This document shows positions 1-37,849 of a stretch of DNA of 37,849 nt, in pieces. The notes beneath the pieces are model-generated. The model was given only the letters and a program-made list of their open reading frames with translations. It made no database searches and was not told the DNA's origin. The position numbers and the translations under genes were made by a program. Origin of the DNA: a virus. The DNA lies in IMG/VR virus record IMGVR_UViG_3300017917_003541, positions 1-37,849 of that record; one strand, given 5' to 3'. Numbering within the stretch: the first letter of the stretch is position 1; every line of letters starts with the position of its first letter.

Positions 1-29
1 AATATTTCGTTTGGATCTAATACTGCCAT
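1..29 (-). CDS. Start of probable tail tube protein (gp19-like), truncated by window edge
   Basis: Only nine complete codons are visible, reading MAVLDPNEI from an ATG at position 29, and the gene continues off the left edge. In T4-like phages the tail tube gene follows the tail sheath gene, and that position is the main reason for the call. A late-type motif (TATAAATATT on the plus strand, 52-61) and an A-rich leader precede the ATG, as for other structural genes here. That this is a real start is fairly likely. The tube identity rests on gene order. Confidence 0.45.
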
Positions 30-51
30 TTTATTTATTTATTTGTTTTGT

Positions 52-61
52 TATAAATATT
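52..61 (-). promoter_or_regulatory. Late-type motif upstream of presumed tail tube gene
   Basis: The coding strand reads AATATTTATAAC, about 21 nt before the ATG at 29. It matches the consensus AATATTTATAA found before nine other minus-strand genes in this window. The proposed role as a late promoter is inferred. Confidence 0.5.
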
Positions 62-75
62 CTGTTTTTAAAAAA

Positions 76-1833
76 TTACGCTGGGAAAGTTGCTCCAGTA
101 GGTAAGATGTTGAAGTCCAAGTAAATGAATTCAGCTGTCTTAGTTGGTTGTAAATAAATTTGACCTACTAATTGGTTTCTATCAATTACATCAGGAGTGT
201 TATTAGAATCATCCATTACTACTTTGAAAGCATATAAACCTTGACGTTGTTGAACTGACTCTAAGTATGGGTTAACTTGGTTTAAGAAACTAGTACGAGT
301 TGCAATTGTATTTTGTTCGAATACCAAGTTTTGAGCTACTTGAGAAATATAAGATTTAAGAGCAATCAACAAACGACGAACGTTTACACGATCCAAAGCG
401 CTTGATTTAGTTTGTAATGTTTTCTGACCGTAAACTACAACTCCGGTTCCTGGGAAAGTAGCAATTGGGTTAACTTTATTTGTGTATAAAGTGTCTCTTT
501 GAGATTGAGTTAATTTCTTTTCAGCTCTTACTACACTGCTTAATCCACCTCTGTTAATACCTGCAGGTGCGAACCAAGGTTCAGAAACTGAATCGTTGTA
601 AGCATAAACTCCACCTACCATTACTGAAGCAGGAACCCAAACTAATTGAGCAGAATCAGGATCAACTGTTTGAACCCAAGGCCAGTATGAAGCAGCATAT
701 GAACTGTTTTTAGCATTAGAAGCTGTAGTTACATCACTTACACTTGAACTATAAGGTACTAAATCAGGAACATAAATAGCATCACCTCTGTTTGCAGTAT
801 TGCTAATTGCTGTTGTTACTTGAGAAGCACCAATTCTAGCTGTGTTAGCAAACAAACCAGGAGTTAATAATACATTATATCTGTAATCATCAGCGTTAGC
901 TAACAAACTAATCATGTTACTATAATCACTACCTGTTAATCCTTGAGTATTAACTGAAGCAACATCAATGTTGTTGTAATAATCAGCTCCAGCACCAAAT
1001 AAATTACCTGTAGCACCTACAAATGAACCACTTGCGTTAGCAGGTAATGAACCAGTTAATGTAGATTTAGCTAAACCGTTATTATCAAAATAGAATGGAG
1101 TAGGAGTTTTTACACTCGCTACATAAACGTATCTTGAATTATTAGGGAAATCACCAGTTATTTCAATTTGGTTATCTACAGAATTATAAGTTTTAACTTG
1201 GTTACCAATTACTCTAGCTACATAGTTAGGAGCTGTTGGATCCATTGATAAGTTAGTAAAAGATTCTAATACAATAGGATTACTTGTAGTGTCATCACCT
1301 TGACGAATAAATAAACTAAAAGTACCTTGAGAAGTATCTTGGTTAGCAATTTGCCATCTGATGTTATTAGCAGAACCTGAAGCGGCTAATGATCCACCAC
1401 TATCTAATGAACTAGAACTGTTCATAATAGTACCTTGTGAAATAGTATTTAATACTAATGCTTCAGCTAAAGAAGCTGAGTTTAGTATAGATACTCCAGC
1501 TCCAGCACCACCTGTTACAGAACCAGTAGAAGTAGTAGCTGAACTAAATGTTCCACTTACTACTCTTGATACTAATAAAGTTTCTCCACCGTTGTTAAAA
1601 TAGTTAAAAGCGGCGATTGAAGTAAAATAGGTGTAAACTTGACTAGCACTTAAAAAAGTAGTACCAAATTTGCTTTGGTAGTCGCTATATGAAGTAACGA
1701 TTGTAGGAATTTCTACAGGACCTTTTACTGTAGGGCCAATAATTGCGGCTCCAACAGTTACAGGTTGTTGTGTAATAAATGACTGATCGTTTTCTAAAGC
1801 GAGTACGCCAGGTGATATTAATGTTTCTGCCAT
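76..1833 (-). CDS. gp18: Contractile tail sheath protein (gp18-like)
   Basis: This 585-residue protein is the likely subunit of the contractile tail sheath, which shortens around the tube to drive DNA delivery. The N-terminus (MAETLISPGVLALENDQS) is typical of sheath proteins, and the next segment VTVGAAIIGPTVKGPVEIPT matches the usual sheath N-terminal pattern. The C-terminal part, about residues 425-585, has the conserved sheath fold features: GGLSSVVRAEKKLTQSQRDTL, PGTGVVVYGQKT, a VNVRRLLIALKSYI helix, and a final strand ending in EFIYLDFNILPTGATFP. Length is close to T4 gp18 (about 660). The central region, rich in Ser, Thr and Asn, is the surface-exposed insertion seen in this family. 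It lies just upstream of the presumed tube gene, as in T4. Confidence 0.93.
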   Translation of the reverse strand: MAETLISPGVLALENDQSFITQQPVTVGAAIIGPTVKGPVEIPTIVTSYSDYQSKFGTTFLSASQVYTYFTSIAAFNYFNNGGETLLVSRVVSGTFSSATTSTGSVTGGAGAGVSILNSASLAEALVLNTISQGTIMNSSSSLDSGGSLAASGSANNIRWQIANQDTSQGTFSLFIRQGDDTTSNPIVLESFTNLSMDPTAPNYVARVIGNQVKTYNSVDNQIEITGDFPNNSRYVYVASVKTPTPFYFDNNGLAKSTLTGSLPANASGSFVGATGNLFGAGADYYNNIDVASVNTQGLTGSDYSNMISLLANADDYRYNVLLTPGLFANTARIGASQVTTAISNTANRGDAIYVPDLVPYSSSVSDVTTASNAKNSSYAASYWPWVQTVDPDSAQLVWVPASVMVGGVYAYNDSVSEPWFAPAGINRGGLSSVVRAEKKLTQSQRDTLYTNKVNPIATFPGTGVVVYGQKTLQTKSSALDRVNVRRLLIALKSYISQVAQNLVFEQNTIATRTSFLNQVNPYLESVQQRQGLYAFKVVMDDSNNTPDVIDRNQLVGQIYLQPTKTAEFIYLDFNILPTGATFPA

Positions 1834-1857
1834 GTTTGTAAAATTATATTGATTTTA

Positions 1858-1879
1858 TTCTATAATAAATATTATAGAA
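1858..1879 (-). promoter_or_regulatory. Palindromic late-type motif upstream of tail sheath gene
   Basis: Two perfect 10-base arms (1858-1867 and 1870-1879) flank two bases, and the central bases contain the AATATTTAT late-type motif on the coding strand. It sits about 25 nt before the sheath ATG. This copy differs from the others by being fully palindromic. It could be a promoter, a protein-binding site or an mRNA hairpin. Confidence 0.45.
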
Positions 1880-1889
1880 AAGATCAAAA

Positions 1890-2141
1890 TTAATCCAAAA
1901 CAATAAATTCTCCATTATCCATATTGACATTAATTTTGCCATATTTGGATTGGATTTCTTTACTTATTTGGGTTTCTTCATTTTTTAATGATAAAATCCC
2001 TTCAACTAGACTTTCTTTTTGTAATTCTAGTTCTTGAATTTGATATTCAATATAACCCAAATTTATAGTAATTTGGTCTCTTTTAGATTGAATGTTTTTT
2101 AAAGATTGTAATTCTTCTTGAGTTAAAACTTTATTTTCCAT
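1890..2141 (-). CDS. Small coiled-coil protein between fibre and sheath genes
   Basis: This 83-residue protein has no family I recognise. Residues 8-70 are strongly helical, with heptad-like spacing of Leu/Ile and many Glu, Lys and Gln (EELQSLKNIQSKRDQ, then ELELQKESLVEGILSLKNEE), which predicts a coiled coil. The last 15 residues are a short beta-like tail. There is no signal peptide or membrane segment. It starts 12 nt after the stop of the fibre gene, so it is probably co-transcribed. It could be a small structural or chaperone protein for the neighbouring fibre. That role is a guess from position. Confidence 0.75.
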   Translation of the reverse strand: MENKVLTQEELQSLKNIQSKRDQITINLGYIEYQIQELELQKESLVEGILSLKNEETQISKEIQSKYGKINVNMDNGEFIVLD

Positions 2142-2153
2142 ATATTATTTTTA

Positions 2154-3152
2154 TTATTTAACTTGTGTTATTGTTACTATTACTGAAGGTACGCCTACTC
2201 CTCCATTAGAAACTGAGGGGGTTTCGGCTAATAATTGAGCGCTAGCTCCTCCATAAACATACCATATTAATTCTAAATAATCACCAGCATTTAAACTTTC
2301 TACAAAATTCCAAGCAGCTACATACTTACTATTTTGGTTTTGAATAGAAATATTTGTACCACTATAAGTCACATTTGACCCATTTTTTCTAAGCCAAATT
2401 GAAACTTCAGGAGATCCACCAACAGTAGTTACTAATTGAGCTGAAAACTGGAGATTATAAATACCTGTTCTAGTAACTGTTAATCTTGAATTTGATACTA
2501 CTGTAATTCCATCATTAATTACTGGAGTATTTAAAGTAATAGAAGCTGAGTTATTAGCTGTTAAGGTTTGAGTTGATGTATCATAAAAAGTGCCTACACT
2601 TAAATTTGTTACTCCGTTACTCGCATAAGAGGCGGTTAAAGCATAAGAAGCAGTAGTAGCAAAAGACGCGGTTCCATTTACACTACCTGATAATGAACCC
2701 GTAATAGTGTTAAAATTACCTACAGAACCAGATATTGTAAGATTTCCGTTAGCCCCCCCTAATACATTTGTTGATGGATTATAGTAAGGACCATTTGTTC
2801 CATCTGCTGCTAATTGATAAAAATTATCTAAAGCACCTGTTGAATTTTTAAATACTAAAGTATAATTTGTATTTGTTGAAGCATTAGAAGCAACATATAT
2901 TACTGAAGATGAAATAGAATTAGATGAACCAGAAGCATATGAACTACTTAAAGCATAAGAAGCACTTACAGCATTTACTGCATTTTGGAAAAATCCACTA
3001 CCTGTAGTAGCTCCTAAAAATGTAAAGGATCCAGATAATGAAATAGCGTATCCTTCAATACCAGTAAATGCGTCAACACTTTGTGATACATCCGAGGCTT
3101 GAACAATATTGCCGTTTAGGATATTAGATTTAGATAAGGTTTTTAAGGCCAT
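2154..3152 (-). CDS. Fibre/adhesin protein with C-terminal C1q/TNF-like domain
   Basis: This 332-residue virion protein has an N-terminal segment (MALKTLSKSNILNGNIVQ) likely to anchor it to the particle. Next come low-complexity Ser/Ala/Tyr stretches with repeated ASYA motifs (SASYALSSSYASGSS near 63-77 and TASYALTASYAS near 165-176), a pattern common in trimeric phage fibres. The last ~145 residues form a beta-sandwich resembling C1q/TNF or BclA-type heads: alternating strands with TRTGIYNLQFSAQL, VSIWLRKNGSNV, and GDYLELIWYVYG. Such domains trimerise and often bind glycans. The gene follows the TibC-like glycosyltransferase gene by two bases, making it a candidate acceptor. The exact position on the virion is not determined by sequence. 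Confidence 0.75.
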   Translation of the reverse strand: MALKTLSKSNILNGNIVQASDVSQSVDAFTGIEGYAISLSGSFTFLGATTGSGFFQNAVNAVSASYALSSSYASGSSNSISSSVIYVASNASTNTNYTLVFKNSTGALDNFYQLAADGTNGPYYNPSTNVLGGANGNLTISGSVGNFNTITGSLSGSVNGTASFATTASYALTASYASNGVTNLSVGTFYDTSTQTLTANNSASITLNTPVINDGITVVSNSRLTVTRTGIYNLQFSAQLVTTVGGSPEVSIWLRKNGSNVTYSGTNISIQNQNSKYVAAWNFVESLNAGDYLELIWYVYGGASAQLLAETPSVSNGGVGVPSVIVTITQVK

Positions 3153-3154
3153 GT

Positions 3155-4360
3155 TTATTGATAAATATTCAACATTTTATCAATTGCACCGATTACTTGA
3201 ACAGGTTTTATAGTTTTTGTACATTCAAAATGTCTTGGGGTATCTTTATGGTCAGGACACCATTCCCAATCGCCTGGATTTAGCCAATGACGATTAAAAC
3301 ATCCTGTACATGCTTTAGAGTCTAAAGTAAAAATACGTTCACAATCTTTAAATTCAGTATAAGGGTAACTAAAACCTGAAATTAAGATGGTTGGAGTGCC
3401 TATTGACCAACTTAACCAGCTTAATCCACTGCCTACTCCTATAAATAATTCAGCATCTCTAATATCAATCATCCTATCAGATAAATCAATATTATAACCT
3501 GTTTTATTTATTACACCTGTTAATGTACCTCCTAATTTTGAGTCATGCCATTCATCTCCTAAAGGTTCACCTGTTATTATAACTACTTTATAACCTTTTT
3601 CATTTAAATAGTCAATAACAGTTTGCCATCCTTTAGGATGCATCCAATATTTGGCGTGAGAAGAGGCGTGAGGAGCAATTACAACGTATTTATCTTTTAT
3701 GTTTGTTTTTTTACGAGATATAGTAAGTTTAGGTTTTACTTCTTTATATTTTAATCCTAAAATTTCTGTTGGGGTTTGTTGTAATGGATGTTTTTTAAAA
3801 TCAAAAGGTACTTTATCTTTAATAATTTCTTCCCCATCATAAAACCATCCTATATTAAACATAGCATATAAATTATTTACTTCTGTTCCTGGTTTTACAA
3901 ACTCAATTTGTGGGTATTCTTTTTTAAACCATTCGTTATGAAATGTAGAACAAATTACCTCACAATCCCATTTTTTTCTAAATTCTTCAGCATAAGGAAA
4001 CCAAGCTAAAGTATCACCTACTGCCCCTGAATCTAAATGAATGTAAACTCTTTTATTTTTAGGATTAAAAATATGTTCATATACTTTTTCTCCTGATGTA
4101 TTATTGTGTACTTCTATTTTCCAATTAACACAATACTTTATACTAGTGCGAGTCCACATATTGTTACTAATAACACTACTATGAACTATTTCATTAGTTT
4201 TTGTATTTGTAAAAGTAACTTTATACTCTTCTTTTAAAAAACCTACTACTTCTAAAAAAGCACCATCAACAAAATTAACATTAAAAGTATTTGAAGGTTT
4301 TTTGCTTTTTATATTTAAAATTTTAGTATTTTTATATTCTTTAATTAGTAAGTCTTTCAT
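3155..4360 (-). CDS. TibC/AAH-like autotransporter heptosyltransferase homologue (GT9-type)
   Basis: This 401-residue protein matches bacterial autotransporter heptosyltransferases (TibC, AAH), which move heptose from an ADP-heptose donor to serines in beta-helical adhesin repeats. Residues 20-105 form a beta-rich accessory domain. The GT-B catalytic part follows: IHLDSGAVGDTLAWFPYAEE (107-126), a NIGWFYDG segment near 169, HAKYW near 235, and the donor-side GVGSGLSWLSW (308-318). Four cysteines (351, 354, 368, 380) reproduce the metal-binding cluster known from TibC, in the context CTGC, WCPDHK and FECT. Length is the same as TibC. The ATG lies inside the end of the upstream GT4 gene (20-nt overlap), and the downstream fibre gene starts two bases after its stop. 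The enzyme class is well supported. The sugar and acceptor are inferred. Confidence 0.88.
   Translation of the reverse strand: MKDLLIKEYKNTKILNIKSKKPSNTFNVNFVDGAFLEVVGFLKEEYKVTFTNTKTNEIVHSSVISNNMWTRTSIKYCVNWKIEVHNNTSGEKVYEHIFNPKNKRVYIHLDSGAVGDTLAWFPYAEEFRKKWDCEVICSTFHNEWFKKEYPQIEFVKPGTEVNNLYAMFNIGWFYDGEEIIKDKVPFDFKKHPLQQTPTEILGLKYKEVKPKLTISRKKTNIKDKYVVIAPHASSHAKYWMHPKGWQTVIDYLNEKGYKVVIITGEPLGDEWHDSKLGGTLTGVINKTGYNIDLSDRMIDIRDAELFIGVGSGLSWLSWSIGTPTILISGFSYPYTEFKDCERIFTLDSKACTGCFNRHWLNPGDWEWCPDHKDTPRHFECTKTIKPVQVIGAIDKMLNIYQ
3160..3169 (-). promoter_or_regulatory. Late-type motif before the C1q-like fibre gene
   Basis: The coding strand reads GAATATTTATC, seven nt before the ATG at 3152. It overlaps the last codons of the upstream glycosyltransferase gene (Asn-Ile-Tyr-Gln-stop), so it may be partly a coding coincidence. 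Confidence 0.35.
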
Positions 4361-5288
4361 ATAACTGTATTAATTCTTTAGAACGATTTAACCAAGACAA
4401 TTCATCTGCTGTTTTTAAAGCATTTTGTCTGTAAGTACTATATTCATTTATAATCACATTTAATCCTCGTAACATTTCTTTTAAATCACGAGGTGCTCTC
4501 CATAAACCATGAAATGTTGTTTCTTCCTCAATCCAACCTAAAATAGGTAAACCACAAGCCGCTGCCTCTAATAAAGTTAAATTAGGATGACCTGCCTCTA
4601 AATCACTTGGATGTAAAAATATAGTATGAGAATTATATAATTGTCTTAATTGTTCATTTGTAGGTTCACTTATAACATTTAATTTAGGATAACCAAATAC
4701 CCATGGATTATCATTAAACCAATTTTCATTGTTTTTAGGTCCAGCAATAGTAATAGGTAAATTAGAGGCCATAGCTGTTTTTACACCTAATTCAAATCCT
4801 TTTCTATCATATGAACCATAACCACCTAAACCATTATTAGCTAACATTAGTAAACTATGATAAATAGGTGTTGTGTTGTTTGGTTTAAATGTATCTATGT
4901 TTACTCCATGAGAAAAATAATGTACATTTGGTAAATCAAAATAATCAACTAAATAACGAGCTGGTACTAAAGAAAAAATTGATTTTTCCATAGCTTCTCT
5001 GTTTTGTTTATATATAGTGGAATCCTTTCCATAATGATAAGCATGGTGGTCGTGGTGTTGAAACACGTATGATACGTTTTTAGACGCTAATTCTAGCGCT
5101 AAATTTGCTACATGTACCATAACTAAATCATATTCACCCGGTTGGATTTCATTAGCCCATTTTATGTCTACTTCATGACCTAGTTCTTTTAAATTACATG
5201 TAAATTCCCATACAATTTTTTCAATCGCGCCCCATTTTGGTGGTGGAATTGGTATTCCACATCCTGGATTTACTTGGCAAATTCTCAT
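4341..5288 (-). CDS. GT4-like glycosyltransferase
   Basis: This 315-residue, probably cytoplasmic glycosyltransferase has a GT-B fold. The N-terminal domain begins MRICQVNPGCGIPIPPPKWG followed by AIEKIVWEF, the usual GT4 acceptor-side start with a glycine-rich loop. The C-terminal donor domain has GYGSYDRKGFELGVKTA (about 154-170) and HPSDLEAGHPNLTLLEAAAC (226-245), which is the E-x7-E-type nucleotide-sugar signature of GT4 enzymes. At 315 residues it is somewhat shorter than most GT4 proteins, with a compact N-terminal domain. Its ATG overlaps the stop of the 663-residue transferase by four bases (ATGA), a sign of translational coupling. Donor and acceptor cannot be read from the sequence. 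Confidence 0.85.
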   Translation of the reverse strand: MRICQVNPGCGIPIPPPKWGAIEKIVWEFTCNLKELGHEVDIKWANEIQPGEYDLVMVHVANLALELASKNVSYVFQHHDHHAYHYGKDSTIYKQNREAMEKSIFSLVPARYLVDYFDLPNVHYFSHGVNIDTFKPNNTTPIYHSLLMLANNGLGGYGSYDRKGFELGVKTAMASNLPITIAGPKNNENWFNDNPWVFGYPKLNVISEPTNEQLRQLYNSHTIFLHPSDLEAGHPNLTLLEAAACGLPILGWIEEETTFHGLWRAPRDLKEMLRGLNVIINEYSTYRQNALKTADELSWLNRSKELIQLYERLTN

Positions 5289-7276
5289 AATAATGTTAAA
5301 AATCCGTTTTTAGGTAATTGGTTTTCAAAATATTCTTTATTCACTATAATTTTTTTCTCTTCAATTAATTCTTGATTATATCTATCAAAAGCTATATAAT
5401 ATACTTTATAAGTTTTTTCAGGATTAAATGTTACTTGTCTAAACCAAGATAATTTATGAGTTACTTTTACTGTTTCATCAAACAACATTTTATCATCTTC
5501 ATAAACAGCTATTTCAATATCTCTATTATCAGTTGAATTAGCTATATTTAAAAATACAGCAAATTGATCAGGATAATCTTTAACAGCAAGTATTGAAAAA
5601 TATTCTACTCTTGAATAGTTTTTATGTTCAAAATTATTTTCAATCAAATTAACAAATGTTTCTTGATTTTCCCAATATATTTGATTTTTTGATTGTTGGA
5701 AAGTACAGTAGGTTAAGTTTTCTAAACCATTAGACTCACTTTCCCATTCAACCATTAATGAATCATATTCTTGAGCATTCTGAATTTGTGGGAAATGGTT
5801 TAAGTAAAATTTAGGGTCTGTAGCTAAGAAATAAGTTATAATTGTTTCTCCTTCTTGTTCTTCTTTTACCCCAACATATGCTTTTTTCTGGTTTAGGATT
5901 AAAGATATATCATCTATAAAAGTTGGATCTTTTAAAACATAATCATAATTTAAAAAATATACTTTTTTAATACCTAATTTTTCAGCTAAAGCTACTCCAT
6001 TATAATAATTTGTATAAACAGCAGGTCCATGATAAACATTATTATTTTCTCCTGTTAACCATAAATCAGCTTTCCAAGTACCATAATCAAACCAAGTATA
6101 ATTATAAAATGTATGTTTTGTTAAAATATTATTTTTATCATAAACACAATAATCAACTAATTTTTGTAATTCTAAAGGTATAGGTAAATGAGAGGTTAAT
6201 ATAATTTTTCTACCTGTTTGTTTTAAAGCCTCAATACATTCTATAGTAGTTTTTGTTATTGAATTTAATATTGGATAAGTTGATAAAATAAACGCTTCTT
6301 CTTCTATATTTATATAATCATCAGAGTTTAAACTTGACTCAATTAAATTTAAGTTATAACTAAAATCTGTAGTATCTAAGTAATTAACATTATAATCATC
6401 CCAATAATTTAAATACACAGGTAGATTATGAATTAAAATAGGTATTTGATATGAAACGGCCTCCCTAATTACTAAAGGCATTGTTTCTTTATCATTGTTT
6501 GTACCTCTAGAAGTAAATAAGAATAAATCCATTGCTTGATAAAAAGCATCTACATCTGTTCTTTCATTCCACCAAGTTAAATTATCAGGTTTATCATTCA
6601 TTAATGGTTCCCAATAATGTTTAAAATTGTCCGCTTGATTCCCTACACAGTGGAATTCATATTGGGGTAATGCTTTTGCATAAGCAAAAAATTCAGATTG
6701 GTTTTTACGAGGTGTAAATAACCCGATATGTAAAATATGTTTTTTATTAGGATCTAATCCTAATTTTTGTAACGCCTCTGTTCTATCAGGACGTTCAATG
6801 TATTCTATAGGATATTCAACTACTACTTTAGGAATGTCTATATCTTTATATTGATTTACTTGCCATTGAGATACAAACATAAATTTATCAGGAAAAAATT
6901 TCTTTTGAGTCACATCATAAGATGAATCATGAGATGTTTCTACAATTTTATATGTTCTATCCTGAGTATAAATTTGATTTGCAATATCAAAATCCATAAA
7001 GAATTCTGGTATTTCTTCTAAATGAATAATATCAGGTTTTACCTGATTAATAATATTAATAAGTTCTTGTTTGTTGTCTCCTAAAGTAAAAAACTTGTCT
7101 TTATCAACAAGCTTTACAATTTTATTGCGAGTAACTACTAATACACCTCCAGTACAATCTGACCATTCAACTAAATAAATCTCAAAATCATTTTTGAGTA
7201 ATTCTATTTTTTTAGTTAGATATTGAGGCAGCCCCCCTGTTGATAAATGGGGGGCTACATATAGCAGTTTTTCCAT
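5285..7276 (-). CDS. Multidomain GT4-type glycosyltransferase with extra C-terminal domains
   Basis: This is a 663-residue protein. Residues 1-345 are a GT4-like GT-B enzyme: YVAPHLSTGGLPQYL at the start, HIGLFTPRKNQSEFFAYAKA near 183, and a donor-site region FLFTSRGTNNDKETMPLVI followed by REAVSYQIPILI. Residues about 350-560 look like a second domain, beginning KIILTSHLPIPLELQKLVDY and containing VYFLNYDYVL, which could be a GT-A-like or accessory fold. I do not recognise it firmly. The last ~100 residues form a beta-sandwich (FAVFLNIANSTDNRDIEIAVY). It sits between the sulfotransferase (3-nt gap) and the smaller GT4 gene (4-nt overlap). A bifunctional polymer- or glycan-building enzyme is plausible. 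The sugar specificity is unknown. Confidence 0.82.
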   Translation of the reverse strand: MEKLLYVAPHLSTGGLPQYLTKKIELLKNDFEIYLVEWSDCTGGVLVVTRNKIVKLVDKDKFFTLGDNKQELINIINQVKPDIIHLEEIPEFFMDFDIANQIYTQDRTYKIVETSHDSSYDVTQKKFFPDKFMFVSQWQVNQYKDIDIPKVVVEYPIEYIERPDRTEALQKLGLDPNKKHILHIGLFTPRKNQSEFFAYAKALPQYEFHCVGNQADNFKHYWEPLMNDKPDNLTWWNERTDVDAFYQAMDLFLFTSRGTNNDKETMPLVIREAVSYQIPILIHNLPVYLNYWDDYNVNYLDTTDFSYNLNLIESSLNSDDYINIEEEAFILSTYPILNSITKTTIECIEALKQTGRKIILTSHLPIPLELQKLVDYCVYDKNNILTKHTFYNYTWFDYGTWKADLWLTGENNNVYHGPAVYTNYYNGVALAEKLGIKKVYFLNYDYVLKDPTFIDDISLILNQKKAYVGVKEEQEGETIITYFLATDPKFYLNHFPQIQNAQEYDSLMVEWESESNGLENLTYCTFQQSKNQIYWENQETFVNLIENNFEHKNYSRVEYFSILAVKDYPDQFAVFLNIANSTDNRDIEIAVYEDDKMLFDETVKVTHKLSWFRQVTFNPEKTYKVYYIAFDRYNQELIEEKKIIVNKEYFENQLPKNGFLTLL

Positions 7277-7279
7277 AAA

Positions 7280-8098
7280 TTACTTTTTGTAGTTAAACTG
7301 TTCGTAAAACCATTTGTAATTGTTATAGATCCAATCTGTAACATCTCTACCTAATAAAGTCTTAGCTTTAGAAGGCATAGGTTCTAGTTTTGTTCTAATA
7401 ACATGATCTCCAAACACACCGTAAACAGTATCATCTTCTTTAGTTACTTGTTCAATATTATCAAAGTCATGACTGTAGTAAGGAATGTCTAAATAATTAT
7501 AAATTTTAGTCATTTCCCTATCTGGGTATAGACAAAGATCTTCAAACTTAACAAATAAAATTTTACTGTTAATTCCCATCCTAATAATTTCTCCTAATCT
7601 TTCAATAGCCATTCCTACTGGAGGATTTTGAGCCCAAACATCTACACGTTTAGGAACTGTTGTACCTTGCATTGTAGACCAATCTAAGATTGGAGATGTT
7701 TTATCTGAACTTTTACGGTAATTGTTTTCCATAGAGGCAAAAATATCTCTTAAGTCCCTAATCATACAAATGATTTTAGGTTCTGGATAAATTTGGTTTA
7801 AGAAATCATAATGGATTCCCCATCCTCTACTTTTATCAATTACATAAGGTTTATCAGTAATTGCTTCATAATAACCTTTCATTCCTTCTTTACAAAAAGC
7901 CATAAATCCTGTCTTCATTAGATCAGGATCTTGTGCTTGGAATTCAGGAGAATTAGTATAATTACCTCTAGCGGCAAATATTAATTCAAGTACTCCAGAA
8001 GTAGGAGTAGCATAAATATTTGGGTTTTGTGCTAAGATGTTTTGTAACAAAGTACTACCTGCTCTAGGCAAGGAAGATTGAAAAAACAATTTTTCCAT
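7280..8098 (-). CDS. PAPS-dependent sulfotransferase family protein
   Basis: This 272-residue protein would transfer sulfate from PAPS to an acceptor, most likely a glycan given its neighbours. The 5'-phosphosulfate loop is at the N-terminus (SSLPRAGSTLLQNIL, 8-22). The 3'-phosphate site is visible as IRDLRDIFASMENNYRKS (113-130), with the Arg and Ser spaced as in the family. VIDKSRGWG (86-94) is the usual segment between them, and ILFVKFEDLCLYPD further on is the typical late motif. Length fits a single-domain soluble sulfotransferase, and no membrane anchor is seen. It lies between a GT9-like gene and the large GT4 gene with gaps of three nt, so it belongs to the glycan cassette. Confidence 0.88.
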   Translation of the reverse strand: MEKLFFQSSLPRAGSTLLQNILAQNPNIYATPTSGVLELIFAARGNYTNSPEFQAQDPDLMKTGFMAFCKEGMKGYYEAITDKPYVIDKSRGWGIHYDFLNQIYPEPKIICMIRDLRDIFASMENNYRKSSDKTSPILDWSTMQGTTVPKRVDVWAQNPPVGMAIERLGEIIRMGINSKILFVKFEDLCLYPDREMTKIYNYLDIPYYSHDFDNIEQVTKEDDTVYGVFGDHVIRTKLEPMPSKAKTLLGRDVTDWIYNNYKWFYEQFNYKK

Positions 8099-8101
8099 AA
8101 C

Positions 8102-8977
8102 TTATTTTTGGTTTTTAATAGACTCAATAATTTGATCTACATTAAAGATTTCATCCTCATTATTATAAGGGAACTCTAACAAATCACCAGCAATATTAAA
8201 TTGTTGTAAGTATGAGTTTCTTAATTCAGGTTTAACTGTAAAAGGATTAGATACAATATTGTCATGCATACTATAACCAAATACTTCTGGCTTATTAGCA
8301 ATCCAACATACTGTTGAAGGCATATTCATAGCTGCTGCTGTATGTTGAGCAAAACTATCAATAAATAATCTTTTATTACTTAAAGAATTTAATACACATA
8401 AAGCTCTAAAAGTATCAGTTACTGGATAAGTGTAATCAAATCCAATTTGGTCTTCTCTTTTAATATGGATAATATTATAATCTTTTCTAAAAGCATCAAT
8501 TACTTTAATAGCTACAGATGATGGAATATCTCTTGCCCAAGAATACTTATGTTCTGTTTGACTACCACCATTTGTTTGTAACAACAAAATAGGCAAATCT
8601 GATTGGAAACGGTTTTCAAAGAATTTAATTTCTCGAGCTGTTAAATGAATTTTAGGCAACTCACCATTATATTCAACTCCAAACATTTCACACCAAGTTT
8701 TAATTAAGTGTTCGTTTTGTTTTAAGTGATTTGTTTCTAAATAAGGATCATGAGCAAACAACAATACATCTTTATCTTTTACAAACTCATCATAAAAATA
8801 ACTAAACCCACTAAAATTGTAAGTACGGTAAACATTAGGGTTATTTAAAAATACATCAGCATATCCTGATACTACAATCAGATTTGCTTTAGGGTATTGT
8901 TTGTGAATTGCTTCACAAACAGCTGTGGCCATGATGCATTTACCAATACCACCATTAATTTGAAAGATTATATTCAT
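8102..8977 (-). CDS. GT9-like (heptosyltransferase family) glycosyltransferase
   Basis: This 291-residue protein has the start of a GT9 enzyme: MNIIFQINGGIGKCIMATAV, equivalent to the glycine-rich acceptor loop of ADP-heptose:LPS heptosyltransferases. Later segments ILLLQTNGGSQ (about 155-165) and LFIDSFAQHTAAAMNMPSTV (about 203-222) correspond to the family's donor-domain strands and the D/S-x-x-x-H-x-A-A region. At 291 residues it is shorter than LPS heptosyltransferases (about 320-350). It is the first gene of the glycan cassette, and a second GT9-type gene (the TibC-like one) ends the cassette. The sugar it uses is not determined. Confidence 0.78.
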   Translation of the reverse strand: MNIIFQINGGIGKCIMATAVCEAIHKQYPKANLIVVSGYADVFLNNPNVYRTYNFSGFSYFYDEFVKDKDVLLFAHDPYLETNHLKQNEHLIKTWCEMFGVEYNGELPKIHLTAREIKFFENRFQSDLPILLLQTNGGSQTEHKYSWARDIPSSVAIKVIDAFRKDYNIIHIKREDQIGFDYTYPVTDTFRALCVLNSLSNKRLFIDSFAQHTAAAMNMPSTVCWIANKPEVFGYSMHDNIVSNPFTVKPELRNSYLQQFNIAGDLLEFPYNNEDEIFNVDQIIESIKNQK

Positions 8978-9018
8978 ACACGTAAGATAATAACTAATTA
9001 TTAGGCAACCAAACTAGA

Positions 9019-9345
9019 TTACAAAGATCCTGATGGAGGAACTGGGGCTAATACTTCATCAACCAAAGCCATAATTTCTAGGTTGTCTAAGTCTGCATAT
9101 TGTACTCTATATCCTTTTTCACCCTCAACTTTTGCTTGCCAGTCAGCAAACATATTATCAAAAATGTTGATAGCATGGTATTGTTTAGTACCAGTATAAC
9201 CTTCGGGACGATTGTCCCATACGTTATCAACTACAGGTTGTAACATAGTTAATTCAGATGCTTTTTTAGTAGCTCCGCTACCATCAGGTAAAATAACTTG
9301 AACATCTCCGAAACCAAAAATGTGTAATGTGCTAAATTCAGTCAT
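9019..9345 (-). CDS. Hypothetical 108-residue protein upstream of glycan cassette
   Basis: I do not recognise this family. The protein is small and acidic, with no signal peptide or membrane segment. It starts MTEFSTLHIFGFGDVQVILP and ends in a short Pro/Ser-rich tail (LAPVPPSGSL). The sequence is mixed alpha/beta, with several aromatic residues (NVWDNRPEGYTGTKQYH). It has its own late-type motif 15 nt before the ATG and lies 41 nt upstream of the GT9 gene. It may therefore lead the transcript that carries the glycan cassette. Confidence 0.75.
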   Translation of the reverse strand: MTEFSTLHIFGFGDVQVILPDGSGATKKASELTMLQPVVDNVWDNRPEGYTGTKQYHAINIFDNMFADWQAKVEGEKGYRVQYADLDNLEIMALVDEVLAPVPPSGSL

Positions 9346-9360
9346 AATTTTATTTGTTTA

Positions 9361-9370
9361 TTATAAATAT
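9361..9370 (-). promoter_or_regulatory. Late-type motif upstream of the 108-residue protein and glycan cassette
   Basis: The coding strand reads CATATTTATAAT, 15 nt before the ATG at 9345, and is followed by an A-rich leader. If it is a promoter, it would also serve the downstream glycosyltransferase genes, which have none of their own and are tightly packed. Confidence 0.55.
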
Positions 9371-9387
9371 GTGAAAAAATAATAAAA

Positions 9388-10068
9388 TTAATTAACTATT
9401 ACATCAAAATACAAACCTGTAAATCCACCGTAAGAGGCAACATCTTCAGTTCCATAAACAGTAGAATCAAAAGTAGCACCTCCAGGACCCGCAGGAACTG
9501 TACCTCCAGTAACTTTAGTACTTCCATTTATAACAATATTAGTTGTACCTCCAGCAAAAGTAGGGTTAGCTCCAGAAACTGTTACTTTCCAATATCCTCT
9601 AAAAATAATAGGATTGGTTGTCATGCTTACAGCACTAGGTCCGTAAGTACCAGGGGCCATTGCCATACCACCACCATTTAAGTATTGATAAGAAAATGAA
9701 GAATCCCATAACTCAACATTTACGTTAACAGCATTATCTACTGGAGGAGGTGGAAATGGTGGGGGATTTGTTTTATTATTTGTTACATTTAAAGTTACCT
9801 GAAATGTAGAATTATCATAAAAATAAGTTAATCCTGAATAGTCTCCTATTTCATAATCTGATGTTTTGGCTGCTAGTCCATAAATTCTGTTTGCTCCTGA
9901 TCCTTCATGTACTCCCCAGTTATTGTCTGTTAGGGAATTTGATCCATTAGGACCAGCAAAATATGAGAAAAAACTCATAGTAAGTAAACTCAGTTGTCCC
10001 GAACTATAAGGAGAATTAGCTTCACTCCATATAGCAGACATACTAATATCAGAGGTAGGCAAAGTCAT
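9388..10068 (-). CDS. Gly-rich fibre-associated structural protein
   Basis: This 226-residue protein begins TLPTSDISMSAIWSE, resembling the N-terminal ISMSxI motif seen in many phage tail and fibre proteins. A proline hinge, PPPFPPPP (102-109), separates this part from a beta-rich C-terminal half full of Gly, Asn and Thr (GGTTNIVINGSTKVTGGT). No enzyme motif is visible. Its ATG shares one base with the stop of the giant fibre gene, indicating translational coupling and suggesting a partner or tip protein for that fibre. An alternative is an independent baseplate or tail protein. Confidence 0.72.
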   Translation of the reverse strand: MTLPTSDISMSAIWSEANSPYSSGQLSLLTMSFFSYFAGPNGSNSLTDNNWGVHEGSGANRIYGLAAKTSDYEIGDYSGLTYFYDNSTFQVTLNVTNNKTNPPPFPPPPVDNAVNVNVELWDSSFSYQYLNGGGMAMAPGTYGPSAVSMTTNPIIFRGYWKVTVSGANPTFAGGTTNIVINGSTKVTGGTVPAGPGGATFDSTVYGTEDVASYGGFTGLYFDVIVN

Positions 10069-13000
10069 TACTTGTTAATTTGTTTTTTTAACTCGTTTAA
10101 TTCTGTTGAAAGTTCTTTTATAGCCTCAATTAATAAAGCTGTTATTTTATCGTATTTAACCGCCTTATACCCATTGTCCCTAGTTACTACTAACTCGGGT
10201 GCAATTTTTTCAATTTCTTGAGCCATTACACCTATATCGTGTCCTTCATTTTCATGTATACCAGGCATTGGTATCCAATCAAATCCGTAACCACTAATTT
10301 GGTTAAGTTTTTCTAGTGAACCTGTTAACGGTTGTTTATTATTTTTTAATCTTTCGTCGGAAGAATAGAAAGCAATAACATCAGATGTTGCTCTAATTGT
10401 ACCACAAGCTTGTAAGTTGTTTACATAAGTGTAACAAGCAACTGTTGCTGTTAAGTTAGATCCTATTATAAATGAGTCAGAAGCACCACTACAAACTAAA
10501 TTGCTTTTTCCACCTAAAATTCCTGAGTATACAGAAGATACTGTGTTGCTTTTACCTCCACCTATAAATGAACAAAAACCTGAGACTGTGTTGCTTTGAC
10601 CACTACCTATAAATGAGCGACATCCTGAAACTGTGTTATTTGTACCACCAACAATAGCACCAGCATAAGCAGATACTGTGTTAACAGTTCCACCAGCAAT
10701 TGTTGCTTCTTGGGCTGAGATTGTGTTTTGATATCCTCCAGATATTGTGCTCCAACAATTTGATACTGTATGATTATATCCACCACCAATAAATGATGAT
10801 GCTCCTGTTGCTGCGTTAGTATATCCTCCAGAAACAGTTGAATAACTATTTGTAGCACAGTTTAATCTACCCCCGCCTACTGTTGAATAAACACCAGAGG
10901 TTGTGTTAGCACATCCTCCGCCTATAAATGAGCAGTTGCCTGAGGCTGTGTTGCCTAACCCACCACCAATTGTTGATAAAGTACCAGAGGCTGTGTTGCT
11001 TTTACCCCCTGATACTGTTGCTTGAGCAGCAGATGCTACATTTGAATATCCTGATACTGTTGATGTTGTTGAACCTGCTGTAATACTATTATTATATCCA
11101 CCAGGGATTGTTGCTAAGTAACCGCAGTTTACATTCTCGGCTCCACCACCTACTGTTCCAAAATCACAATATGCCTTACTACTTCTTCCTCCTGCTGCAG
11201 TTGAATATTCTCCGGAGGCTGTGTTATTCGCACCACCACCTACAAATGAGTGACCTCCTGAGGCGGTATTTACTCTACCACCACCAACAAATGAACAAGC
11301 ACCTGAAGCTGTATTAGCTATACCACCACCTAAAAATGCTCTACCTCCTGAAACTGTGTTTCCCTCACCTCCAACTAATGAAGCTCTAAGACCACTATTA
11401 GTATTGTTATATCCACCTGTTACAACAGCATCATAACTTGATGCTGTATTGAGTGCTCCTCCTCCAACAAAGGCACCAGCACATATAGCACAGTTGTTTT
11501 GACCACCTACTACAATAGCGTTTACTCTGTTGCCTCCAACACCACCAACTATGTTGGTATTTCCGCCTCCTATAAAACCATAATTAGCACAAACTTTGTT
11601 ATTATATCCACCACTTGCTGTAGAGTAAGCATTTGTAGTGCAGTTAGCTTGACCTCCACCTACTGTTGAACAAGCGCCTGAGGATATGTTGTTTCTACCT
11701 CCAGATACAACTGATGTATTACCACTTGCTGTGTTTATACATCCCCCACCAATAACAGCCATATATCCAGTACCACTATTGTTATATCCACCAGATACTG
11801 TTCCATAAGCTCCTCCTGCTCTGTTGTTTACACCACCAGATATTGTATCGCCTGTATTAGTAGCACAGTTATATGATCCTCCACCTATACTACCAAGTAC
11901 TCCAGATGATAAGTTAACATATCCACCTCCTACAAAAGAACAACAACCTGAAGCTGTGTTAATATATCCTCCACCTATAAATGAGTTAGTTCCTGAAGCT
12001 GTATTGGCTAAACCACCACCTACTCTGGAAGCACTACCACTAGCTGTATTAGTACATCCTCCTCCTATAGAAGCATGGTTAGAAGTAGCAGAGTTATTTT
12101 CACCACCAGATATTACGGAAGCATATGCTGCAGATGCTGTATTACCATATCCTCCTCCTATTGCGTTACCATAACAAGTAACGTTGTTTCCACAACCACC
12201 TGCTATAGTACCTGCTCTTCCAGGAACTGTGTTTCCACATCCACCACCTATTGTTGAATAAAGATTTGAAGCAACGTTTGATTGACCACCATTTACTACT
12301 GATCTATATCCAGAGGCTGTGTTTGATATACCACCACCTATAAACGAACCGTCATTTGATGATATATTAGATCGTCCTCCACTTAAGGTTGAATCTGTAC
12401 CAGAGGCTGTATTACATCTACCACCACCAATGAAAGCTAACCCAGCAGAAGCTGTATTATTTTCACCACCGGCAATTGTAGACATATAAGTACCACTTGC
12501 TGTGTTTCCTACTCCACCACCTATTGCCGCGTAGAATGTACTAGAGGCTGTATTACAAATACCTCCAGCAACTGTAGCCATACAACCTGTGGCTCTGTTA
12601 CAAACTCCACCACCTACTGTTGATCCAACTCCTAAAGCACAGTTTCTAAGTCCACCACCAATTGTTGATACTTGGCCTGCATTGTAGCAACATGTTGGGT
12701 TACTGCAAACATAACCATCAACACACCAATCACCACCTGCTGTGTTGTTAAATACACCTCCTCCGATAGTCGCACCTGCGGCACAAGCAGTTGCTACTGT
12801 TGAGCGTATCACATTAAATATACCACCACCAATTGTAGCATCACTAGATACGTTTTTGTTTAAGTATCCTCCGGAAATTGTTGAAGCATAACCAGCACAA
12901 ATAATATTACCATATCCACCACCAACAGCACCAGCGTATCCTGAAACTGTGTTGCTTCTACCTCCACTAATAGTTGATGCTTGACTTGAAACTGTATTAG

Positions 13001-16000
13001 ATCCACCACCACCTACTGTTGTGAATCCAGCAGAGGATGTATTAGCGCAACCACCGCCTACTGTTGATAAATAAGCAGAAGATGTATTATTCTTACCACC
13101 ATTGATAATGGAAAAATAATTACCAGAAGCTGTATTACTTGCTCCTCCTCCTATAAATCCATATCTACTAGTGTTTACATTTCCAGCACCACCGGTTGTT
13201 GTTCCAAATTCTTGGGTAGCACAGTTACATCTACCACCACCTACAATTGAACAAGCACCTGAGGCTAAGTTAGTATCTCCACCAGCTACTGTTGATATAG
13301 CCCCTGATGATATATTGAATAAACCTCCGGCTACTACAGAGTCAATACCTTGTGCTCTGTTTTGAAAACCACCTCCTATAAAAGAAAACTTACCAGCTAC
13401 ATAAAAAGTGGTTGGAGAAACAGTAAAATACCCTCCATCATTCCATGTTCCTCCAGATGAGTTGTTTCCAACACCACCGGCTATAGTTGCTCCCGCGGTA
13501 CAAGTACTATTTAAAACATCACATATTCTGTTACAACTACCTCCACCTATTGTTCCTGCGTTTGAATAGTTGTTATTACCATATCCACCACTTATTGTTG
13601 AGGCGTAAGCTGTAGCATTATTTGAAATACCACCCGCGATAGTTGAATATTGGGCAGATGCTGTGTTTCCTGTACCTCCTCCTACTGTTGATCTATTAAA
13701 GGAAGCAACGTTAGACGAACCACCACCCACTGTTGAACAGTTACCTGAGGATGTGTTACTTATACCACCACCTATAAATGAGTGGCAACCTGAGGCTGTG
13801 TTTGAAGTACCACCACCTATAAATGCTCTAGCAGCTGTAGAACTGTTATTAATACCTCCTACAACAGCCGCTTGAGCGCCATTAACATAGTTTTGGTAAC
13901 CACCTGAAATTGTTGAGTCACTAGAACATATAAGATTTTTAAACCCACCACCAATAATACTAGCGCTACCTGCTAAAACTCGGTTACATCCTCCACCTAC
14001 AACAACAGATAAACCAGAAACTGTTGTATTACAAAATCCACCTATTGTAGAAGAACAATATCCTGATACTGTGTTGCATCTACCACTACCTACAAATGAA
14101 GCAGTGCCTGAAGCTGTATTACTACCACCACCGGTAGCAACTGAACAGTTACCTGAGGCTGTGTTAAGACATCCACCACCTGCAAATGATGTTCTACCTG
14201 TAGATGTAACACTATATCCTCCAGATAATGTACTAACATCTCCTGAGGCTGTGTTACCAAGCCCACCACCTATTGTTGAATAATTAGATCCAACAGAACT
14301 ATTACCTTGACCTCCACCTACTACAGCTCCAACAGTTGAGGCTGTGTTATCATTACCACCACTAATAGTTGACCAAGCTCCAGAAGTTACATGACTTTCA
14401 CCACCGCCTATTGTTGAGCAAGCACCTGAGGCTATATTACTTATACCACCACCTAAAAATGAACTATTACCAGAGGCCGTATTATAACCTCCACTCATAG
14501 TTCCTGATGCGTTACCAGAGGCTATATTATTTCTACCTCCTAAAATAGCGGAAAAATACCCACATGCTGTGTTAGCGTAACCTGCACCTATTGTTATATA
14601 ATATCCACCACTAACTGTATTAGCTGCTCCTCCTAAAATAGAGTTTACTAAACTAGAGGCTGTGTTAGTATTACCACCAGCAATTGTGTTAAGATAACCT
14701 CCACAAATAAAGTTACTTACACCACCACCTATTGTGTTGTAACAAGTTCCACACGCTCTGTTTGTATCACCACCGGCAACTACAGACCATCTACTTATTG
14801 CTTGGTTTTTATTACCACCACCAATAGTTGTAAATTCACCAATTGATATATTTCCACACCCACCACCTATAACAGATGATGAACAATATATACAGTTACC
14901 TGTACCCCCGCCTATAAATGAATAGGCTCCACTATATATTCTACTACAATAACCTCCACTAATAGTTGAATAATCACCTATAACACAGTTATATTGACCA
15001 CCACTAATTGTACTAAATTGATTTCGGGCTTGGTTTCCACCTCCACCACCTACAAAGGTACCGGCAGCACAAGCTAAATTAACTCTACCACCAACTACAA
15101 TTGCTGAATCTGCAGAAGCTATATTACTATATCCACTACCAATAAATGATAAATAACCACTTGCTGTGTTAGTATCTCCTCCAACCACAGATGAATTGTT
15201 ACCTGAAGCTGTACTAGTTTTACCACCACTTACTGTTGAAAAAGCACCTGAGGCTGTGTTAGCATATCCACCACCAATTGTTGAACAACCACCTGAGGCT
15301 AAATTTCCACAACCTCCATTTATAGTTGACATATTAGAGGTAGCACAGTTTTGATATCCTCCAGAAACAGTAGAAGTAAAACCACAAGCGCGGTTTTGAT
15401 AACCACCACCTACAGTTGAAAAACATCCTAAAGCTTGTCCTGCATATCCTCCACTAACAGTACCATAAGGTCCATTAGCGTATCCATTTAAACCACCTGC
15501 TACTACAGATGTATAACCAGAGGCTGTTGAGTTTCTACCACTAGCTACAGACCATCCTCCACTAGCGACTGTATTACATCCTCCACCTACAAATGAAAAA
15601 CCACCTGAGGCTGTGTTTCCACAACCACCACCAATTGTTGAGCAAGCTCCTGAGGCTGTGTTAGTATGCCCACCACTTATTGTTGATCGTGTTCCGGAAG
15701 CTGTATTGACTTGGCCTCCACTTATTGATGAACCATAAGTACCACTTGCTGTATTGTTAGTACCCCCACCTATAAAAGCAAAAGCACCTATTGATTTATT
15801 ATTATATCCTCCAGAAACTGTTGAATAGGTAGTTGTAGCACAGTTTGCTATACCACCCCCTACAGCGGAGTATGTGCCTGAGGCTGTATTAACTTTACCA
15901 CCTGCTACTACAGAACAAGCACCAGAAGCTGTATTACTTATGCCTCCTGCTAAAGAGTTTTGAGCAAAGCAAAAATACATTAAATTAGTACTTTGTACTA

Positions 16001-19000
16001 ATAATGAACTTGAAGCATAAACCGCATATCCTGGTTGATAATTGAATGTTGTACCACTTATACCTGCTGTACCGTTAATAGATACACCTGAAGATCCTGC
16101 TGAACCTGAAGTACCACTTGTACCTGATGGAGCTGAGAAACCAGCAGCACCCGCTATACCTGAAGTACCTGAAGTACCTGAAGTACCTGCTGTATTTGAG
16201 GCACCTGATGTACCTGCCGCACCTGTAGTTCCGTTTGATCCTGCTGAACCTGCAGAACCTGAAGTATTAGATGAACCACTTGTACCTGCTGCTCCTGTTG
16301 TACCACTTGATCCGTTTGAACCTGAAGTGCCACTTGTTTGACTTGAACCTGAAGTACCTGCTGCTCCTGTTGTTCCGTTAGAACCACTAGAACCTGAAGT
16401 ACCTGATGTATTTGATATACCACTTGCTCCTGCTAGTCCTGAGGTACCTGTAGTACCTGAAGAACCCGCAGAACCACTTGATCCACTTGTGTTTGAAGCA
16501 CCTGATGTACCTGCTGCTCCTGTTGTTCCGTTAGAACCAGCAGAACCACTTGAACCTGAAGTGTTTGAAGCACCTGATGTACCTGCGGCGCCTGTTGTTC
16601 CGTTTGATCCTGAACTACCTGAAGTTCCTGAAGTTGCTGAAACACCTGAACCTCCGTCTACACCTGAAGTTCCTGTAGAACCAGATGAACCTGAAGAACC
16701 AGATGAACCACTTGTTTGACTTGAACCTGAAGTACCTATAGCTCCTGTAGTACCATTTGAACCCGATGATCCTGATGAACCACTTGTTTGACTAGCACCT
16801 GAAGTACCAGCTGCACCTGTAGTACCTTGTGAACCACTAGATCCACTAGAACCACTTGAATTACTTGCACCTGAAGTACCTGCTGCTCCACCTGTTCCAT
16901 TAGAACCTGCTGAACCTGAAGTACCAGAGGTTGCACTTTGGGCTGAGAAACCAGCTGCACCTGCTATACCTGAAGTTCCTGAAGAACCACTTGTACCTGA
17001 TGTATTACTTGATCCTGAAGTTCCAGCTGCACCTGTTGTTCCATTTGAACCAGATGAACCACTAGAACCACTTGAATTAGAAGCTCCTGAAGTACCAGCT
17101 GCTCCTGTTGTTCCATTAGAACCAGCTGAGCCACTTGAACCACTTGTATTAGAGGCACCTGAAGTACCTGCATCTCCAGTAGTACCTTGTGATCCTGCTG
17201 AACCACTAGTACCTGAAGTGTTTGAATTGCCTGATGTACCAGCAGCACCAGTAGTTCCATTAGAACCACTTGAACCACTTGTACCTGAAGTATTTGAGAT
17301 ACCACTTGCACCTGCTAAACCTGAGGTACCTGTTGTACCTGAGGAACCAGCTGTACCAGAAGTACCTGAAGTATTGCTTGAACCTGAAGTTCCAGCATCA
17401 CCTGTTGTACCTTGTGATCCTGCTGAACCACTTGTACCTGAAGTGTTTGAGTTACCTGAAGTACCAGCGTTACCTGTTGTACCTTGAGAACCACTTGATC
17501 CACTAGAACCACTTGTTTGACTAGCTCCAGAAGTACCAGCAGCTCCTGTGCTACCATTTGAACCACTTGATCCTGAAGTACCTGAAGTAGCTGAAACACC
17601 TGAACCTCCGTCTACACCTGAAGTACCAGTTGAACCTGAAGAACCACTAGAACCTGAGGTACCAGAAGTACCTGCGTTGCCTGATGTTCCTGAAGAACCT
17701 GAAGCTCCTGAAGTACCACTTGTTTGTGATAAACCACTAGTACCTGTTGAACCACTTGATCCACTTGTACCTGAAGTACTTGATTGACCTGAGTTACCTG
17801 CGTTTCCTGTAGTACCATTAGAACCACTAGAACCACTTGTACCAGAAGTATTAGAAGCACCTGATGTACCTGCATCACCTGTTGTACCAAATGAACCTGC
17901 AGAACCTGATGAACCACTTGTATTAGATGATCCAGATGTACCAGCGTCTCCTGTAGTACCTTGAGAACCACTAGAACCACTTGAACCACTTGTTTGACTT
18001 AATCCTGAGGTACCAGCAGCACCTGTACTACCTTGAGAACCAGAACTACCTGATGAACCACTTGTTTGGCTTAAACCTGAAGTACCAGCTGCTCCTCCTG
18101 TCCCATTAGAACCTGAAGAACCGCTTGTACCTGAGGTAGCACTTTGAGCAGAAAAACCAGCTGCACCTGCTATACCTGATGTACCTGAACTACCACTAGT
18201 TCCTGAAGTGTTTGAAGTACCGCTTGTACCATCAACACCTGAAGTACCAGATGAACCTGTTGAACCTGAAGAACCTGAAGTACCAGCAGTAGCTGCTGTA
18301 CCTGAAGCGCCTGATGTTCCTGAAGTACCATTAGTACCACTTGTTTGGCTTAAACCACTTGTACCTGTAGTACCTGAACTACCTGAAGTACCTGATGTAG
18401 AACTTTGTCCACTATTACCTGCATTACCGGTTGTTCCATTTGAACCACCTGATCCTGAGGTACCAGATGTATTTGAATTACCAGAAGTACCAGCGTCACC
18501 TGTTGTACCAAATGAACCTGCAGAGCCAGAAGAACCACTTGTTCCACTAGTTCCTGAAGTACCATCTGCTCCACTTGAACCTGAAGAACCAGTAGAACCA
18601 CTTAAACCTGAAGTACCAGATGAACCTGTAGTACCACTAGTTTGGCTTAAACCTGAAGTACCTGTTGTACCTGAAGAACCAGAAGTTCCTGAGGTACCTG
18701 ATTGACCTGAGTTTCCATCATTACCATTTGTACCTGAAGTTCCTGAAGAACCTGTTGATCCACTTGAACCTGAAGATCCACTTGAACCGGATACTCCATT
18801 AAAACCATTTAGACCTGAAGTACCAGATGAACCTGTACTACCTGAAGTGCCTGATGTATTAGATTGGCCTGAGTTTCCAGCGTTACCATTTGAACCTGAA
18901 CTACCACTTGAACCTGAAGTTCCACTTGTATCCGCTGTTCCTGAAGAACCAGCTGAACCTGAAGTACCTGTTGTACCACTTGTTTGACTTAATCCTGAGG

Positions 19001-19595
19001 TACCTGCTGTACCTGATGAGCCTGAAGTACCTGAAGTACTAGATTGGCCTGAGTTACCACCATTACCTGATGAACCATTTGATCCACTTGAACCTGAAGA
19101 ACCAGCTGTTCCTGAAGAACCAGATGAACCACTTGTACCAGAAGTACCACTTGTACCTCCACTAGTACCTGAAGTACCTTCTATACCGCTTGTACCAAAT
19201 GAACCTGTTGAACCTGAACTACCACTTGTTCCTGAAGAACCTGCTGTAGTTGAAGTACCACTAGTACCAGCTGTTGATCCTGAAGTACCTGAAGAACCAT
19301 TTATACCTGAGGTACCATTTGAACCTGATAAACCACTAGAACCTGAAGTACCTGAAGATCCTGATGTTCCTGAAGTACCACTTGTACCAGAAGTACCTGT
19401 TGTACCACTCCCACCATTTCCGCTTAAAACTAAAGATACAACACCATCATCATTGATGGTTAAAACATAACCTTCCCATCCTTCAGTGACAATTGGTAAA
19501 TTAAATTTATTAAAAGCTAATGATCTATCAAAAAAACCTTTACCTTGGTTTGGGTTGTCTAAACGATTATTACCTCTGTATCTGTTTTCAGCCAT
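10068..19595 (-). CDS. Giant collagen-like/YadA-like fibre protein with S74 chaperone
   Basis: This is one uninterrupted 3175-codon frame. Residues 1-57 form a unique head (MAENRYRGNNRLDN) that probably attaches to the virion. Residues ~58-1172 are collagen-like Gly-X-Y triplets dominated by GTS and GSS. A bridge (residues 1173-1210) leads to about 120 tandem 15-residue repeats of the NTASGxxSTIGGGxx type (~1211-3055), resembling the left-handed beta-roll of YadA/Hep_Hag heads. The last 98 residues are a peptidase S74 intramolecular chaperone: SDERLKNN near 3079, then GHDIGVMAQEIEKIAPELV and a C-terminal coiled coil. S74 domains trimerise the fibre and cut themselves off before the conserved Ser. 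It is likely a very long trimeric host-binding fibre. Codons are synonymously diverse, so the repeats are kept by selection on protein. Cysteines are unusually common in the repeats. Confidence 0.92.
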   Translation of the reverse strand: MAENRYRGNNRLDNPNQGKGFFDRSLAFNKFNLPIVTEGWEGYVLTINDDGVVSLVLSGNGGSGTTGTSGTSGTSGTSGSSGTSGSSGLSGSNGTSGINGSSGTSGSTAGTSGTSTTAGSSGTSGSSGSTGSFGTSGIEGTSGTSGGTSGTSGTSGSSGSSGTAGSSGSSGSNGSSGNGGNSGQSSTSGTSGSSGTAGTSGLSQTSGTTGTSGSAGSSGTADTSGTSGSSGSSGSNGNAGNSGQSNTSGTSGSTGSSGTSGLNGFNGVSGSSGSSGSSGSTGSSGTSGTNGNDGNSGQSGTSGTSGSSGTTGTSGLSQTSGTTGSSGTSGLSGSTGSSGSSGADGTSGTSGTSGSSGSAGSFGTTGDAGTSGNSNTSGTSGSGGSNGTTGNAGNSGQSSTSGTSGSSGTTGTSGLSQTSGTNGTSGTSGASGTAATAGTSGSSGSTGSSGTSGVDGTSGTSNTSGTSGSSGTSGIAGAAGFSAQSATSGTSGSSGSNGTGGAAGTSGLSQTSGSSGSSGSQGSTGAAGTSGLSQTSGSSGSSGSQGTTGDAGTSGSSNTSGSSGSAGSFGTTGDAGTSGASNTSGTSGSSGSNGTTGNAGNSGQSSTSGTSGSSGSTGTSGLSQTSGTSGASGSSGTSGNAGTSGTSGSSGSSGSTGTSGVDGGSGVSATSGTSGSSGSNGSTGAAGTSGASQTSGSSGSSGSQGTTGNAGTSGNSNTSGTSGSAGSQGTTGDAGTSGSSNTSGTSGTAGSSGTTGTSGLAGASGISNTSGTSGSSGSNGTTGAAGTSGNSNTSGTSGSAGSQGTTGDAGTSGASNTSGSSGSAGSNGTTGAAGTSGASNSSGSSGSSGSNGTTGAAGTSGSSNTSGTSGSSGTSGIAGAAGFSAQSATSGTSGSAGSNGTGGAAGTSGASNSSGSSGSSGSQGTTGAAGTSGASQTSGSSGSSGSNGTTGAIGTSGSSQTSGSSGSSGSSGSTGTSGVDGGSGVSATSGTSGSSGSNGTTGAAGTSGASNTSGSSGSAGSNGTTGAAGTSGASNTSGSSGSAGSSGTTGTSGLAGASGISNTSGTSGSSGSNGTTGAAGTSGSSQTSGTSGSNGSSGTTGAAGTSGSSNTSGSAGSAGSNGTTGAAGTSGASNTAGTSGTSGTSGIAGAAGFSAPSGTSGTSGSAGSSGVSINGTAGISGTTFNYQPGYAVYASSSLLVQSTNLMYFCFAQNSLAGGISNTASGACSVVAGGKVNTASGTYSAVGGGIANCATTTYSTVSGGYNNKSIGAFAFIGGGTNNTASGTYGSSISGGQVNTASGTRSTISGGHTNTASGACSTIGGGCGNTASGGFSFVGGGCNTVASGGWSVASGRNSTASGYTSVVAGGLNGYANGPYGTVSGGYAGQALGCFSTVGGGYQNRACGFTSTVSGGYQNCATSNMSTINGGCGNLASGGCSTIGGGYANTASGAFSTVSGGKTSTASGNNSSVVGGDTNTASGYLSFIGSGYSNIASADSAIVVGGRVNLACAAGTFVGGGGGNQARNQFSTISGGQYNCVIGDYSTISGGYCSRIYSGAYSFIGGGTGNCIYCSSSVIGGGCGNISIGEFTTIGGGNKNQAISRWSVVAGGDTNRACGTCYNTIGGGVSNFICGGYLNTIAGGNTNTASSLVNSILGGAANTVSGGYYITIGAGYANTACGYFSAILGGRNNIASGNASGTMSGGYNTASGNSSFLGGGISNIASGACSTIGGGESHVTSGAWSTISGGNDNTASTVGAVVGGGQGNSSVGSNYSTIGGGLGNTASGDVSTLSGGYSVTSTGRTSFAGGGCLNTASGNCSVATGGGSNTASGTASFVGSGRCNTVSGYCSSTIGGFCNTTVSGLSVVVGGGCNRVLAGSASIIGGGFKNLICSSDSTISGGYQNYVNGAQAAVVGGINNSSTAARAFIGGGTSNTASGCHSFIGGGISNTSSGNCSTVGGGSSNVASFNRSTVGGGTGNTASAQYSTIAGGISNNATAYASTISGGYGNNNYSNAGTIGGGSCNRICDVLNSTCTAGATIAGGVGNNSSGGTWNDGGYFTVSPTTFYVAGKFSFIGGGFQNRAQGIDSVVAGGLFNISSGAISTVAGGDTNLASGACSIVGGGRCNCATQEFGTTTGGAGNVNTSRYGFIGGGASNTASGNYFSIINGGKNNTSSAYLSTVGGGCANTSSAGFTTVGGGGSNTVSSQASTISGGRSNTVSGYAGAVGGGYGNIICAGYASTISGGYLNKNVSSDATIGGGIFNVIRSTVATACAAGATIGGGVFNNTAGGDWCVDGYVCSNPTCCYNAGQVSTIGGGLRNCALGVGSTVGGGVCNRATGCMATVAGGICNTASSTFYAAIGGGVGNTASGTYMSTIAGGENNTASAGLAFIGGGRCNTASGTDSTLSGGRSNISSNDGSFIGGGISNTASGYRSVVNGGQSNVASNLYSTIGGGCGNTVPGRAGTIAGGCGNNVTCYGNAIGGGYGNTASAAYASVISGGENNSATSNHASIGGGCTNTASGSASRVGGGLANTASGTNSFIGGGYINTASGCCSFVGGGYVNLSSGVLGSIGGGSYNCATNTGDTISGGVNNRAGGAYGTVSGGYNNSGTGYMAVIGGGCINTASGNTSVVSGGRNNISSGACSTVGGGQANCTTNAYSTASGGYNNKVCANYGFIGGGNTNIVGGVGGNRVNAIVVGGQNNCAICAGAFVGGGALNTASSYDAVVTGGYNNTNSGLRASLVGGEGNTVSGGRAFLGGGIANTASGACSFVGGGRVNTASGGHSFVGGGANNTASGEYSTAAGGRSSKAYCDFGTVGGGAENVNCGYLATIPGGYNNSITAGSTTSTVSGYSNVASAAQATVSGGKSNTASGTLSTIGGGLGNTASGNCSFIGGGCANTTSGVYSTVGGGRLNCATNSYSTVSGGYTNAATGASSFIGGGYNHTVSNCWSTISGGYQNTISAQEATIAGGTVNTVSAYAGAIVGGTNNTVSGCRSFIGSGQSNTVSGFCSFIGGGKSNTVSSVYSGILGGKSNLVCSGASDSFIIGSNLTATVACYTYVNNLQACGTIRATSDVIAFYSSDERLKNNKQPLTGSLEKLNQISGYGFDWIPMPGIHENEGHDIGVMAQEIEKIAPELVVTRDNGYKAVKYDKITALLIEAIKELSTELNELKKQINK
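10430..15965 (-). repeat. About 120 tandem 45-bp units encoding YadA-head-like repeats
   Basis: Within the giant fibre gene the translation shows a 15-residue period (45 bp), typically N-T-A-S-G-x-x-S-x-I-x-G-G-G-x. Units differ strongly in third codon positions but keep the Asn/Gly/Ser frame. The repeats resemble YadA/Hep_Hag head units that stack into a beta-roll. The unit count is an estimate from length divided by period. Confidence 0.88.
16080..19425 (-). repeat. Collagen-like Gly-X-Y coding repeat
   Basis: About 1100 residues of Gly-X-Y triplets, mainly Gly-Thr-Ser and Gly-Ser-Ser, are encoded by 9-bp periodic DNA. Longer blocks recur within it, for example GIAGAAGFSA at about 16130, 16945 and 18160, and VDGGSGVSATSG at about 16640 and 17600. 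The copies differ at synonymous sites. Confidence 0.9.
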
Positions 19596-19607
19596 TCCTG
19601 TGTTTAC

Positions 19608-19616
19608 TATAAATAT
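19608..19616 (-). promoter_or_regulatory. Late-type motif upstream of the giant fibre gene
   Basis: The coding strand reads CATATTTATAGT, 12 nt before the ATG at 19595. It lies in the 48-nt gap after the gp15-like gene. Confidence 0.55.
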
Positions 19617-19643
19617 GAAAAAACTTTAAAATTAAATTTAACC

Positions 19644-20516
19644 TTAATTAGTACTTTGAGGAGTTGTTGGAGGAATAGTTGTTTCGGTTGAAATGAATAT
19701 TTGAGTCTTATTAGAAAATTTCTGTAAAGCTGTAATATCTTTTTGTAATACCTCTGGAATTATATATCCATTGATTTTTATATTAAAAGTACTTCTAACT
19801 ATACGTTCATCATTATTTGATAATTCTGTTTGAAAACCAAAAGAATCAATCATTGCTTTAAACTGATAACGTTGAGGATTACCCCAATAAGCATCAGAAG
19901 CATATTCCATTGATTCTACTATTTTATTTAATTGTTCTACATAGTAAGTAAACACAACACACTCATAAGTAACAGTTAAATAATCAGGCATAATCACAGC
20001 ATAATATTCTTTTTGTGGGATCCTGTTATTTAATACTTTAAAGTTATCATAAGCATTTTGTGGACTATAACGTTTAGTAAACACACCAAAGTTGTTAGGG
20101 TTATTAGCATCTAACTTGTTAGCTATCTGTCTATTTTTGTCTATATTGGTACGTTTAAACATAATCAACGGAGCTTGTATTTTACCAAGTTGGTCCCTAT
20201 AATACCCATCCTTTTGAAATGATTTCCATTTTTCTTGAGAACCATAAACCACAGGAACAGGTAATCTTTGTCCGTTTTGTATTACAGAAGGTTGAATTAT
20301 ATTTTCAAAATAATAAAAAATTGCTTCATCTATATCTTGAATACCAACACTAAATGGTTTTGTAGTATCACCTTTAAATGTTGTATTTAATGCTCTGTTG
20401 TTAGTTGGGGTTGGGTTAAAATCATTAGGATTACCTGCTTGAGGATAAGTAGGTATATGCTGCTCTTTTGAAAGCTGCTTTTGAGTTTTTGGTATTGGTT
20501 TTCTAACTTGAGACAT
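19644..20516 (-). CDS. gp15: Probable tail sheath terminator/stabiliser (gp15-like)
   Basis: This 290-residue protein has a Pro/Gln-rich N-terminal extension (~1-50) and then a domain starting near DIDEAIFYYFENIIQP. It contains VPVVYGSQEKWKS and IQAPLIMFKRT, which parallel the 'VPI-x-YAS' and following strand of T4 gp15, the protein that caps the tail and joins it to the neck. The central part (YYAVIMPDYLTVTYECVVFT) and the RYQFKAMIDSF segment also suit this family. It directly follows the gp14-like gene (one shared base) in the order 13-14-15. Similarity is judged by eye, so the assignment is probable rather than certain. Confidence 0.7.
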   Translation of the reverse strand: MSQVRKPIPKTQKQLSKEQHIPTYPQAGNPNDFNPTPTNNRALNTTFKGDTTKPFSVGIQDIDEAIFYYFENIIQPSVIQNGQRLPVPVVYGSQEKWKSFQKDGYYRDQLGKIQAPLIMFKRTNIDKNRQIANKLDANNPNNFGVFTKRYSPQNAYDNFKVLNNRIPQKEYYAVIMPDYLTVTYECVVFTYYVEQLNKIVESMEYASDAYWGNPQRYQFKAMIDSFGFQTELSNNDERIVRSTFNIKINGYIIPEVLQKDITALQKFSNKTQIFISTETTIPPTTPQSTN

Positions 20517-21100
20517 TACATTCTTGATTTAATTATATCTAATCGATCTGAAGGCACGTAGTGACAATCACATCTTACTTCCACATTATAACCAAATTGA
20601 TCTAATCCTGGATTTAAAGGATTATTTCCTTCAGCATCATTATAAGGATATTGAGGATCTTTACCTGTAAAGAATTGGGTAGCATTAGTGTTATCTACCT
20701 CCCAATAACCGTTTTGATACTGTATTATATCGCCTACCTCAGGGTGAATATTAGCTCCGTACTGAATAAAAGGTTGTTGATATGTACCAAATCCTCCTTG
20801 GTTAGCTTCGTTTAATTTACTTAACAAATCGTCTCGTAAAAATCTAAAAGTCATAGTCCAGCTAAAATCAACACCTAAATCACTTGTTGGAGATTCTTGA
20901 GGACCTACTTCTATTAAAGCAAACAACATAACAGGGTCAGCATAGTTTCTGCCTTCAAAGGCTTCACCATACATGTTTGTTTTAGTTTGTGTTATTTTAT
21001 ATTTGTAGTAAATGACTTCTTGAGATATAATACTTCCCATCAACTCTCGGTTGACTCTTCTAAACATTGATATATCTCGAGCACCTCCGTATAAAGCCAT
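20516..21100 (-). CDS. gp14: Neck protein (gp14-like)
   Basis: This 194-residue protein would be part of the neck or head-completion complex that joins the filled capsid to the tail. Visible features include FRRVNRELMGSIISQEVIYY near the N-terminus and TKTNMYGEAFEGRNY (38-52). A beta-rich centre follows (VDFSWTMTFRFLRDDLL), then GDIIQYQNGYWEVDNTN, where a short motif before a Trp resembles small head-tail connectors. It lies one base after the gp13-like gene and overlaps the gp15-like gene by one base. The identity rests on gene order plus overall resemblance. Confidence 0.72.
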   Translation of the reverse strand: MALYGGARDISMFRRVNRELMGSIISQEVIYYKYKITQTKTNMYGEAFEGRNYADPVMLFALIEVGPQESPTSDLGVDFSWTMTFRFLRDDLLSKLNEANQGGFGTYQQPFIQYGANIHPEVGDIIQYQNGYWEVDNTNATQFFTGKDPQYPYNDAEGNNPLNPGLDQFGYNVEVRCDCHYVPSDRLDIIKSRM

Positions 21101-21101
21101 A

Positions 21102-22325
21102 TTATCCTATAAAAATTGTCATTGGAACTTGATTAATTTCTTGTACTCTAGCTGCTGATTCTGCTGCTCTTCTTTCAAGTAATGCTTGACGAGAAGTTTG
21201 ATCAAAATATTCTCTTAATCGAGCTATTAAAGCTTCTTTTTCAGCCGCAGAAGCAGTTACTAAGTTATCACCATTTAAAGTTACTTCAGCTCCTGGAATA
21301 GGAATTTGGGAATATTTATTTCTTACTAATCCTAATACTTCTTTTGCTTTAGCTAATGTATATTCAAAAATCCAACTTCTACCTATTGAGTTTATGTTAG
21401 AATAAATAGGATTAACATAAGGTACATTTGAAGTATTTACAATTTTATTAGTACCATCAGCAGTTACAGCATTTAATCTATCTTGTATTTTAATAAAATC
21501 AAATACTAAATATTGGCCATAATATAAATCACCTCCCCCATCAAAATCATCACCTGTTAAACCAGTTCCAGGAACAGGAAACACAGAAATAATATTATTT
21601 ACAATATTAAATGAATAATTTGAAAGTGTTACTGTGTTTTGCATTTCAATTGCTTGAATGTTTTGCATAGTAAAACTTGTAGGCATCATTAAGTAATTAG
21701 CATAACCATATCCTGTACCATAAACACCAGCTGGAGGGACACCACCTAAACCACCTTGTCCTGCTAATAAAGTAGGAGAATATAATTGGTTAATTGCTGG
21801 TGGTGGCTGGTACCAAACGTTTTTAATTTCAATACCACCTATAATACCTTCATCTTCAGCCCATTTAGCTAAATCATAAGATTGAACACCAGGAGTTAAA
21901 GATAATCTACCTTTGAACCAAGTTACATTACCACCTGCTCCTGCTTCCTCACCATATTGTTGAGATAATCTAACAATAGTAGCCATTGTAGGAGTAAACA
22001 CAGAATTGTTTACATCAATTCTATCTGAAACTCCTTCTAAAGATAAGTAATTATCTCGTGTTTGGAAAGCATATAATTCGTTTCCATAAATAGTTGTTGC
22101 CTCTTCAAATCCTGCCCAAAAGTTAATATCTTGTAATTCAACGTTTTCAATAGGATAACCTAAACGTAAAGCACAAAAGTTAGCTACTTTGTTAGCGTCT
22201 GTTTGAAAATCTAAATCATTATCATAAAATCCAAATGGAGTTGGAGGTGGCCAAACACCATTAGCGTATGATGCTGAAACTTGAGCAAATGAGGATGAAC
22301 CAGGCCAAATAGGAATGTTAGACAT
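21102..22325 (-). CDS. gp13: Neck protein (gp13-like)
   Basis: This 407-residue protein is the first of three consecutive neck/tail completion genes. The N-terminal region includes FYDNDLDFQTDANKVANFCA and LGYPIENVELQDINFWAGFE, an alpha-helical pattern usual in T4-like head-completion proteins. The middle (about 150-270) is beta-rich with Gly/Pro loops. The C-terminus is a long helix (KEALIARLREYFDQTSRQAL) ending in VPMTIFIG. T4 gp13 is 309 residues, so this version is longer, mainly in the central loops. The call depends on its place between the capsid region and gp14/gp15-like genes. Confidence 0.68.
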   Translation of the reverse strand: MSNIPIWPGSSSFAQVSASYANGVWPPPTPFGFYDNDLDFQTDANKVANFCALRLGYPIENVELQDINFWAGFEEATTIYGNELYAFQTRDNYLSLEGVSDRIDVNNSVFTPTMATIVRLSQQYGEEAGAGGNVTWFKGRLSLTPGVQSYDLAKWAEDEGIIGGIEIKNVWYQPPPAINQLYSPTLLAGQGGLGGVPPAGVYGTGYGYANYLMMPTSFTMQNIQAIEMQNTVTLSNYSFNIVNNIISVFPVPGTGLTGDDFDGGGDLYYGQYLVFDFIKIQDRLNAVTADGTNKIVNTSNVPYVNPIYSNINSIGRSWIFEYTLAKAKEVLGLVRNKYSQIPIPGAEVTLNGDNLVTASAAEKEALIARLREYFDQTSRQALLERRAAESAARVQEINQVPMTIFIG

Positions 22326-22334
22326 AATTTTTTA

Positions 22335-22757
22335 TTAAGTTGTTGCTATGTAATACTCTATACTTCCTGAACTACCAGATGGTTCTACTTTAACTGATTT
22401 AACATCATCAAATAGTAAACCACTAGTACTTCCAGTCATTTTACTTGTAGACATCATATATGAACTACCAGTAGCTACTAAGTAACTCATAGCTTCTGTT
22501 GAAGAAGATACAATTAATTTAACAGGAGTAGTAGTTGAAGTATTAGTTACTCTAACATATTTAATACTACTTGTTACAAATGTACCTGCACCTGGAGTAG
22601 CTTCCATATTAAAAAGAGTAGTTACTGCTCCTGAAGGTATACTTAAAATTCTATTATCAACAAAATTAATACCATTAATAGTTTGAGTAACAGAAGAACC
22701 TACGTTGTCTCCGTTAAGTGTTAAAATTTCATATATTTGGGAAGTAAAAGTTGCCAT
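22335..22757 (-). CDS. Small beta-rich structural protein
   Basis: This 140-residue protein has no family I can name. It is rich in Ser, Thr and Val, with alternating beta-strand patterns (VKLIVSSSTEAMSYLVAT), no Cys, no signal peptide and no membrane segment. That composition is typical of small virion proteins such as head decoration or neck proteins. It begins a new unit with its own late-type motif, 9 nt before the gp13-like gene. A decoration or head-completion role is an inference. Confidence 0.7.
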   Translation of the reverse strand: MATFTSQIYEILTLNGDNVGSSVTQTINGINFVDNRILSIPSGAVTTLFNMEATPGAGTFVTSSIKYVRVTNTSTTTPVKLIVSSSTEAMSYLVATGSSYMMSTSKMTGSTSGLLFDDVKSVKVEPSGSSGSIEYYIATT

Positions 22758-22767
22758 GCCTTTTTCG

Positions 22768-22777
22768 TATAAATATT
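22768..22777 (-). promoter_or_regulatory. Late-type motif between phoH and the neck module
   Basis: The coding strand reads CAATATTTATAC, 10 nt before the ATG at 22757. It lies in the 39-nt gap after phoH and so may restart late transcription beyond the metabolic cassette. Confidence 0.55.
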
Positions 22778-22796
22778 GAAAAAGTATGGTTCTAAT

Positions 22797-23525
22797 TTAT
22801 TTTTTAGAATTTCCGTTTGTAGTCAAACTAAATCCTTGCTCATAAGCATCATTATATAAATTAATCAAATCTTCTACAATAGGATCTCTATGGTTTTGTT
22901 TTAAAGATATAGCACAAAGATTTTTTATACGTTTAGCAGCAGTATATAAAAACTTAAATCCAGAGTCACGTTTTTGTTTTAAGTCTACTTGAGCATCATC
23001 ACCACAAATAATCATTTTAGATCCTTTACCAATACGAGTAACAATCATTTCCATTTGTTCATGGGTAACGTTTTGGGCTTCATCTACAATTACTACACAG
23101 TTTACAAATGTTCTACCACGCATAAATGATACAGGTACAATTTCAATTTTATCTTCTTTAATAAGTTCTTCAATTTTTGTTTTATCATAAAGTAAGAACA
23201 TATTTTGATAAATTGGTTGTACCCAAGGATCCATTTTTTCTCTTAAATCACCTGGTAGGAATCCAATTTCCTCTTTTGATACTGTTGGTCGAGTAATAAT
23301 TACTTTCTCAACATCTCTCATAAATAATTTTTCTAAACCAATTTGACAAGCAAGTAAAGTTTTACCACTACCAGCAGCACCTGCTAATAAAGTAATAGTA
23401 TTATCTAAAATCTTAGCTTTAGCTTCTTTTTGTTCTTCGTTTAATTGAATTTTAAACTTAATTGGGTTTTTTGGCTTACGCTTTTCTTTGAAGATATCAT
23501 CTTCATGATTAGGTTGTGTATTCAT
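22797..23525 (-). CDS. phoH: PhoH-family ATPase
   Basis: This 242-residue protein is a cytoplasmic P-loop ATPase of the PhoH family. Walker A is LAGAAGSGKT (47-56) and Walker B is CVVIVDEAQNV (143-153). TRPTVSKEEIGFLPGDLREK (78-97) and ICGDDAQVDLKQK match the conserved PhoH segments. The enzyme resembles the helicase-like ATPase half of bacterial PhoH, without the KH or PIN domains. PhoH genes are common in phages, but their role is unsettled (RNA metabolism or phosphate stress are proposed). The ATG lies 17 nt inside the end of the PSD-family gene, and it is the last gene of the three-gene cassette. Confidence 0.93.
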   Translation of the reverse strand: MNTQPNHEDDIFKEKRKPKNPIKFKIQLNEEQKEAKAKILDNTITLLAGAAGSGKTLLACQIGLEKLFMRDVEKVIITRPTVSKEEIGFLPGDLREKMDPWVQPIYQNMFLLYDKTKIEELIKEDKIEIVPVSFMRGRTFVNCVVIVDEAQNVTHEQMEMIVTRIGKGSKMIICGDDAQVDLKQKRDSGFKFLYTAAKRIKNLCAISLKQNHRDPIVEDLINLYNDAYEQGFSLTTNGNSKK

Positions 23526-24240
23526 TAAAATTAATTTTTACAAGTTGGTCTAAGCCAGCATTTACATGCATAGCATCATCTAAACATAACTCGAAATCAT
23601 ATCTATCATCTAGTGGTAACACCAAATCAACTTGTGAACCCCATCTAATTAAAGAAAATCTTTCGTTTTGAGCAAACATATCATTTTGGTCCATAGTAAA
23701 TGGAGCAATTACGTTTACATCTTCATCTGCAATCTGAATTAAGTAATAAGTATAATCTAAAGATGGTGAATAAATTTTATTCCACATACGCTCATTATAC
23801 TTTAAGTACTCCATGTTTGCGGGGTTAATCTTTTTATTTAAAATATCCTTTTCTACAGCTAACATGGGTTTATTAGTTGACTGTATCGTGTCTAGTGGTT
23901 TATATGATAACAGGCCTCCATAGGGTATGCGATTAATGTGAACATCATAAAACGACATAAATATACCAATAACTAATGAAGGTTTATTGTATTCATCATC
24001 ACCCATAACATCTTGAAGAGTATAATTCATACCCTTAATTTCAACTATAGGTTCAGTAGGATCCTTAATAAACTTTTGATATAAAATAGTTCCATCAGCT
24101 GGACTATAAAAATGTTCATGATCTATGAAGTTAGGTCTAATTGGATCTCTAAAGAAAAATACATTAGATAACTCACCTACAGGCATTTTTTGAAGTTGTT
24201 TAACCTCAGTACTTAACCACTCTTGTAATGTTTGCGCCAT
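23509..24240 (-). CDS. psd: Phosphatidylserine decarboxylase-family protein
   Basis: This 243-residue protein belongs to the pyruvoyl-dependent PSD family, which decarboxylates phosphatidylserine to phosphatidylethanolamine or acts on related substrates. FYSPADG (44-50) and IFMSFYDVHINRIPYGG (93-109, with Asp99 and His101) are the core motifs. Self-cleavage to form the pyruvoyl group should occur between Gly201 and Ser202 in IRWGSQVDLVLPL, a variant of the short-type family's RFGSRVDLFLP. All expected catalytic residues appear present. Unlike many bacterial enzymes it lacks an N-terminal membrane segment; FFFRDPIRPNF (28-38) is typical of PSD-related proteins, so a soluble substrate is possible. 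Its ATG overlaps the upstream stop by one base (TAATG). Confidence 0.88.
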   Translation of the reverse strand: MAQTLQEWLSTEVKQLQKMPVGELSNVFFFRDPIRPNFIDHEHFYSPADGTILYQKFIKDPTEPIVEIKGMNYTLQDVMGDDEYNKPSLVIGIFMSFYDVHINRIPYGGLLSYKPLDTIQSTNKPMLAVEKDILNKKINPANMEYLKYNERMWNKIYSPSLDYTYYLIQIADEDVNVIAPFTMDQNDMFAQNERFSLIRWGSQVDLVLPLDDRYDFELCLDDAMHVNAGLDQLVKINFNEYTT

Positions 24241-25154
24241 TATAATAAGGTTTTATTATGGTCAACTCTATTCAAATGCATCATCATACAAGACAACATA
24301 GCACCTGATTTCATATACTCTGATAAGTTAAAGATAACAGGTTCCATACCAGCATCACCACAAATCTTTTCTAATGTTTTAAGTTTATGAACTTCAGCCT
24401 CATAATATTCATGAGTTTTTTTCATTTCTGAAATGTTTGAAGCACATAAAACCATATTACCTAAGCGAACAGAGTTAGTTATTCCACCTAAAGCATCATC
24501 AACATTAATATCAATGATTTCTGTTTCTTTTTCAATCATTTTTAATTCGTCTTCATCAAACAATTCAGTACAAATTAATGTTTGTTCAGTGTTTAAAGCA
24601 AAAATAGAACAATCTAAATGATACAAATACTCATCAACCATAGCTACTTTGATAATATCCATATCATATTGTTCTTCCATCCATTCATATGTTTTAATAT
24701 TTGAACGAATACCATAACCACCAATATATTTGTTTCCATAAAGGTATTTTAAATCAGCTTCACCTTCCCATTTAAAAGGAGAGATAGCTGTTTTATAACC
24801 CATCTGGTTAAAATATTTTTCTCCAACTAACTCTTCACCTCTACGAGGATCTGAAGTAAAATTAGATAAAATAATATGATTTTCTTTTTTAATGTGAGGT
24901 AAATAAATACCTAAATTAGCTACATAAACTTGGTCTTGAAAATTACCCTCTGAAGGTAATAGATTTACTAAAGCACCACCAGCAACAAAATTATACAAGT
25001 CCATAAACTGCTTGTATGCTTTAGGTTTATTAATAGTTAATTCCTCATCTGTTAATTCTTGCATCCAAATATTATTTGGATCAGCTGTTGATAAGGAAAA
25101 TGGAAAGTTCATAATAAAACTTTGGATAGGTAACTGACTTGGAGTCTCTTTCAT
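24240..25154 (-). CDS. Guanidino-group-modifying enzyme (amidinotransferase/DDAH-like)
   Basis: This 304-residue protein has the fingerprints of the superfamily that includes arginine deiminase, dimethylarginine dimethylaminohydrolase and glycine amidinotransferase. Visible are QDQVYVANLGIYLP (73-86), FKWEGEAD (127-134, Glu/Asp substrate site), YLYHLDCSIFAL (177-188, catalytic His179) and the C-terminal SGAMLSCMMMHLN (283-295) with the nucleophile Cys289. The catalytic triad therefore seems intact. Whether it transfers an amidino group or hydrolyses an arginine derivative cannot be told. It starts the cassette, just after the capsid terminator, and is translationally coupled to the PSD gene. 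Confidence 0.85.
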   Translation of the reverse strand: MKETPSQLPIQSFIMNFPFSLSTADPNNIWMQELTDEELTINKPKAYKQFMDLYNFVAGGALVNLLPSEGNFQDQVYVANLGIYLPHIKKENHIILSNFTSDPRRGEELVGEKYFNQMGYKTAISPFKWEGEADLKYLYGNKYIGGYGIRSNIKTYEWMEEQYDMDIIKVAMVDEYLYHLDCSIFALNTEQTLICTELFDEDELKMIEKETEIIDINVDDALGGITNSVRLGNMVLCASNISEMKKTHEYYEAEVHKLKTLEKICGDAGMEPVIFNLSEYMKSGAMLSCMMMHLNRVDHNKTLL

Positions 25155-25190
25155 AAGTAACTAATTTATAACGTTTTAGTATACATATTA

Positions 25191-25202
25191 TATAGGCCTA
25201 TA
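25191..25202. promoter_or_regulatory. 12-bp perfect palindrome upstream of the metabolic cassette
   Basis: TATAGGCCTATA lies between the capsid terminator and the start of the amidinotransferase-like gene, about 36 nt before its ATG. On the coding strand it is followed by TATAAT-like and TTATAAATTAG sequences. It may be an operator or promoter element for the cassette. No late-type motif of the usual form is found here. Confidence 0.35.
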
Positions 25203-25207
25203 CTAGT

Positions 25208-25236
25208 AAAAAAAAAGCCCCGATTTCTCGGGGCTT
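25208..25236 (-). terminator. Rho-independent terminator after the major capsid gene
   Basis: A perfect 9-bp GC-rich stem (25215-25223 with 25228-25236) and a 4-nt loop are followed on the minus strand by an uninterrupted T run. It lies 24 nt after the capsid stop codon. Confidence 0.93.
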
Positions 25237-25260
25237 CTTTTAATCTAATGTTATTCTAAA

Positions 25261-27024
25261 TTAGATAGTGTTCAATCCACTGATGTAGATCTTACCATAG
25301 AATTCAGGACGTAACATCTTCTTAGCGTAGCGAGTCAAAAGACCTTTACGTGGAGTGAAGGTATCAGGATCGTACACCAAAGGAGTCATGATCAATGGGA
25401 TGTAAGGAGAGAATACAGCACCTGTTTCCAAGAACTGAGAACCTCTGTAACCCATAAGGATCAAGTTTTCGGTCATGTAAGGGTTTTTGTAAACTTTGTA
25501 ACGACCGTTTACTGAACCAATTTTCTGTACACCGAAAGCATATTCCATTTGATCAGCTTCACCATTGTTAGTAGAAGCGAAACCAGGAATTGATTCCAAA
25601 ATAGTTGCAATAGTAGGAGAAGTAACTAAGAAGTTAGCACCTCCACGTAAAGTCAACTGGTGGATTTTGTTAGACACCTTTTGGATCTTAGTTCCCAAAG
25701 TTTGGAACCATTGACCTTGAGTGTTGTAGAAGCCTAAGCTAGAAGCACTAACACCAGCAGCAGTGATTGACTGGTTGTTAATAGCTGACCAGTACTCAGT
25801 AGCAGCAGCTGCATCTTCGATCAACATATCCAAGATTTCCAAATCAATTTCCATTGAAATGTACTCACTCATAATGTTAGTCAATTCAGCTTCAGCGTCG
25901 ATGTTCTGGTAAGCAGCTAAATCTTGAGCGAATTCAGGAGTCCATACTGCCTTCAATTTCTTGGTTTTAGCAGTGATAGGCTGTGATTGCATTCTAACGT
26001 TGATTTCAGGGATATCAATCTGAGCTGAGTTAGCAGCGTTAGGAATAGCGAATGAACCTGAAGCTTCGAAATCACCACGACCTGATTGGTTACCACCTAC
26101 AGCAGAAGCTTGGTTGTTACCTGAAGTAACGTTGATACCATCTTGAGAAGTAGACTTCTGATAGAATACAGTTACTAATGAACCTGATTGAGGAGTAGTA
26201 GCGAAGTTAGCTGAACCAGTGTAGAAGAAACTAATAGTACCAGCAGTGTAGTTGTAACTTGTGAAGTTAGGCAACAAAGTAGTAGCTGAGAAGTTTGAAC
26301 CTGAACTCAATACGAATCCACGAACTGCATCTTGGTCAAATGAAGGCATAGCTGAAGCAGTTACAGTAAATTTGTAAACCTGACCAGCAGCAACTGAAGC
26401 TGAGTAATCAGAATCGAATTGCAATTCAGCCCATGAAGCAGAAACGATAGAACCAGTTCCAGCAGCAGTAGTAGTCAAAGTGTTAGCTAAAGAAGCTGAC
26501 ATTTGAATAGCAGAGCTAGAGAATTGGTTAGTAGCGTAAGTAAAACGACCTTCTGGACCACCATATAAACCACCTACAGGAGCAGGAGTAGAGAAGGGGA
26601 ACTGAGAAGCAGTGTTACGGTTACCATACAAAGATGAACCTGCTGTAAAAGGAGTCTTAGAGTTACCATATTGGAAATCCAAGAAGAACACAAGTCCTGA
26701 AGGCATGTTCATTGGTTGAACTGAAACGAATTCTTTAGCTACGATAGTACCGAATACTTTACGAACTAAAGGCAATGCAATACCAGCCCAGTTTTCACCC
26801 TGTCCACCTGAAGTGAAAGCAGAGTTAGAAGAGATAGTGTTGGCTTCAGTTACCAATTGCTTGGCTTGGTTTTCTAACAAGATTGACATATTGTTTTTGT
26901 CAACCTCAACTAAACCTTCCAACAAACCGGTCTTAGACCATTTGCTAGACAATTTAGCAGCGTCGCTTTGCAAGCTCTTCCAAGAACCTGCAGCGCTTTC
27001 TAATAATTGTTGTACGTTTGACAT
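25261..27024 (-). CDS. gp23: Major capsid protein (gp23-like)
   Basis: This 587-residue protein is the main shell protein. Residues 1-60 form a helical N-terminal propeptide. The sequence QLVTE then ANT (cut predicted after Glu60) parallels T4 gp23, cleaved at FLTE/A. After it come SGGQGENWAGIALPLVRKVF and FVSVQPMNMPSGLVFFLDFQ (99-118), matching gp23's VQPMNSPTG segment. The middle (~130-340) is Ser/Thr-rich and probably an insertion domain. The C-terminal half contains the conserved QPITAKTKKLKAVWTPEFAQ and PLIMTPLVYDPDTFTPRKGL. Codon use differs from its neighbours: many AAG, ATC, TTC, TAC and AAC, as expected for the most highly expressed gene. An A/C-only leader precedes it and a strong terminator follows. 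Confidence 0.95.
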   Translation of the reverse strand: MSNVQQLLESAAGSWKSLQSDAAKLSSKWSKTGLLEGLVEVDKNNMSILLENQAKQLVTEANTISSNSAFTSGGQGENWAGIALPLVRKVFGTIVAKEFVSVQPMNMPSGLVFFLDFQYGNSKTPFTAGSSLYGNRNTASQFPFSTPAPVGGLYGGPEGRFTYATNQFSSSAIQMSASLANTLTTTAAGTGSIVSASWAELQFDSDYSASVAAGQVYKFTVTASAMPSFDQDAVRGFVLSSGSNFSATTLLPNFTSYNYTAGTISFFYTGSANFATTPQSGSLVTVFYQKSTSQDGINVTSGNNQASAVGGNQSGRGDFEASGSFAIPNAANSAQIDIPEINVRMQSQPITAKTKKLKAVWTPEFAQDLAAYQNIDAEAELTNIMSEYISMEIDLEILDMLIEDAAAATEYWSAINNQSITAAGVSASSLGFYNTQGQWFQTLGTKIQKVSNKIHQLTLRGGANFLVTSPTIATILESIPGFASTNNGEADQMEYAFGVQKIGSVNGRYKVYKNPYMTENLILMGYRGSQFLETGAVFSPYIPLIMTPLVYDPDTFTPRKGLLTRYAKKMLRPEFYGKIYISGLNTI

Positions 27025-27065
27025 TTTAGTTTTTGTTTTGTTTTTTGTTTTGTTTTGTTTTTTGT
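27025..27065 (-). promoter_or_regulatory. A-rich leader upstream of the major capsid gene
   Basis: On the coding strand the region between scaffold and capsid genes is nearly all A with a C every five to seven bases (AAAACAAAAC units). There is no Shine-Dalgarno sequence. Bacteroidota translation is known to favour A-rich upstream regions, so this probably acts as a strong translation enhancer. Confidence 0.55.
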
Positions 27066-28109
27066 TTACTTTTTAATTCCGGCCAATGTCTGCCAACGGG
27101 CAAATTGGTCGTTCACTTCAAGAATTGGCTTTTTAGCAACAATACCAGCAGGCTTAGAAGCAGATCCTCTTAACATTGATTCGTTAACAGATGATTTCTT
27201 TTCTTTCATGCCTTCAGATAAAGTTTCAAATACTAATTTAGCTTCTTTAACACTAGCAGCTTTATCAAAAGCAGCTAATACTTTTACTTTTTGACTTTCA
27301 GTCAAATTTTTAGCTTTGAAGATTTTGTTAGTGTAAAGTAATTTTGCGTTAAATAAGTTTACTTCAGATAATTCTTCTTTAATGGTTTTGATGGTGTTGT
27401 AAGCTTCTTCAAGCTCAGACTTCATTTCTTCCATTTTCTTATCCATTTCTTCTTTTTCTTTTTTAGCTTCATCTACTTTAGACAAAGCATCTTTAGTTGA
27501 TACAGGATGTTCATCACCGTATTCATCAATTTCAACTTCTTCACTTTCTTCACTTTCTTCTTCTTCACTTTCTTCACCACCTTCAATGTTGCCTTCTAAT
27601 TCTCCGGCAGCCACCATATCAGCGATTACAGATTCGATGAATGATTTAAGATCGTTTTCGTCCATGTTTTCAATGTCGATTTCTTCTTCTTCCTCTTCTT
27701 CTTCCTCTTCAGCTTCATTAACGCTAACAATGTTACCATGGTCTTCGTTTCCTGTTTCTGAATCAGTTCCGTTGATTGTTTGATCTTCTTCTAATTCATC
27801 TAATTCACGAAGGAGCTCTTCCAAATCAAGTTCTTCCATTTCTCCTTCTTCCATAGAATCAGTAGATTCAGCTTTCGCTTCTTCTACATCGTACATCTCT
27901 TGCATCTCTTCTTTTTCACCTTCTTCTACTTCATATGCTTCTTCTAATTCGTTTTCTTCTTCATCCAATTGGGCGATTTTTTTAGCGAATTTTTCTTGCA
28001 TTAAAGGAGTAAAGGCTTCTTCAAGAGCTGCTTTTGCATTGGCGATGGCAGTTTCTTTAACTGCTTTAGCATCAGCAATGGCTTCTTTTAACAAATCTCT
28101 GTTTGCCAT
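27066..28109 (-). CDS. gp22: Acidic prohead scaffold/core protein (gp22-like)
   Basis: The start is set at the ATG at 28109 (MANRDLLKEAI), giving 347 residues. An in-frame upstream start would add seven residues but lacks support. The protein is extremely acidic, with Glu-rich coiled coil throughout and a run of ten Glu near residue 140. Residues ~215-255 are a classic heptad coiled coil, and residues ~260-310 form a basic-acidic helical domain. The C-terminus (NDQFARWQTLAGIKK) is a distinct, probably capsid- or protease-interacting tail. Acidic helical protein directly before gp23 is how T4 gp22 is placed. Scaffold proteins are degraded by the prohead protease. A candidate cut site LSE/G is near residue 304. 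Confidence 0.85.
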   Translation of the reverse strand: MANRDLLKEAIADAKAVKETAIANAKAALEEAFTPLMQEKFAKKIAQLDEEENELEEAYEVEEGEKEEMQEMYDVEEAKAESTDSMEEGEMEELDLEELLRELDELEEDQTINGTDSETGNEDHGNIVSVNEAEEEEEEEEEEIDIENMDENDLKSFIESVIADMVAAGELEGNIEGGEESEEEESEESEEVEIDEYGDEHPVSTKDALSKVDEAKKEKEEMDKKMEEMKSELEEAYNTIKTIKEELSEVNLFNAKLLYTNKIFKAKNLTESQKVKVLAAFDKAASVKEAKLVFETLSEGMKEKKSSVNESMLRGSASKPAGIVAKKPILEVNDQFARWQTLAGIKK

Positions 28110-28258
28110 AATTTTGTTTTTTGTCCTCAAATAATTTTTTGTTGGAAATACACTTATTGTTGACGAATGTCGAAGTGTAATAGAATATTTTTTTGATAAT
28201 ACGATATAAAAAATCGTATATTGTCGGGTATACGTATATCGGTATTTTTCAAAAACGC
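28110..28258 (-). promoter_or_regulatory. Intergenic regulatory region before the scaffold gene
   Basis: This gap follows the terminator and precedes the scaffold gene. It holds a 7-bp inverted repeat (28199-28205 with 28213-28219, ATACGAT/ATCGTAT) and a 10-bp palindrome TATACGTATA (28229-28238). GAGGA lies about 20 nt before the ATG, too far for a normal ribosome site. The common late-type motif is absent. A dedicated promoter for the scaffold-capsid transcript is likely here, but I cannot locate it exactly. Confidence 0.45.
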
Positions 28259-28289
28259 AAAAAGAAACCCTCCTTTTTTAAGGGAGGGT
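28259..28289 (-). terminator. Rho-independent terminator after the prohead protease gene
   Basis: A 7-bp stem (28267-28273 with 28283-28289, ACCCTCC/GGAGGGT) is followed on the minus strand by TTCTTTTTG. It lies about 30 nt after the protease stop codon. Confidence 0.85.
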
Positions 28290-28317
28290 CCGTCAAGGGA
28301 GACTATCCCAAGAAAGG

Positions 28318-28926
28318 TTAGAATATAGGGCATGTGCCATTAGCACATAAAATTTCTGTTAATAAAGAATTAACTTTAGCGAATTTATTTTCAGGTAAAT
28401 TTTCTTTACCTTCTCTAACTAATTGCATGTATGAGCCTGGATTTGAAGGTGTTGATACAAAGTCCCAACATAATAATTCAAAATCATCTTGTACTTCTAA
28501 AGTACCTTCATTGATTTCTTTTAATGAACCCATACCACGAGATGATACACCTACAGTAACATTGTTTTCAATAAGTGCTTTTAAGATATTACCTGAAACT
28601 GTAGGTAAAATTTCTATTTTACCCATTACTTTATCACCATCCCACCAACATTCTCTAATAATATGAGATACGTTTTTAAGAGAAATAATTGTTGAATCCG
28701 GGTGGTCTAATTCACCTGTTGCTCTATTTTCTTTAACAACTTGATTATATTTATCAATTTCTCTTTCCCATAAATCTTTTGGATAATATCTACCGTTACC
28801 ATTTTTTACTTCGGCTGTAGCTAAAATACCTTCAACTAAGGGATTACCAGAAGGTGCTTTTAAACCTTCGGTAAGTTGCATTGGAGCAACTTTAAATGGT
28901 ATAGTTTCAATTAAAACTTGTTTCAT
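28318..28926 (-). CDS. gp21: Prohead core protease (gp21-like)
   Basis: This 202-residue serine protease matures the prohead by cutting scaffold, capsid and core proteins. Catalytic residues are visible: His75 in GELDHPDS and the Ser in VGVSSRGMG (125-133). GRYYPKDLWEREIDKY (45-60) is the conserved family segment before the His. QLTE/G at residue 20 fits the family cleavage rule and could be a self-processing site, and SLLTE near residue 191 is a second. Length is close to T4 gp21 (212). It starts one nt after the upstream stop codon, so translation is coupled. Confidence 0.93.
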   Translation of the reverse strand: MKQVLIETIPFKVAPMQLTEGLKAPSGNPLVEGILATAEVKNGNGRYYPKDLWEREIDKYNQVVKENRATGELDHPDSTIISLKNVSHIIRECWWDGDKVMGKIEILPTVSGNILKALIENNVTVGVSSRGMGSLKEINEGTLEVQDDFELLCWDFVSTPSNPGSYMQLVREGKENLPENKFAKVNSLLTEILCANGTCPIF

Positions 28927-28927
28927 A

Positions 28928-29857
28928 TTAATAGGGCATCATGTTTTCATCCTCATCAATAACTTCTTCTTTAGCTTTACCTGTCATCTTTTCATAGATT
29001 TTTTGGTTTTTAGCTTTATGTTTTTCAAGTTCTTTAATTTCTTTGTTAAGAACTTTAACCATAGATTGATCAATCATTTCAGCTAAATCTTCTGATTCTG
29101 CTAATGCTAATTTAGATTTACGTTTTTCAATTGCCTCATCAATAGCAGCTAATTTAGCTTCTAAAGCAATAGCTTGTGATGTTTTTTCTAATTCTTTAAT
29201 TTGAGAATTGATATCAGGACGTTTCGCTTCGTTCAAACCTTCTTTAACAGTTTTAGGCATATTACCATATCCTGAAGATTTGTATTTACCTTTAGGTGCT
29301 ACAGGTTCTCCACCGCCAACTACATCTTTAGTATATCCAATTCCTTTAACACCAAATGAAGCGTTTGTATGATAGTAGTTGATATCTTTAGCCATATTTT
29401 TAGCCACGATATCTTTTAACTCACCTACAGTTTTATCAGCATTTTTTTCATCCCACATTTCAGTTAAATAACCTAACAAAAATGTTTGACCATATAAATT
29501 ATCAATATTTTTTGGATCGTTATTATCAAAATTAGATTCTAAATCTTTAGCTACTTCAGGAGCGGGTTTTTCAAACTCGTTTTGATCACCATATTCTTTT
29601 TTATCTTTAACACCAATAGCTTCTTTTAAATTAGTGTTAAAAATACTAAACCAGTTAGGTTGTGAGTTATTCATAGTAACAACACCACCCGCTGCTTCAG
29701 TTAAAAGACTTTTACTTTTTAAAATATGGACAGCAGAACTAAAATCATTACCTGTAGTAATATACTCAGGGAACATATTTCTTGCTACTTTTAAGAAGTG
29801 GTCTTTATTACCTTTACCTTCTTTTATTAATTGATATTCTTGTTGTAAAGTTTTCAT
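28928..29857 (-). CDS. Head-region protein, possible prohead core protein
   Basis: The start is taken at the ATG at 29857 (MKTLQQEYQLIKEG), giving 309 residues. A longer frame reaching 29938 would overlap the neighbouring gene and adds an implausible hydrophobic leader. The late-type motif lies five nt upstream of this ATG. I recognise no family. The protein is Lys/Glu-rich; residues ~210-300 form long coiled-coil helices (ELEKTSQAIALEAKLAAIDE). KSLLTE/AAGG (cut after residue 54) fits the prohead-protease consensus, supporting an internal head or scaffold role. It lies directly before the protease gene, where T4 has gp67/gp68. Confidence 0.75.
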   Translation of the reverse strand: MKTLQQEYQLIKEGKGNKDHFLKVARNMFPEYITTGNDFSSAVHILKSKSLLTEAAGGVVTMNNSQPNWFSIFNTNLKEAIGVKDKKEYGDQNEFEKPAPEVAKDLESNFDNNDPKNIDNLYGQTFLLGYLTEMWDEKNADKTVGELKDIVAKNMAKDINYYHTNASFGVKGIGYTKDVVGGGEPVAPKGKYKSSGYGNMPKTVKEGLNEAKRPDINSQIKELEKTSQAIALEAKLAAIDEAIEKRKSKLALAESEDLAEMIDQSMVKVLNKEIKELEKHKAKNQKIYEKMTGKAKEEVIDEDENMMPY

Positions 29858-29862
29858 TTTGT

Positions 29863-29872
29863 TATAAATATT
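29863..29872 (-). promoter_or_regulatory. Late-type motif before the 309-residue head-region protein
   Basis: The coding strand reads TAATATTTATAAC, and its first TAA is the stop codon of the upstream small gene. It ends five nt before the ATG at 29857, so a transcript starting here would be nearly leaderless. Confidence 0.55.
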
Positions 29873-30101
29873 AAGTATAAAACAAAACAGCTCCTGAAGA
29901 TAAGGAGGCACTAGTGATATAGTAAGGAATAGTAACACCTGCTGGTATTACCCAGTTTGCAGCTGATGTTAAACTACCACCGTAAATATCTTTTAATCCT
30001 GTAAAAGTAGCTGATCCTGATACAACAGTAAAGCCAGCAAAACTTCCTGTTACTGATGTTGTTGATACTATGCCTGTTGCGTTAACTGGTATATTTGCCA
30101 T
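29871..30101 (-). CDS. Small beta-rich structural protein (76 residues)
   Basis: This very small protein has a Thr/Ser/Ala/Val-rich sequence of alternating beta-strand type (SVTGSFAGFTVVSGSATFTG), with no charged clusters and no signal peptide. I do not recognise it. Composition and place between head genes suggest a minor virion or decoration protein. It starts four nt after the stop of the upstream gene. Confidence 0.7.
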   Translation of the reverse strand: MANIPVNATGIVSTTSVTGSFAGFTVVSGSATFTGLKDIYGGSLTSAANWVIPAGVTIPYYITSASLSSGAVLFYT

Positions 30102-30105
30102 TATT

Positions 30106-30675
30106 TTATTTTTTAAATAGTTCTATTAAGTCGTTTAAGTAATCGTTTGCTAAATCAGTACCATATACAACATTAAATGAATCAGGATTTTGTCTGTAAT
30201 AATCCATTGTCTCGTGTTTTGCTTGTTGTAATAATGGTAATAATTCGTTTAATTTTCTTTCTAATTCATCAAACCCCATTAAACGAGATGCAATCCATTT
30301 TTTATTATCTGGATTTGTGATGTTTAGATCTTGTAAATATTCTTCAACATTAGTATCTGCTTCCCAAAGTGGTTTAACAATAATACCTTTTGCTTTTTTA
30401 TTTAATGCTTTTTGGTTAACTAACTTATATTTAAAATCTTTAACATAAGTATTATTTTTAACCCCTGTTTCACTAGCCGCCGGACCAGGACCCATAGTTG
30501 CTCCAGGACCTTCTGTTACTTTTTTATATCCTGCTTGTGTATAAGCACCATAAGTTGATTTTCTTGGTGATGGGCCTGTATGGTTTTCTCCTTCTCCTCC
30601 TGATGTGTAGAAAGAGTTAGAAGCTATATTTGATTCTTCTGATACTGGTTTTATTTTATATTTAAAATTACCCAT
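30106..30675 (-). CDS. Head-region protein carrying a capsid-like N-terminal peptide
   Basis: This 189-residue protein has no named family. Residues 11-31 (VSEESNIASNSFYTSGGEGE, then N) closely match residues 58-78 of the major capsid protein (VTEANTISSNSAFTSGGQGE, then N). A Gly/Pro-rich linker follows (EGPGATMGPGPAASETG), then a helical C-terminal half (DELERKLNELLPLLQQAKHE). KKVTE/G at residue 55 fits the prohead-protease rule. The ATG overlaps the upstream gene by eight nt. It may be a core protein that binds the same partner as the capsid N-terminus. This is inferred from the shared segment. Confidence 0.78.
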   Translation of the reverse strand: MGNFKYKIKPVSEESNIASNSFYTSGGEGENHTGPSPRKSTYGAYTQAGYKKVTEGPGATMGPGPAASETGVKNNTYVKDFKYKLVNQKALNKKAKGIIVKPLWEADTNVEEYLQDLNITNPDNKKWIASRLMGFDELERKLNELLPLLQQAKHETMDYYRQNPDSFNVVYGTDLANDYLNDLIELFKK

Positions 30676-31525
30676 TTGTTTTAATAAGTTCTTCTAAAAG
30701 TTCATAATATTGTAACAAATTAACCAAATCATCATTACCAACATTAGCTGTTTTTCCTAATGGTGATAAAATTTTAGCTACTTCATTTAATTTAATTTTT
30801 ACAACTTTATCATTAACTTTTTTACTTATTCTAGTTAATTCATTTTTAATTTCTGTAATTTTAGTATTGTAAAATTCTCTTAATTTTGGGGTTGAGTCAA
30901 CTGAATTGATAAATTCTTTTAATACTGTTTTTTGATTATCATTTAATGTAGCATATTTACCATTAAATTTTTCCAACATTACTTTATAAGTTAAGATACG
31001 TAAATCTTTATCATAAGATTGGAACTCAACCATTAAATCGTCTTCAACTTTCTTTTTATTAACTTCTTTAGTTGTTAATCCTTCTAAAATAGCAATCTTA
31101 TTAGTAATGATTTGGTCAGGATTAGACAACATTTCGCTATTATATATTTCTACTAACGTATATAATGCAGCATAAGACTTATAATTAGGTAATTTAGTTT
31201 TAAAAAATTCTTCTAAGTTATAATGCTTAGAAATTTCTTGAATCAAATTATACTTTTGTCTTTTTAATGCTCCTCTATTTAAATTTTTAGAAGATTCAAT
31301 AACAGAGTTAATTACAATTTCAGCTTTACCTTCTGTTAAATTTTTATGTTTAGTGATTGTTTCGTATAATTTATACTCTCTACCTAACTCAGTTTTAACA
31401 AAATATTTTTTTAATATGTTAGTTGCTTTCGAATCTTTACCCGAAAGTGTATCTGATGTGATTTGTCTTACCAACAACTCAAACAAGATCCCTGTATTTT
31501 TATACTTAGAATGTTTAATGTTCAT
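30668..31525 (-). CDS. Hypothetical helical head-region protein
   Basis: The start is set at the ATG at 31525 (MNIKHSKYKNTGILFELLVR); a TTG two codons upstream is less likely. It has 285 residues, almost wholly helical, rich in Lys, Asn and Leu, and lacks signal or membrane segments. The N-terminal NTGILFELLVRQITSDTLSG is distinctive. I know no function. Its place between the portal gene and the head core proteins, with its own late-type motif 16 nt upstream, points to a head-assembly role. Confidence 0.78.
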   Translation of the reverse strand: MNIKHSKYKNTGILFELLVRQITSDTLSGKDSKATNILKKYFVKTELGREYKLYETITKHKNLTEGKAEIVINSVIESSKNLNRGALKRQKYNLIQEISKHYNLEEFFKTKLPNYKSYAALYTLVEIYNSEMLSNPDQIITNKIAILEGLTTKEVNKKKVEDDLMVEFQSYDKDLRILTYKVMLEKFNGKYATLNDNQKTVLKEFINSVDSTPKLREFYNTKITEIKNELTRISKKVNDKVVKIKLNEVAKILSPLGKTANVGNDDLVNLLQYYELLEELIKTNG

Positions 31526-31541
31526 CCCCAAAAGGTTTTGT

Positions 31542-31551
31542 TATAAATATA
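31542..31551 (-). promoter_or_regulatory. Late-type motif after the portal gene
   Basis: The coding strand reads TATATTTATAAC, 16 nt before the ATG at 31525 and nine nt after the portal stop. Confidence 0.55.
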
Positions 31552-31560
31552 TAAAGATTC

Positions 31561-33459
31561 TTATTCCTTTAACTTACTTTCATCTAATAATGTTTCTTCA
31601 ACACTATTTCTTTCAGGAGTTACTTTTTTAACTAACCCTTCAATCAAAGTTTTATTTTTAAGATAAATTTGTTTTGCTTCTAAAGCAAATGGAGAACCTC
31701 CTTTATAATTAGGATGGATAGAATCAGACTCATTATCGTCATGTTTCATACCATGTGTACCTAATCTATCTTTACCAAAAGGACTACTTTGTTTATTTCT
31801 ATTAGTTGGATTTTCTACTGGGCGACCTAAATCTAAATCACTACCATATCCTACAGGTACATTATCTGGTTCAGTATACATTCTACCTTTACCATACAAT
31901 GAAGCTAAGTCATGTGGTGTACCGTATGATTTACCTGTCATTTTAGGATCGTTTCCTTCTTCCATAATTTGATTATAACGGAAGGTACGTTTTTGATCTT
32001 CAACTAACAAATCTCTATATTCATCATATTCATCTTCACTGAAGTGGAATATATTATCGTAAATCCAATCTGTAGGCAATAATTTAGCTTCCATAATTGA
32101 TTTAGCTAACTCTACCTTTTGGGTTAATAATGCAATTTTTTCTTGGTCGTAAATAATTGATGGTGTAGTTAAATTTAATTCAAAATTTGTTAACTGTTCA
32201 CCTGTATAACCTTGAGAATATAAATGTACTAAAGCAATTTTATATAATTCAGATAATGTAATACGCTGAATGCGATCAATTGTACGAGCAAATCTAATAT
32301 CTTCTGCTGCTAATGTTGCTTTACCTGTTAAATCTTTTTCATAACCCATAAATGCTTTAGGCACTTTAAGAGCCGCAAATAATTTATCTCTTAAGTAAGT
32401 AACATCTTGAATACCATCATAATTTAAACCAGGTGTAGTTTCAATTTTAGTTGTAGTATCATTTCCACGAATTGGAATATAAAAATCTTCCAATAAGTTT
32501 TGCATGTTATATTTTAAGTTATACTCACCTGTTTGGTTATCCATTAATGGAGTACGTTTCATTGTAGAAATTGTTTTCTGCATGAAATTTTCTACTTCAT
32601 TTGGAGGAATAGAACCAACATTAATATAGAATATACGACGATCTGGGCTACGAGAAATTCTATGAATTAACATAGCATCTTCCATCAACACATATTGTTT
32701 AAAGATACGACGAGCTGGTTCCAAATATGAACGACCATAAGGTAAATAGTTAACATCTGTTAACAATCTAAAGTGAGCCATTTCATAATTGTCAAAATAG
32801 ATACCTGGATTGTTATCAAATGTTCCTAAATTTGGAGTACCATAATAACCAGATCCACCAGCGTAAATACCTTCAGGTGAATATTTAAACCTTACAGCAT
32901 TTGGATGTTCTTTATCATAATTTTCTTGTCTTTCAATATGGTAAGCAGTATAAGGAATAACATTATATACACCATATTTTTCAGCAATTTCTAACTTAAG
33001 GAAAAAGTCACCATACTTACACATTTGGCGAATCCAAGACCATAAATTAAATTCAATATTTAATACATCATAAAACAAGTTGTAAAGAATTTGTTGAATA
33101 TCTTCGTCACTTGATTTAATATGTAATACTTCACTTAAATCATTTTTTAAAGTACTTTCATCAGCAATAATATCCAAAGCAGAAGCTACAATAGCATCAT
33201 AATCCATATTATCATAGTCTGAATAGACCATGGTTCTAAGATATTGCCAGTTAACATTTAATTGTGAACCAAGTAATGAAGTAGTTGATGGTGAGTATAA
33301 GCGATTATATCTATCTATTAAAGAGTTAGTTGCTATATCTCCGGATTGTTGAATTGAGTCAACATCCATTACTTTTAATTCATTGCCACCCTGATTACGA
33401 ATGATTACATCTGTTGAAAACAGTCGTTGTAATCGAGTGAATAAACTTTTATCTGCCAT
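31561..33459 (-). CDS. gp20: Portal protein (gp20-like)
   Basis: This 632-residue protein forms the dodecameric portal ring through which DNA enters and leaves the head. Typical segments include IVASALDIIADESTLKNDLS (85-104), a PRS-like stretch RIFYINVGSIPPNEVENFMQ (275-294), and TPGLNYDGIQDVTYLRDKLF (~344), followed by AALKVPKAFMGYEKDL and the helix ATLAAEDIRFARTIDRIQR, all close to gp20 of T4-like phages. The last ~120 residues (MTGKSYGTPHDLASLYGKGR onward) are a disordered tail longer than in T4 (524 residues). LIE/G and LDE/S near the C-terminus fit the prohead protease rule. It directly follows the terminase gene, as expected. Confidence 0.94.
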   Translation of the reverse strand: MADKSLFTRLQRLFSTDVIIRNQGGNELKVMDVDSIQQSGDIATNSLIDRYNRLYSPSTTSLLGSQLNVNWQYLRTMVYSDYDNMDYDAIVASALDIIADESTLKNDLSEVLHIKSSDEDIQQILYNLFYDVLNIEFNLWSWIRQMCKYGDFFLKLEIAEKYGVYNVIPYTAYHIERQENYDKEHPNAVRFKYSPEGIYAGGSGYYGTPNLGTFDNNPGIYFDNYEMAHFRLLTDVNYLPYGRSYLEPARRIFKQYVLMEDAMLIHRISRSPDRRIFYINVGSIPPNEVENFMQKTISTMKRTPLMDNQTGEYNLKYNMQNLLEDFYIPIRGNDTTTKIETTPGLNYDGIQDVTYLRDKLFAALKVPKAFMGYEKDLTGKATLAAEDIRFARTIDRIQRITLSELYKIALVHLYSQGYTGEQLTNFELNLTTPSIIYDQEKIALLTQKVELAKSIMEAKLLPTDWIYDNIFHFSEDEYDEYRDLLVEDQKRTFRYNQIMEEGNDPKMTGKSYGTPHDLASLYGKGRMYTEPDNVPVGYGSDLDLGRPVENPTNRNKQSSPFGKDRLGTHGMKHDDNESDSIHPNYKGGSPFALEAKQIYLKNKTLIEGLVKKVTPERNSVEETLLDESKLKE

Positions 33460-33477
33460 TTTTTATTTTTTATATAT

Positions 33478-33487
33478 TATAAATATT
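33478..33487 (-). promoter_or_regulatory. Late-type motif before the portal gene
   Basis: The coding strand reads TAATATTTATAAT, with the first TAA serving as the terminase stop codon. It lies 18 nt before the portal ATG, followed by an A-rich leader. Confidence 0.55.
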
Positions 33488-35051
33488 ACAATATCCAACT
33501 AATATCCTCCATCCCTTTATCTGTCTCTAATAAGTATGGATTTTTTACTTTGTTTGAATTATAAGCACCAATATACGTACTTTTACTCATATTGCCTAAT
33601 GTAGCGCGAGTCATGTCATGAGATTGTTGTTGGAATTTTAAAGAAGTATCTCTTAAATACATTCCAATACCAAAACTCATCACTAAATCATCATTGTATC
33701 CTGTTTGAGCTTCGGGTCTACCATTTTTCCAAACAAACACTTTCATTTCCTCTAACAAACGTTTTGAACGAATTGTTACAGAACGATCACCCACATACTC
33801 TCTAAATTTGTTTACTACTAAAGGTCGTGTTCTTAAAGACATTGTAAATCCTGGTGTCATATCTGAACCACCATCAAATACTCTTAAGTATGATTCAGCA
33901 GTTAATTGATCTGATTTAGGAGAATGGTATAAATTTCTATATCCTCTTTCAATAATAGCATCTAATGTTGCCCAGCCAATTGAAGCATTTTCAACTACTA
34001 ACATTGCATTGTTGTACTCAGAAGCTAAACCTACTAAAAAGAAACCAAATTCTTTAGGAGGTAATTGTCCTCTATATTCTGCAACTTGTGTATTAGTAGC
34101 AATATCAATAACATGAGCTGCTGATGAATCTTTACCATCACCTCTAGCTACGTCAGCTAATATCATATATTCTCTTGTATAATCAGCGGGTTCCCAAATC
34201 CATAAATTTTGATCTGCTCCTCTACGTTCTACAGGATCTTTAATGGTTGTTTCTTTTATAAATTCAATCCACTCAGGATAAAATACAACATCACCTGAAG
34301 TGCTAAAGTCACAGTCACATTCTTGGGCTGCTAATCTAGGATCACCTAACAATTCATCTTGACGTTTTCTCCAGTTTTCATCTCGTTCAGGGTGAACATA
34401 CCAAGGTAATTTAATTGGTAAGAAGTCATTTTCAGCATTTTCAGCTGATACCCATGTTTTATGGAACCAATTACCAGTACCATAAGGAGTAGACAATACA
34501 ATTGCACCACCACCAGTTGCTAATGTTTGTTGAGCAGAAGCCCAAATCTCACCGATTTGTTCAATAAACGCTGCCTCATCGACAATTAGCAAAGATACTG
34601 CTTCTGATCGACCTGCATCACTTGATGCTGAAGTGGCTTTAATTTGAGATCCATTACTTAATCGTAATGATAATTTATTATTTTCTTCCGCATTTATTTT
34701 TAACCAAGAAGGCAAATTATCAAACATAAACTTAACTTTCGTAACCATGTTACGAGCAGTTTCTTGTTTAGTAGCGATACAAAGTACGTTTTTATCCTTA
34801 TGGAATAACATCAACCATAAAGAATAACCTGCTGCTAATGTTGAAATACCTAACTGGCGAGATTTTAATACAATTGAGTATGGATTATCTCTAAATAAAC
34901 GTAATGTTTTTTCTTGGAAAGGATATAAATTGAATATTACTCGCCCACGTTGTGGATGCTGGATATTACAGTATTTTTTCATAAAGTGAGCCGGGTCTTG
35001 GGCACACTTTAGATATTCTTCTCTAATTATTTGTTTTAAATCTTGGCTCAT
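33486..35051 (-). CDS. gp17: Terminase large subunit (gp17-like)
   Basis: This 521-residue DNA-packaging motor has an N-terminal ATPase: Walker A LKSRQLGIST (62-71), Walker B LLIVDEAA (154-161) and a coupling motif STPYGTGNW (187-195). The C-terminal RNase-H-like nuclease shows the acidic triad at Asp300 (ILADVARGDGKDSS), Glu354 (VVENASIGW) and Asp454/455 (YNDDLVMSFG). Length fits the family (T4 gp17 is 610, with an N-terminal extension not seen here). It follows two small membrane protein genes and precedes the portal gene. No small terminase is seen in the window. Confidence 0.96.
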   Translation of the reverse strand: MSQDLKQIIREEYLKCAQDPAHFMKKYCNIQHPQRGRVIFNLYPFQEKTLRLFRDNPYSIVLKSRQLGISTLAAGYSLWLMLFHKDKNVLCIATKQETARNMVTKVKFMFDNLPSWLKINAEENNKLSLRLSNGSQIKATSASSDAGRSEAVSLLIVDEAAFIEQIGEIWASAQQTLATGGGAIVLSTPYGTGNWFHKTWVSAENAENDFLPIKLPWYVHPERDENWRKRQDELLGDPRLAAQECDCDFSTSGDVVFYPEWIEFIKETTIKDPVERRGADQNLWIWEPADYTREYMILADVARGDGKDSSAAHVIDIATNTQVAEYRGQLPPKEFGFFLVGLASEYNNAMLVVENASIGWATLDAIIERGYRNLYHSPKSDQLTAESYLRVFDGGSDMTPGFTMSLRTRPLVVNKFREYVGDRSVTIRSKRLLEEMKVFVWKNGRPEAQTGYNDDLVMSFGIGMYLRDTSLKFQQQSHDMTRATLGNMSKSTYIGAYNSNKVKNPYLLETDKGMEDISWIL

Positions 35052-35061
35052 AAAACTAGGT

Positions 35062-35469
35062 TTATAGTGCTAAAGCTAAAATTAAAGCAATAGTACTAAA
35101 TATAACAGAAGCATAAGCGCCTCTTATTCTACTTTCTAAATCAGTAATTTTTTTATTTTTTTCTTCAATAATACCGTCTTTAGCTTTAACAACTCCTTTG
35201 TAGTCTTCAACTTTTTTATTTAATATTACACGAGTAGAATCACAAACATTAATAATACTATCTTGTCTTAAAATAATAGTATCCATATGTTTAATAGAAT
35301 CACGAGTAAGACTTAATTCTAATTTAAGGTTATCTCTATCAGCTTTAACTAAAAGAGCATTTCTCAATGCTTTAACAGGAACGATTACTGAATCATTCGA
35401 AAGCTTTTGAGAACTCGCTGATGACATCATCATCAGACATATCATGAAGGCGATTACGTTCTTTATCAT
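35062..35469 (-). CDS. Small membrane/coiled-coil protein, possible spanin component
   Basis: The start is set at the ATG at 35469 (MIKNVIAFMICLMMMSSASS), giving 135 residues. An upstream in-frame start adds eleven charged residues before the same signal. The N-terminus is a signal-peptide-like segment ending near SSASSQ. Residues ~30-110 form a coiled coil (DNLKLELSLTRDSIKH, KDGIIEEKNKKITDLESRIR). The last 18 residues (YASVIFSTIALILALAL) are a membrane segment. It overlaps the preceding small gene by 77 nt in another frame, as in nested spanin pairs. There is no clear lipobox cysteine, so it is not a standard o-spanin. A holin-associated or structural role is also possible. Confidence 0.68.
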   Translation of the reverse strand: MIKNVIAFMICLMMMSSASSQKLSNDSVIVPVKALRNALLVKADRDNLKLELSLTRDSIKHMDTIILRQDSIINVCDSTRVILNKKVEDYKGVVKAKDGIIEEKNKKITDLESRIRGAYASVIFSTIALILALAL

Positions 35470-35734
35470 ATTTTTTTCTATATTGTTCAGCTTTTTTAGC
35501 AAGTTCTGCTAATTTAGCTTTATCGGAAATGAGTAATGAATCTAAAATTCCTCTTGTTGAGTCTAAAGAGGCAATTTTTACATCTTTTTTTTCAATTTCA
35601 AGAACTAAAGAATCAACTGTTTTTTTATATTGTTCTTCTTTAATTGAAGAGTAACTTTGTTTATAAACAAATAACTGGTAGGCGATTAAACCTACCAGTC
35701 CTATCACAACTATTGTTAATAGTGTTTTTTTCAT
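35393..35734 (-). CDS. Rz-like inner-membrane coiled-coil protein (candidate i-spanin)
   Basis: The start is taken at the ATG at 35734, one base after the upstream stop, in preference to a TTG three codons earlier. The protein has 113 residues: an N-terminal membrane anchor (TLLTIVVIGLVGLIAYQLF, 4-22), then about 80 residues of charged coiled coil (VDSLVLEIEKKDVKIASLD, KAEQYRKKYDKERNRLHD). This is the usual layout of Rz-like inner-membrane spanins, which fuse inner and outer membranes at lysis. Its 3' end overlaps the next gene in a different frame. Assignment is by architecture only. Confidence 0.7.
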   Translation of the reverse strand: MKKTLLTIVVIGLVGLIAYQLFVYKQSYSSIKEEQYKKTVDSLVLEIEKKDVKIASLDSTRGILDSLLISDKAKLAELAKKAEQYRKKYDKERNRLHDMSDDDVISEFSKAFE

Positions 35735-35735
35735 A

Positions 35736-36206
35736 TTATCCAATCAAATCACCAGTATCAATTTTAACATCTCTTTCTTTAAATGCTTTAACTAATTCTG
35801 GTTTCTTAATAAATTGTTTTAGAGCGGCCATTTTTTTATCTTTTTCGGCTCCTTTTTCCATAGCTTTAATTTTTTTAACTAATGTAGATAGTTTAGTTTT
35901 AAAGTCTTGGAATTGGTCATTATCAACTTTAAATTTAGAAACTGTTTTTACTTTTTCTTTTTCTAATTCTGCTTTAGTAGGCTCTCTATCTTCATCTTCT
36001 GATTCTGCTACTCCTACTGCTTGTTTAGTTTTTTTAGCTTGATCTAAAGCTGCTTTAACTGTAGAAGGATTAGTTTTTTCTGTTTTCGCTATAGAAGGAA
36101 TGTCAGAAGTTTCAGTATCAGGACCAACCATTGTAACTTCATCTACTCCAGATAAAAGTTCGTAAATATAATCTTTAATTTCTTTTTTTAACTCAGAAGA
36201 TTTCAT
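35736..36206 (-). CDS. Hypothetical Lys/Glu-rich protein
   Basis: This 156-residue protein is highly charged, with alternating Lys and Glu/Asp (EDEDREPTKAELEKEKVKTV) and Lys-rich helices (STLVKKIKAMEKGAEKDKKM). It has no signal peptide or membrane segment, and I recognise no family. The N-terminus (MKSSELKKEIKDYIYELLSG) looks like a small helical interaction segment also common in phage structural accessory proteins. A late-type motif just upstream suggests it is expressed late. Confidence 0.72.
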   Translation of the reverse strand: MKSSELKKEIKDYIYELLSGVDEVTMVGPDTETSDIPSIAKTEKTNPSTVKAALDQAKKTKQAVGVAESEDEDREPTKAELEKEKVKTVSKFKVDNDQFQDFKTKLSTLVKKIKAMEKGAEKDKKMAALKQFIKKPELVKAFKERDVKIDTGDLIG

Positions 36207-36209
36207 GAT

Positions 36210-36219
36210 TATAAATATT
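36210..36219 (-). promoter_or_regulatory. Late-type motif before the Lys/Glu-rich protein
   Basis: The coding strand reads TAATATTTATAATC, with the TAA being the stop codon of the NTPase gene. Only three nt separate the motif from the ATG at 36206, so a transcript from it would be leaderless or start inside the gene. Confidence 0.5.
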
Positions 36220-36748
36220 ACCCAAAAATTGTCTCTTTAATTTTTGCTATACGTTCTTCAGTAGTACCTGATAATTCAACAAGTTTTTTAATTTTATGAT
36301 TACTTCTATATAGAATCAAATGAATAATACTATCAATAGTTTCTCTGTATTTTAAATTAGTTTCACGAACACCATTATCTTCCATTTCAACACCAACAGG
36401 AGAAACATAAAATATATAATCATATTCTCCAACTAATTTATAAGCAGCATCACAAAACGTTTCAGCATCATAATACTCAATTGATTTAGCTGCTTTAGTA
36501 AACGCCATAACATCAATTACAGTTCTGTCTGTAATAATGTTTTCATTCATTAACTCAGCACAACGTTCAGCTAAAAATATAAATTGACCTTTTAATGTTG
36601 AATCTGTATTTAATGGAATACCTAAATCACGCAAGTATTTAGAACGTTCAGTTGCAAAATTATAATCTGCAAATTCAGGTAATTCTTTTAAAGCATTTAC
36701 CAATGTAGTTTTACCTACACTCATTGTACCACACAATCCTATCTTCAT
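36218..36748 (-). CDS. P-loop nucleoside/nucleotide kinase-like NTPase
   Basis: The start is set at the ATG at 36748, one base after the upstream stop (MKIGLCGTMSVGKTTLVNAL). A longer frame would run through the neighbour and is unlikely. The protein has 176 residues with a P-loop at 7-15 (GTMSVGKTT). ATERSKYLRDLGIPL and IITDRTVIDVMAFTKAAKSI (second acidic/Arg region) resemble the AAA_28/NadR-kinase-like group, which phosphorylate nucleosides or related small molecules. DYIFYVSPVGVEMEDNGVRE fits the lid. The substrate is unknown. It may support nucleotide or NAD metabolism during infection. Confidence 0.82.
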   Translation of the reverse strand: MKIGLCGTMSVGKTTLVNALKELPEFADYNFATERSKYLRDLGIPLNTDSTLKGQFIFLAERCAELMNENIITDRTVIDVMAFTKAAKSIEYYDAETFCDAAYKLVGEYDYIFYVSPVGVEMEDNGVRETNLKYRETIDSIIHLILYRSNHKIKKLVELSGTTEERIAKIKETIFG

Positions 36749-36749
36749 A

Positions 36750-37004
36750 TTAGTTTCTATTTTGACCTGCTTGACCCATAGCTGTTTTGTACCAAGGCAA
36801 ACCTTCACGATTACGTCTTGCTTCTTTCCAACCATCTTCTGTATATTTGATTCCATGAATATGATATTCACGTTTACGATTATCACCTTCAGGAATTAAT
36901 GCTGGTCCTTCCATATTGTGTAATTTGCCTTCCCATACCCAAGCAATAGTACCATCAGCTTTAACTAATTTTTTACTTGGTTGAAATTTATTTTTATCAC
37001 TCAT
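36750..37004 (-). CDS. Small hypothetical protein (84 residues)
   Basis: A hydrophilic protein with two short segments that look like a repeated beta motif: WVWEGKLHNMEGPALIPEGD (22-41), followed by KREYHIHGIKYTEDGWKEAR (44-63). Proteins with such LHNxxGPA and YxxHGxxYT motifs occur in Bacteroidota phages without known function. No membrane or catalytic motif is seen. It directly precedes the NTPase gene. Confidence 0.72.
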   Translation of the reverse strand: MSDKNKFQPSKKLVKADGTIAWVWEGKLHNMEGPALIPEGDNRKREYHIHGIKYTEDGWKEARRNREGLPWYKTAMGQAGQNRN

Positions 37005-37041
37005 AATATTAATATAATATCTTTTTTACAAAAAGCCAAAC

Positions 37042-37849
37042 TTATTTCCAATTAATCAAATCACCATTAATACTATCCCAATCATCAGCTTTAACTAACT
37101 TTTCAACTGATAAAATACCTTGAGCTCCTGAAACTGTAATACCACGAGCTGATAAAGCATCTCCTACAAAGTGAACATTTGGATAATCTACAAGAGCTAA
37201 ATCACTTGGATAAACTAATGGTTCAGGTGAAAGATATTTTACCTCAGGAATATAAATACCCCAATCATTTCTTAATGTTGGGAACACTGTTTTCATATCT
37301 GTAATAAAATCAACAATATAATCCCAATATTCACCCATAATATCACCTACTTCTTTTAATGTATAAATTTGATGAACATCCATTTTATTTCCTTCAGATG
37401 TTGTTGATGGTTTACGAGTAGGCGAATAATATAAACCTTTATTTCCAATTTGGAGTTTATTAACTATATTTCTTGACCACTCAAATGGATTATCAATTCC
37501 ATTAATTTCCATCAAAATACCAAAATTAGTCATATCATTTCTATATTTTGGATCTTTTTTAGCATGACCGTTATAAGATAAATTACCATATGTTTCTTCT
37601 ACAGCAACATAAGCCGCATTATTGTTTGTACAGAATGAACGAAGCGAAACACCTTTATCTTCAAATTTACGATACAATTTAAAGTCGTAACTAATATCAA
37701 TTAATTTCTGGAAGTGTTTTTGTGGTGCTTCAAAACGTACTCCAATTTGTACTGATTTAGGTTCTGTTTCTAGTTTGTAACTATCTTGTAATTGTTGAGC
37801 AAAATCAATACCTGATTTACCTACGGCAAAAATAAGTTCATCATAAGAT
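37042..37849 (-). CDS. FAD-dependent oxidoreductase (COG2509-like), 5' end beyond window
   Basis: The frame is open to the right edge, so the N-terminal FAD-binding Rossmann part is missing; about 268 residues are visible. At the edge it reads YDELIFAVGKSGIDFAQQL, then SVQIGVRFEAPQKHFQKL, followed by VSLRSFCTNNNAAYVAVEET, closely resembling the core of FAD-dependent dehydrogenases of the COG2509/HI0933 type. Near the C-terminus NVHFVGDALSARGITVSGAQ is the conserved FAD-contacting segment, containing GD-x-x-x-x-x-GI. Internal Met codons further in (for example at 37677) are not the real start. The substrate is unknown. An oxidoreductase next to an NTPase suggests auxiliary metabolism. Confidence 0.82.
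   Translation of the reverse strand, partial: SYDELIFAVGKSGIDFAQQLQDSYKLETEPKSVQIGVRFEAPQKHFQKLIDISYDFKLYRKFEDKGVSLRSFCTNNNAAYVAVEETYGNLSYNGHAKKDPKYRNDMTNFGILMEINGIDNPFEWSRNIVNKLQIGNKGLYYSPTRKPSTTSEGNKMDVHQIYTLKEVGDIMGEYWDYIVDFITDMKTVFPTLRNDWGIYIPEVKYLSPEPLVYPSDLALVDYPNVHFVGDALSARGITVSGAQGILSVEKLVKADDWDSINGDLINWK

Follow-up and report, generated by a model that had tools for sequence, protein, structure and literature searches.

The TibC/AAH-type O-heptosyltransferases (BAHTs) are familiar from the adhesins of Gram-negative bacteria, and the glycosyltransferases carried by phages are commonly interpreted as acting on DNA or on lipopolysaccharide (LPS). BAHTs modify serine or threonine residues in the cytoplasm, on substrates that are partly folded (PMC8151025). 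Collagen-like proteins built from Gly-X-Y repeats can also be glycosylated, as described for BclA of Bacillus spores and BclA1 of C. difficile, and glycosylation of the BclA type is thought to better the hydration network that stabilizes such proteins (PMC8968730). Among phages, the virion proteins of mycobacteriophages are glycosylated at the C-termini of capsid and tail-tube proteins (Freeman 2023, cited in PMC12619734). Within the open-access literature searched, we found no phage example of a BAHT, in agreement with the initial annotation of the locus described here, and no published link of heptosyltransferases to collagen-like proteins or to phages.

A TibC/AAH-type enzyme in a T4-like phage

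The stretch of DNA analyzed (hereafter the window; 37,849 nt) is a 37.8-kb IMG/VR virus fragment whose gene order is of the T4 type. A gp23 capsid protein and a tail sheath are both encoded within it and, together with its origin in a virus record, they bear out the initial assignment of the gene to a phage. The nearest isolated relatives are the Flavobacterium phages 'immuto' (58% identity for the terminase and 55% for the sheath), in which no match to the window's BAHT was found. Because these phages are the closest relatives, and because two BAHTs of the same clade come from contigs that have this phage gene order and were binned to Winogradskyella and Flavobacteriales, the host is likely to belong to the Bacteroidota. 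A pair of overlapping small ORFs at 35062-35743 of the window is membrane-anchored in appearance.

The BAHT gene occupies positions 3155-4360, as initially annotated, on the minus strand, which had been left unstated, and encodes a protein of 401 aa. Its product matches the TIGR04414 profile at 302.9 bits (E 2.9e-90; cut-off 200), with residues 25-395 aligned to positions 11-373 of 374 and thus spanning nearly the full length of the profile. TibC (4rap; E 4.8e-54) is its sole sequence relative in the PDB, with the four cysteines in register, whereas models for LPS heptosyltransferases score far below their cut-offs (46.1 versus 467 bits for WaaC, 27.8 versus 170 for WaaQ and 23.4 versus 185 for heptosyltransferase III). 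The AlphaFold (AF2) model of the protein (pLDDT 89.1) contains the N-terminal beta-barrel and GT-B-like core of the TibC fold, and every one of its 21 best Foldseek matches is a TibC chain (TM about 0.8, compared with about 0.4-0.5 for GT9/WaaC structures). An ordinary LPS heptosyltransferase is ruled out by the low profile scores together with the fold match to TibC. The class proposed initially, that of the autotransporter heptosyltransferases, is therefore sustained by the profile, with the metal site retained, by the PDB relative and by the structural comparison, and the motifs from which it had been recognized, GDTLAWFPY (residues 115-123), GSGLSWLSW (310-318) and Cys351/354/368/380, are all present in the ORF. 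Judged by its conserved partner (see below), the window BAHT is a member of the TIGR04414 enzyme family that falls outside the autotransporter-modifying subgroup.

Functional residues were mapped from the TibC structure paper (PMC4358343). The catalytic base of TibC, D110, corresponds to Asp116 in the phage enzyme. Three of the four donor-site residues are identical (K230, R286 and W305 of TibC equate to Lys237, Arg296 and Trp315), and the fourth, T226, is conservatively replaced by Ser233. Cys351/354/368/380 align with the metal cysteines of TibC as a four-Cys iron finger, and in a diverse set of 19 phage BAHTs none of these cysteines varies, nor does Asp116 or Lys237. The position that determines donor stereochemistry (Pro300 in TibC, Ser294 in AAH) is a glycine in the phage BAHT and in nearly all of the enzymes associated with Gly-Thr-Ser (GTS) repeats. 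The thumb region carries an insertion as long as or longer than that of TibC, with a tip that aligns to Lys/Leu. In TibC, this tip is formed by the hydrophobic residues F265/V266, which close the dodecamer; because these ring-closing residues are not conserved, a TibC-like ring may be absent from the phage enzyme. The thumb is long in the phage clade to which the window belongs, other GTS-type enzymes (L083, L084, L100 and L116) have a shorter thumb or none, and the equivalent of TibC Arg286 has been lost in the Methylobacter clade.

A conserved cassette and its fibre genes

In the order of transcription, the fibre part of the window comprises a giant fibre gene (19595-10068), two small genes, and the genes for a GT9-like protein, a sulfotransferase, GT4b, GT4a, the BAHT, a small fibre protein, one short product and the tail sheath. 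The BAHT closes a coupled run of sugar-modifying genes that did not appear in the initial annotation, all of them on the minus strand. The GT9-like protein (8102-8977; 291 aa; PHROG 8954, E 4.4e-8) is a possible further glycosyltransferase, which had no match in a Pfam search and whose class is assigned on sequence appearance alone. It is followed by the sulfotransferase (7280-8098; 272 aa; Pfam PF13469, E 1.3e-18; PHROG 27463), putatively involved in glycan decoration, and by GT4b (5285-7276; 663 aa), in which a GT4 domain (Pfam PF00534, E 1.1e-11) precedes a C-terminal GT-A-like region and a beta-sandwich; the AF2 model of the protein matches GT4 structures, and a fold search with its C-terminal half returned weak glycogenin-like matches at best. 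GT4a, a GT4-type glycosyltransferase (4341-5288; 315 aa; Pfam PF13524, over cut-off), is conserved directly before the BAHT. GT4b and GT4a overlap by 4 nt, and the end of GT4a overlaps the start of the BAHT gene by 20 nt. The tail sheath protein (76-1833, minus strand; PHROG 23, E 6.8e-77; Pfam Phage_sheath_1) provides a syntenic marker downstream of the cassette.

Relatives of the BAHT are encoded on at least 231 viral contigs. The trio GT4b-GT4a-BAHT is a constant unit in about 80 viral loci, mostly directly before the tail sheath, and in a second group of loci it sits behind the capsid gene in the company of a carbamoyltransferase. FkbM methyltransferase genes are frequently inserted in related cassettes; the sulfotransferase, among the loci compared, occurs only in the window phage and its near-copy L002. 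In Microcystis phage Mel-JY01, a single ORF fuses GT4, an FkbM-type methyltransferase and the BAHT, and directly follows a GTSGSSG collagen ORF. In the corresponding record (PP395634.1; L082:2-8430), the fusion is annotated merely as 'methyltransferase FkbM', the collagen ORF is open at the record start and overlaid by a gene call on the opposite strand, and a prolyl 4-hydroxylase is annotated at 146571-147170.

The giant fibre (10068-19595, minus strand; Pfam Collagen, E 1.5e-101; Peptidase_S74, E 1.4e-13) is indeed the 3175-residue repeat protein initially described, and its composition and periodicity reveal three successive parts. Residues 55-1172 form a Ser/Thr-rich, nearly Pro-free Gly-X-Y collagen-like region (33% Ser, 30% Gly, 17.5% Thr, one Pro, no Lys), residues from about 1173 to 3060 consist of 15-residue beta-roll-like repeats that are likewise Ser/Thr-rich, and residues 3079-3136 represent a Peptidase_S74 chaperone domain. 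The beta-roll-like part, which extends for about 1900 residues between the shaft and Peptidase_S74, is of the IGGGxxNTASG type and contains about 4% cysteine. A beta-helical target, as for TibC and AAH, had been envisaged for the enzyme; this expectation was not borne out, as a search of the giant fibre for TIGR04415 strand-loop-strand repeats gave no match (E<=0.1) and the conserved partner is a Ser/Thr-rich Gly-X-Y protein.

A fibre gene described as C1q-like had also been placed two bases past the BAHT. Its position is correct (2154-3152, minus strand; 332 aa), but the C1q-like label finds no support from Pfam (E<=0.1) or from a PDB sequence search, neither of which yields a match. Nor is the proposed link conserved, because this fibre-like protein is a variable neighbor, present in a minority of the about 80 syntenic loci. 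A role as dedicated substrate is ruled out by this variability.

Association with Gly-Thr-Ser collagen-like proteins

In 18 of 19 BAHT-bearing phage records the Pfam Collagen profile finds matches; no match was obtained in one huge BAHT phage (LR756504.1). Among 31 loci that were sampled by their BAHT and extend 8 kb or more upstream of the sheath, 29 have Gly-X-Y runs in that upstream part. When contigs were instead chosen by their sheath, again with at least 8 kb upstream required, GTS repeats accompanied the trio in 10/12 cases, versus 4/41 contigs lacking the trio (Fisher p 2.8e-6). This association is clustered on the sheath tree, where about 2 concordant independent pairs are found, which is not significant; within phages alone, the association lacks phylogenetic independence. 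Two of the 12 trio loci have no GTS repeats in view, one of which contains a GPT-type collagen. A divergent clade of phage BAHTs (6 loci) has Pro-rich collagen nearby or none in view. Independent support is lent by Mel-JY01, with its fused gene behind a GTS collagen ORF, and by a 735-kb phage with a BAHT at 40% identity, which encodes two giant GTS proteins, both distant from the BAHT gene.

Other collagen-like fibres were observed in the company of different enzymes. Pro-rich examples in related T4-like contigs (L121:5077-7435, L227:2942-5269, L293:1461-4899 and L306:1538-4516) adjoin genes for 2OG-Fe(II) oxygenase-like, GT25, GT2 or FkbM proteins, by which phage collagens are perhaps hydroxylated and glycosylated. 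Where a fibre with GLSGISG collagen-like repeats lacks a BAHT (L165:1528-9682), the proteins encoded beside it, one GT9 and one GT2+GT4, could possibly be a replacement glycosylation set.

The clearest test came from bacteria: of 311 genomes from the order that includes Methylobacter luteus (Methylococcales), 16 contain a BAHT over the TIGR04414 cut-off. The scores of these enzymes fall into two sharply distinct sets, one classical (about 650-660 bits) and one in the phage range (about 303-327 bits). A small (GTS)n or GTA/GTT protein, mostly with an evident signal peptide, is adjacent to 8/9 of the phage-like BAHTs versus 0/8 of the classical ones (p 4e-4), and GTS-type repeats occur in 0/108 ORFs at 28 GT9 control loci. 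A strict GTS DNA motif, blind to proteins that mix GTA with GTS and to a genome lacking a GTS neighbor (3/9 genomes), is nonetheless present in 6/9 of the low-scoring genomes versus 5/302 others (p 3e-8). At three or more of the eight classical loci there are giant repeat autotransporters of 2350-2670 residues, and the one that was tested is a TIGR04415 strand-loop-strand protein with 22 repeats.

The BAHT-GTS pairing recurs in metagenome-assembled genomes assigned to Polaromonas, Arenicellales, Acidiferrobacterales and another gammaproteobacterium, with lipoprotein-like leaders on several of the GTS proteins. A class-wide search of 369 genomes revealed 2 true BAHTs, the remaining matches being weak GT9 proteins that were reused as controls. 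In an enzyme tree, a quick build whose deep branches are weak, the classical enzymes group together in a single long-branched clade, the enzymes of the phage trio form another, and the GTS-associated bacterial BAHTs are distributed over several clades, all outside the classical set.

Proposed role and relation to known systems

Because the phage and bacterial relatives of the enzyme adjoin Gly-Thr-Ser collagen-like proteins, the phage probably coats its own giant fibre with sugar. The initial proposal of fibre glycosylation by the phage itself thereby gains support from genomic evidence, namely the conserved cassette and the Gly-X-Y partner in phages and bacteria. We favor, with some confidence, a scheme in which the BAHT starts probable heptose O-glycans on the collagen-like shaft, to be extended and decorated by the neighboring enzymes. 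We infer heptose as the sugar and the collagen region as the acceptor: the GT-B enzyme would move heptose from host ADP-heptose to Ser/Thr residues of the GTS/GSS Gly-X-Y shaft, in the host cytoplasm late in infection. As BAHTs act in the cytoplasm, where phage assembly also takes place, no export would be needed. In the presumed order of steps, GT4a and GT4b, from the same coupled gene run, would lengthen the first sugar and the sulfotransferase would decorate the glycan, relatives using an FkbM methyltransferase or carbamoyltransferase. Given that the shaft is nearly proline-free, the purpose of a dense sugar coat may be to stabilize or stiffen it; shielding from proteases or variation of the virion surface may also be served. 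Sugar-based stabilization of proline-free repeats is plausible. We entertain more tentatively the idea that the enzymes of this clade and their (GTS)n collagen-like partners constitute a widespread mobile glycosylation pair, common to phages and free-living bacteria, in which dense O-heptosylation might play for a proline-free rod the part of hydroxyproline in animal collagen.

The description of the system as self-contained does not hold, in that no ADP-heptose genes were seen in the window and nearly all related records lack them. On these grounds the host would supply the donor. A phage-encoded pathway was rejected, as gmhA was not found in 18/19 BAHT phage records and rfaE domain II gave sub-threshold matches only. 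Most bacterial genomes with a BAHT contain GmhA-like genes, though under the strict cut-off, and a 636-kb phage whose BAHT is divergent (L185:6084-6653; LR756504.1, 430 kb) encodes, about 27 kb from that BAHT, a GmhA over the curated cut-off. That the protein target is unchanged and the donor is a nucleotide sugar other than ADP-heptose seems to us rather unlikely. The glycine at the TibC Pro300/AAH Ser294 position in nearly all GTS-type enzymes, the missing Arg286 in the Methylobacter clade and the near absence of heptose genes from phage records would fit such a donor, yet Asp110, Lys230, Arg286 and Trp305 are retained in the window's phage clade, and the GmhA-like genes of BAHT bacteria and the gmhA of the one huge phage speak for heptose.

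The acceptor might alternatively lie elsewhere in the fibre or in a different virion protein, such as the beta-roll repeats, the tail sheath or the capsid, with the GTS link incidental. The location of the cassette, which in most loci immediately precedes the tail sheath and in another group comes behind the capsid gene, is compatible with this, as are the Ser/Thr-rich beta-roll repeats, whose repetitive beta-strands resemble known BAHT targets. In bacteria, however, the neighbors of phage-like BAHTs are (GTS)n proteins in which sheath, capsid and beta-roll are all absent, and the tail sheath occurs both with and without a BAHT, and we regard such an acceptor as unlikely. It is still more improbable that the cassette alters LPS or capsule on the host surface and thereby blocks superinfection. 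GT9 includes the LPS heptosyltransferases, and phage glycosyltransferases adjacent to tail fibres have been interpreted as host-surface modifiers (PMC7029224), but the protein-modifying TIGR04414 model is well over its cut-off where the LPS models are far under theirs, and a protein partner is conserved in phages and bacteria.

If glycosylation of the collagen-like shaft is correct, a large separate branch of BAHTs acts on Gly-Thr-Ser collagen-like repeats in environmental bacteria and in T4-like phages of a common group, probably infecting Bacteroidota. Phages would gain a means of glycosylating their own fibres, adding a protein-modifying role for phage glycosyltransferases, and Methylobacter would offer a simple two-gene system for sugar stabilization of a proline-free collagen-like protein. 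We found no earlier report, in the open-access literature, of a collagen-like fibre as target of the BAHT family.

The enzymes that glycosylate BclA and BclA1 are not known to include BAHTs and are ascribed to other families. Gram-positive collagen-like repeats typically contain proline (PMC8968730), whereas those of the phage fibre are Ser/Thr-rich and Pro-free. Mycobacteriophage virion proteins likewise bear sugars, with neither a BAHT nor a collagen-like fibre described in the corresponding passage of PMC12619734. WaaC, WaaF and WaaQ (GT9) have the GT9/GT-B C-terminal lobe in common with the phage BAHT but differ in their scores, far under cut-off, and in their Foldseek TM of about 0.4-0.5. 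The closest described system remains that of TibC and AAH (TIGR04414; PDB 4RAP, 4RB4), with which the phage enzyme shares the full-length profile, the fold, the catalytic Asp, the Lys/Arg/Trp donor residues and the four-Cys finger. Unlike these enzymes, the phage BAHT lies apart from the long-branch classical clade, has a glycine at the stereoselectivity position and different thumb-tip residues, is phage-borne and accompanied by two GT4 partners, and is paired with a Gly-X-Y collagen-like protein rather than a strand-loop-strand autotransporter.

Follow-up and report, generated by a model that had tools for sequence, protein, structure and literature searches.

We analysed a 37,849-nt stretch of DNA (the window) from a virus of aquatic bacteria. 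The fibre gene, whose 3175-residue frame had been reported in a preliminary description and is real, is placed between genes for a T4 gp15-like tail terminator and a tail sheath and is followed by three glycosyltransferase genes (Table 1). In the ORF reading, the plus strand across the fibre gene is packed with stops. The predicted model of the tail terminator matched the T4 neck complex (9mkb, E 8e-8) and gp15 (4huh) in Foldseek. The neck protein encoded at 20516–21100 had no match among PDB sequences, and PADLOC gave no match for two proteins without an assigned function. The adjoining glycosyltransferase and sulfotransferase genes, the swapping of fibre tips and the site beside the tail-terminator gene lay outside the preliminary description.

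Table 1. Features of the fibre locus, with positions in the window
Feature	Position	Strand	Basis or remark
Tail sheath	76..1833	minus	phrog_23, E 6.8e-77
TibC/Aah-type protein O-heptosyltransferase homologue, 401 aa (trio member C)	3155..4360	minus	TIGR04414
Glycosyltransferase, GT4-like, 315 aa (trio member B)	4341..5288	minus	PF13524, E 4.5e-6; conserved
Glycosyltransferase, GT4-type, 663 aa (trio member A)	5285..7276	minus	PF00534, E 1.1e-11
Sulfotransferase (Sulfotransfer_3), accessory	7280..8098	minus	PF13469, E 1.3e-18
291-aa protein (phrog_8954)	8102..8977	minus	Beside sulfotransferase, as in L155 and L166
108-aa ORF	9019..9345	minus	
226-aa protein	9388..10068	minus	Starts on fibre stop codon; homologue after most relatives' fibres
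Fibre gene	10068..19595	minus	Single 3175-aa frame, ATG start
S74 intramolecular chaperone region, C-terminal	10071..10478	minus	PF13884; PDB 6f45, 8jov
Tip, ~120 UspA1/YadA-head-type 15-residue repeats, Cys-rich	10551..15953	minus	3PR7 match, composition
Shaft-to-tip junction	15954..16079	minus	Between Gly-X-Y and repeats
Gly-X-Y shaft, residues 61–1172	16080..19415	minus	Pro-free, GTS/GSS-rich, N/Q for Gly about every 24 residues
Fibre N-cap, residues 1–60	19416..19595	minus	Conserved; probable virion attachment
T4 gp15-like tail terminator	19644..20516	minus	Foldseek on predicted model; adjoins fibre gene
Head-tail adaptor / head completion protein	21102..22325	minus	phrog_211, E 2.2e-8

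Modules of the fibre

Among 15 related loci, 14 share the N-cap at 78–99% identity (44% over 41 residues in the other, L016); it had no match in INPHARED. It would serve as a trimer anchor on the neck or tail. The fibre gene directly follows the gp15-like tail-terminator gene in 14/14 close relatives, as might be expected of a neck or head fibre (whisker, fibritin-like) instead of a baseplate tail fibre, a reading to which we give a substantial but less than even chance; T4-like fibre islands often adjoin neck genes (PMC7029224, in the part available), so position alone does not decide between neck and baseplate.

The shaft (Pfam Collagen PF01391 on the fibre, E 1.5e-101) comprises 371 triplet positions, with 328 triplets in runs of at least four. 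GTS (87) and GSS (68) account for 155 of these 328, and X and Y are chiefly T, S, A, N and Q. No Pro, Lys or Arg occurs at X or Y of the shaft triplets, and the shaft is not a Pro/Hyp-rich collagen. The ~1100 residues of Gly-X-Y described earlier are present but interrupted: residues 147–1172 form 342 triplets in one register, of which 302 keep Gly and 40 replace it (18 N, 10 Q, 8 A, 3 S, 1 D), with successive substitutions exactly 24 residues apart in 22 of 39 cases.

The absence of Pro, Lys and Arg and the periodic loss of Gly are unfavourable for a bare triple helix. Both features would suit a disordered or polyglycine-II-like mucin-type spacer, which we regard as possible but somewhat doubtful. 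Set against such a spacer are the strict register across 342 triplets, the S74 and roll modules downstream, which are trimeric in known relatives, and the relatives that switch to Pro-containing Gly-X-Y along with a hydroxylase (below). We prefer a collagen-like, probably trimeric, shaft. A Gly-X-Y stalk between non-collagenous domains is also found in the EPclA prophage fibres of E. coli O157:H7; relative to the available part of that account (PMC3368898), the present fibre differs in being Pro-free and very long, in adjoining glycosyltransferase genes and in its caps and tips.

Collagen-like stretches of this kind had been called unusual in a phage. Rarity is ruled out, because the cap with a GTS/GSS shaft behind it recurs in 13 close relatives, shaft length in related fibres extends to at least 980 triplets (L027–L029), and the bare GTS-tract pattern occurs in at least 120 viral stretches.

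The roll occupies residues ~1215–3011, a length that, divided by 15, gives the ~120 units counted previously. Over 401 residues it matches the UspA1 head (3PR7, E 2.9e-18); in Pfam, the fibre gave only Collagen and Peptidase_S74 and no match to YadA_head. A tblastn search of the roll against INPHARED phages found no match, a weak negative because the low-complexity filter was on. The monomer model of the roll is all-strand, at low confidence (pLDDT 50, pTM 0.34). The head repeat is thus shared with the UspA1/YadA trimeric autotransporters, but here ~120 Cys-rich copies lie in a phage fibre with no autotransporter anchor seen. Peptidase_S74 (PF13884) matches at residues 3078–3135 (E 1.4e-13, 51.4 bits, cut-off 22), and the fibre translation contains the motif SSDERLK, which we take to mark S74 cleavage. 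A PF13884 C-terminus is an ordinary feature of S74 chaperone fibres (6f45, 8jov); the difference here lies in the exchange of S74 types between siblings. The earlier assignment of collagen-like, YadA-like and S74 modules is upheld by these three matches.

Whole tips are also exchanged between relatives. DNA similarity to the sibling contig L002 stops near position 16201, and the tips of L002 and L009 have almost nothing ahead of S74. A possible link between the sulfotransferase and roll tips has few cases: the gene is found in only five loci, three with a counted roll, and six roll loci, several of them truncated, are without it.

The window derives from an uncultivated contig with 57 tandem-repeat entries, mostly within the fibre gene, as an assembly artefact might produce. 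Such an artefact is nevertheless very improbable: the longest exact direct repeat is 35 nt, no 51-mer is repeated, the same architecture appears in independent contigs, and L002 aligns collinearly with the window at 88% identity across the shaft and the genes beside it. The short exact repeats and the collinear sibling make both chance and assembly collapse poor explanations.

Taken as an extended triple helix, the shaft would measure ~318 nm and the roll ~56 nm, calculated with textbook values for the rise per residue, against ~115 nm for the tail as estimated from a 765-aa tape-measure candidate of L002. On that premise the fibre would be longer than the tail, as had been proposed.

The TibC-type enzyme

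Trio member C scores 302.9 bits against the TibC equivalog model (NCBIfam TIGR04414, cut-off 200) and 46.1 bits against the LPS heptosyltransferase model RfaQ, and it matches the TibC structure 4RAP with E 4.8e-54. The catalytic Asp of TibC, D110, aligns with D116, and the iron-finger Cys339, Cys342, Cys358 and Cys370 align with C351, C354, C368 and C380. These five residues are invariant in 11 homologues and in 7 diverse ones. According to the available part of PMC4358343, TibC D110A is inactive and all four Cys are required; the enzyme is active in E. coli and adds heptose to Ser, not Thr, of an autotransporter adhesin. The phage gene resembles the TibC/Aah (BAHT) system in these residues, in its above-cut-off score and in lying beside a gene for a long repeated surface protein. 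It differs in being phage-encoded together with two GT4 genes and in its likely substrate, the Gly-X-Y shaft. Counting against glycosylation of the shaft, no autotransporter was identified in the window, and ADP-heptose kinase and epimerase families were absent from the records of seven relatives, which leaves a donor supplied by the host or a different sugar.

The three glycosyltransferases might instead alter host LPS or capsule against other phages, their adjacency to the fibre reflecting a shared host-recognition island. Similar pelagimyophage islands, with glycosyltransferases among tail-fibre genes, have been read in this way, O-chain modification being inferred there (PMC7029224, in the part available), and the GT4 families and GT9 also include LPS enzymes. 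We consider this rather unlikely in view of the far higher TibC/Aah than RfaQ score and the pairing of TibC-type enzymes and GTS/GSS Gly-X-Y genes both in bacteria and in phages that are unrelated.

Co-occurrence of enzymes and shaft types

The association of enzyme and shaft recurs in samples anchored on different features; near-identical entries were removed before some of the counts. Of the 31 linker-anchored loci L018–L048 (from the best 80 of 132 matches, some of them duplicates), 30 have the trio after the shaft gene; the remaining contig, L030, ends first. The sheath-anchored sample is blind to the fibre (best 80 of 593 and of 596 matches; 78 of 113 loci, with less than 5 kb upstream, dropped). 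There the trio accompanies 4/5 Ser/Thr shafts versus 3/30 others (p 0.003; Fisher p values here and below assume independent loci, an assumption that does not hold), and the fifth Ser/Thr-shaft locus, L282, carries a fused TibC homologue between two GTS genes. With TibC as anchor (best 80 of 587 matches; 38 of 80 with less than 5 kb upstream dropped), 29 of 33 evaluable phage clusters contain a Ser/Thr Gly-X-Y gene, which in some lies downstream and convergent. Among the tract-anchored matches listed, TibC is present in 22/80 records versus 0/43 controls (p 3e-5), and in 18 of the 38 listed records of at least 40 kb. No TibC was seen in the other 58 of the 80 listed, so GTS shafts exist without TibC, although many of these contigs are fragments. 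Some loci have the trio and no visible shaft: the contigs of L106 and L316 stop within the fibre or close to it, and L225 shows none for no evident reason.

The pairing extends beyond close relatives. Microcystis phage Mel-JY01, an isolate, has a TibC homologue with 203 Gly-X-Y triplets upstream, and a 735-kb phage has one with 44 triplets adjacent. The genomes of Methylobacter luteus and Methylomicrobium each contain a single GT[S/A]-type tract, at most 1 kb away from the TibC gene.

Relatives with Pro-containing shafts have a 2OG-Fe(II) hydroxylase in place of, or alongside, the TibC-type enzyme. In the sheath-anchored sample the hydroxylase is present with 4/4 Pro-containing shafts versus 2/31 others (p 0.0003); a hydroxylase-anchored sample was also drawn (best 80 of 487 matches; 11 of 36 clusters, with less than 4 kb upstream, dropped). 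Tree-corrected comparisons, which have low power, gave three pairs for, none against and one tie for Pro shaft and hydroxylase (p 0.25), and three for, none against and eight ties for Ser/Thr shaft and trio (p 0.25).

The sugars could also be destined for the tip or another virion protein, with shaft and enzymes simply co-inherited. The known TibC substrate is a repeated adhesin passenger (PMC4358343, in the part available), which the beta-roll may resemble more closely than collagen does, and TibC-type genes also stand beside Pro-rich, Ser/Thr-poor shafts. On the other hand, the trio stays while tips change wholly, even where the tip is nearly empty (L002, L009), and in bacteria TibC adjoins a short protein that has a GTS tract but no roll; we judge a tip target unlikely.

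Proposed modification of the shaft

Read from the sequence, the gene probably encodes a long modular collagen-like virion fibre of a T4-superfamily myovirus, glycosylated by the adjoining enzymes. The Pro-free shaft would act as a long spacer and the exchangeable tip, here of UspA1/YadA type, would contact the host, the S74 domain serving tip trimerisation and then, as predicted, probably being cut off. Among the enzymes encoded after the fibre, the TibC-type protein would attach the first O-linked sugar to serines of the shaft and the two GT4 enzymes would lengthen the chains; in this phage the sulfotransferase may add sulfate. Proline and hydroxyproline are the usual stabilisers of collagen. 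The sugars might stiffen or hydrate a shaft that has neither, or mask it.

More broadly, we see an even chance that aquatic tailed phages carry giant collagen fibres together with their own shaft-matched enzymes, TibC-type and GT4 where a Ser/Thr shaft is Pro-free, 2OG-Fe(II) prolyl-hydroxylase-like where the shaft contains Pro. Bacillus BclA and the mimivirus collagens are likewise collagen-like and have glycosylation or hydroxylation dedicated to them, but in the available part of PMC8968730 they are spore or giant-virus proteins and not tailed-phage fibres with TibC-type enzymes. Among the open-access papers listed, we found none that connects phage collagen fibres with TibC-type enzymes or prolyl hydroxylases, and no description of (Gly-Thr/Ser-Ser)n tracts as a TibC-family substrate.

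If enzymes and shafts are matched in this way, (Gly-Thr/Ser-Ser)n tracts of both phages and bacteria would be recognised by the TibC family, adding a new substrate to those of a known group of enzymes. Glycosylation would then offer a bacterial-type route to stable Pro-free collagen, and it would explain the abundance of glycosyltransferases in fibre-rich phage islands, where the available part of PMC7029224 reads them as LPS modifiers.

The fibre gene and its modules

The 3175-residue open frame placed at 10068-19595 by the preliminary description is real, with the amendment that it lies on the minus strand. The collagen-like, YadA-like and S74 modules proposed for it are all found in its product, which is most likely a modular fibre. 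By triplet count, the shaft contains 87 GTS and 68 GSS and no Pro. From residue 147, 342 triplets keep a single unbroken register in which Gly is substituted 40 times, mostly by Asn or Gln (window 16080-19155); 22 of the 39 spacings between replacements are exactly 24 residues. The substituted triplets read xTS, recurring about every 24 residues, and perhaps serve as evenly spaced flexible hinges or as marks for recognition. Cys is absent from the shaft and occurs 73 times in the 1871 residues examined of the repeat (beta-roll) region, a Cys-rich roll unusual for an extracellular phage fibre. The UspA1 head is matched by 401 residues of this region (E 2.9e-18); Pfam YadA_head has no match in the fibre protein.

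The longest exact repeat in the gene is 35 nt and no 51-mer recurs, so its collapse during short-read assembly is unlikely. With textbook per-residue rises, the extended shaft would measure ~318 nm versus a tail of ~115 nm, the latter judged from a 765-aa tape-measure candidate in the sibling contig called on size and position only, which upholds the suggestion that the fibre would outreach the tail.

The window, an IMG/VR fragment, comes from a T4-superfamily myovirus whose genes run in the order terminase, portal, protease, capsid, PhoH, adaptor, fibre, sheath; the capsid protein and its counterpart in Flavobacterium phage immuto share 54% identity. The model of the protein encoded just before the fibre, of modest confidence (pLDDT 58), best matches T4 gp15, the tail terminator. 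The sulfotransferase lies with a phrog_8954 protein at 7280-8977, as in two related loci (L155:5233-8209, L166:6480-9443) that also hold ORFs resembling, by eye, APS kinase and nucleotidyltransferase; these hint at a supply of PAPS and at sulfated glycans on the virion.

Features of the fibre locus and of related loci
Feature	Location	Details
Fibre N-cap	start of fibre protein	60 residues
Gly-X-Y shaft	residues 61-1172	328 triplets in runs of at least 4
Cys-rich repeat region	up to ~residue 3011; window 10551-15953	composition
S74 domain	C-terminal, after repeat region	domain search
gp15-like tail terminator	window 19644-20516	gene preceding fibre; structural match of model to T4 gp15
Fibre-to-sheath genes		226-aa and 108-aa proteins, 291-aa unknown, sulfotransferase, two GT4-type glycosyltransferases, GT9-family enzyme, two more unknowns
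2OG-Fe(II) oxygenase (PF13640, PKHD-like)	L117:4306-4899; L125:3902-4516; L129:3074-3673; L053:11584-12168	beside Pro-containing fibres
Bacterial (GTS)n/(GSS)n proteins	L366:6959-7840; L367:6977-7840; L369:9217-9918; L374:3730-4128; L377:9231-9638; L379:3596-3934	beside TibC homologues

Close relatives and the fibre tip

The cap query retrieved 15 viral loci, 14 with common upstream neck genes. A GTS/GSS shaft follows the cap in 13 of the 15; L013 ends just past the cap and L016 is remote. S74 comes almost immediately after the shaft in L002 (the sibling contig) and L009, the tips of L007, L008 and L011 are of another roll type, and the L003 tip lacks S74. Between 27436 and 16201, the latter close to where the shaft ends, L002 DNA runs collinear with the window at 88% identity, and from 7277 the two are again 90% identical; none of the 30 longest matches listed falls between 16201 and 7277. 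L002 still encodes a homologue (72-75% identical) of the 226-aa protein. Cap and shaft are thus retained, whereas the tip is exchanged, as are accessory genes, the sulfotransferase among them.

With the linker as query, the best 80 of 132 hits were kept and the first 31 inspected (L018-L048). The two GT4-type enzymes and the GT9-family enzyme (the trio) lie behind the shaft in 30; the L030 contig stops before that point. Another locus, L049, encodes two distinct GTS-shaft fibres nearby in one phage (3380-10540, 11991-13955).

Shaft composition and neighbouring enzymes

The GT9-family protein (window 3155-4360) scores 302.9 bits against NCBIfam TIGR04414 (TibC/Aah O-heptosyltransferase; cut-off 200) and, compared by sequence with TibC, whose structure is solved, gives E 4.8e-54. 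In TibC the catalytic residue is D110 and the iron finger comprises Cys 339, 342, 358 and 370 (PMC4358343); aligned with these in the window protein are D116, C351, C354, C368 and C380, invariant across 11 homologues and across 7 homologues. TibC, as described in PMC4358343, transfers heptose from ADP-heptose onto adhesin serines, not threonines; no heptose-kinase or epimerase families were found in the records of seven relatives. At E 0.01 no PHROG matches the window homologue, and PHROG-only phage annotation will therefore miss it.

Sheath anchors, blind to the fibre (two scans; best 80 of 593 and of 596), yielded 113 loci, of which 35 extend 5 kb or more upstream. With a shaft threshold of at least 30 triplets, the trio accompanies 4/5 Ser/Thr shafts versus 3/30 others (p 0.003, loci treated as independent). 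In the fifth Ser/Thr locus, L282, a fused TibC homologue sits between the two GTS genes; the three others with a trio are L098 (20 GTS triplets visible), L106 (contig stops inside the tip) and L117 (Pro-rich shaft). TibC anchoring (best 80 of 587 matches; 42 evaluable loci in 33 clusters) found Ser/Thr Gly-X-Y in 29 clusters, Pro-containing Gly-X-Y in three and none in one. Anchoring on GTS DNA tracts, every one in frame, showed 80 records out of at least 120 viral stretches: TIGR04414 is present in 22 and missing from 58, versus 0/43 control records from weaker linker/S74 matches (p 3e-5). The mean length of the control records is lower; restricted to records of at least 40 kb, the counts are 18/38 versus 0/8 (p 0.015).

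All four sheath-anchored Pro-containing shafts (L117, L125, L129, L269) have an oxygenase gene, versus 2/31 others (p 0.0003, loci treated as independent). The enzyme is PF13640, its nearest PDB entries being PKHD-type and prolyl 4-hydroxylases. Oxygenase anchoring (best 80 of 487 matches) gave 36 clusters; of the 25 that extend 4 kb or more upstream, 21 contain a Gly-X-Y gene with 20 or more triplets, and Pro is present in 20 of these 21. Adjoining the Pro-rich fibres of L125 and L129 are 786-791-aa proteins (L125:1538-3898, L129:694-3069) that combine a GT4 with a GT25 domain, weakly match 2OG-Fe(II) oxygenases (E 0.002-0.004) and are reminiscent of mimivirus collagen-modifying enzymes. GIQGLQ-type collagen-like fibres poor in Pro, Ser and Thr (L171:32-1534, 1559-6586) have neither enzyme set.

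Across the 79 representatives in a sheath tree, with counts biased by the mixing of anchors, TibC accompanies 31 of 32 Ser/Thr shafts (oxygenase 0), and oxygenase 15 of 16 Pro shafts and both loci with both shaft types; the 29 without a shaft include 10 with TibC and 7 with oxygenase. Phylogenetically independent pairs, though few, are concordant with the association: three for, none against and one tie for Pro shaft and oxygenase (p 0.25), while the pairing of Ser/Thr shaft with trio gives three, none and eight (p 0.25).

Distant homologues and a proposed mechanism

The window protein detects a TibC homologue in 4 of 50,697 INPHARED records. In Microcystis phage Mel-JY01, 203 GTS-type triplets lie upstream of the TibC part, and 44 adjoin the homologue in a 735-kb phage present in two copies; a 636-kb phage has none within 43 kb. 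In Mel-JY01 (L289:2-3052, 4750-8430) the homologue sits inside a gene annotated 'methyltransferase FkbM', and the 203-triplet frame is annotated solely at its 3' end. Among 55 TibC loci in genome_contigs, L364, L365 and L381 bear phage genes; a GTS/GSS protein lies nearby in 8/14 (L366-L379; L370 looks phage-like) and in 0/38 of the remainder. Several of these proteins have apparent signal or lipoprotein starts. In whole-genome scans of nine genomes, the sole GT[S/A] tract of Methylobacter luteus and Methylomicrobium RS1 is the one beside TibC, Methylobacter BlB1 carries another, longer tract away from TibC, and Paraburkholderia BCC1884 has a long tract ~223 kb from TibC, apparently on the same contig; four have none and one a GTG tract alone.

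We propose that the cap would be fixed near the neck or tail, the shaft would act as a long spacer, the exchangeable tip would bind the receptor, and S74 would help the fibre trimerise. Sugars would be started on shaft serines by the TibC-type enzyme, lengthened by the GT4 enzymes and decorated by the sulfotransferase. Since the shaft lacks Pro, sugars may stabilise it in place of hydroxyproline; the hydroxylase of Pro-shaft relatives fits this idea.

Collagen-like phage fibres have been described (PMC3368898), and pelagimyophage islands combine YadA and collagen domains with glycosyltransferases interpreted as LPS modifiers (PMC7029224). One review covers modified collagens of Bacillus and mimivirus and terms phage collagens short (PMC8968730). 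We found no paper in the open-access literature linking TibC-type enzymes to Gly-X-Y fibres. We see about an even chance that aquatic tailed phages bring collagen-modifying enzymes matched to the shaft, TibC-type and GT4 for Pro-free and 2OG-Fe(II) for Pro-containing shafts, with a TibC family recognising (Gly-Thr/Ser-Ser)n in phages and bacteria.
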